DNA of 52,585 nucleotides from Bryobacteraceae bacterium CoA2 C42 (GTDB lineage: Bacteria > Acidobacteriota > Terriglobia > Bryobacterales > Bryobacteraceae), in the NCBI GenBank assembly GCA_019931245.1, contig JAINDL010000023.1:1-52585 (forward strand), in the 5' to 3' direction. Positions 1 to 52,585 of this stretch are shown piece after piece. Numbering within the stretch: the first letter of the stretch is position 1; each line of letters starts with the position of its first letter. The translations under genes were made by a program, and so were the position numbers. The notes below the pieces were generated by a model, which ran no database searches, was not told the origin of the DNA, and saw nothing but the letters and a program-made list of their open reading frames with translations.

Positions 1-1
1 G

Positions 2-106
2 CGCCAGACCCTGAAGGTAGGCGGCAAGACGCTGTTCACGTGGGCCTGGCGCGGGGGGAGGTTGCGGGGCCACGCCAAGAGTATATCACTACGTATGACA
101 CAGTAG
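2..106 (+). CDS. Possible 3' end of an unidentified gene entering from the left edge
   Basis: Frame 2 is open from the window edge to a TAG at 104-106, about 34 codons rich in Gly, Arg and Lys. I do not recognise the peptide. The stretch is too short to show coding bias convincingly, and it may be unrelated sequence next to the IS256 remnant. Positions 107-190 hold AT-rich sequence with A-runs and no gene that I can see. Confidence 0.2.
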   Translation, partial: RQTLKVGGKTLFTWAWRGGRLRGHAKSISLRMTQ

Positions 107-191
107 TATTAACCGCCCTTGGTAAAAAACTGCCGCGAGTGTAAAAAAATCTGTTCAAACGTTTTTCCCTCACCATGAAAGAGAAGAAGCG

Positions 192-455
192 ATGGAAATC
201 AAGCCGGAAGTCTTGGATGAGTGGTTGAAAGGGCTGAAGACCCAGCAGGACCTGATGGGTCCGAACGGTCTGGTCTGTTGGAACGGATTTTGGAGGGGGA
301 ATTGACGCACCGTCTCGGGTCTGAGAAGAGTGATCCGGTCGGCTATGGCACCGGGAACTCGGGCACCGGCAAGACGCGGAAGACGCTGACGGTCGAGCAC
401 AGGGAGTGCGAGATCGCCGTGCCGGGAGAGCGGGAGCCCGTGTCAATATTTGAGT
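192..455 (+). pseudogene. IS256-family transposase, N-terminal fragment (frameshifted)
   Basis: An ATG at 192 opens a frame reading MEIKPEVLDEW and then LMGPNGLV, typical of the start of IS256 (Mutator-like) transposases. After a frameshift near 270 the family signature continues in another frame as LLERILEGELTHRLG, followed by a Gly/Asn/Lys-rich stretch and TVEHRECEIAVPGERE. Similarity stops near 455, so only about the first 85 residues of a roughly 400-residue protein remain. The DDE catalytic core is absent from this piece. It faces the larger remnant at about 690-1580, so the two may be halves of one element rearranged by inversion, or two separate insertions. It cannot be active. Confidence 0.75.
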
Positions 456-689
456 GTAAATTTGCTACCGAGTCCAGCGGTTGGGTTGAGGATTGCCGTT
501 ACGTGAGCGAAGGTAGCGCAACGGGGTGAAGCAACCCGCGCGGCGGCTCTGGGGCCCGAATGGCGGAGGGCGGCGCCAATCCGCCCGGCACCGCCGCCAT
601 TCCGGCGCGAAAGCGATAAACCCCGGGAGCGCGAGGGCCGAGCCCTCGCGGCAAGAAGACCTCCTTCCTTATTGGCCGGCCGCGATGAA

Positions 690-1580
690 AACCACCTTGG
701 CCGCCGATTCGCCGGCTGGGTGTGTCGTCAAACTGCAGGTAGGCCTTGTCGCTGGTCAGCCAATCTTCATGGATTTCCACCAGCAGCATCCCAATCAGCC
801 GCAGGCAGGCCCCGCGGTGCGGGAAGATACCGACGACCCGCGTGCGGCGGCGAATCTCCAGGCTCAACCGCTCAATCGGGTTGTTGGAGGAGAGCCGTGT
901 CCGGTGCGGCGGCGGGTAGTGCAGGTAGCGCAGCACATCGTCGATGCCCGCCTCGAAAATCTCCATCGCCTTGGCGAAGCGGCCCTGCAACTGGCGTATC
1001 ATCTCGGCGGCCTTCGCCTTGGTGCTCTTCTCGTCCCGCTGTACAATGACCGACTTCCCTGCCTTATCCATTTAGGGCCTCGCTGACCTCGGCCTAGCTG
1101 CATTTGCTGATGTGGACCAGCAGGTTGCGGCAGAAGTGCACCTTGCCGCGTTGCCGCTCCGCTTTGAACACTCTTCGCACCGTCGCCTTCAAGCCACCGT
1201 GCGCATCGGAAACGACCAGCCACACCCTCGCTAAGCCACTCTCTTTCAAACCCTTGAAAAACTGCGTCCAGCCCTCTTCGCTTTCCGTGGGCATCAAATG
1301 CAGACCCAGCACCTCGCGGCGGCCTTGCAGGTTCACCCCGGTGGCGATCACCACCGCCATCGACTCGACCCGCTCATCCTCCCGCACCCTTTCAGACGAA
1401 ACGTTCACTCACACGGAGCGATTCTCGCCCAAGGGTCGTTCGCAAAACCGCCGCACCTTCTCGCCCAACGACGCACACAACTGGCGCACCTAGCCCGGGG
1501 AGACGCCCGCAATGCCCAGTTCCCAAGGCAGACTTCCCAGCAGCCAGGGCGCCGAGGGCGGTTGCCGGGGCTATTGGGAG
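690..1580 (-). pseudogene. IS256-family transposase, middle and C-terminal part (broken)
   Basis: Read on the minus strand from about 1540, the translation is IS256-like. It runs ELGIAGVSPG, stop, VRQLCASLGEKVRRF, a second stop, then VNVSSERVREDERVESMAVV. The region matching the catalytic Asp segment, WLVVSDAHGGLKATV, lies near 1200. Stops at 1094 and just after, plus a frameshift near 1070, separate this from the C-terminal part, which starts near 1071 and contains NNPIERLSLEIRRRTRVVGIF and LRLIGMLLVEIHEDW. At least three lesions make it a pseudogene. The first quarter of the protein is missing here, but a fragment of that part lies at 192-455 on the other strand. Positions 1581-1841 contain nothing I can identify. 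Confidence 0.85.
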
Positions 1581-1841
1581 AGAAACCCGAAAGGTGGCCC
1601 GTTAGTCATAAAGTCCGTGGGGGCGGAATCTGCGGAAGCCGTCAGTGGAATGGATTTGAGATTAGGGTCACGCTCAGAGCGCCAGCCGACCTGGGGCCTG
1701 GTCTGGGTGGTAATGGGGCCAAGAAGGTTCCTTGGTGAACGGGAGCTTTGTCGAATCGGAGGCGATTTTCCCAGGATTCCGTGCGGCACGGTGGCGCGTT
1801 GGCCCGCGGAGGAGGCGTGGAGGTGACCGTCAAGGCTCTGC

Positions 1842-3509
1842 TTAGCGATTGCGGATGCTGAACCAGCGATGCGCCCTTCGTTGCGCGTGACGCCCGCGGA
1901 GGATATAGCGGTAGTCGCGCCAGTTGGAGGCCACCAGGTAGACGCCAAAGGTAATGGTGGCGAAGGCGGTGAGGGAGACCGAGGCGACGGCGCTGTAGTG
2001 CACCCATTCCCTGCCCGGCGTGGCGGCGAAGAAAAGGGCGGCAAACTCGCGGCCGAAGTTCATGCCGAAAAAGCCGGTGAGGACGGCGCCGGCGCCAAAG
2101 ATCATGCTCAGGACAGCGAGGCGGTTGACGGCGTCGGTGGACCGGCTCTGATTGAACTCAAGGATCGAGGCGTTCATGCTTTCGAGTTCCTCGCGGATCT
2201 CTTTGCGGAGGTCGTCGATGCGGAAAGCGCGGCACTGGAGTTCGAAGTGTTCAATCTCCTCGTCTTTATTGGCCAGTTCGCTGAAGAGCCAGTAGTTGGA
2301 GAAGTTCAGAAAGTCGCTGCGGAGGTCGGTGGCGATCTCCATGTTCTGGCGGGTGAGGGCGCCGGCCTGGAGGTCGAGGAAGATACGGCGGGAGACGAGG
2401 GCGATGTTTTCGGTGAAGTCGAGCAGGGAGGCGCGGTAGAAGCTGGCGATGACGGCCATGAGGTAGTAGCGGGTGTCGAACATCCGGTGGATGAGAGCGC
2501 CTTCGCGCGCGAGATGGTCGCCGCGGTCGGAGACGCCGAGGGTGAGGGTGACGTTCGAATAGCGGGTGAAGCCGTAGTAGGTTCCTTCGTGGGCCCAGCG
2601 GGTGTAGAGATGCTCCTCCATCCGCCGGCGCAGGAAGACGGGATCGTAGCGGAACTGCTCGCCGGCGCGGTCGACATAGAGGAAGCGGCTGAGCATCACC
2701 TGGAGTTCGTCGCTGTAGACGTAGCTTTCGCCGGTACGGTCGGGGTCGACGGCGGCGTAGGAGTAGACAATCATGCGCTCGTCGAAGATCTGTTCGAACT
2801 CACGGTTGTGGTAGTCGAAGGGGTAGAGCAGATCGCGGAGGATGCGGGTGAGCGGGGGTTGGAAGTTGATGAGTTCGCCGTGTTCGAAGCTCTCTTCGAC
2901 GAGGGTGGTCTGGCCGGTGTGGAGGCGGGAGAGATGAGGGATGCGGCCTTCGCGGCGCTGGCGGCCACTGGTGGGATAGACCTTGCGGAACATCTCGTTG
3001 ATCCAGAGGGCCTCGGCAAAGGGGAGGTTACGTTTTTCGACGCCGACCGAGAGGAGGCCGACGCCGTTAGCGAACAGGAAGAGGCGGAGATCGGTAACGG
3101 CGACCGTGATGGGGGAGCGTCCGGCGACTGAGGCGGTCCACTGCAGGCCGTCGGCGGGCAGGGGCATTTCGTAGCAGCGGACCATGGTGTCCTGCTCGGA
3201 GGCGGTGTTCCCTCCGGCCTTGACGTCGAAGAAGACGCGGCGGACGAAGGGATGGAAGAAGACCATGTCCTGGTAGGCGGGGGAGTCGAGGTCGAAGCGG
3301 TCGTAGGAGGCGCGCCGCCACGGTCCGAGATGGGCAAGCAGAGGGCGGGGCGCGGCGGCCAGGCTTTCGGCATGGACAAACTCGTCGATACCGTCGATCC
3401 AGGTGCGATTGCCCCGCCAGTATTCCGGGTGCGCCTCGGCCACGAGTTCCCGCTCGACGACGAACGGGAACAGGAAGTAGGTGTGGAGGTGGAGAACCGG
3501 CCGGGTCAT
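1842..3509 (-). CDS. Divergent CorA-type divalent-cation transporter-like membrane protein
   Basis: The product has 555 residues. The long N-terminal part (about 1-440) is rich in aromatic and charged residues and has no motif I recognise. Near the C-terminus a helix-rich region is followed by a hydrophobic segment ending in GFFGMNFG, with the GMN at residues 482-484. A short acidic loop and a second hydrophobic segment (about 505-530) follow, then a basic tail. A GMN tripeptide at the end of the first of two C-terminal transmembrane helices is the hallmark of the CorA/Mrs2 family of Mg2+/Co2+ channels. The cytosolic part is longer than in classical CorA (about 320 residues) and the two share little obvious sequence. 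It lies 36 nt downstream of tig on the same strand, so co-transcription is likely. Substrate and direction are not predictable. Confidence 0.7.
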   Translation of the reverse strand: MTRPVLHLHTYFLFPFVVERELVAEAHPEYWRGNRTWIDGIDEFVHAESLAAAPRPLLAHLGPWRRASYDRFDLDSPAYQDMVFFHPFVRRVFFDVKAGGNTASEQDTMVRCYEMPLPADGLQWTASVAGRSPITVAVTDLRLFLFANGVGLLSVGVEKRNLPFAEALWINEMFRKVYPTSGRQRREGRIPHLSRLHTGQTTLVEESFEHGELINFQPPLTRILRDLLYPFDYHNREFEQIFDERMIVYSYAAVDPDRTGESYVYSDELQVMLSRFLYVDRAGEQFRYDPVFLRRRMEEHLYTRWAHEGTYYGFTRYSNVTLTLGVSDRGDHLAREGALIHRMFDTRYYLMAVIASFYRASLLDFTENIALVSRRIFLDLQAGALTRQNMEIATDLRSDFLNFSNYWLFSELANKDEEIEHFELQCRAFRIDDLRKEIREELESMNASILEFNQSRSTDAVNRLAVLSMIFGAGAVLTGFFGMNFGREFAALFFAATPGREWVHYSAVASVSLTAFATITFGVYLVASNWRDYRYILRGRHAQRRAHRWFSIRNR

Positions 3510-3545
3510 GAGTGGGCTCGGTGGGGTGGCCGGCCGGCGACGCGG

Positions 3546-4856
3546 CTATTCGGCGGCCGGTTCGGGGGTGGTCTCGGGTTCCGGTTCGGGCGGGGGAGCC
3601 ACTTTGGTGGATTGTTCGAACAGGAAGGAGAGGACCTTTTCGGTGCGGATCTGTCCTGCGATGCGGGCGAGGATGCCGTCCTTTTCGAGGCGGCGACGCA
3701 GGGCGGCAACGGCCTCGCGCTCCTGGCGAGCGATGCGGTTGACCTCGGCATCGACCTCCTCGGAGGTGGTGTGAATGGCTTCGCGTTCGGCGATGCGTTC
3801 GAGCAGGAGCGAGGCGCGGACGTCTTTGCGGGCCTGGGGCGCCTGGCCTTCGCGGATCTTGGCCCAATCGAGGTTTAGTTTGCGCGGATCGATGCCCTGT
3901 TCGGCGAGGCTACGGAAGCGCTGTTCGAGCGTGCTATCGATCTGGCGGTCGATATAGGCCTGCGGAATGGGGAAGTCATAGAGAGCGACGAGCGCGTCGA
4001 GCATTTTTTCGCGGGCCTTGCCCTGCGCCTCGCGCTCACGCTCGGCGAGCAGGGAGCGCTGGATGGCCTGTTTTAGCTCATCGATGCTCTTGAAGTCGCC
4101 GAGATCCTGGGCGAACTCGTCGTTGAGTTCCGGCAGTTCCTTGCGGCGGACGGTGGTGAGTTTGACGCGGAAGTTCACGATTTTGCCGGCGAGATGGTCG
4201 GCACCGTAGTCTTCCGGGTAGGTGACTGCGATCTGTTTTTCGTCACCGGGTTCCATGCCCACGACGTTTTCGTTGAAGGCGGGGAGAGTGGCTTCGTCAC
4301 CGAGGGCGAGGGCGACCTCTTTTTCGTTGACGGGGTTGTCAACGCCGCTGAGACTTTCGAGTTCGACGAGGACGTTATCGCCGCTGGCGGCGGGGCGGGG
4401 ATCTTCGTTGACGAACTCGGCTTTTTGTTGCTGGAGCGCGAGGAGACGCTCTTCGACCTGGCTGTCTTCGACCACGGGCTGGAGGTAAGGGACGGTGAGA
4501 CCGCGGTAGTTGTCTTCGAGTTCGAACTGGGGGGCGACTTCAAACTGGGCTTTGAACCAGAGGGGTTCGTTGGGTTCCCACTTGAGATCGACGACGTTGG
4601 GCTGGCTCGCGACGTCGAGTTTTTCGGCCTGGGCGTGCTCGTGGAAAGCCTTCGGGATAACAGCTTCCATGACATCCTGCCGGATTTCGTTCTGGAACCG
4701 CTGGCGGATGAGAGAGGCCGGCACCTTGCCGGGGCGGAAACCGGGGAGTTGGACCTTGGCGCGGATCTTTTCAACCGCCCTATCCGTTTCGTCCGCAAGG
4801 GTAAGCAAAGGGACGGTCAATTCAACTTCGTGCTTGCAACCTTCGAGTAAAGCCAT
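3546..4856 (-). CDS. tig: Trigger factor (ribosome-associated chaperone/peptidyl-prolyl isomerase)
   Basis: At 436 residues it matches the usual trigger factor length. The ribosome-docking signature GFRPGKVP sits at residues 39-46, where it contacts protein L23 near the exit tunnel. A central FKBP-type PPIase region and a helical C-terminal substrate-cradling domain rich in Arg/Glu heptads follow. The last 15 residues are a Pro/Glu-rich acidic tail. The ATG at 4856 is preceded by AAGGA at suitable distance. The gene lies 12 nt downstream of the AHCY-like gene. In many bacteria tig precedes clpP-clpX, but here it is followed by a CorA-like gene, so the neighbourhood is atypical. Confidence 0.96.
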   Translation of the reverse strand: MALLEGCKHEVELTVPLLTLADETDRAVEKIRAKVQLPGFRPGKVPASLIRQRFQNEIRQDVMEAVIPKAFHEHAQAEKLDVASQPNVVDLKWEPNEPLWFKAQFEVAPQFELEDNYRGLTVPYLQPVVEDSQVEERLLALQQQKAEFVNEDPRPAASGDNVLVELESLSGVDNPVNEKEVALALGDEATLPAFNENVVGMEPGDEKQIAVTYPEDYGADHLAGKIVNFRVKLTTVRRKELPELNDEFAQDLGDFKSIDELKQAIQRSLLAEREREAQGKAREKMLDALVALYDFPIPQAYIDRQIDSTLEQRFRSLAEQGIDPRKLNLDWAKIREGQAPQARKDVRASLLLERIAEREAIHTTSEEVDAEVNRIARQEREAVAALRRRLEKDGILARIAGQIRTEKVLSFLFEQSTKVAPPPEPEPETTPEPAAE

Positions 4857-4868
4857 GGAATCCTTATC

Positions 4869-6056
4869 TTAATTTGCTTCCGGACCGGTCGCCAAGTAGG
4901 CTTCCTGTTCCGGCGTGAGGCGGTCGATTTTCAGCCCGAGCGCGTCCAGTTTGAGGCGGGCGACCTGCCGGTCGATCTCCTCGGGCACGGGGTGGATGCG
5001 ATGCGGCATCTGCGCGGCATTCTTAATAAGATGTTCGAGGGAAAGGGCGTGCATCGCCATGGTAATGTCGCGCACCGCGGTGGGCTGTCCGGTGGCGGCG
5101 TTGATGGGTTGGCCTTCGGCGAGCACCTGGATGCGGCGACCGTCGCGCAACACATACTCTTCGACGGACTCGCGGATGGTGCGGTGGCTCGAGGCGATGC
5201 GTTCGAGGGCCCCGAGATCGATTTCGGCGGTGGAGTGGCCGGCGTTGGCCAGAATGGCGCCGCTCTTGAGGCGGTCGAAATGATCGCGGCCGATGACGTT
5301 TTTGCTGCCGGTGGCGGTGATGAAGAGATCGCCGAAGGAAGCGGCTTCGGCCATGGACATGACGCGGTTGCCGTCCATGAGGGCTTCGAGGGCGCGGGTG
5401 GGGTCGATCTCGGTGACGATGACGGAGGCGCCCATGCCGCGGGCGCGGGAGGCGATGCCGCGGCCGCACCAGCGGTAGCCGGCGATCACGATGGTGATGC
5501 CGCTCAAAAAGAGATTGGTACAGCGGAGAATGCCATCGAGCACGGACTGGCCCACGCCGTAGCGATGGTCAAACAAACGGGTGGTCAAGGCCTGGTCAGT
5601 CGAGATGACGGGAAAGGGATAGGTCCGGACGGAGGCCCATTCGACGGTAGCCCCGCGCAGTGCGGGGAGTTCGCCGTTGAGCAGCCGGCCACCCTGCTCG
5701 AGCACCCAATGGGGCTCGTCGCCGAGGGCGGCGATGGCAGGCAGGTGGGCAATCCCGTAGTCCCGGCTGAGGCAGGCGGCCAGATCGGGAGCTTTGGGAC
5801 TCTCCTCGGGGGCGTTGGCGGAGACTTGAGCGCCACCATCGCGGAGGGTGATGAGGAGATTGGCGGTCTCCGGGGTGAGTGGGAAGCCGGCGAGGACGCG
5901 ATAGCCCTCAAGCGGCTGCGACTTGATGAACCTTTTGCGGACGGCCTGGAGGACGGGCATCGACTGCAAAACCCATTCGATGCGCCGTCTTCCCGGCTCG
6001 GCCAGGCCGAGATCCAGGATGTCGGGGTCGACAATCGGATCCGCGTTCATGGCCAT
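4869..6056 (-). CDS. Adenosylhomocysteinase-like protein with degenerate active site
   Basis: The product has 395 residues and is collinear with the short archaeal/Thermotoga-type S-adenosylhomocysteine hydrolases. Matching parts include RYGVGQSVLDGILRCTN, the Rossmann segment near residues 188-215, LANAGHSTAEID and a C-terminal MKLD-type region. By alignment from memory, key positions differ. Pro59 replaces the substrate-binding His of the H-x-T region. Gln121 lies where the catalytic Asp is expected. Thr159 replaces the catalytic Lys, His164 replaces an Asn, and Gln324 replaces a late active-site His. The EETTTG motif reads VEWASV, with about ten residues missing after it. In the NAD loop GxGxxG the second Gly is Arg195 (codon CGC at 5474-5472; one base from GGC). 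Asp163 and His274 are kept. The frame is intact, so this is probably an expressed paralogue rather than a pseudogene. Its place between metK and tig suggests a SAM-related role, but hydrolase activity is doubtful. Confidence 0.85.
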   Translation of the reverse strand: MAMNADPIVDPDILDLGLAEPGRRRIEWVLQSMPVLQAVRKRFIKSQPLEGYRVLAGFPLTPETANLLITLRDGGAQVSANAPEESPKAPDLAACLSRDYGIAHLPAIAALGDEPHWVLEQGGRLLNGELPALRGATVEWASVRTYPFPVISTDQALTTRLFDHRYGVGQSVLDGILRCTNLFLSGITIVIAGYRWCGRGIASRARGMGASVIVTEIDPTRALEALMDGNRVMSMAEAASFGDLFITATGSKNVIGRDHFDRLKSGAILANAGHSTAEIDLGALERIASSHRTIRESVEEYVLRDGRRIQVLAEGQPINAATGQPTAVRDITMAMHALSLEHLIKNAAQMPHRIHPVPEEIDRQVARLKLDALGLKIDRLTPEQEAYLATGPEAN

Positions 6057-6080
6057 GGTTTATCTCAGACCGACAGCAAC

Positions 6081-7232
6081 CTAGTTGGAGAGCCCGGCAT
6101 CGGCGCGCAACGCGGCGGCCTTTGCCGTAGACTCCCAGGGGAACTCGTTCCGGCCAAAGTGACCGAAGGCGGCCGTGGCGCGGTAGATAGGCCGGCGCAG
6201 ATCGAGGTGTTCGATCATGCCTTTGGGGGTGAGCGGGAAGTGGGCGCGGATGAGCGCGACCAGCTTCTCTTCATCGAGCACGCCGGTGCCGAAGGTGTTG
6301 ACGTTAACCGAAACCGGTTCCGCCACGCCAATGGCGTAGGCCAACTGCACCTCGGCGCGCGTGGCCAAGCCGGCGGCCACCAGGTTCTTGGCGACGTAGC
6401 GGGCCATGTAGCAGGCCGAACGGTCGACCTTCGTCGGATCCTTGCCCGAGAAGGCGCCGCCGCCGTGCCGGCCCATGCCGCCGTAGGTATCGACGATGAT
6501 TTTGCGGCCGGTGAGACCGGTGTCGCCGTGCGGTCCGCCGATGACGAAGCGCCCGGTGGGGTTGATGTGGAACTTGGTGGCGGAGTCGATCATGCCGGCC
6601 GGGATGACGGGGTCGATGATCTTGGCCTTGACTTCCTTGCGCAGCTCTTCGGTGCTGATGTTGTCGTCGTGCTGCGTGGAAACCACGACAGCGTCGACGC
6701 GGGTGGGTACGCCGTTAACGTATTCGACGGAAACCTGGCTCTTGCCGTCCGGCCGCAGCCAGGGCAGTTCGCCGGAGTTGCGGGATTCGCTGAGGCGGCG
6801 GGCGAGCTTATGCGACAACACGATGGGTAGCGGCATCAGCTCTTCGGTTTCCGTGCAGGCGTAACCGAACATGAGGCCCTGGTCGCCGGCGCCGCCGGTG
6901 TCGACACCCATGGCGATGTCGGGGCTCTGCGTCTGGATCACGTTCAACACGCCGCAGGTCTTGGCATCAAAGCCCATGGCGGAGTCGGTAAATCCGATAT
7001 CGGCGATGACCTTGCGGGCGAGCGTGGGGACGTCGATGATCGACTTGGTGGTGATTTCGCCCGCCACGAGGCAGATGCCGGTGGTGACCAAGACTTCGCA
7101 AGCCACGCGGCTAGTCGGATCGCCTGCCAGAACTGCGTCAAGAACGGCGTCGGAAATCTGATCGGCCATCTTGTCGGGATGCCCTTCCGTTACCGACTCG
7201 GAAGTGAAAATATGACGGATACCATCTGCCAC
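6081..7232 (-). CDS. metK: S-adenosylmethionine synthase
   Basis: It makes SAM from methionine and ATP. Family motifs are intact: [11 protein letters not shown] near the N-terminus, [25 protein letters not shown] with the following tyrosine-glycine segment, and [17 protein letters not shown]. The length of about 383 residues fits the family. Start choice: the frame stays open up to a TTG at 7250, but that TTG overlaps a TTGGAGG sequence that is better read as the Shine-Dalgarno site for the GTG at 7232-7230. This gives a protein beginning [13 protein letters not shown], like other MetK. It lies downstream of the cupin gene and 24 nt upstream of the AHCY-like gene. A small hairpin (TTGGTG/CACCAA) lies in the 5' gap, but I see no recognised SAM riboswitch. 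Confidence 0.95.
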
Positions 7233-7303
7233 GAAAAAGCCAGCCTCCAAAGCTGATTAGTTAATCTTGGTGGAAACACCAATCTTTGAATTTAACACAG
7301 CCC

Positions 7304-7669
7304 TTACGGTTCATCGCGATGAACCGTTTCCGGCGCAAAGGCGGGCAGGCAGACGGCGACGTACTCGGCGCCCTCTTCGCCCGGGGTGCTGTAGCGAATC
7401 CATTCCCCGGCCCTGGTGAGAATCGCCTGACCAGCGGAGACCAGTAGCTGTCCGCCCTCGAAATCCACCTGCACGGCGCCGCGCAGCACGACCGTGTATT
7501 CGTCAAATTCCGGACGCTGCCCCGGCTCAACCCAGCCGCCGGGCGAGCGCATATGCGCGATGCTGATGCCGGTTGAGCCGGTATTGACGCGGCCGACGTA
7601 TTCATCGATGAGTTTGGGCTTGTTGCCGGCGGGGGTGATGCGGGTGGGGGTGGGGATGAGTTGGGGCAT
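7304..7669 (-). CDS. Cupin-domain protein
   Basis: This is a 121-residue single-domain protein. The central part reads EFDEYTVVLRGAVQVDF and then GGQLLVSAGQAIL, a typical cupin beta-barrel with the conserved Gly positions. It contains few of the His metal ligands seen in dioxygenase cupins: Glu/Tyr replace the usual H-x-H, so metal binding is uncertain. The start at ATG 7669 lies 4 nt after the stop of the zinc-ribbon gene, so translational coupling is likely. It is followed by metK on the same strand. The specific role is unknown; a small-molecule binding or isomerase function would fit the fold. Confidence 0.75.
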   Translation of the reverse strand: MPQLIPTPTRITPAGNKPKLIDEYVGRVNTGSTGISIAHMRSPGGWVEPGQRPEFDEYTVVLRGAVQVDFEGGQLLVSAGQAILTRAGEWIRYSTPGEEGAEYVAVCLPAFAPETVHRDEP

Positions 7670-7673
7670 GGGA

Positions 7674-7952
7674 TTAATCGGGGAGAAAGGACATGGTTTT
7701 GATCCCGGAGACCTCAAACGTCTTGCGGCAGCGAGGGTTGGCACAGCGGACCTTATCATCAAGCAGAACCAGGTAGCTCTGGGACTTGGCGAAGCGGGCG
7801 CGATCCCTTTCGTCGGCGCCGGGGGGCAGCCGGTCCCGTTTTCGGCGCAACAGGTAGCGCAGTTCGTAGGAAGCGCTGAGGCGGCAGAAGGGACAGTGCA
7901 GCTGGGCGGGCCGGGTGGTGTTGCTTTCGAGGAAATACTGGCGTTCTTCCAT
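7674..7952 (-). CDS. Small zinc-ribbon protein of unknown function
   Basis: This 92-residue protein has two cysteine pairs, CPFC near residue 20 and CANPRC near residue 70. The spacing is compatible with one structural zinc site. The middle is strongly basic (RRKRDRLPPGADERDR), which could suit nucleic acid contact. It is the first gene of the minus-strand cluster and is divergent from sbcD across about 65 bp. I do not recognise a named family. Confidence 0.6.
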   Translation of the reverse strand: MEERQYFLESNTTRPAQLHCPFCRLSASYELRYLLRRKRDRLPPGADERDRARFAKSQSYLVLLDDKVRCANPRCRKTFEVSGIKTMSFLPD

Positions 7953-7972
7953 GGTTCGGCTTTTTGGGGGGC

Positions 7973-8001
7973 GGCCTTTGCCAGCGTAGGGCCTTTGCCA
8001 G
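7973..8001. promoter_or_regulatory. 12-bp tandem direct repeat in the divergent sbcD promoter region
   Basis: GGCCTTTGCCAG occurs at 7973-7984 and again at 7990-8001, a spacing of 17 nt from start to start. Each copy also contains the partial dyad GGC/GCC. The repeat lies between the divergently transcribed zinc-ribbon gene and sbcD, immediately upstream of the sbcD start. It could be a tandem regulator-binding site; nothing in the sequence identifies the regulator. Confidence 0.35.
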
Positions 8002-8017
8002 TTACTCTAACAAGTTG

Positions 8018-9082
8018 ATGCGCATTTTGCATACCGCGGACTGGCACCTGGGCCGGACGCTCGGCAATCACTCGCTGCTCGACGATCAGGCGCACCTGCT
8101 GCGGCAGTTTGTTGATCTGGCGGTGGAGACGCGGCCGGATGTGATTGTGATTGCCGGGGACCTCTATGACCGGTCGGTGCCGCCGGCCGACGCCGTAACG
8201 CTGCTCGACGATACGCTGCACGAGTTGACGAGCCGGTGCGGGGCGCCGGTGATTGCCATCAGCGGGAACCATGACAGCCAGCAGCGGCTCGACTTTGGGG
8301 CGCGGCTGCTGCGGCACCGGGGTCTGCATCTGTTTGGTTCACTGGAGTCGGCCGGGGTGGTGACGGTGGGGGATACGGCGTTTGTGGCGGTACCGTTTGC
8401 CGAGCCGGCCGCGGTGCGGAGCGCCTATCCGGGTTACACGGGGCAGGACCATCACTCGGCGCTTGCGTTTCTGCTGAAGGGGCTGCGGCCGGCGACGGGA
8501 CGGGCGGTGGCGATCGCGCACGCGTTTGTGGCGGGCGGGGCGGAGTCGGCATCGGAGCGGGCGCTTTCGGTGGGGACGGCGGGGCTGGTGGGGGTGGAGG
8601 TATTTGCGGGCTATGCGTATGCGGCGCTGGGGCATCTGCACCGGCCGCAGACGCTCGGTAACGCGCGCTACGCAGGCTCGCTGCTCAAGTACAGCGTCAG
8701 CGAGGCGGAGCAGCGAAAGTCGGTAACGCTCGTCGATCTGGACGGTGGCCGCGAAGAGTTCGTTCTGAGGCCGCGGCGCGATTTGCGGTGCGTGGAGGGG
8801 GCTTTTGACGCCCTGCTGGCCGGGCCGCCGAGTGAGGATTATCTGTATTTCACGCTGACCGACACGGGGCTGATTCCGAACGCGGCGCAGCGGCTGCGAG
8901 AGGTTTATCCGCAGTTTCTAGGACTGGAGGTGCGCCGGGTGAAGGAGGCGGGAGAGAGGATGACAGGCAAAGCAGCATCGCCGCGGGAGATGTTTGCCGG
9001 ATTTTGGCGGCACGTAGCGGGCGAGGAGGCCACGGCGGCGCAGCAGGCGGTGGTGGGACCGTTGTTTGAGGAGACGCCGTGA
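8018..9082 (+). CDS. sbcD: DNA repair exonuclease SbcD (Mre11-type nuclease subunit)
   Basis: This is a 354-residue calcineurin-like metallophosphoesterase. The metal-binding motifs are in order: D8 and H10 in MRILHTADWHLG, then VIAGDLYDR, then ISGNHDSQQR. The ATG at 8018 was chosen because the conserved family N-terminus begins exactly there; the upstream in-frame ATG at 7964 would add 18 unrelated residues. With SbcC it forms the complex that processes hairpins and blocked double-strand ends. Its stop overlaps the sbcC start by 4 nt (GTGA), so the two are translationally coupled. Confidence 0.95.
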   Translation: MRILHTADWHLGRTLGNHSLLDDQAHLLRQFVDLAVETRPDVIVIAGDLYDRSVPPADAVTLLDDTLHELTSRCGAPVIAISGNHDSQQRLDFGARLLRHRGLHLFGSLESAGVVTVGDTAFVAVPFAEPAAVRSAYPGYTGQDHHSALAFLLKGLRPATGRAVAIAHAFVAGGAESASERALSVGTAGLVGVEVFAGYAYAALGHLHRPQTLGNARYAGSLLKYSVSEAEQRKSVTLVDLDGGREEFVLRPRRDLRCVEGAFDALLAGPPSEDYLYFTLTDTGLIPNAAQRLREVYPQFLGLEVRRVKEAGERMTGKAASPREMFAGFWRHVAGEEATAAQQAVVGPLFEETP

Positions 9083-11904
9083 GACCGCTGGAGTTGGAGA
9101 TGCAGGCGTTTGGGCCCTACGCCGGGACGGAGCGGGTGGACTTTACGCGGCTGGGCGAGGCGCCACTGTTTTTGATCTGCGGGCCGACGGGTGCGGGTAA
9201 GACGTCGATTCTTGACGGGATCTGCTACGCGCTTTACGGCGATTCGGCGGGGGGAGAGCGTACCGGTCGCACGATGCGGAGTGATTTCGCCGAGGCAAAG
9301 GTTGTGACGCAGGTGACGTTTTCCTTTGCGCTGGGCGGGAGACGGTACAAGGTCCGGCGCGTTCCTGAGCAGACGCTGCCCAAAGTGCGGGGCGAGGGTT
9401 TCACAACGCGGGCCGCCGAGGCCTACCTTTGGCAGGAAGATGGCGGGGAGGAGCGGCTGCTGACCAGCAAGGTGGGGGAGGTAACCGGGCGGGTGGCGGA
9501 ACTGCTGGGCTTCAAGGGCGATCAGTTCCGGCAGGTGGTGCTGCTGCCGCAGGGGCAGTTTCAGCGCTTTCTGATGGCTTCGGGGGCAGAGCGGGAGAAC
9601 ATTTTGGCGGTGCTGTTCCAGACGCATCTCTACCGGCGCGTGGAGGAGCAGCTGAAGCAGAAGAAGAAAGATCTGGACGATCAGTTCAACCGGCTGGAGA
9701 CGCAGCGCAAGGCGATGCTGGCGATGGTGGAGTGCGAGTCGGCCGAGGCGCTGGCGGTGCGGCAGGGAGCGTTGACGGCGGAGTTAGAGACGTTGGCCGG
9801 GGAGACGGCGGCGGCGGGCGGGGCGCTGAGCCGGGCCGAGAGCGCTTATCAGGAGGCGGTACACCGGGAGCGTCTGTTTGCCGAGCGGGCGGGGGCGGGG
9901 CATGCGCTGCAGGAGCAGGAGCTGCGCGTTGCGGGAGCGGCGGCGACCGAGGCGCGGCTCGAAGCCGCCCGGCGGGCCGAGGTCGCCTGGCCGGCGGGGG
10001 CGGAGCGGGAGCGACGGCAGTCGGCGTGGGAGCAGGCGCGGCGGCGAAATCAGGAGGCGCGGCAGCGGGTGGCGGCGACCACACTGCAGCTGCTTGGGGC
10101 TAACGAGGCGCTGAACGAGGCGGGCGCCAGTCGGCCGGAGCGGGAGCGGCTGGTGGCGGAGCGGGGTCAGCGGGAGGCTTGGCGGCCGGTGGTGCAGCGG
10201 CTGGCCGAGCAGCGACGGGCGATGCGGGAGGCCGAGCAGGCGTTTCGGGCGGCGGAGGGGGAGGTGCGGACGCGGTTGGCCGAGCGGACGGCTCTCGAGG
10301 CCCGGCTGCCGGAGCTGGAGCGGCTGGCGGACGCGGCGGCGGGGCGGGCGATGGCTCTGGTAGAGGCGCGTCAGCGGCTGGAGCAGCGGAGGAGCCGGGA
10401 GCGATGGACGCAGGAGCTGGCCGAGACGGCGCCCCGGGCGGCGGCGGCGGAACAGGCCGAGGCCGCGGCGCTGGCGGAGCGGCTGCGGGAGGGAGAGGCG
10501 TGTCCGGTGTGCGGGTCGACGGCGCATCCGAATCCGGCGGTACATCACGGGGGGGCGGGGGCGGGTGGGCGAGCGTTGTCCGAACGGGTGGCTGTTTTGC
10601 GAGAGCAGCTGGCGGGTCTGCCGCCGGATTTGCCGGCCGATGCGGCCGAGCGGCTGCGGACGGCCGAGCGGGCGGAGCGGGAGAGCCGGGAGGCGACGGC
10701 CGAGCGCGGGGAGCTGAGCCGGCGGCGGGCGGCGCTGCAGGTGGAGGAGTGGCAGCAGCGGGCGGGTGAGCTGGAGCGCGAGTGGGTTCGTTTGGTCACG
10801 AGCGTGGAGAGCGAGGAGTCGGCGGTGCCGGAGGCGTTGCGCGAGGGCGGGGCGCTTGAACGGGCGCTTGGGGAGCTGGAGCGGCGGATTGGGGCACTCG
10901 ATGCACGCTGGAACGCCGCGCAGGCCAACGAGAGCCAGGCGCGGGCCGAGGCGGGCGGGGCGGCGGCGGCGCAGAGCGAGACGGAGCGGACCGAGCAGGA
11001 GGCCGAGGCGGCGCTAGCCAGGGCGGCGGAGGCGGCGGCGGAGGCTTTGGGCGGGAGTGGGTTTCGGAGTTGGGAGGAGGTGGCGGCAGCGCGGATTGCG
11101 CCGGAGCAGCAGGAGAAATGGTCTCGGCAGATCCGGGAATTCCGGGAGGGTCTGGCGGCGGTGCGGGCCCGCGCGGAGGCGGCGGAGCGGGCGGTGGAGG
11201 GCTTGGCACCGGCCGACACGGCGGCGGCGGAGGCGGCCAAGCAGACGGCGGCGGCGACGGTGGCCCGTCTGGCCGAGCGGCGGGGGGAGCTGGCGCAGGA
11301 GGCCGAGAGCTTGCGCCGGACAGGGGCGGAGGTGGAGCGGGTGAGCGCCGCGAGCGCGGCGGTGGAGGCGGAGCTGCGGGTGGTCGGGCAGGTGGCCGAG
11401 GTGGTGCAGGGGAAGAACGCCCGGAAGCTAAGCCTGCAGGAGTACGCGCAGATGGCGTTTCTCGAAGAGGTGCTCGAGGCGGCGACGGCGCGGCTGCAGC
11501 GGATGAGCAGCGGCCGCTACGAGCTGCTGCATCCGGCGGGGGCGAAGGGATTGGAGCTGGCGGTGCGGGACTTCTACACGGGCCAGACGCGGGGCGTGGA
11601 GACGCTTTCGGGCGGAGAGATGTTCTTGGCTTCGCTCGGGTTGGCGCTGGGTCTTTCCGACGTAGTGCAGGCCAACAGCGGGGGGACGCGGCTCGATTCG
11701 CTGTTCGTGGACGAGGGCTTTGGCACGCTGGACCCGGAGGTGCTGGACCTGGCGATGAACACGCTTACGGAGCTGCAGCGGAGCGGTCGGCTGGTGGGGC
11801 TGATCTCACACGTGGCCGAGATGCGGGAGCGGATTCCGCTGCGGCTGGAGGTGGTACCCGGCAAGCGGGGGAGCGCGACGCGGGTGACGGGTGTGCCGGG
11901 TTAG
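9079..11904 (+). CDS. sbcC: DNA repair ATPase SbcC (Rad50-type)
   Basis: This 941-residue SMC-like ATPase starts at GTG 9079. Walker A, GPTGAGKTS, is at residues 35-43, and the Q-loop region VLLPQGQFQRFL follows. Two very long Ala/Glu/Arg-rich coiled-coil arms flank the zinc hook, whose CPVC is at residues 475-478 followed by GSTAHP. The ABC signature LSGGE is near 843-847 and Walker B with D-loop (LFVDEGFGTLD) lies about 30 residues later. The arms are so GC- and Ala-rich that long spurious frames open on both strands. The stop codon overlaps the stop of the convergent gene at 11901. It partners with the upstream SbcD. Confidence 0.95.
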   Translation: MRPLELEMQAFGPYAGTERVDFTRLGEAPLFLICGPTGAGKTSILDGICYALYGDSAGGERTGRTMRSDFAEAKVVTQVTFSFALGGRRYKVRRVPEQTLPKVRGEGFTTRAAEAYLWQEDGGEERLLTSKVGEVTGRVAELLGFKGDQFRQVVLLPQGQFQRFLMASGAERENILAVLFQTHLYRRVEEQLKQKKKDLDDQFNRLETQRKAMLAMVECESAEALAVRQGALTAELETLAGETAAAGGALSRAESAYQEAVHRERLFAERAGAGHALQEQELRVAGAAATEARLEAARRAEVAWPAGAERERRQSAWEQARRRNQEARQRVAATTLQLLGANEALNEAGASRPERERLVAERGQREAWRPVVQRLAEQRRAMREAEQAFRAAEGEVRTRLAERTALEARLPELERLADAAAGRAMALVEARQRLEQRRSRERWTQELAETAPRAAAAEQAEAAALAERLREGEACPVCGSTAHPNPAVHHGGAGAGGRALSERVAVLREQLAGLPPDLPADAAERLRTAERAERESREATAERGELSRRRAALQVEEWQQRAGELEREWVRLVTSVESEESAVPEALREGGALERALGELERRIGALDARWNAAQANESQARAEAGGAAAAQSETERTEQEAEAALARAAEAAAEALGGSGFRSWEEVAAARIAPEQQEKWSRQIREFREGLAAVRARAEAAERAVEGLAPADTAAAEAAKQTAAATVARLAERRGELAQEAESLRRTGAEVERVSAASAAVEAELRVVGQVAEVVQGKNARKLSLQEYAQMAFLEEVLEAATARLQRMSSGRYELLHPAGAKGLELAVRDFYTGQTRGVETLSGGEMFLASLGLALGLSDVVQANSGGTRLDSLFVDEGFGTLDPEVLDLAMNTLTELQRSGRLVGLISHVAEMRERIPLRLEVVPGKRGSATRVTGVPG

Positions 11905-12911
11905 CGGGCGGCGTAGGTTTTCGAGAACTTATTGCGGGAGTTGAAGACGGAGAAGGAGCCGTCTTTGCTGGCGCTGAGCTTGATGTAGTTGCCGGAGCCG
12001 AACTCGGCGGTGTCCGCGAGGAAGGCGTCGGGGGCGTTGTTTTCCTTGCCGCCGGCGATGGCGTAGTGGAGCTGCCAGATATCTTCGAGTCCGGGCGAGG
12101 AGCGGACGATCTGCCAGGCCGAGGGCGAGCCTCCCTTCTTCGAGCCGTTGTTCATGATGGCAACGCGGGGGCGGAGGGCGTGGACGAGTTCCTTCGGGCC
12201 GGAGGCGTCCATGCCGTGGTGGGTGGTCAGGTAGACGGAGATGGGACCGAGGCGGTTGGCGGGGCAGGCCAGATCGAGCTCTTTGTTCCAGGTGAGGTCG
12301 CCGAGGTCGAGGAAGGTGAACTTGCCGAAGGAGAGGAGGAAGCCGAGGCTGCGGGCGTTTTCGGTGGGGTCGTCGGCCTTGCGGGCGGCGCCGGCGCAGA
12401 GGGCGTTGGCGGTTCCGGCGGCCGGGAGGAGTTCGCCATCCGAGGAGACGGCGGTGAGGTCGGCGCCCTTGAGGTCGATTTTGCCGCCGGCTTTGATGGA
12501 GAGGCGCTGGCCGGTGGCGGCGGCCTTGAGGTAGGCGTTCATGAGCTGTTCGGCGGGCAGGCCGGATTCGCGATTGGGGCCGTGATCGAGGAAGTTCACG
12601 ACGGGCATTTTCTGGAGCAGCTGGGAGATGCCGCCGACGTGGTCGCGATGGTAGTGGGTGATGAGGAGGTGGTCAATTTTTTTGAGGCCGGCCTTTTTGG
12701 CGGTCTTCACGATGCGGTCGGCGTCGCGGTCTTCAAAGCCGGGCCAGCCGGTATCGACGAGGAGAGACTGCTTTTCGGGGGTGATGATCAGAGTGGCCTG
12801 ACCGCCTTCCACATCGATAAAATAAATATCGAGCGTCTTTTCCGCAGCCGCGAGGCCGGCCGGCAGCAGGAAGAGGGCGCAGAGGAAGGACAGAAGCTTC
12901 ATGGCTGCCAT
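11901..12911 (-). CDS. Secreted ComEC-like metallo-beta-lactamase-fold hydrolase
   Basis: The product has about 336 residues. It begins with a signal peptide (MAAMKLLSFLCALFLLPAGL ending in an AAA-type cleavage site). The mature part starts LDIYFIDVEGGQATLI and carries the metal motif LLITHYHRDHVGG, followed by DLGDL and a late TTHHGMD. This combination is typical of the C-terminal domain of ComEC/Rec2 found as a stand-alone exported protein. Such proteins are presumed metal-dependent phosphodiesterases or hydrolases, substrate unknown. ATGs at 12911 and 12902 are both possible starts; a longer frame to 12992 lacks a signal-like start. It is convergent with sbcC, sharing stop codon bases. Confidence 0.8.
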   Translation of the reverse strand: MAAMKLLSFLCALFLLPAGLAAAEKTLDIYFIDVEGGQATLIITPEKQSLLVDTGWPGFEDRDADRIVKTAKKAGLKKIDHLLITHYHRDHVGGISQLLQKMPVVNFLDHGPNRESGLPAEQLMNAYLKAAATGQRLSIKAGGKIDLKGADLTAVSSDGELLPAAGTANALCAGAARKADDPTENARSLGFLLSFGKFTFLDLGDLTWNKELDLACPANRLGPISVYLTTHHGMDASGPKELVHALRPRVAIMNNGSKKGGSPSAWQIVRSSPGLEDIWQLHYAIAGGKENNAPDAFLADTAEFGSGNYIKLSASKDGSFSVFNSRNKFSKTYAAR

Positions 12912-12978
12912 GCTACTGAAGACCGGTGGAACACTGCAAGCCGGATTTGCGTAAACCGGGAGTAGAGGAAGGAGAGAT

Positions 12979-13449
12979 ATGCCTTTTTGCACAAGTTGCG
13001 GTACGGCGGTGAGCGAGCGGGCGGCTTTCTGCCAGAACTGCGGGAGGCCGCAGCCGGTGGCGGGGGTTCCGCCCGCGACGGGGGATCCGCTGAGCGGGAT
13101 GAGCGGCGAGAGCGTTTCGACGCTGTGCTATGTGCCGTGGGTCGGGTGGATTTTGAGCCTGGTGGTGCTGGCGACGAACCGGTTCCGGAACGATGGGCTC
13201 GTCCGTTTTCATGCCTTTCAGGGGATGTACCTGGCGGTGGTGTGGCTGGTGGTGGACATTGCGCTTGAGCCGGGGCTGCGGTTATCGGGACTCCGGCGGC
13301 CGCTGATTCCGCTGTTGCAGGTGGGGCTGCTGGGGGTATGGATCTTCATGCTGATCCGGACACACGCCCGGCAGCTGGTGCGGCTGCCGGTGCTGGGCGA
13401 GTTGGCGGAGCGCAGCGTGAACGAGCAGAGCAACGGGGGACGGATCTGA
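12979..13449 (+). CDS. Zinc-ribbon membrane protein (DUF4870-like)
   Basis: This 156-residue protein has an N-terminal zinc ribbon with Cys4, Cys7, Cys18 and Cys21 (CTSCG ... CQNCG), a Pro/Gly linker and then a membrane domain. The domain reads STLCYVPWVGWILSLVVLA, with an RFHAFQGMYL segment and two further hydrophobic stretches. The pattern matches small membrane proteins of the DUF4870/Tic20-like type. A clear GGAGAG Shine-Dalgarno site precedes the ATG. The function is unknown. Confidence 0.7.
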   Translation: MPFCTSCGTAVSERAAFCQNCGRPQPVAGVPPATGDPLSGMSGESVSTLCYVPWVGWILSLVVLATNRFRNDGLVRFHAFQGMYLAVVWLVVDIALEPGLRLSGLRRPLIPLLQVGLLGVWIFMLIRTHARQLVRLPVLGELAERSVNEQSNGGRI

Positions 13450-13460
13450 CGGAGATGGTA

Positions 13461-13486
13461 TATTTATTCATAGGAATGAATAAATA
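13461..13486. promoter_or_regulatory. Perfect 11-bp palindrome upstream of argC (candidate operator)
   Basis: TATTTATTCAT at 13461-13471 is mirrored exactly by ATGAATAAATA at 13476-13486 around the spacer AGGA. It is strikingly AT-rich within GC-rich DNA and ends 7 nt before the argC ATG. The ATTCA/TGAAT halves recall the halves of ArgR boxes, but in the opposite order from the E. coli arrangement. As RNA it would fold into a hairpin that puts the only AGGA near the start in its loop, so control of translation is also possible. Confidence 0.5.
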
Positions 13487-13493
13487 ACCAGCC

Positions 13494-14474
13494 ATGAAGA
13501 AGATCGGGATTGTTGGTTTCCGGGGCTACAGCGGCGCTGAGCTGGTGCAGCTGGGTAAGCGGCACGGGGAGTTGGAGGTGTTTCTGATGGAGCACCGCGA
13601 CGAGAAGGCGCCGGCCAAGGGCGCGCCGACGATGGGGGCGACGGCCGAAGCGGTGGCCGCGCAGGGCCTGGACGGGGTATTTCTGGCCACACCGCCCGAG
13701 GTATCGATGGAGCTGGCGGGGGGCTACGTGGCGGCCGGGGCGGTGGTGGTGGACCTGTCGGGCGCCTTCCGGCTGGGCACGGCGGAGAACTATCAGCGCT
13801 GGTACAAGGAAGAGCATACGCAGCCGGAGCTGCTGGCCGGGGCGGTGTATTCGATTCCGGAGCTGCACCGCGAGCGCGTGCCGGGCCAGCGTCTGATTTC
13901 GAACCCGGGTTGTTATCCGACGGCGGCGAGCCTGGCGCTGGCGCCGCTCGTGGACGTGATTGACCGGCAGGCCGGGGTGGTTTGCGATGCCAAGAGCGGG
14001 GTGAGCGGGGCGGGGCGCAAGCCTTCGCTGACGACGCATTTCTGCGAGGTGACGGAGAACTTTTCGGCGTACTCGATTCTTTATCACCGGCACGTGGCGG
14101 AGGTGCTGCAGAACACCGGGTTGCGGGAGGCGGAGTTCAGCTTCACGGCGCAGCTGCTGCCGGTGCACCGGGGGATTCTTGAAACAATCTACTTCCGGGC
14201 TTCGGAGGTGAAGAGCGCGGCGGAGCTGGCGGGGATGTACGAGACGCGCTACGCGGGCGAGCCGTTTGTCCGGGTTCATGAGCCGGGCAAGGTGCCGGAC
14301 CTGACCGCGGTGGCGCGGACGAACTATTGCGATATCGGGGTGGTGTTTGACGGAAGGACGAAGCGCGGCGTGGTGGTAGCGGCGATTGATAATCTCGTCA
14401 AGGGCGCGGCGGGGCAGGCGATGCAGAATATGAATCTGGCTCTGGGTTTCGCGGAGACACAAGGACTGCTATGA
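13494..14474 (+). CDS. argC: N-acetyl-gamma-glutamyl-phosphate reductase
   Basis: Third enzyme of arginine synthesis; it reduces N-acetylglutamyl phosphate with NADPH. The product has 326 residues. The N-terminal Rossmann motif is IGIVGFRGYSGAEL and the catalytic Cys140 lies in NPGCYPTA. LPVHRGILETIYF and the late DNLVKGAAGQAMQNMN are family signatures. The start at ATG 13494 has no Shine-Dalgarno sequence within normal distance; an AGGA 18 nt upstream sits in the loop of the palindrome. The stop overlaps the argB start (ATGA). Confidence 0.95.
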   Translation: MKKIGIVGFRGYSGAELVQLGKRHGELEVFLMEHRDEKAPAKGAPTMGATAEAVAAQGLDGVFLATPPEVSMELAGGYVAAGAVVVDLSGAFRLGTAENYQRWYKEEHTQPELLAGAVYSIPELHRERVPGQRLISNPGCYPTAASLALAPLVDVIDRQAGVVCDAKSGVSGAGRKPSLTTHFCEVTENFSAYSILYHRHVAEVLQNTGLREAEFSFTAQLLPVHRGILETIYFRASEVKSAAELAGMYETRYAGEPFVRVHEPGKVPDLTAVARTNYCDIGVVFDGRTKRGVVVAAIDNLVKGAAGQAMQNMNLALGFAETQGLL

Positions 14475-15244
14475 GAGTGCTGGTGAAGTTGGGGGGAACG
14501 CTGCTCGACAGCGAGGAGTCGCGCACGGCGATAGCCGGGCAGTTGACGCGGGCGTTTGCGGCGAACCGGGAGATGGTGGTGGTACACGGGGGCGGCAAGC
14601 AGATGACGCGCTTTCTGGCTGAACGGAACGTGGAGAGCCAGTTTGTCGAGGGGCTGCGGGTGACGACGCCGGAGGTGTTGGACGCGGTGTTGAAGGTGTT
14701 TGCCGGGACAGTGAACCATCTGCTGGTGGCTGCGCTCGTGCGAGCCGGGACGATGGCGGTGGGGCTTAGCGGGATTGATGCCTGCCTGGCCGAGGCAGAG
14801 CAGCTGCGGCCGGAACTGGGGGCGGTGGGACGGCCGGTGCGGTCGAATCCGGCGGTGCTCGAAACGCTGACGGGCGGGGGGTTTCTGCCGGTGGTGGCCT
14901 GTGTGGCCGGGGACCGGCAGGGGAACATTTACAACGTGAACGCCGACCAGATGGCGGTGGCGTGCGCGAGCGGGTACGGGGCGGCGAAGCTGCTGTTTCT
15001 GACCGATGTGGATGGGGTGAAGGGCGCCGACGGGGCGGTGATCCCGCGGTTGACGCTGGCGGAGAGCCGGCAGTTGATCGTGGACGGCGTGGCCACGGGG
15101 GGCATGCAGGCCAAGCTGAACGCGGCGGCCGATGCGCTGCTGGGGGGGGTGGGCGAAGTGGTGATTGCGCCCGGGGCGGCGACGGAGGTGCTGGCGCGGC
15201 TGCTGGCGGGTGAGGCGGTGGGGACGCGGTTCGTAAAGGAATAA
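14471..15244 (+). CDS. argB: Acetylglutamate kinase
   Basis: It phosphorylates N-acetylglutamate, the second step of arginine synthesis. The 257 residues show the amino-acid-kinase fold: VLVKLGGTLL, VVHGGGKQMTRFL, a long helix, NPAVLETLTGGGFLPVVACV, NVNADQMAVA and LLFLTDVDGVKG. Near the end VATGGMQAKLNAAADAL matches the ATP-site loop. There is no N-terminal extension of the type seen in arginine-inhibited hexameric forms. It overlaps argC by 4 nt and is followed after 6 nt by a GNAT acetyltransferase. Confidence 0.95.
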   Translation: MRVLVKLGGTLLDSEESRTAIAGQLTRAFAANREMVVVHGGGKQMTRFLAERNVESQFVEGLRVTTPEVLDAVLKVFAGTVNHLLVAALVRAGTMAVGLSGIDACLAEAEQLRPELGAVGRPVRSNPAVLETLTGGGFLPVVACVAGDRQGNIYNVNADQMAVACASGYGAAKLLFLTDVDGVKGADGAVIPRLTLAESRQLIVDGVATGGMQAKLNAAADALLGGVGEVVIAPGAATEVLARLLAGEAVGTRFVKE

Positions 15245-15250
15245 GGCGGA

Positions 15251-15775
15251 ATGAGCGGTCCTTTGATCTCGATTGCCCCGGTGCGGGCGGCGGCGCCTTC
15301 GGTTTACGCGGAGGGTCCGACGATGCTGCGCAAGGCGACGCTGCGGGATATTGGGCCGCTGTTGGGCCTGATCAACGCCTACGCGGCGCAGGGCATCATG
15401 CTACCGCGAACGGAGTTTGAAATGGCGGAAAATATCCGCGATTTTACAGTTATCTTTGCCGGCGACCGGTTGGTGGCGTGTGCCGCGCTGCACATCTACA
15501 GCCCGGCGGCGGCGGAGGTTCGCAGCTTGGCGGTGGAGCCCGGCTGGAAGGAGCACGGCCTAGGACGACAGTTACTAGGCGCGCTGGAGGAGGAGGCCCG
15601 CGAGTTCGGGCTGAAGACTCTTTTTGCTTTTACCTATGTGGACGGATTCTTCCGGCGACTGGGCTACGATGTGGTGGATCGGGGCGAACTGCCTTTGAAA
15701 GCGTGGAAAGACTGCCTACGCTGCCCGAAGTTTCAAGCTTGCGACGAGATTGCGATGCGCAAGCACCTCACCTGA
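15251..15775 (+). CDS. GNAT N-acetyltransferase, probable short ArgA-type N-acetylglutamate synthase
   Basis: This 174-residue protein is a single GNAT domain. MLRKATLRDIGPLLGLINAY opens the fold, VRSLAVEPGWKEHGLG supplies the acetyl-CoA loop and FFRRLGYDVVDR closes it. The C-terminus contains CLRCPKFQACDE, a cysteine-rich tail seen in stand-alone ArgA-like acetyltransferases. Its place directly after argC-argB supports a role in making N-acetylglutamate, the first step of the pathway. The first 24 residues are poorly conserved; an internal ATG at 15323 just before the GNAT core is an alternative start. Confidence 0.75.
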   Translation: MSGPLISIAPVRAAAPSVYAEGPTMLRKATLRDIGPLLGLINAYAAQGIMLPRTEFEMAENIRDFTVIFAGDRLVACAALHIYSPAAAEVRSLAVEPGWKEHGLGRQLLGALEEEAREFGLKTLFAFTYVDGFFRRLGYDVVDRGELPLKAWKDCLRCPKFQACDEIAMRKHLT

Positions 15776-15797
15776 ACGGGGGGGATCGGCATACCCC

Positions 15798-15935
15798 CAT
15801 TTGCGGGTATTGACGAATAGGAGTACTGAACACTAAGTAGTTTCCTAGCAATGGCTTTGGAGGCTCTAGTACTATCGCCGGAAGAGTGTTCCTAAGGCCA
15901 AGGCCCGAGAGAGCCTGGAAGATTACCCGCAAATG
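15798..15935 (+). ncRNA. Candidate structured RNA (nested inverted repeats, possible pseudoknot)
   Basis: A perfect 12-bp outer stem is formed by CATTTGCGGGTA (15798-15809) and TACCCGCAAATG (15924-15935). Inside lie GAACACT (15828-15834) with AGTGTTC (15885-15891), GGCTTTGG (15853-15860) with CCAAGGCC (15898-15905; one G-U pair), and AGTACT at 15822-15827 and 15868-15873. The AGTACT and GAACACT pairings interleave, which would be a pseudoknot. No open frame of note crosses it. It lies between the arg cluster and the promoter of the molybdopterin-binding gene. I cannot match it to a known riboswitch or ncRNA family. Strand is uncertain because the stems are symmetric. Confidence 0.4.
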
Positions 15936-15956
15936 AACTGAAAAAATTCCGAGAAC

Positions 15957-15989
15957 ATTGGTACAACAATTCGCACCAATCTGTATAAT
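15957..15989 (+). promoter_or_regulatory. Probable sigma-70 promoter with overlapping dyad
   Basis: A consensus -10 box TATAAT lies at 15984-15989. The best -35 candidate is TTGGTA at 15958-15963, with a longer than ideal 20-nt spacer. ATTGGT (15957-15962) and ACCAAT (15975-15980) form a perfect dyad across the spacer, which could bind a repressor or activator. It would drive the molybdopterin-binding gene that starts at 16061. Confidence 0.55.
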
Positions 15990-15997
15990 CGAGAGCG

Positions 15998-16043
15998 AAG
16001 AATCCGTGCAGTCAGGGAATTAAATCGGGATTCTTTTCTATTT
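15998..16043 (+). promoter_or_regulatory. Leader hairpin with U-rich tail (possible attenuator)
   Basis: AAGAATCC at 15998-16005 pairs exactly with GGATTCTT at 16028-16035 across a 22-nt loop, followed by a T-rich run (TTCTATTT). It starts about 9 nt after the predicted -10 box, so it would form at the very 5' end of the transcript. It resembles a weak intrinsic terminator or a protective 5' stem-loop. Confidence 0.4.
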
Positions 16044-16060
16044 GCGAGGCTTAATTCAAT

Positions 16061-17032
16061 ATGAAGGCTCTGACCGTCGATGTCCGTGAGTCCACCGGGC
16101 GCATTCTCTGCTGCACAATTTTTCGTCCGGGCGGCAAGAAGCTTCTGGCAAAGGGACATGTGTTGAGCGACGAGGACGTCCGGTTGCTCGAGACGGAGGG
16201 GATGGCCGAGGTATGGGTCACCGCGCTTGATGAGGGTGAGATCGGGGAAGACGAAGCCGTCATGCAGGTAGCGATGGCGATCGGGTGTGGGTCTTTGGAG
16301 ATCCGGCCGGCGGCTGGGGGACGGGCGAATCTGGTGGCGACGCGGGACTGCTGCGTGCTGATTGATGACGAGTTACTGAAGCAGATCAATTGCACGGCGT
16401 CGATTGTGATTGCGACGCTGGCGAACTTCAGTTTTGCGCAGGCGGGCCAGCGGGTAGCGACGATCAAATCGACGCCGTTTGCGGTGGCGGCACCGGAGCT
16501 TGAGGCGGTGATTTCGATTTTGCGGGAGCGGGGTTCGATTCTGCAGGCGCGGCCGCTGCAGGATCCGCAGGCGGCGGTTTTATATACTGATCCGGTGGCG
16601 GGAGACCGGGCGCGTCAGCTGTTTGAGAACGTGATGCGGCAGCGGCTGGAGCGGTTTGGAACATCGTCGAATTTCGTCTTGAGCGCGCTCGAAGAGGAGT
16701 CTGCGGTGGTGCGGGCGCTGCAGCATCTGGTGCGGGCGAAACCTTCAGTGATTCTGGTGGCGTCGACGACGGCGCCGGCCGGGCCGGAGGATGTGGTGGG
16801 ACGGGCGATGCTGCGGATTGGTTGCCACCTGGAGCGTTTTCTGGCTCCGGTGGAGCCGGGCAGTCTGTTGTTGATGGGATATAAGGACGAGATTCCGATT
16901 GTGTCGGCGCCGGGTTGTTTCCGTTCGGCGAAGACGAATGTGGTGGATCTGATTTTGCCGGCGCTGCTGGCACGGTACCGCGTATCGGGATGGGAGATCG
17001 CCTGTTTGGGACACGGTGGTCTGCTGACGTAA
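16061..17032 (+). CDS. Molybdopterin-binding (MoaB/MoeA-like) domain protein
   Basis: This 323-residue protein has an N-terminal region (about 1-150) reading like a substrate-recognition module, with CTIFRPGGKKLLAKGHVL and FSFAQAGQRVATIKSTPFAV. A C-terminal domain with VVRALQHLVRAKPSVILVASTTAPAGPEDVVGRAML is the MoaB/MogA fold, and its GPED-like motif matches the GGTG-type loop position only loosely. It ends PGCFRSAKTNVVDLILPALLA. Related proteins are annotated as molybdopterin-binding; the catalytic role is uncertain. It has its own promoter and a strong terminator, so it appears monocistronic. A molybdenum hydroxylase is encoded at 46626-49309 in the same window. Confidence 0.7.
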   Translation: MKALTVDVRESTGRILCCTIFRPGGKKLLAKGHVLSDEDVRLLETEGMAEVWVTALDEGEIGEDEAVMQVAMAIGCGSLEIRPAAGGRANLVATRDCCVLIDDELLKQINCTASIVIATLANFSFAQAGQRVATIKSTPFAVAAPELEAVISILRERGSILQARPLQDPQAAVLYTDPVAGDRARQLFENVMRQRLERFGTSSNFVLSALEEESAVVRALQHLVRAKPSVILVASTTAPAGPEDVVGRAMLRIGCHLERFLAPVEPGSLLLMGYKDEIPIVSAPGCFRSAKTNVVDLILPALLARYRVSGWEIACLGHGGLLT

Positions 17033-17050
17033 AGATTTCTCCTCCGACGC

Positions 17051-17076
17051 GTCAGCCTTACCTCCGAGAGGCTGAC
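17051..17076 (+). other. Hairpin upstream of the terminator
   Basis: GTCAGCCT (17051-17058) and AGGCTGAC (17069-17076) form a perfect 8-bp stem with a 10-nt loop, 13 nt before the terminator hairpin. It has no T-tract of its own. It may protect the 3' end of the molybdopterin gene transcript or assist termination. Confidence 0.45.
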
Positions 17077-17088
17077 GACATTGAAGAA

Positions 17089-17125
17089 TGCCGGGTGCTA
17101 CCTTTTTGCACCCGGCAATTTTTTT
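17089..17125 (+). terminator. Strong intrinsic terminator
   Basis: TGCCGGGTGC (17089-17098) pairs with GCACCCGGCA (17108-17117), followed by a run of seven T ending at 17125. This ends the transcript of the molybdopterin-binding gene and insulates the enolase-superfamily gene that starts at 17147. Confidence 0.9.
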
Positions 17126-17146
17126 GTCGGTTATGCTGGTGGCGAT

Positions 17147-18385
17147 ATGCGAATTCGTTCGGTGCGGGCGCACCTGCTTTCTTATGTTTTTCCGCAACCG
17201 GTCCGGTTGGGTTATTTTGGCGGGACCCGGGAGATTGTCAAGCGGGACGCGATGTTGATCCGGGTGGAGACGGATAACGGGCTGGTGGGCTACGGGCCGG
17301 GCGAAGCGAGTGAGAGCGCGGCGGAGTTGATTCAACGGACGATTGCGCCGTGGCTGGAGGGGCGGGTGCTGGCGGATGCCGATGCGCTGCGGGTGCAGTT
17401 TCACGCCGCGGTGAAGCCAGACCTGCGGACCGCGCACACTTACGGGACGCTGGAGGTGGCGCTGTACGATCTGCTGGGTAAGGCGGCCGGGGTGCCGGTT
17501 TCTGAGCTGCTGGGGGGCCGGATCCGGGACCGGATCAAGTGCTACGGTTCGGCGGGGATGTACCAGGCTCCGGAGGGGTATGCGGCCGAGGCGAGACTGG
17601 CGCAGGAGATGGGGTTTGCGGCTTACAAGATGCGGCCGGCGGCGGGTCCGGAGGCGGACGTGGCGGCGGTGCGGGCGATGCGGGAAGCGACGGGGGCGGG
17701 ATTCGGGTTGATGGTGGACGGGCACTCGTGGTGGCGGATGGGGGACCGGTCGTACTCGGCGGCGACGGTGGAGAAGGTGGCGGAGGGGATGAGCGCCTAC
17801 GAGTTGACGTGGCTTGAGGAGCCGCTGCCGCCGGCCGACCACGCCGGCTACCGGCGGCTGCGGGAGACGGGGCTGGCGCCGTTGGCGACGGGGGAGCATG
17901 AGCCGTCCGAGGCGGGCTTTCTTGACCTAATCGAGGGCGGGTGCGCGGATTACATTCAGATGGATGTGGTGTGCCAGGGGGGATATGCGCAGGCGCGGCG
18001 ACTTTTTGACGCGGTGGAGCGGGAGGGGTTGCGGTTTGCGTTCCATTCCTGGGGGAGTGAACTGGAGTTGGCGGCGGCGGCGCAGTTGGGGGTCTGCTGG
18101 CCGGAGCAGGTGGTGGAGTGGCTGGAGTATCCGCTGTACACGGGGAATGGCCGCAGGTTCATGTATGAGTTTCCGCTGGCCGGGGAGATGTTGACCGAAC
18201 CGCTGCCGGTGGAGGCGGGCGAGCTGATTGTTCCGCGCGGCCCGGGGCTGGGGGTGAAGGTGAATGAGTTGGTACTGACGAGGTATCCGTGGGTGAGCGG
18301 GCCGTGGTCGTACTTTACGCTGATCTCGCCGCCGGGACGGTTTGCGGTGACGGGCGACCATGCGAACACGGGCCTGCATCCATGA
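17147..18385 (+). CDS. Enolase-superfamily (mandelate racemase/muconate-lactonizing-type) enzyme
   Basis: The product has 412 residues with the capping domain at about 1-125 and a TIM barrel after it. Probable metal ligands are Asp191 (VDGHSWW), Glu224 or Glu225 (WLEEPLPP) and Glu250 (TGEHEP). The general base region reads Y-K161-M-R163, so the second Lys of the classical K-x-K is Arg. His300 (FAFHSW) is a candidate acid/base. The substrate cannot be read from sequence; sugar-acid dehydratases and dipeptide epimerases are both in the family. The ATG at 17147 aligns with the family N-terminus; an upstream in-frame ATG lies inside the terminator. The stop overlaps the next start. Confidence 0.85.
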   Translation: MRIRSVRAHLLSYVFPQPVRLGYFGGTREIVKRDAMLIRVETDNGLVGYGPGEASESAAELIQRTIAPWLEGRVLADADALRVQFHAAVKPDLRTAHTYGTLEVALYDLLGKAAGVPVSELLGGRIRDRIKCYGSAGMYQAPEGYAAEARLAQEMGFAAYKMRPAAGPEADVAAVRAMREATGAGFGLMVDGHSWWRMGDRSYSAATVEKVAEGMSAYELTWLEEPLPPADHAGYRRLRETGLAPLATGEHEPSEAGFLDLIEGGCADYIQMDVVCQGGYAQARRLFDAVEREGLRFAFHSWGSELELAAAAQLGVCWPEQVVEWLEYPLYTGNGRRFMYEFPLAGEMLTEPLPVEAGELIVPRGPGLGVKVNELVLTRYPWVSGPWSYFTLISPPGRFAVTGDHANTGLHP

Positions 18386-19083
18386 TGGTGGGTTGGGGTG
18401 CGGTGGCGGCCGGGGCGTTGGGCGGGGTACTGGGTGGGGCGGCGTGGTCGGTACGGGGGCGTTCGGCGCAGGTGCTGGCGCCGTCGATCTGGCGGGGCAA
18501 CCGGGAGCGGCGGGCGGTGGCGCTGACGTTTGACGATGGTCCGAGCGAGGGGACGGCGGCGATTCTAGAGGTTTTGCGGGAGGCGGGAGCGCGGGCGACG
18601 TTTTTCCAGTGTGGGATGAATGTGGAGCGGCGTCCGGAGTGGGCGGCGGCGGTTTCGGCGGGGGGGCACGAGGTGGGAAATCATACGTGGTCGCATCGGC
18701 GGCTGGATTTTGCCTCGCGGGCGGTGATGAGGGAGGAGTTGGGGCGGGCGCAGGCGTTGCTGACGGCGGTCCACGGGGTGGCGCCGCGTTGGTTCCGTGC
18801 TCCTTTTGGAGTGCGGTGGGTGGGATTGGGGCAAGTGCAGCGGGAGTTGGGTTTGATGGGGGCGATGTGGACGTGTATGGGACGGGACTGGAAGCTGCCG
18901 GCCGCGGCAATTGCGCGGCGGGTGCAGCGGGGGGTGGAGAACGGCGCGATTATATGTCTGCATGACGGGCGGGGGGTATCGGCGGCGCCGGCCATCGGCG
19001 AGACGGTGGCCGCCTTGCGGGTGATCACGCGGGATTTGCGCGAGAAAGGATGGCCGATGGTGGGTTTAAGCGACTTGGATTAG
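18382..19083 (+). CDS. Polysaccharide deacetylase (NodB-homology domain)
   Basis: The product has 233 residues. A short hydrophobic N-terminus rich in Gly/Ala (about 3-22) probably anchors it in or exports it across the inner membrane. The NodB motifs are complete: TFDDGP at 49-54 with Asp51 and Asp52, then GNHTWSH with His101 and His105, then WFRAPFG and a late IICLHDG. Such carbohydrate esterase 4 enzymes remove N- or O-acetyl groups from glycans. It overlaps the upstream enolase-superfamily gene by 4 nt and precedes an acyl carrier protein, hinting at a role in an acylated, glycan-containing product. Confidence 0.88.
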   Translation: MMVGWGAVAAGALGGVLGGAAWSVRGRSAQVLAPSIWRGNRERRAVALTFDDGPSEGTAAILEVLREAGARATFFQCGMNVERRPEWAAAVSAGGHEVGNHTWSHRRLDFASRAVMREELGRAQALLTAVHGVAPRWFRAPFGVRWVGLGQVQRELGLMGAMWTCMGRDWKLPAAAIARRVQRGVENGAIICLHDGRGVSAAPAIGETVAALRVITRDLREKGWPMVGLSDLD

Positions 19084-19118
19084 TGCGGAAAGGCGCGAAC
19101 TTTGCGATGCTGGAATGC

Positions 19119-19367
19119 ATGTCTGACGACATCGTGCAGCGAGTGATTAAGGTTGTAGCGGAGGCCCAGAAGCTTCCTATCGAGAAGGTGACAGTCGATT
19201 CCACGTTTGAGGAGTTGGCGATTGACTCTCTCGATGGCATTCAGCTCCTGTTTCATTTAGAGTCGGAGTTTGACATCAATATTCCGGATGAGGCGGCGCG
19301 TCAGGTGCGCGGGATCAGAGAACTGGCGGAGGGCGTGGAGAAACTGTTAGCGCAAAAGAGCGCGTGA
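19119..19367 (+). CDS. Acyl carrier protein
   Basis: This 82-residue acidic helical protein has the phosphopantetheine attachment site ELAIDSLDG, with Ser37. The ATG at 19119 gives the standard ACP N-terminus (MSDDIVQRVIKVVAEA); an ATG at 19107 is possible. The gene lies 35 nt after the deacetylase and overlaps the ketosynthase start by 4 nt (GTGA). Its place outside the usual fab cluster and the unusual partners suggest a dedicated ACP rather than the housekeeping one, though this cannot be proven from the window. Confidence 0.9.
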   Translation: MSDDIVQRVIKVVAEAQKLPIEKVTVDSTFEELAIDSLDGIQLLFHLESEFDINIPDEAARQVRGIRELAEGVEKLLAQKSA

Positions 19368-20587
19368 GCCGGCGCCGGGTGGTAGTGACGGGGATGGGTT
19401 GCGTTTCGGCGCTGGGGCCCGATGTGGAGACCTTTTGGGGGCGGGCGCGTGCTGGGGAGTCGGCGATTGGCCCGCTTCGCAACCTGGACATGGGTGAGGT
19501 GCGTTTTCAGAACGGGGCGGAGATTGCGGGATTTGTTCCGGCGGAGCATTTTGAAGAGAAGCAACTGATTCCGCTGGACCGTTTTGCGCAGTTGGCGGTG
19601 GTGGCCGCCCGGCAGGCGGTGCGGCAGGCGGCGCCGGGATGGAGCGAGGCGGAACGTCAACAGACGGCGGTGGTTACGGGGTCCTGCTACGGTGGCAAGA
19701 CGAGCGAGGACGAGGGATTCCGGGAGATCTATGGCAGTGGGGGGAGGCGTCCGCGGATTCATCCGATGACGATTCCGCGATTGATGGCCAACGCCGGGAG
19801 CAGTTGGATCGCGATGGAGTACGGGCTGCAGGGACCGGCCTACACGGTATCGACGGCCTGTTCGTCGGCCAACCATGCGATTGGTCAGGCGTTTTGGCTG
19901 GTGCGGAACGGCATTTGTGATGTGGCGTTGACGGGCGGCTGCGAGGCGCCGTTTACGCCTGGATCGATGAAGGCATGGGAGGCTCTGCGGGTGGTGAGCG
20001 GCGATACGTGCCGTCCGTTTTCGAAAGACCGGAAAGGGATGGTGCTGGGCGAAGGGGCGGCCATGTTGGTGCTGGAGGCAGAGGAGCGGGCCAAGGCTCG
20101 GGGCGCGGAGATTTTGGGGGAGATTGTGGGATTTGGGATGAGCGCGGATGCTCATCACGTGACGCAGCCGAGCGTGGAAGGGCCGGCGCTGGCGATAGAG
20201 CGGGCGCTCGCCGATGGGGGAGTGGACGGGGGAGCGGTAGGCCATATTAACGCGCATGGTACGGGGACGCCGGCGAACGATCCGGTGGAGACGGCGGCCA
20301 TCCGGCGGGTACTGGGTGGGCAGGCGGACCGGGTGCGGGTGACCTCGACGAAGTCTTTGCACGGTCATACGTTGGGCGCGGCGGGGGCATTGGAAGCCGT
20401 GGCGGCGGTTTTGACGCTGGCGCGTGGGGAGGCGCCACCGACAGCGAACTATCTGGGACCGGACCCGGAATGCGACCTGCCGCTGATTCTGGCGCCGGAG
20501 GCCTGCGACGCCGAGTATGCGCTTTCGCACTCGTTCGCGTTCGGAGGGCTAAACGCGGTGCTGCTGTTTCGGGCTTACCGGGGCTGA
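19364..20587 (+). CDS. Beta-ketoacyl-ACP synthase (FabF-type)
   Basis: The 407-residue KAS II-like condensing enzyme starts at GTG 19364. The catalytic triad is present: Cys166 in STACSSANHA, His298 in NAHGTGTPANDP and His335 in TKSLHGHTLGAAG. The gatekeeper region and GMVLGEGAAMLVLE also match. It extends an acyl chain using malonyl-ACP, presumably carried by the adjacent ACP. The last 13 nt overlap the convergent JAB-like gene. Because it is paired with its own ACP, a role in a specialised fatty acid or polyketide-like chain is more likely than bulk synthesis. Confidence 0.9.
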   Translation: MSRRRVVVTGMGCVSALGPDVETFWGRARAGESAIGPLRNLDMGEVRFQNGAEIAGFVPAEHFEEKQLIPLDRFAQLAVVAARQAVRQAAPGWSEAERQQTAVVTGSCYGGKTSEDEGFREIYGSGGRRPRIHPMTIPRLMANAGSSWIAMEYGLQGPAYTVSTACSSANHAIGQAFWLVRNGICDVALTGGCEAPFTPGSMKAWEALRVVSGDTCRPFSKDRKGMVLGEGAAMLVLEAEERAKARGAEILGEIVGFGMSADAHHVTQPSVEGPALAIERALADGGVDGGAVGHINAHGTGTPANDPVETAAIRRVLGGQADRVRVTSTKSLHGHTLGAAGALEAVAAVLTLARGEAPPTANYLGPDPECDLPLILAPEACDAEYALSHSFAFGGLNAVLLFRAYRG

Positions 20588-21696
20588 CGGTATTCGAGGG
20601 TTTCAGCGATGCTGGTGCGATCTTTGGGGAAGACCTCGAGACGGAACATGACGGTTTCTGGAGAGCTGCGATAGATGAGTTGGCCGGCCTGCAGGTCGTT
20701 ATAGCTGAGTTCGATACGGCGGCTGTCATCGCCGGCGAGAATGGTCATGACGCCACGGTTGGCGTTGCGCACGGCAGGGGCGGTACGATCCCAACTGACG
20801 ACGAGGCGGTCGTCGAGCCGCTGGACCCCCAAGGCTAGGCTCCAGGCTTCGAGATAGGGATTGGCCGGGGTACGGGGCCGCATGCTGATGGCGATCTGAA
20901 AGCCGAGGATCACGCCGAGGAGCATGAAGATGAACGAGAGCGGAATCCAGACCCAGCCGCCGCGGGCGGCCTTGGGCTTGGGCGCTTCGGAGGGAGGCGC
21001 TCCCGGCGGCAGATCGATGGGAATGGACGCCAGCGAGGAAGAATCGCCGGCCTGGACGCCCAGCGGCGCGGGGGAGGGGGGCCGGGAACTTTGGCCGAAG
21101 CGGGCGGCGGAGACGGCCCGGTCGAGGGGCGAGACGCCCCCACCGAGCTCTTTTCGGCGGAAGGGGAACTCAAGGTAGGGCGAATCGCTGCGGAGGGACT
21201 CTCCCTCCCAGAAGAAGAAGCCGGCGACACTGGCGCGGGTGGCGTAGGGCTTGATGATGAGCGAAACCAGATCGCGGTCGGGGAAGTACTCGCCGAGCAG
21301 TGCGAGGTCTTCCTTGGCGAGGTGCAGGCCATCGCGGGTATGGCTGCGGTAGAACCCGACAATCTGCTGGCCGTTTGCCCGGAGACGGGCGATCGCTTCG
21401 TTCCAGAGCCGCAGGTCATTGGCGGAGAGGACGAACGAAGGTCCTTCGGCGTGTTCGCAGGCGATGGGTTCGAACTGAAGGATCTCGACGGTGAGCTGAT
21501 CGCCCGCCTGGGTGCGGTTGCCGAGCAGAAACCCGCCCACCTCGGCGCCCCGGCGTGGGACAGCGCCGAAGCCCTTCATCACCTCGAGCAGCATGCGATC
21601 GACGACATCAAAGTGAAGATGAATGGTAACGGGCTTCTGCGGGGGCTGCCAAGTGTAGAAGGGAAGCTTTTCGGTGGACTCCGGACCTGGGTTCAA
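20575..21696 (-). CDS. JAB/MPN-like domain protein with C-terminal membrane anchor
   Basis: The product has about 373 residues. The N-terminal half resembles a JAB1/MPN metalloprotease fold: GAEVGGFLLGNR holds the conserved Glu, and GFYRSHTRDGLHLAKEDL corresponds to the H-x-H...S-x-x-D motif. The first His is Arg117, the Ser position is Ala, and His119 and Asp130 remain, so zinc-dependent isopeptidase activity is doubtful. A Pro/Ser-rich linker leads to one transmembrane segment (GGWVWIPLSFIFMLLGVILG), followed by a small beta-rich domain. The start is a TTG at 21696 preceded by GAGGAG; an earlier TTG at 21729 is less likely. It is divergent from rsmI. Confidence 0.65.
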   Translation of the reverse strand: MNPGPESTEKLPFYTWQPPQKPVTIHLHFDVVDRMLLEVMKGFGAVPRRGAEVGGFLLGNRTQAGDQLTVEILQFEPIACEHAEGPSFVLSANDLRLWNEAIARLRANGQQIVGFYRSHTRDGLHLAKEDLALLGEYFPDRDLVSLIIKPYATRASVAGFFFWEGESLRSDSPYLEFPFRRKELGGGVSPLDRAVSAARFGQSSRPPSPAPLGVQAGDSSSLASIPIDLPPGAPPSEAPKPKAARGGWVWIPLSFIFMLLGVILGFQIAISMRPRTPANPYLEAWSLALGVQRLDDRLVVSWDRTAPAVRNANRGVMTILAGDDSRRIELSYNDLQAGQLIYRSSPETVMFRLEVFPKDRTSIAETLEYRQPR

Positions 21697-21743
21697 TTGC
21701 GTTAGCTCCTCGTGAGGCAATCTCTTCAAGTATAGTCAGGGAA

Positions 21744-22562
21744 GTGCCTGGAGTCTTGTATTTGATTGCGACGCCGATTGGCAACCTCGAAGATATGACG
21801 CTTCGGGGGCTGCGATTGCTGAGGGAAGTTGACGTGATCGCCTGCGAGGACACGCGGCACACGCAGCGGCTGCTCGATCATTTCGCGATCCCGACGCCGT
21901 GTGTCAGCTATCACGAACACAACGAAGCCGCGCGGGCCGGTCAGCTGGTCGAGCGTATTGAGAACGGGGAATCGGTAGCTGTGGTAAGTGACGCCGGGAC
22001 GCCGCTGATTTCCGATCCCGGCTACCGGGTGGTACAGGCCGCGCTGGAGCGGGGAATCACGGTGATTCCGGTGCCGGGGGCGTCGGCGGTCCTGGCCGCG
22101 CTGGCGGGTTCCGGACTGCCGACGGACGCGTTTTGTTTTGGAGGGTTTCTGCCGCCGAAGCAGGGGCAGCGGCGGAAGGCGCTCGCGGCGTGGGGGGAAG
22201 TGGAGGCCACGCTGATCTTCTACGAGGCGCCGCACCGGATTCTGGAGACGCTGGCGGATGTGGCGGCCGTACTGGGCGAGCGGCGGATCGTGCTGGGCAG
22301 GGAGTTGACCAAGCTGCACGAGGAGTTTGTGCGGGGCCGGGTTTCCGAGGTCCTGACGGCGCTCTCGCAGCGGGCGGCGCAGAAGGGGGAGATGACGCTG
22401 CTGATCAGCCGGGAGAGGGCGCCGGCCACCGTGGAGGCGCCGGTGGCCGAGGCGGTACGGCAGCTGGTTTCCGAGGGCATGGAGCGGATGGAGGCGATCA
22501 AAAAGGTCGCGCGGGACCGGGGCTTGGCCAAGCGCGAGGTGTATGCCGCCTTGGAGCGATAA
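21744..22562 (+). CDS. rsmI: 16S rRNA (cytidine(1402)-2'-O)-methyltransferase
   Basis: The 272-residue tetrapyrrole-methylase-fold enzyme uses SAM to 2'-O-methylate C1402 in the decoding centre. It starts at GTG 21744 with MPGVLYLIATPIGNLED. VIACEDTRHTQRLL, VVSDAGTPLISDPG, VIPVPGASAVLAALAGSGL and FYEAPHRILETL are all RsmI signatures. The C-terminal segment after residue 220 is the usual small helical domain. It is followed 10 nt later by glpD. Confidence 0.95.
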   Translation: MPGVLYLIATPIGNLEDMTLRGLRLLREVDVIACEDTRHTQRLLDHFAIPTPCVSYHEHNEAARAGQLVERIENGESVAVVSDAGTPLISDPGYRVVQAALERGITVIPVPGASAVLAALAGSGLPTDAFCFGGFLPPKQGQRRKALAAWGEVEATLIFYEAPHRILETLADVAAVLGERRIVLGRELTKLHEEFVRGRVSEVLTALSQRAAQKGEMTLLISRERAPATVEAPVAEAVRQLVSEGMERMEAIKKVARDRGLAKREVYAALER

Positions 22563-22572
22563 TTGAGAGGGA

Positions 22573-24027
22573 ATGCAGCCACTCAGCAAGCTTACGGACC
22601 GGACGTTTGATGTCGGGGTGATCGGCGGAGGAATCATTGGCGCCGGGGTGGCGAGGGATGCCGCACTGCGAGGCCTGTCGGTGGCGCTGGTCGAGAAGGG
22701 GGATTTTGGGGGCGGAACGACGGCGGGTTCGACGCGCCTGATCCATGGCGGGCTGCGCTACCTGGAGATGTTTGATTTCGGGCTCGTGCGGATGGACCTG
22801 CGGGAGCGGGAGATTCTGTTGCGGATCGCGCCGCATCTGGTCAAGCCGCTTGAGTTCCTGATTCCATTCTACGGGGCCTCGCTTTGGTTCCGGGCCAAGA
22901 TGCGGATCGGCATGATGCTGTACGACCTGCTGAGCTATGACAAGAGTCTGCCGAATCACCGGATGCTGTCGGCGGCGGAGACACTGGCTGAGGAGCCGAC
23001 GCTGCGGGCGGAGGGACTGCAGGGGGCCGCTGCTTATTATGATGCCCAGGTGGCGATGCCGGAGCGGCTGTGCCTGGAGAATGTAATGGACGCCGAACGG
23101 CACGGGGCGGTGGTGCGATCCTACACCGAAGTAGCGGGGGCCGTGAGCGAGAGGGGCCGGGTTCAGTCGCTGCGCCTCCGGTGCGTTGAAACCGGGGCGA
23201 AGGGCGAGGTGCGCGCGAAAGTTTTCGTCAACGCTACCGGGGCGTGGTTTGACCGGGTGGCGCGGCAGACGGGCGACGTGCATCCGCCGCGAATCCGGAC
23301 AACGAAGGGGATTCATCTCACCTGTGAGCCGATGAACCGGAAGGCGAATGTGCTGTTTTCGCCGGTCGATGGGCGTCTGTTCTTCGTGATTCCGCTGCTG
23401 GGACAGTGCTGGATCGGCACAACGGATACGGATTTCTCTGACGATCCTGGTACGGTGCGGGCCGCTGGGGGGGACGTGGAGTATCTGCTGCGGTCGGTAG
23501 AGCCCTTTTTCCCGGAGGTCCGGCGGTTGGCGATCTACTCCACCAACGCCGGGGTGCGTGCGCTGGTCCGGCAGGAGGGTTCGGCCTCTTCGGTTTCGCG
23601 CATGCACTCGATCACGGAGACGCAACCGGGGATGGTTTCTGTTTTGGGGGGCAAGATTACCGGCTACCGGGCGATTGCCGAGGAGGCGGTGGACGCGGCT
23701 TGCCGGCAGTTGGGAAACCGGGAGCCGTGTCGCAGCCATCGGGAGCTGTTGCCCGGGGCCGTGTCGCCCCCACCGATCGAGGGGGCCGAGGCGGTGCGGT
23801 GGGCGATTGAGCGGGAGCACTGCCGGCATGTCGCGGATTACCTGCTGCGGCGGCGGCCGGCGGCGTTTGCGGCCGACCAGGGCCGGGGGGAGGCCGCGGC
23901 TGTCGCCCGCATGATGGGGGAGGCTCTCGGTTGGGGGCCGATAGAGCAGCAGCGGGAGTTGGAGCGCTATGGTGCGGAGGCTGACCGGGCGCTGCTCTAC
24001 CGGGGGGAGCTTTCCCCGGAGCGTTGA
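22573..24027 (+). CDS. glpD: FAD-dependent glycerol-3-phosphate dehydrogenase
   Basis: The 484-residue flavoprotein oxidises glycerol-3-phosphate to dihydroxyacetone phosphate and passes electrons to quinone at the inner membrane. The FAD-binding dinucleotide motif is VGVIGGGIIGAGVARDAALRG, and GGTTAGSTRLIHGGLRYLE is the family signature. CWIGTTDTDFSDDP and VSVLGGKITGYRAIAEEAVD also match. It is somewhat shorter than E. coli GlpD (501), with an abbreviated C-terminal domain. It is probably co-transcribed with rsmI. Confidence 0.93.
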   Translation: MQPLSKLTDRTFDVGVIGGGIIGAGVARDAALRGLSVALVEKGDFGGGTTAGSTRLIHGGLRYLEMFDFGLVRMDLREREILLRIAPHLVKPLEFLIPFYGASLWFRAKMRIGMMLYDLLSYDKSLPNHRMLSAAETLAEEPTLRAEGLQGAAAYYDAQVAMPERLCLENVMDAERHGAVVRSYTEVAGAVSERGRVQSLRLRCVETGAKGEVRAKVFVNATGAWFDRVARQTGDVHPPRIRTTKGIHLTCEPMNRKANVLFSPVDGRLFFVIPLLGQCWIGTTDTDFSDDPGTVRAAGGDVEYLLRSVEPFFPEVRRLAIYSTNAGVRALVRQEGSASSVSRMHSITETQPGMVSVLGGKITGYRAIAEEAVDAACRQLGNREPCRSHRELLPGAVSPPPIEGAEAVRWAIEREHCRHVADYLLRRRPAAFAADQGRGEAAAVARMMGEALGWGPIEQQRELERYGAEADRALLYRGELSPER

Positions 24028-24061
24028 TCGGGATAATCTGAGAGGCTTTTGTTCGCTTTTT

Positions 24062-24079
24062 CTTCACAGTTTTGTGAAG
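24062..24079. promoter_or_regulatory. Perfect 7-bp inverted repeat between glpD and fliW
   Basis: CTTCACA (24062-24068) and TGTGAAG (24073-24079) are separated by GTTT. No T-tract follows in the forward direction, so it is unlikely to be a standard terminator for glpD. It lies about 40 nt upstream of the sigma-28-like promoter of fliW and could be a regulator-binding site. Confidence 0.35.
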
Positions 24080-24116
24080 TCTGCCGAGGGGGCCGACGAT
24101 AGACTGGCAGGGCCAA

Positions 24117-24142
24117 GAAATCGTTCGGACAAGATCCGATGC
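24117..24142 (+). promoter_or_regulatory. Sigma-28 (FliA)-like promoter of fliW-csrA
   Basis: GAAA (24117-24120), a 15-nt spacer and CCGATGC (24136-24142) resemble the flagellar sigma-28 consensus TAAA-N15-GCCGATAA. The -10 half and the spacer are the same as in the promoters of flagellins 3 and 4; the -35 half has one mismatch. It is about 28 nt upstream of fliW. Flagellin 1 has no separate promoter that I can see, so it may be expressed from here. Confidence 0.55.
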
Positions 24143-24170
24143 GATTGAAGATCGGGCCTCTCGAAGGACT

Positions 24171-24659
24171 ATGGCGACGATAGACACCCAGCAATTTGGA
24201 ACGCTTCACTACAGTGAAGATGCGATTTTCGAGTTCCCGGAAGGGATCCCGGGGTTTGAGCATGCGCGTCACTTCGTCTGCGTGGAGCGCCCGAGTCTGC
24301 GGCCGATCACTTTCCTGCAAAGCATCGATGATCCGGGGGTCTGCTTCATCACGCTGCCGGCGAAGGCGGTGGAGCCGGACTATCAACTGGATCTGGCCAC
24401 GGAGGACTTACGGGCTCTGGGGTTGGCGGAGATGGAGAGCAGTCTGGCCTGCCTGGCGATCGTCTGCATGCCGCAGGATGCGGCGCCGACGGCCAACCTT
24501 CTTGGGCCGGTGGTGCTCTCCCGCGATACGATGCGTGGCGTCCAGGCAATCCGCGAGGACACGAAGTACTCGGCGGTCCATCCGCTGCGGACAACGCGGG
24601 CGGAGTCTGACGAAGAGAGCAGCGCGGCACTGGTAGCCACTGGAGACGCAGAGTGCTGA
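24171..24659 (+). CDS. fliW: Flagellar assembly factor FliW (CsrA antagonist)
   Basis: The 162-residue FliW protein has the family signature FGTLHYSEDAIFEFPEGIPGFEHARHF near the N-terminus, here from residue 10 on. YQLDLATEDLRALGL and the later ANLLGPVVLSRDTMRGVQAI also match. In Bacillus subtilis and others FliW binds either flagellin or CsrA; when flagellin is exported, freed FliW sequesters CsrA and relieves repression of flagellin translation. The gene overlaps csrA by 7 nt and both lie directly before four flagellin genes, which fits that circuit closely. The last 25 residues are acidic and poorly conserved. Confidence 0.95.
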   Translation: MATIDTQQFGTLHYSEDAIFEFPEGIPGFEHARHFVCVERPSLRPITFLQSIDDPGVCFITLPAKAVEPDYQLDLATEDLRALGLAEMESSLACLAIVCMPQDAAPTANLLGPVVLSRDTMRGVQAIREDTKYSAVHPLRTTRAESDEESSAALVATGDAEC

Positions 24660-24973
24660 TCATCCGGCGGCGGCGCGGCGAATCCATCACGGTGGGTGAT
24701 GATGTTGAGATTGAGATTCTGGAGACCTCCCCGACGCAGGTGAAGTTAGGAATCCGTGCTCCGAAAACTGTCGCGGTGCTGAGGAAAGAGATCCTCGTCA
24801 CCCGCGAGTTGAACCGTGCTGCTTCCGGCTCTCCGGCGGTAGACGACAAATTGAATACGCTGGCCGAACAGTACCGGGTCAGCGGAACGGTCCTGGTGCT
24901 GCCGGAAGCGGCGGTGCCGGGGGCGCTTGAAACGTCCCTTCCCCCTGTCCTTCAACCGAAACGCCACTCCTGA
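24653..24973 (+). CDS. csrA: Translational regulator CsrA with C-terminal extension
   Basis: It starts at GTG 24653 inside the end of fliW and encodes 106 residues. Residues 1-50 are a canonical CsrA core: MLIIRRRRGESITVGDDVEI, then VKLGIRAPKTVAVLRKEI. The core includes the basic face with Arg near positions 5-8 and 44 that binds GGA motifs. Typical CsrA is 60-75 residues. Here about 45 extra residues follow, with a helical NTLAEQYRVSG-like part and a Pro-rich end. In B. subtilis the C-terminal part of CsrA contacts FliW, so the extension could strengthen that partner switch. The presumed targets are the GGA hairpins before flagellins 1, 3 and 4. Confidence 0.93.
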   Translation: MLIIRRRRGESITVGDDVEIEILETSPTQVKLGIRAPKTVAVLRKEILVTRELNRAASGSPAVDDKLNTLAEQYRVSGTVLVLPEAAVPGALETSLPPVLQPKRHS

Positions 24974-25046
24974 AGCGTCTTCGGTTTCCCGCTACAGAAC
25001 AACCACTGAGAGGCAGCCCACGGCAGCAAAGGGTGGGCTGCGTTCC

Positions 25047-25062
25047 CGGGAATGGATTCCCG
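25047..25062 (+). promoter_or_regulatory. CsrA-binding-type hairpin 1 in flagellin 1 leader
   Basis: CGGGAA (25047-25052) and TTCCCG (25057-25062) enclose the loop TGGA. A GGA in the loop of a short stem is the textbook CsrA recognition element. A further GC-rich hairpin (25074-25091, loop CCCC) separates it from hairpin 2. The two GGA triplets are about 47 nt apart, within the range a CsrA dimer can bridge. Confidence 0.65.
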
Positions 25063-25093
25063 CATCCCCCATCCTCCGGCCCCCGCCGGAGTT

Positions 25094-25110
25094 GTTTCAA
25101 GGAGTGAAAC
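25094..25110 (+). promoter_or_regulatory. CsrA-binding-type hairpin 2 with Shine-Dalgarno in loop (flagellin 1)
   Basis: GTTTC (25094-25098) pairs with GAAAC (25106-25110) around the loop AAGGAGT, which holds both the Shine-Dalgarno AGGAG and a GGA. The stem ends directly against the ATG at 25111. CsrA bound here would block ribosome access, as at the second site of the B. subtilis hag leader. Confidence 0.75.
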
Positions 25111-27495
25111 ATGTCTTTTCGCATTAACACGAACATCGCCTCGCTGCAATCGCGCGAGTACCTGCGAACGACCACTGAGCAACAGGGTAAAGCCATTGGG
25201 CGGGTTACTTCGGGCCTGCGTATCCTGTCGAGTGGAGATGACGCGGCCGGGCTGTCGATCGCCAACAGCTTCCGCAGCGACCAGGCGGTCCTGCAGCAGG
25301 GTATTCGCAACGCCAACGATGGGTTGAGCACGCTGCAAACCATCGATGGCGGCATTAACAACATCAGCAAACTGCTCGACCGGGCAAGGACGCTTGCTAC
25401 GCAGTCCGCCTCCGGGACGTTTACGGGTAGCCGCGAGGTTCTCAACAGTGAGTTTTCGAGCGTGATCAACGAAATCGATCGCCAAGCGCAATCGATCGGT
25501 TTGAACACCGGCGGTGAGTTCGCCCGCTCGCTCTCTGTCTTCGTGGGAGGCGGCAAGAGTTCAAATGGGATCAACGCTATCCAGAACGGCGCTTCGAGGG
25601 TAGATCTGTCGAACTCGACGGTGGATGCCAAGAGCCTGGGATTGAAGGGCTCTCAGGCACAGGGCGTGCCCAGCATCGACATCGGCACGGGATCGGCCAA
25701 CACGAGCGTGGCCGCCATTATCAATGACCCAGCCAACTTGAGTTCACAGTCGGCGGCGGGGTTTACCGATTTCTACTTCCGCGGCCCCGGATTCGGGGGA
25801 GCCGACCGGGTGAAGGTTTCGGTAAACCTTTCGGGTGTGACGAACGTCGACAACCTCGTTGTGGCCATCAACTCCGCGATTGAGACCGCCGGCCAGGTGG
25901 TGAGCCCCGCCGCGACGGCTTTCGCGAATGCCAACCTGCGGGCCTCGGTGATCACGTCTCCGGACGGCAAGCGCTCGCTGGCTTTCTCCTCCGCCAACTC
26001 GGCATTCCAGGTGGCGGCGGGGGACCAGACGGCGAACGCGCTGCTTGGCAATGTGACATCGGCATCGAACCCGACGGGAACGACGCTGGCGAACAGCGTC
26101 ACCGGAGGTGGCAGTACCGCGGCAACAGGTACGGCGTTTGGGGCATCGGGCGCCGGCACTGTGACGGTCCGTTTCCAGGGCGCCGGACTCGCTTCCCCGG
26201 TCGATATCGCCCTGACCGTAACCGCGGGCACGACGATTGACCAAGCCTTAGCGAGTCTCTCGACCGCGGTGGGCGCCAGCGCCGGTTTACAGTCGGCGGG
26301 CATCCGGACGGATACCACCACGCCAGGGGCGGCGCTGGTCTTCAGCAGTTCGCGGGGGGAAAGGTTTGAGGTCCAGGTTTCGGGCGACCTGAACAATCAG
26401 CTTGGGCTGGGCAGCTTCCGGTCCTCCGGAGGCGCCACCGGTTCGTTTGACTACGCCTCGATCACCGGGTCCGCCGGCACGTTTGCGGCAGCGGCGCAGA
26501 CCTTGGAGTTCTCCCTGGGGGGCGGCCCGACGATCTCGCTGGCCGTCACGCCGACGGCGGCCTCCATCGCCGGAGCCACCCAGGGGCTGAACGCGGCCAT
26601 TGCCGGCAACGCCTCGCTGGCGGCGGCCGGCCTGGTGGCGACCAACGATGGCACGAACATCACGATCAGCAGCGGTAGCGGAACCCGCTTTCGCGTAGCA
26701 ACCGTTGGGGCCGCCAACGTCTTCGGTTTCAATGCGGTGGGAGCAACAGGAGTCGCGGATGCCGCCGAGGTCCAGGCGGGCAACACCAACGTGAATCAGT
26801 TTATCTCCGGGGGTACCCAGCAGACGGCACTGATTCCGTTTACGGCGATTCGCAGCGGCGGGGATGACCAGACCCTCACGCTGACAGCGGCTGAGAACGG
26901 CGACCCGGAGCAGTCGCTGGCTATCGTCCTGCGCAACGACGCGGTACGGAACGCAGGCACGGTGGACGAAGCGATCAGCGCGATCAACACGGCGCTAAAC
27001 CAATCGAACAACGCTACGCTGCAGAAGGTCTTTGCCGTGAAAGCGAAGACATCGGCGGGCGGACCGGAGGGCATTCAGTTTGTCAGTACACTGAACTCGT
27101 TTAAGGTAGCCGTGGGCACCAACGCTGGAGGTACCGGTTTGGGGTTACAGGGCACGGTGGTGGCTTCGGCCGCGACGGGGACGGGCGCTACGGCCAGCAT
27201 CGCCACCCAGGAGAGCGCGCAGGCGGCCGTATCCGCGCTCGCCGAGGCGGTCGTCTCGCTTGGGCAGGCACAAGCCGTGGTGGGCCGCGGACAGAATCAG
27301 TTCAACTTCGCGGTCAATCTGGCGGCGAGTCAGTTGACGAATCTGGCGGCCGCCGAGTCCCGGATCCGCGATGCCGATCTGGCCGAGGAGGCCGCGAATC
27401 TGACTAAGGCTCAGATTCTTCTCCAAGCCGGCGTTTCCGCGCTGGCCCAGGCGAACTCGGCGCCGGAACAGGTATTGTCGCTGCTGCGGCAGTAG
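25111..27495 (+). CDS. Giant flagellin 1
   Basis: This 794-residue filament protein has conserved flagellin ends. The N-terminus MSFRINTNIASLQSREYL with ASGDDAAGLSIANSF-like and IRNANDGLSTLQT segments forms D0/D1. The C-terminus SQLTNLAAAESRIRDADLAE with AANLTKAQILLQAG and a terminal leucine-rich helix completes D1/D0. Between about residues 175 and 690 lies a large insert of three to four repeating beta-rich modules, each with a Gly-rich strand, a V-I/A-x-x-I-N helix and a GERFEV-like strand, resembling flagellin-hook-IN-type domains. Flagellins usually have 270-500 residues. The insert is rich in Ser/Thr/Asn and would face the outside of the filament. No cysteine is present. Translation is probably controlled by the two leader hairpins. 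Confidence 0.93.
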   Translation: MSFRINTNIASLQSREYLRTTTEQQGKAIGRVTSGLRILSSGDDAAGLSIANSFRSDQAVLQQGIRNANDGLSTLQTIDGGINNISKLLDRARTLATQSASGTFTGSREVLNSEFSSVINEIDRQAQSIGLNTGGEFARSLSVFVGGGKSSNGINAIQNGASRVDLSNSTVDAKSLGLKGSQAQGVPSIDIGTGSANTSVAAIINDPANLSSQSAAGFTDFYFRGPGFGGADRVKVSVNLSGVTNVDNLVVAINSAIETAGQVVSPAATAFANANLRASVITSPDGKRSLAFSSANSAFQVAAGDQTANALLGNVTSASNPTGTTLANSVTGGGSTAATGTAFGASGAGTVTVRFQGAGLASPVDIALTVTAGTTIDQALASLSTAVGASAGLQSAGIRTDTTTPGAALVFSSSRGERFEVQVSGDLNNQLGLGSFRSSGGATGSFDYASITGSAGTFAAAAQTLEFSLGGGPTISLAVTPTAASIAGATQGLNAAIAGNASLAAAGLVATNDGTNITISSGSGTRFRVATVGAANVFGFNAVGATGVADAAEVQAGNTNVNQFISGGTQQTALIPFTAIRSGGDDQTLTLTAAENGDPEQSLAIVLRNDAVRNAGTVDEAISAINTALNQSNNATLQKVFAVKAKTSAGGPEGIQFVSTLNSFKVAVGTNAGGTGLGLQGTVVASAATGTGATASIATQESAQAAVSALAEAVVSLGQAQAVVGRGQNQFNFAVNLAASQLTNLAAAESRIRDADLAEEAANLTKAQILLQAGVSALAQANSAPEQVLSLLRQ

Positions 27496-27572
27496 GCGGC
27501 GGAGTTAGCATCCGGCCCGGAGCGGAAAGCTGGCCTCGCTAAGAGCATGCACACCCGTTTCGCCCTACCACC

Positions 27573-29969
27573 ATGTCATTCCGTGTCAACACCAACGTCG
27601 CCTCGCAGTTGTCGATGGAGTACTTGCGCAGCACTTCGGAGACACAGGGAAAAACGGTCAGCCGGCTCACCTCCGGACTTCGCATTCTCGCCAGTGGGGA
27701 TGATGCCGCAGGTTTGGCGCTCGCCAATGGTTCGCGCAGTGATCAGGCGATGCTGACGCAGGGACTACGCAACGCCAACGATGGATTGAGCACGCTGCAG
27801 ACGCTCGACGGCGGCCTCCGGAACATCACCGGGTTACTGGACCGGGCGCAGACGCTGGCGGCCCAGTCGGCTTCGGGAACCTTTCGCGGAGACCGCGGCG
27901 TGCTCCAAGGGGAGTTTGCCTCCGTGCTCGGCGAGATCGATCGTCAGGCACAGGCGATTGGCCTGTCCGCGGGCGGCGCCTTTGCGCGCGCCTTTGCGGT
28001 CTTTGTCGGCGGGGGCCGCGGATTAAACCGCGAAGCGGCTTCGAGCAACGGATCAGTGATGCTGGATCTGTCCAGTGCGGCGGTCGACACGAAGAGCCTG
28101 GGGCTGAACCGCGTTCAGGCACAAGGAATCGGCACGGTCGATATCGGGCCCAGCTCGCCAGCAACGAGCGTCCAGGCAATTCTGGCGAATACGGCCAACC
28201 GGGCCTCCAATACGGTGGCCGGGTTCACCGATTTCTTCTTCCGCGGCCCGGGCTTTGCCGGTGGTGAAAGGATCAAGGTATCGGTGAATTTGGCGGGCGT
28301 CACCACCGTCGACCAGCTCGTGACCAACATCAACGCCGCGATCACAGCGGCCGCCCAGCCCACGTCGCAACAGGCGACATCCTTTGAGAGCGCGGGGATC
28401 CGCGCCGCGGTGCTTACTGACAGCACGGGGCGGAAGTCGCTGAGCTTCAGTTCGGCTTCGGTCGCCTTCCAGGTCACGGCCGGTGACCGCCTCGCCAACG
28501 CGCTGCTGGGCAACGTGACGTCGAGTTCGAATCCGACCGGCCGGACGCTCGGTAACGTATTCACGACGAGCGGCAACATCGCGGCGGCGGGCACGACGTT
28601 CGGGTCCACGGGTGCCGGGACGGTGACGTTCCGATTCCAGGGTTCGAGCCTGGGGGCCCCCGTCGATATCGGCGTACCGGTGTCGGCGGCGACGACGATC
28701 AGTGAGGCGCTCGCCAGTCTGCGGTTGGCCGTGGCGGGCAACGCGGCTCTCCAGGCGGCCGGCCTGACGGTGTTGACGACGGCACCTGGAACCCCGATGA
28801 CGTTTGGAAACACACGGGGCGAGCGCTTCGAGGTGCTGACCTCCGGTGATGTGAACAACCGTTTTGCGATGGGATCCTACCAGGGTTCGTCGGGAGCGGG
28901 CGGCAGCTTCGACTACGCCACGATTACCGGTGCCGCTGGCGCGTTTGCCGCAGCCCCGGAGACGCTGGAGTTCTCGATCGGCGGCGGCGCCAAAGTGGCG
29001 TTTTCGGTGACCCCGGCGGTTCCTGGGATCGATGGCGCGACGACGGCGTTGAATGCAGCTTTTGCCAGTAACAGCGAGACCGCGATGGCGGGCCTGGTAG
29101 CCACCAACAACGGTGCAGCAATTACGATTTCGAGTGCGAACGGATCGCGGTTCCGGTTGAACTCGGTGGGGGCCACCAACGTTTTCGGTTTCAACGATCG
29201 GGGAGGGGTACCGGCGAACGGAGTAGCCGACATCGCCGAAATCCCGCCCGCGGGCACGCAAAATCACGCTTTTGCCGCCGGCGGTCTGCAACAGACCGGT
29301 CTGCTGAGTTTCTCCCCGATCCGGAACGGCGGCGACGATCAGACCATTACGGTCACCGCGGTCGACCCGTCCGGCGCGGACCAGTCGATGGCGCTGGTGC
29401 TGCGCAACGACAACACCGGACGGAACGCCGGCACGGTGGACGAGGCTGTACAGGCCATCAACAATGCGCTGCAGCAATCGAACAACGCGACTCTCCGCCA
29501 GATCATCGCGATCAAGGACAAGGCGACGACCGTTGGGCCGGACGGCATCCGGCTGATCAGCAATCTGTCCTCCTTCAAAGTCAGCATCGGCACGAACGCG
29601 GGGGGAACGGGGCTTGGCAATCAAGGAACGATTGTCAATGCGGCACTGGAGGGCAGTTCGATCACCGCCTCGGTGCTGACGAAGGAGGGAGCCGAGGACG
29701 CGTTGACGGCTCTCCGTGAAGCCGTAGCGAAGGTAGGAGTGGCGCAGGCCGTTGTCGGGCGCGGACAGAATCGGTTTACCTACGCGCTGAATCTGGCGCA
29801 GTCCCAGTTGACGAATCTGGCCGCCTCGGAGTCCCGGATTCGCGATGCGGACCTGGCCGAGGAGGCGGCCAAACTGACCAAGGGGCAGATTTTGCTACAG
29901 TCCGGCGTTGCGGCGCTGGCGCAGGCCAACTCTGCGCCGGAACAGGTCCTTGCGCTCCTCCGCGCCTAA
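27573..29969 (+). CDS. Giant flagellin 2 (leader lacks CsrA hairpins)
   Basis: The 798-residue paralogue has the same layout as flagellin 1, with terminal domains MSFRVNTNVASQLSMEYLRS and ESRIRDADLAEEAAKLTKGQ. It is the most divergent of the four at its N-terminal domain: SQLSMEYL replaces SLQSREYL, and ALANGSRSDQAMLTQGL replaces the common AIANSFRSDQ. The 77-nt gap from flagellin 1 contains no Shine-Dalgarno sequence, no GGA hairpin and no sigma-28 box. It therefore probably depends on read-through from flagellin 1 and weak initiation at 27573. It may be a minor filament component used at a specific position or stage. Confidence 0.92.
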   Translation: MSFRVNTNVASQLSMEYLRSTSETQGKTVSRLTSGLRILASGDDAAGLALANGSRSDQAMLTQGLRNANDGLSTLQTLDGGLRNITGLLDRAQTLAAQSASGTFRGDRGVLQGEFASVLGEIDRQAQAIGLSAGGAFARAFAVFVGGGRGLNREAASSNGSVMLDLSSAAVDTKSLGLNRVQAQGIGTVDIGPSSPATSVQAILANTANRASNTVAGFTDFFFRGPGFAGGERIKVSVNLAGVTTVDQLVTNINAAITAAAQPTSQQATSFESAGIRAAVLTDSTGRKSLSFSSASVAFQVTAGDRLANALLGNVTSSSNPTGRTLGNVFTTSGNIAAAGTTFGSTGAGTVTFRFQGSSLGAPVDIGVPVSAATTISEALASLRLAVAGNAALQAAGLTVLTTAPGTPMTFGNTRGERFEVLTSGDVNNRFAMGSYQGSSGAGGSFDYATITGAAGAFAAAPETLEFSIGGGAKVAFSVTPAVPGIDGATTALNAAFASNSETAMAGLVATNNGAAITISSANGSRFRLNSVGATNVFGFNDRGGVPANGVADIAEIPPAGTQNHAFAAGGLQQTGLLSFSPIRNGGDDQTITVTAVDPSGADQSMALVLRNDNTGRNAGTVDEAVQAINNALQQSNNATLRQIIAIKDKATTVGPDGIRLISNLSSFKVSIGTNAGGTGLGNQGTIVNAALEGSSITASVLTKEGAEDALTALREAVAKVGVAQAVVGRGQNRFTYALNLAQSQLTNLAASESRIRDADLAEEAAKLTKGQILLQSGVAALAQANSAPEQVLALLRA

Positions 29970-29970
29970 C

Positions 29971-29999
29971 GGGGGCGGGAGACCGCGAGGGTCGCCCCC
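29971..29999 (+). other. GC-rich hairpin after flagellin 2
   Basis: GGGGGCG (29971-29977) pairs with CGCCCCC (29993-29999), with an inner GACC/GGTC helix capped by GCGAG. It starts one nucleotide after the flagellin 2 stop and has no T-tract. It may protect the 3' end or act as a weak terminator. The rest of the gap to 30132 shows no gene. Confidence 0.4.
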
Positions 30000-30132
30000 A
30001 GGAGAGGCGGGCGGGGCGCGGAGCGGGAGCGGAAGAGCCGGTTCCGGGATGTTCCGGCGCCACGGTCGCCGCGGTCTACGTCCCGATAGGGATACAAGGA
30101 ATAAAAAATAGCTACTACCTCTCAGTTCGGGC

Positions 30133-30158
30133 TAAAGCTCTATCCTTCGATCCGATAA
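30133..30158 (+). promoter_or_regulatory. Sigma-28 (FliA) promoter of flagellin 3
   Basis: TAAA (30133-30136), 15 nt, then CCGATAA (30152-30158) is a near-consensus flagellar sigma-28 promoter (TAAA-N15-GCCGATAA). It lies about 68 nt upstream of the flagellin 3 ATG, leaving room for both leader hairpins in the mRNA. Confidence 0.8.
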
Positions 30159-30185
30159 GACCACTATGTCCGGCGATCTCGCCGG

Positions 30186-30202
30186 CCGGGAAGGATTCCC
30201 GG
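30186..30202 (+). promoter_or_regulatory. CsrA-binding-type hairpin 1 in flagellin 3 leader
   Basis: CCGGGAA (30186-30192) and TTCCCGG (30196-30202) are perfect complements around GGA. The core CGGGAA/TTCCCG is the same as in the leaders of flagellins 1 and 4. The GGA lies 23 nt upstream of the GGA in hairpin 2. Confidence 0.65.
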
Positions 30203-30208
30203 AGTTTG

Positions 30209-30225
30209 GTTTCAAGGAGAGAAAC
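30209..30225 (+). promoter_or_regulatory. CsrA-binding-type hairpin 2 with Shine-Dalgarno in loop (flagellin 3)
   Basis: GTTTC (30209-30213) pairs with GAAAC (30221-30225), with AAGGAGA in the loop, and touches the ATG at 30226. The stem is identical to that before flagellins 1 and 4. The element decides the start codon: the upstream in-frame ATG at 30166 lies before the hairpins and lacks a ribosome site. Confidence 0.75.
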
Positions 30226-32616
30226 ATGTCCTTTCGTGTAAACACGAACGTAGCCTCCCTGCAGTCGCGGGAGTATTTGCGCCAGACCTCAGAGGTGCAA
30301 GGAAAAACGATCAATCGCGTGACCTCCGGGTTGCGACTGGTCGCCAGTGGAGACGACGCCGCCGGGTTGGCGATCGCCAACTCGTTTCGAAGCGAGCAGG
30401 CGGTGCTATCGCAAGGCATCCGCAATGCGAACGATGGTTTGAGTTCGCTGCAGACGCTTGATGGCGGTATCAACAACATTGGCAAACTGCTCGACCGCGC
30501 CCGGACGCTGGCGACGCAATCGGCTTCCGGTACGTTTTCCGGCGACCGCAATGTGCTGAACAGTGAATTCAGCTCGGTCATCGGTGAAATTGACCGGCAG
30601 GCCCAGTCGGTGGGTCTGGCCACGGGCGGCACCTTTGCCAAGTCCCTTTCGGTGTTCATCGGCGGCGGGCGGACGTCGAACGGTATTTCTTCGACAGCCA
30701 ACGGATCGGTGGGAGTGGACCTGTCCACTTCAACGGTTGACGCCAAAAGCCTCGGATTGAAAGGGGTCCTCGCCCAGGGGGTGACGAGTACCGATATCGG
30801 AACCGGCTCAGCATCGACCAGCGTTTCGGCCATCGTGAATGACAGCACGAACCGTTCCTCGACGGCGGTATCCGGTTTCAGCGACTTCTACTTCCGGGGT
30901 CCGGGTTTTGGCGATGGCGACCAGATCCGGGTCGCGGTAAATCTGTCCGGGTCGACGAATGTGGACACGCTGGTTGCCAACATCAACACCGCGATCGAGT
31001 CGGCGGGCAGCGCCTCGACGCAGCAGGCAACGGCGTTTCGCAATTCCGGAATCCGGGCGCAGGTGATCACCGATGCGACGGGCAAGAAGTCGCTCGGCTT
31101 CACCTCGGCGTCCTCGGCGTTTCAAGTGTCGGCCGGTGACCGGCTTTCGAATGCGCTGCTCGGCAACGTCACGTCGACATCGAACCCGACGGGTTTGACG
31201 CTGACCAACACCGTCACGGGCGGCGCCGCGACAGCCGCGGCGGCCACGACGTTCGGCGCCGGGGGAGCAGGAACGATCGGCGTGCGATTTCAGGGAGCGA
31301 ACCTGACCAGCGCGATCGATATTTCTCTGACCGTTGCAGCCGGCACGACCATTGAGCAAGCCCTGGGGAGCCTGACATCAGCGGTGTCCGCCAACTCTGC
31401 GCTGCAGTCGGCTGGCATCTCGGTGCAGACGGCAACGGCGGGTTCGGCGCTGGTGTTTGCCAACTCCCGCGGCGAACGCTTTGAGGTCCTGGCATCGGGC
31501 GACCTGCAGAACCGGCTTGGCCTCGGATCGTTCCGCAGTTCTACCGGCGCCGGAGGCACCTTCGACTACTCGACGGTTTCCGCCGCGACGGCTGGATCGT
31601 TCGCCGCGGGTCAGACGATTGAGTTCTCCATTGGCGGCGGACCGACGGAGTCTCTGACCGTGGGAGCCCCTGCGACAGCCACGGTCGCCGATGCTACGAT
31701 TGCGCTGAACGCGGCGATTGCCGAGAACAGTACGCTGTCGGCTGCCGGCCTTCGGGCGACCAACGATGGCACGGTGCTGACCCTGGAAAGCACCACCGGC
31801 ACGAAGTTCCGGATCGCCGCGCTGGGCGCCACCAACGCCTTCGGCTTCAACACGGCGGGCGCGACTTCGGTGGCGGATGCGGCCGAGGTCCAGGCCGGGA
31901 ACACTACCGTTAACTCCTTCCTCGGCGGAGGGGTGCAGCAGACGAGTCTGCTGAGCTTCTCTGCGATCCGCAACGGTGACGACGACCAGACGATCACCTT
32001 GTCAGCCAACGATGTGGCCGGTTCGGCGCAGTCGCTTTCCGTGATTCTGCGCAACGACACGACGACCCGGAACGCAGGCACGGTCGATGAGGCCATCGAC
32101 TCGATCAACCAGGCGCTGCAGCAATCGAACAACAGCACCCTGCGGCAGATTGTAGCGGTCAAGGACAAGGCCAGTGCGGCGGGCGCCGAAGGGATCCGCT
32201 TCACCAGCACGCTGGCCTCGTTCAATGTCGGGATCGGTACCAACAAGAGCAACACAGGCATTGGCAGCCAAGGCACGATCGTGACCGCCGCCACCGCAGG
32301 ATCCGGGTCGACCGCATCGGTGGAGAGCCAGGCAGCGGCCGAACGTGCGGTCACCGCTCTCGGCGAGGCCATCTCGAAACTCGGCACGGCGCAAGCCGTT
32401 GTCGGCCGGGGTCAGAACCAGTTCACCTTTGCGGTGAATCTGGCCCAATCGCAGTTGACCAACCTGGCAGCCTCCGAGTCCCGGGTCCGCGATGCGGACC
32501 TGGCCGAGGAAGCGGCCAACCTGACCAAGGCGGGGATTCTGCTCCAGGCCGGCATTTCGGCTCTGGCGCAGGCCAACTCGGCGCCGCAGCAGGTGGTTTC
32601 CCTGCTTCGAGGCTAA
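30226..32616 (+). CDS. Giant flagellin 3
   Basis: The 796-residue flagellin starts at ATG 30226. It has the conserved ends MSFRVNTNVASLQSREYLRQ and SESRVRDADLAEEAANLT, and an about 500-residue Ala/Ser/Thr/Gly-rich insert of repeated beta modules as in flagellin 1. It has its own sigma-28 promoter and both CsrA-type hairpins, so it is probably a major, independently expressed filament subunit. It is followed 24 nt later by the seven-copy terminator array. Closest paralogue by eye is flagellin 4, especially over the first 150 residues. Confidence 0.93.
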   Translation: MSFRVNTNVASLQSREYLRQTSEVQGKTINRVTSGLRLVASGDDAAGLAIANSFRSEQAVLSQGIRNANDGLSSLQTLDGGINNIGKLLDRARTLATQSASGTFSGDRNVLNSEFSSVIGEIDRQAQSVGLATGGTFAKSLSVFIGGGRTSNGISSTANGSVGVDLSTSTVDAKSLGLKGVLAQGVTSTDIGTGSASTSVSAIVNDSTNRSSTAVSGFSDFYFRGPGFGDGDQIRVAVNLSGSTNVDTLVANINTAIESAGSASTQQATAFRNSGIRAQVITDATGKKSLGFTSASSAFQVSAGDRLSNALLGNVTSTSNPTGLTLTNTVTGGAATAAAATTFGAGGAGTIGVRFQGANLTSAIDISLTVAAGTTIEQALGSLTSAVSANSALQSAGISVQTATAGSALVFANSRGERFEVLASGDLQNRLGLGSFRSSTGAGGTFDYSTVSAATAGSFAAGQTIEFSIGGGPTESLTVGAPATATVADATIALNAAIAENSTLSAAGLRATNDGTVLTLESTTGTKFRIAALGATNAFGFNTAGATSVADAAEVQAGNTTVNSFLGGGVQQTSLLSFSAIRNGDDDQTITLSANDVAGSAQSLSVILRNDTTTRNAGTVDEAIDSINQALQQSNNSTLRQIVAVKDKASAAGAEGIRFTSTLASFNVGIGTNKSNTGIGSQGTIVTAATAGSGSTASVESQAAAERAVTALGEAISKLGTAQAVVGRGQNQFTFAVNLAQSQLTNLAASESRVRDADLAEEAANLTKAGILLQAGISALAQANSAPQQVVSLLRG

Positions 32617-32640
32617 TCGGCTTCGGCAAACTGGTCGTTG

Positions 32641-32920
32641 ACATGGCCCGGATGGTTTCCGCCGTCCGGGCGTTTTTTCGACATGGCCCGGATGGTTTCT
32701 ACCGTCCGGGCGTTTTTTCAACATGGCCCGGATGGTTTCCGCCGTCCGGGCGTTTTTTCGACATGGCCCGGATGGTTTCCACCGTCCGGGCGTTTTTTCG
32801 ACATGGCCCGGATGGTTTCCGCCGTCCGGGCGTTTTTTTGACATGGCCCGGATGGTTTCCGCCGTCCGGGCGTTTTTTTGACATGGCCCGGATGGTTTCC
32901 GCAGTCCGGGCGTTTTTTCG
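32641..32920 (+). repeat. Seven tandem 40-bp repeats, each an intrinsic terminator hairpin
   Basis: Units begin at 32641, 32681, 32721, 32761, 32801, 32841 and 32881, each exactly 40 bp with no spacer. In every unit GCCCGGA (unit positions 6-12) pairs with TCCGGGC (25-31) across a 12-nt loop, followed by G and six or seven T. Both stem arms are identical in all seven copies. The few substitutions lie in the loop (unit positions 20-23) or in the last two bases. The T-tract orientation means each unit would stop plus-strand transcription, i.e. read-through from flagellin 3 towards flagellin 4. The reading frames that cross it are by-products of the 40-bp period. Confidence 0.9.
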
Positions 32921-32924
32921 TTTT

Positions 32925-32950
32925 GCCCGAGTGCGCTCGATCGTTCGGGC
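32925..32950 (+). repeat. Degenerate eighth unit of the terminator array
   Basis: GCCCGA (32925-32930) pairs with TCGGGC (32945-32950), followed by GTTCT instead of a full T-run. Position and stem resemble the array units, but the sequence has diverged and the T-tract is lost. Confidence 0.5.
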
Positions 32951-32960
32951 GTTCTGGATT

Positions 32961-32996
32961 GCCCCGGCCGAAAACTTCGCGCTTCCCGGCCGGGGC
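32961..32996 (+). other. Perfect 10-bp GC hairpin downstream of the array
   Basis: GCCCCGGCCG (32961-32970) is complementary to CGGCCGGGGC (32987-32996) with a 16-nt loop. It has no T-tract. It adds another stable structure between the array and the flagellin 4 promoter. Nothing else is visible in 32997-33062. Confidence 0.5.
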
Positions 32997-33062
32997 GCCC
33001 GGCGGGTCGGAGAATCCGCATCTACCCCCCCGACAATTCTTACCTTACTCCCGGTATTCCCC

Positions 33063-33088
33063 TAAATTTTTTCTCCTGGCTCCGATGA
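33063..33088 (+). promoter_or_regulatory. Sigma-28 (FliA) promoter of flagellin 4
   Basis: TAAA (33063-33066), 15 nt, then CCGATGA (33082-33088) fits the sigma-28 consensus with one -10 mismatch. Spacing is identical to the flagellin 3 and fliW promoters. It is about 66 nt upstream of the ATG. Confidence 0.75.
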
Positions 33089-33114
33089 GACCTGCATAAG
33101 AGCTAAACGCCGGT

Positions 33115-33129
33115 CGGGAAGGATTCCCG
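33115..33129 (+). promoter_or_regulatory. CsrA-binding-type hairpin 1 in flagellin 4 leader
   Basis: CGGGAA (33115-33120) and TTCCCG (33124-33129) enclose GGA. The hairpin and its 23-nt distance to the next GGA match the flagellin 3 leader. Confidence 0.65.
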
Positions 33130-33136
33130 GTAACTG

Positions 33137-33153
33137 GTTTCAAGGAGAGAAAC
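33137..33153 (+). promoter_or_regulatory. CsrA-binding-type hairpin 2 with Shine-Dalgarno in loop (flagellin 4)
   Basis: GTTTC (33137-33141) pairs with GAAAC (33149-33153) around AAGGAGA and ends at the ATG at 33154. It is the same as the element before flagellin 3. Confidence 0.75.
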
Positions 33154-35541
33154 ATGTCATTTCGAGTGAACACAAACGTAGCGTCTCTGCAGTCGCGGGA
33201 GTACCTGCGCCAGACTTCCGAGTCGCAATCAAAAACGATCAGCCGCGTAACCTCCGGTGTACGCCTGGTGACCAGCGGCGACGACGCGGCCGGATTGTCG
33301 ATCGCCAATTCTTACCGTAGCGATCAGACCGTCCTTGCCCAGGGCATCCGCAACGCCAACGATGGATTGAGCACCCTCCAGACGCTGGACGGGGGCCTCA
33401 ACAACATCGGGAAACTGCTTGACCGAGCTCGTACGCTGGCGACGCAGTCGGCTTCGGGCACGTTTTCGGGAGACCGCGGCGTGCTGAATTCCGAGTTTGC
33501 CTCGGTGATCGGTGAAATTGACCGGCAGGCGCAGTCGGTGGGCCTATCCGCGGGCGGCAGCTTTGCCAAGTCGTTATCGGTGTTTATTGGCGGCGGCCGG
33601 TCTGCCAACGGCATCTCGTCGACGGCCAACGGATCGGTTTCGGTGGATCTATCGACCTCTTCGGTCGATGCCAAGAGCCTCGGGCTTCGCGGCGTACAGG
33701 CGCAAGGGGTTGGCTCGATCGATATCGGATCCGGTTCGGTGTCCACGAGCGTCCAGGCGATCCTGAACGATGCGACGAACAAGAGCTCGCAGGCGGTCAG
33801 CGGCTTCACGGATTTCTACTTCCGCGGCGCCGGTTTCGGCGACAGCAACCAAATCAGGGTCTCCGTCAACACCAACGGTGTCACCGATCTTGACAGCGCG
33901 GTATCGGCTCTTAACGCGGCGCTCGATACGGCGGGAACCGCGTCGACGCAGGCGGCCACGGCTTTCCGGAACGCGGGCATTCGCGCCGCCGCGGTGACGG
34001 ATTCGACCGGGAAGCGCTCGCTGAGCTTCACTTCGGCCTCCTCGTCTTTTCAGGTCGCTGCGGGCGACCGCACGTCGAACGCCCTGCTCGGAAACGTGAC
34101 TTCGACGAGTAACCCCACGGGGTTGACGCTGAGCAACACGGTGACGGGTGGGGCCAGCGTGGCCGCGGCGGGCACGACGCAGGCTTCGAGCAACGGCACG
34201 ATTACGGTTCGGGTTCAGGGCGCAAGCCTGGCCTCCCCGGTCGATCTCGCGCTTTCCGTGACCGGCGGCACCACGACGGTATCCCAGGTCCTGAGCTCCT
34301 TAACCTCGGCCGTAGCCGGCAACTCGGCCCTGCAGGCGGCGGGCATTTCGTTGGGAACCGCAACGGCCGGCTCGGCGCTCGTCTTCAACAACTCCCGCGG
34401 GGAGCGGTTCGAGGTCCAGGCATCGGGTGACCTGAACAACATTCTCGGACTTGGTTCGTACCGGGGTTCGACGGGCGCCGGCGGCAGCTTTGACTACACC
34501 TCGCTTACCGGGTCGGGAAACGTGTCGGCCGGCACAAACAATCTTGAGATCTCGGTGGGAGGCGGAGCGGCCGTCGCCCTGAGCGTTACGTCTACCGCAG
34601 TAGGCCAGACCACCGCCGATGCGTTGAATTCCGCCTTTGCGAGCAACTCTACCCTGGCGGCAGCCGGATTGAATGCCACGGCTTCCGGAAACGTCATCAC
34701 CATCGCCAGCAGCACGGGCACGAGCTTCCGGCTGAACTCGGTGGGCGCCAGTGACTTTTTGGGGCTGAATGCCGCGACGGCCACCGGTGTCGCCGATACC
34801 GGCAACGCTCAGGCCGGCAACACGACCGTCAACTCGTTCGTCTCGGCAGGATCGCAGCAGACCAGCACGCTGACCTTCAATGCGATTCGCAACGCTGACG
34901 ACGACCAGACCATCACCATCTCGGCCAACGATGCCGCTGGTAATGCGCAGTCGCTATCGGTGAATCTGGCAAATGATGCCACGACGAGAAATGCCCGCAC
35001 GGTGGATGAAGCCATCGGCGCCATCAACACCCAACTGCAGCAATCGAACAACTCGACACTGCGGCAGATCGTGGCCGTAAAGGCCAAGGATAACGCGAGC
35101 GGCGCTGAGGGAATTCGCTTCACGAGCACGCTCTCTTCGTTCCGGATTGGGGTCAGTACCAACAAAAGCAATACGGGTATCAGCGGCGGGGTCCAGGGCA
35201 CCGTGGTCACGGCTTCCACGGTCGGCACCGGTTCGACGGCGTCGATTGATAGCGAAGGGGGCGCCTCGCGGGCGGTGTCGGCACTCAGTGAGGCGGTGAC
35301 GCGGCTCGGTACGGCGCAAGCCAATATCGGCCGTGGTCAGAACCAGTTCACCTTCGCTGTGAACCTAGCGCAATCCCAGTTAACCAACCTGGCGGCTTCC
35401 GAGTCCCGGATCCGCGACGCGGACCTGGCGGAAGAAGCTGCCAATCTGACGAAAGCCCAGATTCTGCTGCAGGCCGGTATTTCGGCGCTGTCGCAGGCCA
35501 ACTCGGCGCCGCAGCAGGTGCTGTCCCTCCTGCGGGGTTGA
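33154..35541 (+). CDS. Giant flagellin 4
   Basis: The 795-residue flagellin has conserved ends (MSFRVNTNVASLQSREYLRQ; ESRIRDADLAEEAANLTKAQ) and a long repeated-module insert rich in Ser, Thr and Asn. Modules show the same landmarks as the other copies: DFYFRGAGFGDSNQIRVSVN, SRGERFEVQASGDL and EGIRFTSTL. Its insert differs from flagellin 3 at many positions while the leader and terminal domains are nearly the same. This pattern fits duplication with faster change of the surface-exposed part. It has a sigma-28 promoter, two CsrA-type hairpins and a strong terminator, making a self-contained unit. Confidence 0.93.
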   Translation: MSFRVNTNVASLQSREYLRQTSESQSKTISRVTSGVRLVTSGDDAAGLSIANSYRSDQTVLAQGIRNANDGLSTLQTLDGGLNNIGKLLDRARTLATQSASGTFSGDRGVLNSEFASVIGEIDRQAQSVGLSAGGSFAKSLSVFIGGGRSANGISSTANGSVSVDLSTSSVDAKSLGLRGVQAQGVGSIDIGSGSVSTSVQAILNDATNKSSQAVSGFTDFYFRGAGFGDSNQIRVSVNTNGVTDLDSAVSALNAALDTAGTASTQAATAFRNAGIRAAAVTDSTGKRSLSFTSASSSFQVAAGDRTSNALLGNVTSTSNPTGLTLSNTVTGGASVAAAGTTQASSNGTITVRVQGASLASPVDLALSVTGGTTTVSQVLSSLTSAVAGNSALQAAGISLGTATAGSALVFNNSRGERFEVQASGDLNNILGLGSYRGSTGAGGSFDYTSLTGSGNVSAGTNNLEISVGGGAAVALSVTSTAVGQTTADALNSAFASNSTLAAAGLNATASGNVITIASSTGTSFRLNSVGASDFLGLNAATATGVADTGNAQAGNTTVNSFVSAGSQQTSTLTFNAIRNADDDQTITISANDAAGNAQSLSVNLANDATTRNARTVDEAIGAINTQLQQSNNSTLRQIVAVKAKDNASGAEGIRFTSTLSSFRIGVSTNKSNTGISGGVQGTVVTASTVGTGSTASIDSEGGASRAVSALSEAVTRLGTAQANIGRGQNQFTFAVNLAQSQLTNLAASESRIRDADLAEEAANLTKAQILLQAGISALSQANSAPQQVLSLLRG

Positions 35542-35570
35542 TTAACCCACAACAAGCTCCTCCGTCCCTT

Positions 35571-35605
35571 GGCCCGGATTGTGCGAACAATCCGGGCCCT
35601 TTTTT
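35571..35605 (+). terminator. Intrinsic terminator of flagellin 4
   Basis: GGCCCGGATTGT (35571-35582) and ACAATCCGGGCC (35587-35598) form a perfect 12-bp stem with a GCGA tetraloop, followed by C and six T. The stem base GCCCGGA/TCCGGGC is the same as that of the array units at 32641-32920, suggesting a common origin. The gap 35606-35993 contains no gene or promoter that I can support. Confidence 0.92.
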
Positions 35606-35993
35606 CTCTCCACGGCAAGGCACCCGCCGGCGCCGGCGGTGACCGGGTCGCGCGAGTCCGGTGGGCGGGAAGACCGCATGCGCGGGAGTCCGCAGGGCTG
35701 ACCAGCCGGCGGGCACCGTCCCGGGACCCGGATGGCCTCTGGCCGGGCGGACCGAGACCGGCTTGTGGAGTCGCGGGCCGTTTCCTTCCGGCAGGACGCT
35801 GCTGGCGTCAGATCCGTTGCAAGGGAGCTGCTTTTCTGTACTTACCGCCGCGCCGGAGTTGCCGGGAGACGCTACCGGGGCGGAGATCGCGGGCGCACCG
35901 GGATCACCTGACCATCCCGCCGGAACAATCCGGGAGCACTTCTTCGCCTGCCCCGGTGGCGGATGACTCCGGCCCCGTCGATAGTGGGAGGAG

Positions 35994-37868
35994 ATGCAGG
36001 GGGCGGCACGGAAAATCGAGAGGGCGCAGCGGCTCCACCAGGCAGGCCGCTGGCGGGAAGCCGAGGGACTGTATCTGGAGGCGCTCGAACAGTCGCCGGG
36101 CGAGGCGGAGGGGCTCCACCTGCTCGGGCTGCTCCACGCCGAGACGGGCCGTCCGGATACGGCTGTGCAGTTGCTGCGGGCGGCCATCGGCCTGGAAGGC
36201 CCCGCGCCCCACCTGTGCCGGAATCTGGGGATTTTGCTCGAACGGCAGAATCAGCCGGAGGCCGCGGTGGCCTGCTACCGGCAGGCGCTCGCCGGGCAGC
36301 CGCAGGAGTCGGGCCTGTGGGTCCGGGTGGCCGAGTTGCTTGGGGGCCTCGGACGTTTCGGAGAGGCGGCCGAGGCCTGGCACAGCGCTGCGCAGAGCAG
36401 ACCGGACGCGGACCGGGAGCGAGTCGCCTGGCTGGTGGCCCGAGCGCAAAATCTGGCGCTGGCCGGTGAGCACGAACAGGCGCGGATGGAGTTGGCGTCC
36501 ATTCTGCAGAAGCACCCGCAGGAGACCGCGGCCCGCTATACGCTGGGGGTCGTCTTCATGCATCTGGACCGGATCGGGCCAGCGGTCGAGGCGTTCGCGC
36601 AGGTAGTGGCCGACGACCCGACGCACGCTGACGCCCAGAACAATCTGGGGGTTCTGCGCCAGAGTCTGGGCGAAACCGCCCGCGCCCGGCAGCACTATGC
36701 GGCGTGCCTGGCCGTCCGCCCGGAGAGCATGGGCGCCCGCTACAACCTGGGAACGCTGCTCCAGGAGATGGGGGAGATTGCCGCGGCGATGGCGGAGTTG
36801 CGGGAGGTTCTCGCCAAGGATCCGGAGCACGCCGGCGCTTGGACCAACCTCGGCAGCTGCCTGCTGGGCCAGGGCGATCTCGAGGGAGCGGTCCGCTGTG
36901 CCGAGCGGGCGCTCACGCTCGACCCGACGGAGCCTTCGGCCGTCTGGAACGCCGGGCTGGCCCATCTGACCGCCGGGCGGCTGACCGAAGGCTGGCGTGG
37001 CTACGAGGCCCGTTTCGAGATCCCCGGCGCTTTTCCGCGGCGGCCCTTTGCGATGCCGCTCTGGACGGGGGAGCCGGTCGTGGGACGGACGATTCTGGTT
37101 TACGCCGAGCAGGGCCTGGGCGACACCCTGCAGTTTTGCCGCTACCTGCCGGTATTGTCGGCGCGAGGCGCGCGGGTGATCTTTGAATGTCCGCCGAAGC
37201 TGCGACCGCTGCTCGAGACGCTCGACCCGCGGCCGGAGTTCGTCCTGGCGCCGGCGGACCCGGCGCCCGCGGCCGATTATCATGTTCCCCTGCTCAGCGT
37301 GCCAGGTCTCGTGGGCACCACGATAGGGACGATCCCGTGCGCGCCCCGCTACCTGGCCGCGCCGGAGACGGCGCGGGAGCGCTGGCGGACGCGCCTCGCC
37401 CCGCTGCGGCCGCGACGCCTTGTTGGCTTCGTTTCGCAAGGCAACCCAAAATACAAGAACGACCGCAACCGGAGCACCGGCTTCGGCGCCTGGGAACCCG
37501 TGGGATCGCTCCCCGGCGTGGCGCTGGTGCACCTGCAGTACGGGGTCGCCGCGCCGCCCGCGCTGGTGGCGCTCGACCTGGGGCCGGAGGTGGGCGACTT
37601 TGCCGACACGGCCGGGCTGGTCGAGGAGCTCGACCTGGTGATTACCGTTGATACTTCGATGGTGCACCTGGCCGGTGCGCTCGGCAAGCCGGCCTGGCTG
37701 TTGCTGCCCTACGCCGCCGACTGGCGCTGGCTGCAGAACCGGAGCGACTCGCCGTGGTACCCGTCGCTGCGGATCTTCCGCCAGCCGCGACCGGGCGACT
37801 GGACGGCGGTGATGGGCGAGGTGGCAACGGCGCTGGTCGAAGTTGCGCGGGACGGGCGATTTGTGTAA
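35994..37868 (+). CDS. TPR-repeat protein with GT9/OGT-like glycosyltransferase domain
   Basis: The product has 624 residues. About eight tetratricopeptide repeats fill residues 1-330 (for example GRWREAEGLYLEALEQSPGE and AGAWTNLGSCLLGQGDLEGA). The C-terminal domain from about 345 carries ILVYAEQGLGDTLQFCRYLP and, near the end, ITVDTSMVHLAGALGKPAW, typical of glycosyltransferase family 9/heptosyltransferase-like folds attached to TPRs. Such proteins are often soluble and modify proteins or glycans. Its place directly after the flagellin genes makes flagellin glycosylation an attractive role, but this is inference. The start at ATG 35994 has a GGGAGGAG ribosome site. It is 15 nt upstream of the aminotransferase gene. 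Confidence 0.82.
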   Translation: MQGAARKIERAQRLHQAGRWREAEGLYLEALEQSPGEAEGLHLLGLLHAETGRPDTAVQLLRAAIGLEGPAPHLCRNLGILLERQNQPEAAVACYRQALAGQPQESGLWVRVAELLGGLGRFGEAAEAWHSAAQSRPDADRERVAWLVARAQNLALAGEHEQARMELASILQKHPQETAARYTLGVVFMHLDRIGPAVEAFAQVVADDPTHADAQNNLGVLRQSLGETARARQHYAACLAVRPESMGARYNLGTLLQEMGEIAAAMAELREVLAKDPEHAGAWTNLGSCLLGQGDLEGAVRCAERALTLDPTEPSAVWNAGLAHLTAGRLTEGWRGYEARFEIPGAFPRRPFAMPLWTGEPVVGRTILVYAEQGLGDTLQFCRYLPVLSARGARVIFECPPKLRPLLETLDPRPEFVLAPADPAPAADYHVPLLSVPGLVGTTIGTIPCAPRYLAAPETARERWRTRLAPLRPRRLVGFVSQGNPKYKNDRNRSTGFGAWEPVGSLPGVALVHLQYGVAAPPALVALDLGPEVGDFADTAGLVEELDLVITVDTSMVHLAGALGKPAWLLLPYAADWRWLQNRSDSPWYPSLRIFRQPRPGDWTAVMGEVATALVEVARDGRFV

Positions 37869-37883
37869 TCGGTAGAGATATCC

Positions 37884-39005
37884 ATGCAGCCGGTACTCCT
37901 GAACGACTTCAAGCGCCAATGGTCCGAGATCGGGGCGGAGGTGCGTGGCGCGGTCGACGCGGTGGGGGCCAGCGGCTGGTATGTGCTTGGTACCCAGGTG
38001 GAGGGATTTGAGCGGGATCTGGCGCAGTTCTGGGGTCTGAAGCACGCGATCGGGGTGGCGAGCGGACTGGACGCCCTCGAGATTGGCCTCCGCGCCCTCG
38101 GCCTTCGCTGCGGCGACCGAGTGCTCACAACGCCGCTTTCGGCCTTCGCCACCACCATGGCGATAGTACGGCTGGGGGGTGTGCCGGTGTTCTGCGACAC
38201 TGATGCAAACGGGCTGCTCGATCTCACCGCGGCCGAAGCCGTGCTGGAGGCCGAACCGGGCATCCGCTTCCTGCTGCCGGTGCACCTGTTCGGGCAGTGC
38301 CTGGACCTCGACCGGCTGGCGGCCCTGCGGAACCGGTTCGGGGTAACGATTCTTGAAGACTGCGCACAGTCGATCGGGGCGGCGTGGGACGGCAGGGCAA
38401 CGGGAACGGTGGGGCGACTGGCGGCGACGAGCTTCTATCCGACCAAGAACCTGGGGGCGCTGGGCGATGGCGGGGCGGTGCTGACCGGGGATGCGGAACT
38501 GGCGACCCAGGTCCGGCGGCTGCGCGACTACGGCCAGAGCGCCAAGTACCGGCACGACGAGATCGGCTGGAACAGCCGGCTCGATGAGTTACAGGCGGCG
38601 ATTCTGGCCGCGGCCCTGCTGCCGCGGCTGCGGGAGTGGACGCTGCGCCGGCAGCAGGTCGCCGCAGCGTATACGGCCGGCATCCGGCATCCCGGGGTGC
38701 ATCTGCTCCGGCCCGCGGCACCCGGCACCTCGTGTGAGCATCTGTTTCCGGTGAGGGTGGCGGCGGCGCAGCGGGAGCATTTTGAAGCGCATTTGAAATC
38801 GCGCGGCATTGCGACGGGCCGGCACTATCCGATCCTCATCCCCGACCAGCAGGCGATGGCCGGGGTGGCTTACGCGCGGCACGGGGATCTCGGGGTCGCG
38901 CGGGCGCTGGCTGGGGGCGAGGTCAGCCTACCGATTCACCCGCAGCTGACGGCCGAAGAGGTGGAGCGGGTGGTTACGGCCGTCAACGAGTGGACCGTCC
39001 GCTAA
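37884..39005 (+). CDS. DegT/DnrJ/EryC1/StrS-family sugar aminotransferase
   Basis: The 373-residue PLP-dependent enzyme transfers an amino group to a nucleotide keto-sugar. The catalytic Lys188 is in SFYPTKNLGALGDGG. GLDALEIGLRALG, PVHLFGQ and ILEDCAQSIGAAWDGR are also family signatures, as is GWNSRLDELQAAIL. The usual product would be an amino-deoxy sugar for surface glycans, as in the pseudaminic or bacillosamine-type pathways. Next to a TPR-glycosyltransferase and four flagellins it may supply an amino sugar for flagellin. The other sugar-pathway genes are not in the window. Confidence 0.9.
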   Translation: MQPVLLNDFKRQWSEIGAEVRGAVDAVGASGWYVLGTQVEGFERDLAQFWGLKHAIGVASGLDALEIGLRALGLRCGDRVLTTPLSAFATTMAIVRLGGVPVFCDTDANGLLDLTAAEAVLEAEPGIRFLLPVHLFGQCLDLDRLAALRNRFGVTILEDCAQSIGAAWDGRATGTVGRLAATSFYPTKNLGALGDGGAVLTGDAELATQVRRLRDYGQSAKYRHDEIGWNSRLDELQAAILAAALLPRLREWTLRRQQVAAAYTAGIRHPGVHLLRPAAPGTSCEHLFPVRVAAAQREHFEAHLKSRGIATGRHYPILIPDQQAMAGVAYARHGDLGVARALAGGEVSLPIHPQLTAEEVERVVTAVNEWTVR

Positions 39006-39051
39006 GATTTGCCCTGCACGAGGCGCGCCCGACCCGCGTCTTTTCTTTACG

Positions 39052-39699
39052 GTGACCTGCCTTCGCACTCTCTTTGGCCTTATGCTCGCCGCGGCAACGC
39101 TCGCGGGGGCGGATGCCGTGGACCTGGCCCGTCTGCTCCGGGGTGTCGAGGACCGTTACAACTCGGTCCGGACGCTGGAGTTGGCCTTTGAACAGACCTA
39201 CATCGCCCCGAACCGGGCGCGGCGGGTGGAATCGGGCAGCCTGCGCCTGCGCAAGCCGGGGCGAATGCGCTGGGAGTACACGCGGCCGGACGGCAAGCTG
39301 TTTGTTTCCGATGGCAGCGACTACTGGTACTACTCGGTCCTGGCCCGGCGCGCCGAGAAGATGAAGCTGAAGGAGGCCGAGGATATTCAGGCCCCGCTCG
39401 CGTTCCTGATCGGCAGGCTGGACTTCCAGCGGGACTTCGGCAAGTTTCTGATTCAACCGGCCGCCGGCATGGTGACGATTACCGCCGAGCCAAAGAACCC
39501 GCAGAAGTCCCCTTTCGCGCAGGTCGGTTTCACCGTGGGCCCGGACAGCCGGATTGCCACGCTGACGATCCGCAACCAGGACGGAGCGACGACGATTTTT
39601 CAGTTCTCCGGCGAGGTCCGCAACCCCGTTTTGAATGATGCGATCTTTACGTTCGTAGCGCCGCCCGGCGTCGAAGTGGTGGCCGGGGGAGAGCGCTAG
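39052..39699 (+). CDS. LolA-like outer-membrane lipoprotein carrier
   Basis: The 215-residue periplasmic protein has a signal peptide (LFGLMLAAATLAGADA). LEDRYNSVRTL-like text, FEQTYIAPN, SGSLRLRKPGRMRWEYTRPD and GSDYWYYS are typical of the LolA/LolB barrel, which shuttles lipoproteins from LolCDE to the outer membrane. It starts at GTG 39052. The next gene starts directly after its stop, so it heads the pilus-type operon; lolA in that position is unusual. It supports a diderm envelope. Confidence 0.85.
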   Translation: MTCLRTLFGLMLAAATLAGADAVDLARLLRGVEDRYNSVRTLELAFEQTYIAPNRARRVESGSLRLRKPGRMRWEYTRPDGKLFVSDGSDYWYYSVLARRAEKMKLKEAEDIQAPLAFLIGRLDFQRDFGKFLIQPAAGMVTITAEPKNPQKSPFAQVGFTVGPDSRIATLTIRNQDGATTIFQFSGEVRNPVLNDAIFTFVAPPGVEVVAGGER

Positions 39700-40920
39700 A
39701 TGGCCGAGTTTGTTTTGAAGTACGCCGATGCCCGGGGCCAGATCAAACAGGAGATTGCCGAGGCGGGATCGGAACAGGAGTTGCGGGAGCGATTCACACA
39801 GCAGGGTTTTCTCGTCTATTCGGTCAAGGCGCGGGGCAAGTTCGACCAGTTGGCGCCCTCGCTGACCGGCGCCAACCGGAAGAAGAAACTGAATCTTGAA
39901 AAGTTTCTCATCTTCAACCAGCAGTTTGTCACCCTGATCAAGGCCGGTTTGCCGATTCTCAAATCGCTCGACCTGCTGGCGACGCGGCTGACCGATGCGC
40001 GGATGAGTCCACTGATTTCGGCGGTGCGGGACGATGTCCGGGTGGGCACGAGCCTGTCGGACGCCTTCGCCAAACAGGGCGTTTTCCCGCCGATCTACGT
40101 CACCTCGCTGCTGGCCGGCGAGCGGAGCGGAGCGCTCGTCGAGGTGCTCGAACGCTTTGTCAGCTACCAGCGGATGACGTTGGCAGTGCGCAAGAAGCTG
40201 ATCGCCTCGCTCATCTATCCGAGCCTGTTGATTGTGCTGGTGCTGCTACTGGTCGTGTTTCTGATCACCTACGTGGTACCGCAGTTCAGTTCGCTCTACA
40301 GCAGTATGAACGCCAAGCTTCCGCTGCTGACCACGCTGCTGATCTCGTTCGGCGAGACGGCGCAGGAGTATCTGTGGGTCGGCGTGCTCGGGCTGGCCGG
40401 GGCGGTGGCCGGCCTCCGGGCCTGGTCCAAGACCGGCGCGGGCCAGGAGATGATCGACCGGATCAAACTGAAGATGCCGATTGCGGGCGAGATCTGGATC
40501 AAGTATCAGGTAGCGCAGTTCGCCCGGGTGCTTTCGACGCTGCTGCTCGGCGGCATTCCACTGATTCAGGCGCTGGAGACCGCGGCGGCGAGCGTGGGGA
40601 CGCGGGTGCTGTCGAAGGCGCTCGAATCGACGCGGAAGTCGGTGCGCGAGGGGCAGACGCTCTCGTCGTCACTCAACGCCACCGGGGTTTTTCCGCCGCT
40701 GGCGCTCGACATGATCGAGGTGGGCGAGTCGACCGGCGCCCTGCCGGCCATGCTCGGGTCGGTGGCTGAATTTTTTGAAGACGATGTGCAGACGCGGCTC
40801 GGGGCGGCGCTGTCGCTGATTGAGCCCGCCATCATGATTTTCATGGGGATCTTTGTGGCGTTTGTGCTGGTGGCGCTCTACCTGCCCATCTTTTCTTTGG
40901 CGGATACGGTTGGAGGATAA
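39700..40920 (+). CDS. pilC: Type IV pilus/type II secretion inner-membrane protein (PilC/GspF)
   Basis: The 406-residue platform protein has two GspF repeats. A cytosolic N-terminal part is followed by FNQQFVTLIKAGLPILKSLDLLA and the second copy QFARVLSTLLLGGIPLIQALE. The hydrophobic segments are near residues 170-200, 215-240 and 375-400. It is the rotor-like core that PilB/GspE acts on. The ATG follows the lolA stop with no gap, and the stop directly precedes the pilB start. The symbol follows the PilC homology; assignment to T4P or T2SS is open. Confidence 0.92.
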   Translation: MAEFVLKYADARGQIKQEIAEAGSEQELRERFTQQGFLVYSVKARGKFDQLAPSLTGANRKKKLNLEKFLIFNQQFVTLIKAGLPILKSLDLLATRLTDARMSPLISAVRDDVRVGTSLSDAFAKQGVFPPIYVTSLLAGERSGALVEVLERFVSYQRMTLAVRKKLIASLIYPSLLIVLVLLLVVFLITYVVPQFSSLYSSMNAKLPLLTTLLISFGETAQEYLWVGVLGLAGAVAGLRAWSKTGAGQEMIDRIKLKMPIAGEIWIKYQVAQFARVLSTLLLGGIPLIQALETAAASVGTRVLSKALESTRKSVREGQTLSSSLNATGVFPPLALDMIEVGESTGALPAMLGSVAEFFEDDVQTRLGAALSLIEPAIMIFMGIFVAFVLVALYLPIFSLADTVGG

Positions 40921-42551
<1,631 letters not shown>

Positions 42552-42552
<1 letters not shown>

Positions 42553-43493
42553 TGGCGATCACCGACACGATCCAGCGTTGGTTGGCCGATCCGCCGCCGG
42601 AGTTGAGCTTCGAGATTTCGGCGCAGGGGATCGCCTGCGCCGCGCGCAGCGGTGCCCCGCGGTGGGTTCCTTTTGAAGAAGACACCCTGCGGATCTCGCC
42701 GCTCGAAGAGAACATCCTGCGGAATGACTCGTTTTTGAAGGCCATCCGCGAGGCGGCCGGGGCCGGGGGCGGCCGGGAGCGCCGGACGGCGATGGTGATT
42801 CTGCCCGATTTCGCGGCCCGGATGGCGGTGCTCGACTTCAGCCAGTTTCCGGTCGACGCGGACGAGCAGCGGGCGCTGGTGCGGTTTCGTATGAAGAAGA
42901 CGGTGCCGTTTGACGTCGATGCGGCGGCGGTAAGCTGCTTCGTGCAGCCGCGGCCGGACGGGGCCAAGGAGGTAGACGTGCTGGCGACGCTGGTCTCGCT
43001 CGAGATTTTGGCCAAGTACGAGGCCGCCTTCCGGGCGGCGGGTTTGTGGCCGGGGCGGATCACCACCTCGACACTGGCGGCGCTCGAACTGGTGCCGGTG
43101 ACAGGCTGCCAGGTTCTGGTCAAGCTGTCGGGGAAGGTGCTGACGGTGGCGGTGACGGTGGCGGGGCGGGTGCGGCTGCTGCGGTGCGTGGAGTTGGCCT
43201 TGAGCGAGGAGGGCCAGGAGGCGGTGGTGTCCAATCTGGCGTTTTCGTCGCGGATGGCGCGGAGCCTGGAGCGATTTTGCGATGAGGAGGAGTTCGGTCG
43301 GGTCCTCTATCCGACGCTGGCGTATCTCGAGGAGGAGTTGAAGCTTCGGCCGGACTCGGTGCATCTGTGCGGTCTCGAATCGCTGCCGGTGGATGTGGAT
43401 CTGCCGGTGGAGACGCTCACCTCACCCCTGGGCACGCCGAATCCGTGCAACGCCGGATTGCTGGGCTATCTGGCGGCGGGGGGGCGGACTTAA
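42552..43493 (+). CDS. pilM: PilM-like assembly protein
   Basis: This 313-residue protein shows the actin-like ATPase fold pattern of PilM/GspL cytosolic domains. FEISAQGIACAARSG, the later VVILPDFAARMAVLDFSQFP, VRFRMKKTVPFD and the C-terminal VHLCGLESLPVD follow the PilM layout. The nucleotide motifs are less clear than in classical PilM (about 350 residues). Its place between PilB and PilN supports the call. PilM binds the PilN N-terminus and couples the motor to the PilNOP complex. Confidence 0.75.
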
Positions 43494-43494
43494 C

Positions 43495-44061
43495 ATGCGT
43501 TATCCCATCAACTTATCGAGTGAGCCGTTTCGCAACGACCGCGCCGTGACGCTGTTTTCGGCCCTGGCCACGGGCCTGCTGGTGATGACTCTGGTCCTGC
43601 TCGGCACTCTGATCTGGAACGAGCGGCAGGCCAAGTCGGACCTGGTGGCGGCCCTGGCGCAGACCGAACAGCAGATTGCCGCGATGGCGACCGAGCAGGC
43701 GACGCTCGAAGCGGTCATGCGGAAGGCCGAGAACGCCGATGTGCTCGAACGCAGCGTCTTTTTGAACACGCTGATTGCGCGCAAAGGCATCAGTTGGTCG
43801 CGGTTGTTTGCCGACCTTGAGCAGGTTCTGCCCTACAACGCCCGGCTGATCGCACTCCGGCCTCAAGCCAATGCGCGCAACGAGATTCAGCTGGAGATGA
43901 CCATCGGGGCGCCGAGTGTCGAGCCGGTGATCGATCTGCTCAAGCGGATGGAGGCCTCGCCGGTCTTCTCCATTCCTTCGGTGGCCACGATGCTGCCGCC
44001 GTCACAGAGTGAGCCGCTCTACCGGTATCGCGTGAGTGTGAACTATGCCCAAAAACTTTAA
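43495..44061 (+). CDS. pilN: PilN-like inner-membrane assembly protein
   Basis: The 188-residue bitopic membrane protein starts at ATG 43495, directly after pilM. The cytosolic N-terminus MRYPINLSSEPFRNDR contains INLSSEPF, equivalent to the conserved INLLP-type motif that PilM binds. One transmembrane helix (about residues 21-42), a coiled coil (ERQAKSDLVAALAQTEQQ) and a ferredoxin-like periplasmic domain follow. The end overlaps pilO by 17 nt. Confidence 0.8.
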   Translation: MRYPINLSSEPFRNDRAVTLFSALATGLLVMTLVLLGTLIWNERQAKSDLVAALAQTEQQIAAMATEQATLEAVMRKAENADVLERSVFLNTLIARKGISWSRLFADLEQVLPYNARLIALRPQANARNEIQLEMTIGAPSVEPVIDLLKRMEASPVFSIPSVATMLPPSQSEPLYRYRVSVNYAQKL

Positions 44062-44632
44062 ACTCGATCTGCCCCGCCTGATCGTGCTGGTTCTGCTTGG
44101 CGCCAACCTGATCGTGGGTTGGTTTGTGTATGCCCCGTTTGGTGGCTCGGCCGAGGAGATGGCGGCCCGGTTGCGGGCGCTGCGGACGCAGGCCCGCGAC
44201 CGCGGCAACGCGCTCGAACGGACCCGGCAGTTGACCGCCAAAATGGACCGGGGGCGCAATGAGGGCAACCAGTTCTTGAACACCTACTTTCTCAGCCGGT
44301 CGACGACCTATTCGACGGTCGTCGACGAGTTGTCGGGCATGGCGAAGCGGGCGGGGGTGAAGGTGCGGGAGCACGGCTTTGTCGAAGACCCGGTGGAGGG
44401 CTCGAACGACCTGTCGATGCTTTCGGTGAACGGCAACTACGAAGGCACCTATGCCGACCTGCTGCACTTTCTGCAGGAGGTGGATCAGGCGCCGCGGCTG
44501 CTGATTATCGAGGCGGTATCGGCTTCGCCGCAGCAGGGCACCGGGGTGTTGAACATCAACCTGCGGGCCAACACGTTTGTCCGGGAGGCTCCGCTGCCGG
44601 TGCTGGCGCAGAGTCCGGGAGGGGCGCGATGA
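44045..44632 (+). CDS. pilO: PilO-like inner-membrane assembly protein
   Basis: The 195-residue protein has one N-terminal transmembrane helix (LIVLVLLGANLIVGWFVY), a coiled coil, and an alpha/beta periplasmic domain with NGNYEGTYADLLHFLQEVDQ. That last pattern is typical of PilO/GspM proteins, which pair with PilN. It overlaps both neighbours, consistent with translational coupling. Confidence 0.8.
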   Translation: MPKNFKLDLPRLIVLVLLGANLIVGWFVYAPFGGSAEEMAARLRALRTQARDRGNALERTRQLTAKMDRGRNEGNQFLNTYFLSRSTTYSTVVDELSGMAKRAGVKVREHGFVEDPVEGSNDLSMLSVNGNYEGTYADLLHFLQEVDQAPRLLIIEAVSASPQQGTGVLNINLRANTFVREAPLPVLAQSPGGAR

Positions 44633-45369
44633 AGCTGGGCGCGGAACCCAAGAAGATTGCGGTCCTCGTGGGGATTCTCGGGGTGGGACTGGCCGTGATG
44701 TACCTTGGCGATGGCGGGCCGCCGGGTGGGGGCACGCCCGGGCCCAAGGCTCGGCCGGCGGTCTCCCCGCCCGGATCATCCTCCGTGGCCCGGCCGGCGC
44801 CGGCGCGGAAAGGCAAGGCGGAGGCCGAAGCCGCCGCCACGATGCGCCCGGTGCTGCGGGCGGCGGTGCAGGAGTTCAAGCCCGTTCTCAAGGCGGCCCG
44901 CGCCGAGGACCGCATCGACCCGGCGACGATCGACCCGACGCTGCGCCTCGAACTGATCCGGCGTCTTGGCGGGGTGCGGATTGAGGGCGGGGCGCGGACG
45001 ATCTTTGACTTTGGGACAGCGCCGCCGCCGAAACAGCCCGACCCGCCCAAAATCTTCCCGAAGCCGGCGGGAGCTGCCGCGGTCGCCGCGGCGCCTCCGC
45101 CCCCGGTCAGCATCACCCCAGCCGCGCCGGTGAAGCCGGCCGCGCCGCCGATCCCGCTCAAGTTTTACGGCTTCGTGGGCGGCGCGCGGGCCAAGGCTAA
45201 ACGAGCCTTCTTCCTCGATGGCGAGGAGATCTATGTGGCCGGGGAAGGCGAGGTAATTCAGAAGCGCTACCGCGTGGTGCGCATCGGTTTGAATTCGGTC
45301 GTCGTCGAGGACCAGCAGTTCGAGAGTGAGCAGACGTTGAGTCTGGAGCAGGCCGAGAGTCTGGACTAG
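44629..45369 (+). CDS. PilP/GspC-like inner-membrane protein
   Basis: This 246-residue protein has an N-terminal transmembrane segment (KIAVLVGILGVGLAVMYLG) and a long Pro/Ala-rich linker. A helical middle part (VLRAAVQEFKPVLKAARAEDRIDP) is followed by a C-terminal beta domain with LKFYGFVGG, AFFLDGEEIYVAGEGEV and VVRIGLNSVVVED. The last domain resembles the HR domain of PilP/GspC that contacts the secretin. No secretin gene follows here, so its partner must be elsewhere or missing. Confidence 0.6.
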   Translation: MKLGAEPKKIAVLVGILGVGLAVMYLGDGGPPGGGTPGPKARPAVSPPGSSSVARPAPARKGKAEAEAAATMRPVLRAAVQEFKPVLKAARAEDRIDPATIDPTLRLELIRRLGGVRIEGGARTIFDFGTAPPPKQPDPPKIFPKPAGAAAVAAAPPPPVSITPAAPVKPAAPPIPLKFYGFVGGARAKAKRAFFLDGEEIYVAGEGEVIQKRYRVVRIGLNSVVVEDQQFESEQTLSLEQAESLD

Positions 45370-45381
45370 GAGGAGAGCAGG

Positions 45382-46569
45382 ATGCGGTCACGCCCGGAGT
45401 CCGGTTTCGCGATGCTGCTGGTGTTTGCCATGGCGGCCGCGTTGGCCTGGGTGTTGTACATGGAACTGCCGCGGCTGGCCTTTGAAGCCCAGCGGAACAA
45501 GGAGCAGCTGCTTGTCGAGCGCGGCGAGCAGTACATCCGGGGCGTTGAGGTCTTTGTCCGTAAGAACAAGAAGCTGCCGCAGACGATTGAAGAGTTGGAG
45601 CAGACCAACGGAACGCGCTTCCTGCGCAAGCGGTACAAAGATCCGCTCACCGGGACCGACGACTGGAGGCTGATTCACGCCGATGCCACGGGCCGCATGA
45701 CCGATTCGCTCGTCCAGAAACAACCCAAGCCGGGCGAGGCGCCGGGTACAGGGGGCGAGGCGGCCAACCCTTATGCGGTCGGCTCCACCGTGACGCTGAA
45801 CGCCGATCCGAACGCCCCGGTGGCGGGCGGTCCGCGGCGGGAGTCCGAACGGCCGGGTTCCCCGGGGATGGTTCCCCCGCCACCGGGCGGCGAAGGCGGT
45901 GCGCCTCCTCCGCCCGGCGCGGTCCCCACGGCGCCCGGCCTACCCGGACCGTTCGCCGCGCCGGGAACGTACCCGAACGCCGCCGCGAACTCGCAGACCG
46001 GCGGCCAGATGGCCCAGCCCCAACCCCAATCGGGGGGCGGCGGCTATACGGTGGGTGGCGGCGGCTATACCGTAGGCGGCATGATGCCCCCCGATCCCGC
46101 CCGGTTCAACGCCACCCCGGCCAACAACGGGCAACTGCGTCTGCCCGGAAGCGGGTCCACCAGCTTTGGGCCGCCCATGTCCGGGCCGATGACCGGGCAG
46201 GGGGCCACCGGCATCAACGTGAATCCGGCGACCGACATGATTCGCCGGCTGCTGACGACGCCCAACCCGCAGGGCCTCGCCGCGGCCATGGGGGCGCAGC
46301 AGTCCCAGGGTCTGGGCGGCGGCATTGTGGGGATCGCCAGCAAGCTCGACCGCGAAGGCATCAAAATCTACAACGAAAAAACCAACTACAAAGAGTGGGA
46401 GTTCGTCTACGACCCGGCCAAGCAGGCGGGCGCCGGGGGGAACCTGCCGGGACAGCGGCAGGGCATGGGCGGCGCCGGGATGAACCCCGGCGGGATCCCG
46501 ATGCAGGGAATGCCCCCAAGCCCGTTTCCCGGCATGAACCCCGGAGCGGGCCAGGGTCGAATCCGCTAA
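45382..46569 (+). CDS. Pseudopilin-like protein with Pro/Gly-rich C-terminal region
   Basis: The 395-residue product begins RSRPESGFAMLLVFAMAAAL, a prepilin-like segment with Gly8-Phe9 at the possible cleavage site and a following hydrophobic helix. The Glu normally at +5 is Leu, as in some minor pseudopilins. A short GspG-like domain follows (VFVRKNKKLPQTIEELEQ, RKRYKDPLTGTDDWRLIH). After residue 120 the chain is low-complexity, rich in Pro, Gly, Gln and Asn, with two GGGYTVGGGG-type repeats near 215-232, and a last ordered patch (EGIKIYNEKTNYKEWEFVYD). It ends the pilus-type operon and could be an adhesive or atypical minor pilin. Confidence 0.6.
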   Translation: MRSRPESGFAMLLVFAMAAALAWVLYMELPRLAFEAQRNKEQLLVERGEQYIRGVEVFVRKNKKLPQTIEELEQTNGTRFLRKRYKDPLTGTDDWRLIHADATGRMTDSLVQKQPKPGEAPGTGGEAANPYAVGSTVTLNADPNAPVAGGPRRESERPGSPGMVPPPPGGEGGAPPPPGAVPTAPGLPGPFAAPGTYPNAAANSQTGGQMAQPQPQSGGGGYTVGGGGYTVGGMMPPDPARFNATPANNGQLRLPGSGSTSFGPPMSGPMTGQGATGINVNPATDMIRRLLTTPNPQGLAAAMGAQQSQGLGGGIVGIASKLDREGIKIYNEKTNYKEWEFVYDPAKQAGAGGNLPGQRQGMGGAGMNPGGIPMQGMPPSPFPGMNPGAGQGRIR

Positions 46570-46625
46570 CGCGCCGGTTGACTCCGGATCCCGGATGGGC
46601 ATAGGCTCTAGTTCGGGAGGCTGTT

Positions 46626-47081
46626 ATGATTCAGCTCAAAGTGAACGGCTCGGCCAAAAAGTTCGATGGCGACCCGGAGATGCCCTTGCTGTGGTATCTG
46701 CGGGATGTGTTGGATTACACCGGCACGAAGTTTGGCTGCGGTGCGGGATTGTGCGGGGCTTGCACGGTTCATGTGAACGGGGAGGCGACCCGGAGTTGCG
46801 TCACCTCGATGCGCGACGCCGCGGGAAAAGAGATCACCACCATCGAAGGCCTGGGCGCCAAGAGCGAGCATCCGCTGCAGGCGGCCTGGAAGCAGTGCAA
46901 CGTCTCGCAGTGCGGCTACTGCCAAAGCGGTCAGATCATGCAGGCGGCGGCGCTACTCAAAGCCAAGCCGAAGCCTACCAACGCCGATATCGACACCGCC
47001 ATGCAGGGCAACATCTGCCGCTGCGGCACCTACCAGCGGATCCGGCAGGCGATCCAGATCGCCGCGGGGGTGAAGGCATGA
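46626..47081 (+). CDS. (2Fe-2S) subunit of a molybdenum hydroxylase (IorA type)
   Basis: This 151-residue small subunit has two iron-sulfur clusters. The N-terminal plant-type ferredoxin site uses Cys38, Cys43, Cys46 and Cys58 ([14 protein letters not shown]). The C-terminal helical cluster uses Cys96, Cys99, Cys131 and Cys133 ([26 protein letters not shown]). This is the IorA/CoxS-type subunit that passes electrons from the molybdenum site. The ATG follows a GGGAGG ribosome site, and its stop overlaps the start of the large subunit by 4 nt. Confidence 0.93.
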
Positions 47082-49309
47082 CGCACATTGAAAAAGTTTC
47101 CCGCCGGGGCTTTCTCGGCAGCGCCATCGGGGCCGGGGCGCTCGTGCTCGGCGTGGGGGTCGAATCGGCCGAAGCGGCGACGACCGCGTGGTCGCCGAGC
47201 GTCTACCTGGGTCTCGAACCGAATGGCACGGCCGTGATTGTCGCGCACCGGTCCGAGATGGGCACCGGCATTCGGAGCGTACTGCCGATGGTGGTGGCCG
47301 ATGAGCTCGAAGCCGACTGGCAGAAGGTGCGGGTGCAGCAGGCCGTCGGCGACACCAAGTACGGGTCGCAGAACACGGACGGCTCCTGCTCGATTCGGGA
47401 CTTCTACGACGCGATGCGCGAGGCCGGCGCCACGGCGCGGCTGATGCTGGAGCAGGCCGCGGCGAAGAAATGGAACGTTCCGGCGGTTGAGTGCAAAGGT
47501 CAGAACCACTTCGTCGTCCACGCCAAGAGCGGCAAGAAGGCAGCCTACGGCGAGTTGGTGAAGATCGCCGCAACCCTGCCGGTGCCGAAGAAAGGCGATC
47601 TGCGCCTGAAGCCGGAGAGCGAGTTCCGCTACATCGGCAAGGAACTGCCGACCATCGACCAGGCCGACCATACCCGCGGCGCGGGCCGGTTCGGCATCGA
47701 TGCCCGGATGCCGGGCATGCTCTATGCCTCCATTGAACGGCCACCCGTGCTGGGCGCCAAGCTGCGGAGCTTTGACGACTCGGCCGTGAAAGGTGTCAAG
47801 GGCGTCGTACAGACGAGCACCATTCCCGGCTTTAAGCCGCCGCATCTGTTCCAGGCGCTTGGCGGGGTAGCCGTGCTCGCCGATAGCACCTGGTCCGCGG
47901 CCCAGGGCCGCAAGAAGCTGAAAGTGGAGTGGGACCTGGGTCCGAACGGCGCCTTCGATTCCGCCCGCGAGAAGGCCGAGATTCTGGCCAAGATCAAGCA
48001 GCCGGGCAAGGTGGTCCGCAACGAGGGCGACGTCGACAAGGTTTTCGCCGGCGCCAGCCGGATCCATGAGGCCTCCTACTACGTTCCGCTGCTCTCGCAC
48101 GCGCCCATGGAGCCGCCGGCGGCCGTGGCGGAGTGGCGGGACGGCAAGGTGGTCACCTACGCCGCGACCCAAAATCCGCAGGCGGTCCAGGAGGCCGTGG
48201 CCGGAGCGATGGGGATCAAGAAGGAGGACGTGACCTGCCACGTCACCCTGCTCGGCGGCGGGTTCGGCCGAAAGTCGAAGCCCGATTACGTCTGCGAGGC
48301 GGCGATCCTGTCCAAGCAGGTGGGCAAGCCGGTGAAGGTGGTCTGGAGCCGGGAGGACGACATCAAGTTCGACTTCTACCACGCCAACGCCGGCATGTAC
48401 ATGAAGGCGGCGCTCGATGACAAGGGCCGGCCCACGGCTTGGCTGCACCGCAGCGCGTTTCCTTCGATCGGCTCGACGTTCGACGCCGCGGCCGAGTACG
48501 CCATGGAGCTCGAGATGGGCATGGGCTGGGTCGACCTGCCCTACGCCATCGCCAATCATCGCGCCGAAAATCTGCCCCACAAAAACCATGTCCGCATCGG
48601 GTGGATGCGGGCCGTTGCGCACATCTACCACGCGTTCGCCATCCACTCCTTTGTCGATGAGTTGGCGGCGGCGGCCAACCGGGACCGCGTTGAGTACATC
48701 CTCGACCTGCTCGGGCCGGACCGGCAGGTGCCGATTCAGCCCGTCGGCATGAAGTATTGGAACAACGACCAGGGGCAGGACAAGTTCCCGGTCGATACGG
48801 CGCGGCTCAAGCGGGTGCTGGAGGTGGCGGCGGAGAAGTCGGGCTGGGCCAACAAGAAGCCCGGCAAGGGCCGGGCGCTGGGCGTTGCGGCGCACCGCAG
48901 CTTCCTGACTTACGTGGCGGCGGTGGTGGAGGTCGAGGTGGATGACCGCGGCCGGCTGACGATTCCACGGGTTGATGTGGCCGTCGACGCGGGCCAGATC
49001 ATCAGCCCGGAGCGCGCCCGTTCGCAGGTGGAAGGGGCGGCGGTGTTCGGCACGAGTCTGGCGATGATGGGCGAGATTACGGCCGCCGACGGGCGAATTG
49101 TCCAGTCCAACTTCAACAACTATCCGGTGGCGCGGATACAGGAAGCGCCACGGGTGACCCACGTCCATCTGGTGCCGAGCAAGGCGCCGGCGGCCGGCAT
49201 CGGGGAGCCCGGGGTTCCCCCGATCGCCCCGGCGATCACCAGCGCGATCTTTGCCGCCACGGGCAAGCGGATCCGGGAGTTGCCGGTCCGGAAGACGAAG
49301 CTGGTATAG
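47078..49309 (+). CDS. Molybdopterin-binding large subunit (IorB type) with Tat signal
   Basis: The 743-residue large subunit starts at ATG 47078. A twin-arginine signal lies at residues 9-10 ([10 protein letters not shown]), with cleavage after an AEA-type site near 34. The molybdopterin-binding elements include [28 protein letters not shown] and the final [21 protein letters not shown] with the Glu expected near the molybdenum centre. Family members hydroxylate aromatic aldehydes or N-heterocycles; the substrate is unknown. The signal suggests export of the assembled complex with the small subunit to the periplasm. It is followed by a terminator. Confidence 0.92.
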
Positions 49310-49317
49310 CCGTCCAC

Positions 49318-49347
49318 GCCCCCGGATCCCGCCCGGGGGCTTTTTTT
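49318..49347 (+). terminator. Intrinsic terminator after the molybdenum hydroxylase
   Basis: GCCCCCGG (49318-49325) pairs with CCGGGGGC (49333-49340) and is followed by seven T (49341-49347). It begins 8 nt after the stop of the large subunit gene and separates it from tyrS. Confidence 0.92.
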
Positions 49348-49404
49348 CCGCTCCGGGGAAAATTCGTTGTGGGTGTCTCCGATGGGAGATAATAGAAGAC
49401 TGGA

Positions 49405-50577
49405 GTGGCTTTGACAGTTGAAGAGCAGATCGCCTATCTGAGAAAAGGCATGGCGGAGCTGATCCGGGAAGAGGATCTCCGCGAACGGCTGAAGCTGGGC
49501 CGGCCGCTACGGGTGAAGGCCGGGTTCGACCCCACGGCGCCCGACCTCCATCTCGGCCACACGGTGCTGATCCGCAAGATGAAGCACTTCCAGGATCTTG
49601 GCCACACCGTGACGTTTTTGATCGGCGACATGACCGGTCTCATCGGCGACCCCACCGGGCGGAACGCCATGCGGCCGCCGATGACGCGCGCGGAAATCAA
49701 CGCGAACGCCGAGACCTACAAAGCCCAGGTTTTTAAGATTCTCGATCCCACCAAGACCGTTATCGAGTTCAACAGCAAATGGCTTGAGCCAATGACGTTT
49801 GAGGAGATGGTGCGGCTCTGTTCGCACTATACGGTTGCGCGGATTCTGGAGCGGGACGATTTTTCAAAGCGCTATCAGGCCAACGTCCCCATTTCGATTC
49901 ACGAGTTTCTCTATCCGCTCGCGCAGGGCTACGACTCGGTGCGGATGCAGTGCGACGTGGAGTTGGGTGGGAACGATCAGAAGTTCAATCTGCTGGTAGG
50001 ACGGGAGTTACAGCGAGCCTACGGCCAGCCGCCGCAGATTGTCGGCACGGTGCCGCTGCTCGAGGGCCTGGATGGGGTCGAAAAGATGTCGAAGTCGAAA
50101 AACAACTACGTGGGCATTACCGAGCCGCCTGCGGTGATGTTTTCAAAGTTGATGTCGATCCCCGACGATCTGATGTTCCGGTATTACGAACTGCTCACCG
50201 ACAAGAGCGTGGGCGAGATTGCGCGGCTGCGGGAGGCCCATCCCAAAGAGACGAAGATGGAGCTTGCCCGCCTGATTGTGACCGATTTCCACTCGCGAGA
50301 GGAGGCCGCATGGGCCGCCGGAGAGTGGGTGCGGGTGGTTTCGCAGGGTTCGGTGCCGGCGGAGCTTGAACAGTACCAGGTGACCGAGCCCGGGCTGCGG
50401 ATCGACAAGCTGCTCGTGCGGTGCGGTTTGGCCGCATCGGGAAGCGAGGCACAGCGAAAGATTAAGGAAGGCGCGCTGGAAGTAGACGGCGCGCGGGTTT
50501 CCGAGTTGGTCGTGTTGGACTTCCCGGGCAGCTACGTGCTGCGGCTGGGCAAAAAATGGAAGAAGGTACAAGGATGA
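49405..50577 (+). CDS. tyrS: Tyrosyl-tRNA synthetase
   Basis: The 390-residue class I synthetase starts at GTG 49405. The HIGH box reads HLGH in [15 protein letters not shown]. The KMSKS box is [10 protein letters not shown]. The C-terminus carries an S4 RNA-binding domain ([20 protein letters not shown], then [12 protein letters not shown]). [22 protein letters not shown], in place of the shorter form of TyrRS1, points to the type-2 (TyrZ-like) group. Its stop overlaps the folP start (ATGA). Confidence 0.95.
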
Positions 50578-52187
50578 TCCGGCCCAAGCGGTATCTGTTG
50601 AAGGTTCGCGGCCATGAGCTGCAGTTTGGGGATCGGACCCTGATCATGGGGGTTTTGAACGTAACCCCGGATAGTTTCTCCGACGGGGGACGATTTAGCG
50701 ACCCCGACCGCGCCGTGGCGCGGGCGCTAGAGCTGGAGGAGCAGGGGGCGGACCTGATCGACATCGGCGCCGAATCCACCAAACCCGGCGCCAAGCCCGT
50801 GAGCGAGGCCGAAGAGCTACGCCGGCTGATTCCCGTGCTCAAGCGGCTCGAGGGCCGCTTGACGATCCCGATCTCGGTGGATACCTACAAGAGCGGCGTG
50901 GCGGCGAAGGCGCTGGAGTACGGGGTGGCGTTCATCAACGACCCCTCGAATCTGACGATCGATCCGCGGCTCGCTAACGTCGTTGCCGCCCAGGACGCGG
51001 GGCTGATCCTGAACCATATGCGCGGGACACCCGAGACATGGGCCAAGCTCGGGAACCTGCCCCACCCGGCCGAAACGGTGTTGACCGATCTCGAGCACAG
51101 CGTGAACCGGGCGCAGAAGGCGCTGGTTGATCGCCAGAAGATCATCATCGACCCGGGCCTTGGCTTTGGTAAACGTGGCGACCAGAACTGGGAGATCCTC
51201 TCCCGGCTGGGCCGGCTGCGTGAGTTGGATCTGCCGATTTTAGTGGGCCCCTCGCGGAAGGCTTTTCTGGGCCAGAAGAGCAACGACGCCCTGCAGCAGG
51301 ACTTCGCCACGGCGGCGGCGGTTACCGGCGCCATCCTCGCCGGCGCCCACATGGTCCGGGTGCACAAGGTGGCAGCGCTGGCCTGTACGGTCCAGGCTGC
51401 CGATGCGCTGCTGCGGAACAGCCCCGAGGAGGTTCGAGAGCAGAAGGAGAAGCGGCGAACGTTGCAAGCGGGGGACCGGCGCCCGTACGGAATCGGCGAG
51501 TCCTCGGACCTACCGGGTCCTCGCGATTGGCGGCCCGGCGAACGGGCGGCGGCCAGCGCACCCGATGCAGCGTCGGATCTGCCACCCTCCGGGAGGCGAC
51601 CGGCGCCGGAGCGGGGCGGCGAGGAGCTTCCGGGCCGGATGCGGCCCGCAGGTCCCGCCTCGGGTTTCGACCGGGCGCCGGAGCGGGGTGGCGAGCGAGG
51701 CACTGAACGGGGCGGCGAGCGACTGCCCTATGTCAAGCGTCCACGTTTCGGTGGGCCGGAGGAGCGGGGAGGCGGGGACCAGCGGCCGTTCGCCCGGCGG
51801 CCACCGTCTGGAGAGCGGGACGAAGAGGCCCCGGGCCGGGGTGACGGGCCCTACCGCAGGCCTCGTTTTGACGGGGATCGGCCTCCTGCCGGTCGCTTTG
51901 GGAAGGGTGCCGGCGGGGGGCCGCCGTTTCGTCCGGCCCGGTCGGCCTTTTCCGATCGACCGACGCGGCCTTTTCGGGATCCAGAGGGCGGTAAACCTGG
52001 ACCCCGCGGTGGAGATTGGCCGAAAGGGGAGGGGTCGGCGCCGGGTGGCGACGGAACCAAGCCTCCGAAGCGGTTTGGCCCGCGGACGGGGGACCGGGGA
52101 GAGAGCGGGAGGGGGCCCGGGGACGGGCCCGGCGGCCGACCGTTCCGGCCACGGTTTCCGAAGCCGCCAGGATTCCGGCGCGGCTAA
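50574..52187 (+). CDS. folP: Dihydropteroate synthase with long RG-rich disordered tail
   Basis: The product has 537 residues. Residues 1-285 are a TIM-barrel dihydropteroate synthase: [78 protein letters not shown] and [11 protein letters not shown]. Two late spots differ from the norm: INDPSNL for INDVSG, and VRVHKV for VRVHDV. From about 290 to 537 the chain is low-complexity, full of Arg, Gly, Pro and Asp/Glu, with repeated PERGGE and RPRF patches. Third-position changes among repeats keep the frame, which argues that the tail is coding. Ordinary FolP ends near 280. The ATG at 50574 overlaps the tyrS stop. Confidence 0.88.
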
Positions 52188-52248
52188 GGCGGCGGCCGAG
52201 CGACGGCGAAGGGGGGCGAAGGGGGGGCTAGTCCCAACACTGTTCATT

Positions 52249-52585
52249 TCAGGATTTCTGATTTCTGATCCGCATTGAGGGCTCGATTCGTTGGGTAGGC
52301 TGCCGCTTTCGAGGACGCAAGGGATAGTTGCTCATTTTGCGTTTTACGCCGCGTGCGTTGAGCCTGTTGCGGCTGAACACACACCGTTCCTGAAGAATCT
52401 CTCCCAGGACTGCCTCAGGAACCGTTTTTCGCTGCCGAGGGGGAAATCGCGGCGGAGCGAGCCATGCGGCGTTGGACCACGCGTACCGAATGAAGGAAGG
52501 ACAAACGGTCAGGATCCTCCTCGGCCTGTAGCGCGGCTTCCTGCATCAACCCTCGCACCGCGAAATGCGCCATCAGCAGGTCGTA
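52249..52585 (-). pseudogene. IS4-family transposase, C-terminal fragment (frameshifted, cut by window edge)
   Basis: Read from the right edge on the minus strand, the translation is YDLLMAHFAVRGLMQEAALQ, then AEEDPDRLSFLHSVRVVQRR, and it stops at 52415-52417. In another frame the typical tail continues as EAVLGEILQERCVFSRNRLN and GVKRKMSNYPLRPRKR up to a stop at 52249-52251. This matches the end of IS4-type DDE transposases, broken by one extra base in or near an A-run at about 52425. The rest of the gene lies outside the window. Positions 52188-52248 hold GC-rich DNA without recognisable features. Confidence 0.75.

Follow-up and report, generated by a model that had tools for sequence, protein, structure and literature searches.

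Why should seven near-identical terminators stand one behind the other between two flagellin genes? The stretch of DNA analyzed here (52,585 nucleotides from Bryobacteraceae bacterium CoA2 C42, hereafter the window) contains fliW and csrA followed by four flagellin genes of about 800 residues, and an earlier note on its sequence had described seven tandem 40-bp complete intrinsic terminators between the last two of them. Our analysis confirmed the array, its folds and its T tracts. The array is real, correctly located and more than chance, and it needs no new mechanism. Judging from sequence comparisons and predicted folds, we consider it probable (roughly 0.7) that local tandem duplication multiplied and homogenized the ordinary terminator of flagellin 3 to give the array, and that the array insulates flagellin 4.

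The seven units lie head-to-tail, free of insertions or deletions and with 95% matches (TRF 40 x 7.0). Each forms a hairpin with an 11-bp stem, including two U.G pairs in most copies, and a 4-nt loop; the earlier note had given a 7-bp stem and a 12-nt loop, the 7 bp being the perfect lower part of the actual stem. In all seven units the hairpin is followed directly by G and six or seven T, a T tract present on the + strand only. The first hairpin begins 29 nt past the flagellin 3 stop codon, and the combination of a G+C-rich hairpin with an immediate U tract on the sense strand after a stop codon is that of an intrinsic terminator. Folding of every unit, which the earlier note had suggested, returned the hairpin in 7/7 cases at −16.9 to −23.3 kcal/mol, with six units at −22.5 or below and z-scores of −2.6 to −5.9 against dinucleotide shuffles. 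An array-wide fold added spacer-spacer pairing in the long RNA and retained the seven local hairpins. All seven units were recovered by a purpose-written terminator detector and six by a stock terminator scan, which missed unit 7. The features of the locus are collected in Table 1.

Table 1. Positions of the array and associated features in the window, and contigs carrying arrays of a second, dispersed repeat (last line).
Feature	Coordinates	Strand	Basis or remark
Sigma-28-like motif TAAA-N15-CCGATAA, flagellin 3	30133..30158	+	Pattern match, starts 93 nt before ATG
Flagellin 3 gene (fliC3), followed by the array	30226..32616	+	Pfam Flagellin_N and Flagellin_C; ATG placed at 30226
Seven-unit 40-bp intrinsic-terminator array	32640..32919	+	TRF, sequence, folds
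Unit 1: 11-bp hairpin 32646-32671 and T tract	32646..32678	+	−22.8 kcal/mol, z −4.5
Unit 7: weakest; column 24 C to A breaks one stem pair	32880..32919	+	−16.9 kcal/mol, z −2.6
Decayed eighth unit: mismatched stem, T run lost (GTTCTGG)	32925..32950	+	Sequence, alignment
G+C-rich inverted repeat GCCCCGGCC ... GGCCGGGGC, without T run, between array and flagellin 4 promoter	32961..32996	+	Sequence
Sigma-28-like motif TAAA-N15-CCGATGA, flagellin 4	33063..33088	+	Pattern match, starts 91 nt before ATG
Flagellin 4 leader: GGGAAGGATTCCC hairpin with GGA in loop, then GTTTC-AAGGAGA-GAAAC around Shine-Dalgarno	33116..33153	+	CsrA-site-like
Flagellin 4 gene (fliC4), would be insulated by array	33154..35541	+	Pfam Flagellin_N and Flagellin_C
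Single flagellin 4 terminator, GCCCGGAT...ATCCGGGC core as in array	35572..35604	+	−24.4 kcal/mol, z −6.8
Arrays of GCGCACAACGG...GGCCTGTGCGC repeat			Window's genome C97, C185; G010 C55, C182, C185, C313, C327, C342; G016 C78

Two other readings of the repeat were rejected. Neighboring units adjoin directly and resemble each other almost perfectly along their 40 bp, without the unique spacers of a CRISPR array. Open frames of 140 aa (+) and 339 aa (−) run through the array region, one on each strand, but a coding repeat was dropped because 40 bp is not divisible by three and a relative, G016, has a single unit. The window gave no Rfam match at the gathering threshold.

To place the array among its relatives, the last 75 residues of flagellin 3 were used as a query against 61 genomes, giving matches in 37, and the DNA of positions 32380-33160 was searched against 19 genomes of the genus, giving matches in 18 that mostly covered the flagellin end alone. 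Among the 18 other genomes of the genus, the gene end, the terminator region and the whole adjoining leader side were matched in G010 and G016 only; several of the 18 are incomplete, so that absence of the locus elsewhere is not proven. G009 matches into the first unit by way of the terminator of its last flagellin. At the array position G016 has one perfect hairpin, and G010 has three intact units and one decayed unit with a 42-bp period. The comparison of copy number that the earlier note had proposed thus gives 7+1 in the window, 3+1 in G010 and 1 in G016, for three species only.

The window's flagellin 3 shares 89% identity with its counterpart in G010 (partial, 634 residues) and 82.6% with that in G016, and flagellins 3 and 4 are 67-76% identical to each other, well below these between-species values. 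Flagellin 4 is 74.7% identical to the window in G010 and 78.0% in G016 (between-species range 73.5-78%); as this overlaps the 67-76% range, gene order and the conserved promoter and leader are the basis for calling it orthologous. The decayed eighth unit of the window can be aligned with its decayed counterpart in G010, the fourth unit there, and the two have their right flank in common, so that at least two units probably predate the split between these species. Each species then probably homogenized its own loop, spacer and period.

Does the variation among units point to selection, to homogenization, or to both, as the earlier note had left open? In the window, five of the 40 columns vary. 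The 7-bp arms make up 14 of the columns and contain none of the five, so the arms are literally invariant as claimed, but such sparing is not significant (chance P 0.10) and is by itself no evidence of selection; extending the set to the six T columns gives P 0.024, for a set chosen post hoc. In the corrected fold, two of the five variable columns sit within the 11-bp stem: in units 2 and 4 column 22 turns a U.G pair into the stronger U-A, and column 24 has its G-C pair broken in unit 7. Given the P of 0.10 and these two columns, the array alone is without proof of selection. Of the nine variable columns of the G010 array, the 11-bp stem and the T tract hold three each, and the changes lie mostly in the decayed distal unit; comparison of the first three G010 units alone leaves three variable columns, with the stem and the T tract accounting for one each. 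Stem arms varying as freely as loops in relatives would have spoken against the earlier note, and G010 comes near to this, although mostly through that decayed unit. Loop, spacer and period are common to the units of one species and differ between species (40 vs 42 bp), which supports homogenization within species.

Comparison between species was extended to 22 hairpins, drawn from nine genomes and comprising array units, flagellin 4 terminators and the last-flagellin terminators of six members of the genus. Stem pairs 1-5 are invariant across all 22, and pairs 6, 7, 8, 9, and 11 show compensated or G.U-preserving changes. Pair 7 occurs as A-U, G-C or G.U, pair 8 as U.G or U-A, pair 9 as G-C, U-A or U.G and pair 11 as U-A or U.G; at the array locus of the three species, the states are A-U and G-C for pair 7 (a two-sided change counted as one event in a three-species comparison) and U.G and U-A for pairs 8 and 11. 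Pair 9 is G-C in the array, whereas most terminators of flagellin 4 or of a last flagellin have U-A there. In 5/22 hairpins (win7, win8, G010_4, G010_f4, and G016_f4) the stem has one or two broken pairs. Among the three array species the loop varies (TTCC, CTTG, and TTCG), and one loop is common to five of the six last-flagellin terminators. A stem that is mostly kept while its loop varies is the pattern of an ordinary conserved terminator. Selection on the hairpin is therefore a part of the earlier note's proposal that finds support between species, in these compensating changes, and not in the variation within the array.

Multiplied terminators appear to be rare behind flagellin genes. Within 330 nt of 63 distinct flagellin 3′ regions (a count that leaves out matches ending before query residue 70 and duplicates, compared over the first 150 and then 60 bases), no terminator was detected in 39 regions and exactly one in 22; the remaining two are G010 with three and the window with seven. 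The window and loci L038-L075 together gave 60 terminators, clustered only at the array loci of the window and G010 (the latter seen twice), in a scan of 1,214,576 bases counted on both strands that covered partly overlapping loci and left out the 3-kb loci L001-L037. A sample of the window's genome (293,453 bases from 20 contigs) held 17 terminators with no adjacent pair, and two consecutive CGGGCnTTTTT sites occurred in 2/61 genomes, at the array locus only.

In the strictest neutral account the array is a minisatellite, whose units past the first are slippage debris with no notable effect on transcription; this and the selected barrier discussed below are versions of the preferred reading, so that their odds overlap with it. 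We regard the neutral account as a serious possibility, somewhat short of an even chance. It would explain the copy numbers of 7+1, 3+1, and 1 between sister species and agrees with the non-significant sparing of the arms and with the presence of other tandem minisatellites in the window's genome, but it sits less easily with proximal units that all remain complete terminators and with the homogenization of the units.

The surroundings of the array suggest what a terminator would separate. A sigma-70 promoter scan of positions 24000-36600 found none, and a hand-made pattern built on a sigma-28-like motif was used instead. Applied to the window and 12 loci, this pattern gave eight matches in 6/13 sources and none in the other seven. 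The flagellin 3 motif was found also in L056 (G016) and L058 (G010), and the flagellin 4 motif is conserved in all three species with the flagellin 3-4 gene pair. In the flagellin 4 leader the predicted unpaired probability of the GGA is 0.997 at 33121 and 0.3 at 33144, and the same pair, one GGA exposed in a hairpin and the other at the Shine-Dalgarno, is found in the flagellin 3 leader (30188-30225). With regard to AAGGA sites, flagellin 2 has neither and flagellin 1 the second only. Flagellins 3 and 4, each with its own promoter motif and leader, thus appear to be transcribed separately, and it is reasonable for a terminator to lie between the two. Most of the GCCCGGAT...TCCGGGC core is common to the flagellin 3 and flagellin 4 terminators, which suggests that both descend from one ancestor through flagellin duplication. 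No comparable terminator was found at the 3′ ends of flagellins 1 and 2 of the window.

Several further observations concern this region. CsrA-site-like flagellin leaders lie at 33116-33153, 30188-30225 and 25094-25110, and the Shine-Dalgarno hairpin TTTCAAGGAGAGAAACATG is identical in 36/162 loci, overlapping loci counted. Just 5′ of the flagellin 4 sigma-28-like motif, G010 and G016 share a well-conserved stretch with the window, GACAATTCTTACCTTACTCCC (33032-33052), and similar stretches, identified by eye, precede flagellins in several relatives; the stretch is possibly an activator site. Directly after the flagellins, positions 35994-39005 encode a TPR protein and a DegT-family aminotransferase, perhaps for flagellin glycosylation, and in some relatives the last flagellin seems (by eye) to be followed by a similar frame start.

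Since tandem terminators here stand between flagellins with their own promoter motifs, a block to read-through, among the roles proposed in the earlier note, is the natural one; a read-through valve tuned by copy number, also raised there, is a possible role. A stronger form of this idea holds that copy number itself has been selected, as an ultra-strong or tuned barrier that stops read-through transcripts of a strongly expressed flagellin from disturbing the independently controlled flagellin 4 promoter. In its favor both flagellins carry a sigma-28-like motif and leader sites, arrays occur in two of the three species, and the proximal units are intact; but a single unit suffices in G016, flagellins 1 and 2 of the window lack a comparable 3′ terminator, and the distal decay (unit 8 and weakened unit 7 in the window, unit 4 and weakened unit 3 in G010) is also expected under neutral turnover. 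Selection for copy number itself therefore seems unlikely to us.

Under the preferred reading, a terminator duplicated in place that insulates flagellin 4, RNA polymerase leaving flagellin 3 would meet up to seven successive hairpin and U-tract signals. It would be released at one of the first units, with later units catching escapees, and flagellin 3 transcription would be kept out of flagellin 4 with its own sigma-28-like promoter and CsrA-like leader. The units would arise by local tandem duplication, through replication slippage or unequal recombination that is probably aided by the hairpins, and the same turnover would keep them alike while the unit at the distal edge escapes it and decays. 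Termination at each unit, the mechanism of duplication, and the small contribution expected of copies beyond the first few are all deduced from the DNA.

Seven units are not needed, given that one serves in G016 and exactly one was detected in 22/63 flagellin 3′ regions. Single terminators of Escherichia coli are often leaky, with at least 5% read-through reported at 75% of termination sites (PMC6131387), and clusters of hairpins have been proposed to terminate better than single hairpins (Gupta and Pal, 2021; PMC8355165), so additional units could help. As G016 manages with one unit and any benefit should saturate, however, a mostly redundant terminator block is favored, and the extra copies are probably largely redundant. 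The three species offer a natural copy-number series (1, 3+1, and 7+1) behind orthologous flagellins, in which the effect of extra terminators on read-through and the expansion of hairpins by slippage are directly testable.

The copy number of seven comes from one draft assembly, and an assembly artefact in a metagenome-type draft of 237 contigs, with tandem repeats at several contig ends, has to be weighed. We consider it very improbable: units 5 and 6 are identical, but substitutions distinguish the other units, the longest exact repeat inside the array is 63 bp, so ordinary reads are long enough to resolve it, and a different array stands at the corresponding place in G010. Perfect 13- and 17-bp tandem repeats were seen at the contig starts of L081, L094, and L095 in the window's genome, which suggests that the assembly breaks at tandem arrays. 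In L050, from a Bryobacter sp., a 17-bp tandem repeat of about 7.5 copies (TTTCCGGTGCCCCTAAG) lies downstream of a flagellin.

The earlier note had also raised a CsrA sponge or a source of stem-loop RNAs, since each unit has one GGA, and the array stands about 8 kb downstream of csrA and fliW. The GGA is buried in the stem, with a predicted unpaired probability of 0.000-0.001 in 7/7 units, and is not exposed in the loop in G010 or G016 either. CsrA sites typically present an A(N)GGA motif in a loop, a context that the units lack, and the CsrA-like sites at this locus are those of the leaders. Units 2-7, lying past the first terminator, would moreover be little transcribed. Both roles appear highly implausible.

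The search for T runs also led beyond the flagellin locus. A pattern of three T5 runs 22-48 nt apart matched 19/19 genomes of the genus, mostly in apparent coding sequence (by eye, and for G012 among the matches listed), and the same search revealed further arrays. Their repeat consists of GCGCACAACGG...GGCCTGTGCGC followed by a T run, is dispersed, and forms tandem arrays of 38-44-bp units. A strict pattern for this GCGCACA family occurs in 3/61 genomes, at 9 places in the window's genome, 14 in G010, and 5 in G016; in a 93-bp long form the GCGCACA/TGTGCGC arms enclose a second hairpin, and a short form measures about 43 bp. A 184-base probe for the family gave matches in 15/19 genomes of the genus, with 62 in the window's genome, 57 in G010, and 53 in G016, at 40 scored candidates per genome. 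Examples are L111:1-176, L113:1712-2098, and L123:1229-1674 (G000, G010, and G016). A scripted survey of 43 loci found 119 elements in 44 groups, one locus being empty, and at least five T within the next eight bases followed 68 of the 119 elements and did not follow 51.

The orientation of these groups relative to neighboring genes was counted at loci picked from earlier search matches rather than at random, two of which give two groups each. The count omits L087, L102-L105, L107, L108, and L109 (L107 and L108 overlap loci that were used), and frames were called by a codon-position G+C heuristic, not by a gene finder. Sense orientation was seen in 14/16 groups with an upstream open frame ending ≤60 nt away (two-sided binomial P 0.004), in 21/36 groups with any upstream frame, and in 6/23 groups with a downstream frame. 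Another 40-bp repeat is present in six copies on C109 of G012 (L119:2087-2331) and in three on C105 of G013 (L130); it is a weak hairpin of the CGGCTGGTT type (−3.2 to −7.4 kcal/mol) before T-rich sequence. By eye, neither the GCGCACA family nor the G012/G013 repeat has sequence similarity to the flagellin unit. It is a tentative suggestion, less likely than its contrary, that tandem terminator arrays recur in this acidobacterial lineage and that a spreading repeat may supply genes with multi-copy terminators. If the dispersed terminator-like repeats also terminate, repeats would be shaping transcript ends genome-wide. The copy-number series in sister species and this unexpected repeat family in the same genomes are what lift the finding.

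Matches to Y1 (REP-type) transposases, several of them partial, were seen in G000 and G016 (L155-L162), and none was found in G010. A dispersed mobile element of REP, REPIN, or MITE type, inserted and amplified at the array locus, would fit genomes that hold a dispersed tandem palindromic family and such transposase matches, but is scarcely credible given that the 40-bp unit has no further copy in the 6.07-Mb draft genome (237 contigs) at ≤3 mismatches and thus lacks the dispersal of such elements, that the window matches the GCGCACAACGG arm of the dispersed family only at chance level, and that G016 has a single terminator at the array position.

How does the array compare with known systems? 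REP, BIME, and REPIN sequences are palindromic hairpin units clustered after genes; they resemble the dispersed GCGCACA family, whereas the flagellin array unit is not dispersed. In Bacillus subtilis, hag is subject to FliW-CsrA-flagellin control, and the locus studied here is similar in that fliW and csrA adjoin the flagellins and the leaders have two GGA sites, one at the Shine-Dalgarno; this likeness concerns the flagellin leaders, not the terminator array. Redundant terminators are routinely engineered, and a natural tandem pair, T1-T2, follows the highly expressed rrnB unit of E. coli, consisting of two unlike terminators where the window has a repeat array. Among the matches listed in the open-access (PMC) literature, none describes a naturally occurring array of near-identical or repeated terminators.

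Two published cases also bear comparison. The BrickBuilt element of Porphyromonas gingivalis carries a 23-nt repeat in a dispersed element at 19 places and, like the array, consists of short tandem units in intergenic regions near terminators; unlike the array unit, its unit is not described as a terminator in the sections of that article cited here (PMC4596501). The clusters of Gupta and Pal (2021; PMC8355165), among whose cited cases are the tandem hairpins of mycobacterial gyrA, resemble the array in having hairpins less than 15 nt apart, just after the stop codon, and the hairpin spacing of 14 bases in the window falls within that limit. Their commonest cluster has two hairpins, and near-identical units are not described in the cited sections, whereas the array has seven homogenized copies, every one with an 11-bp stem and a T tract of its own; that study counts stems of >10 bp as long. 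To the known tandem terminators the array adds homogenized, near-identical copies, probably made by local duplication.
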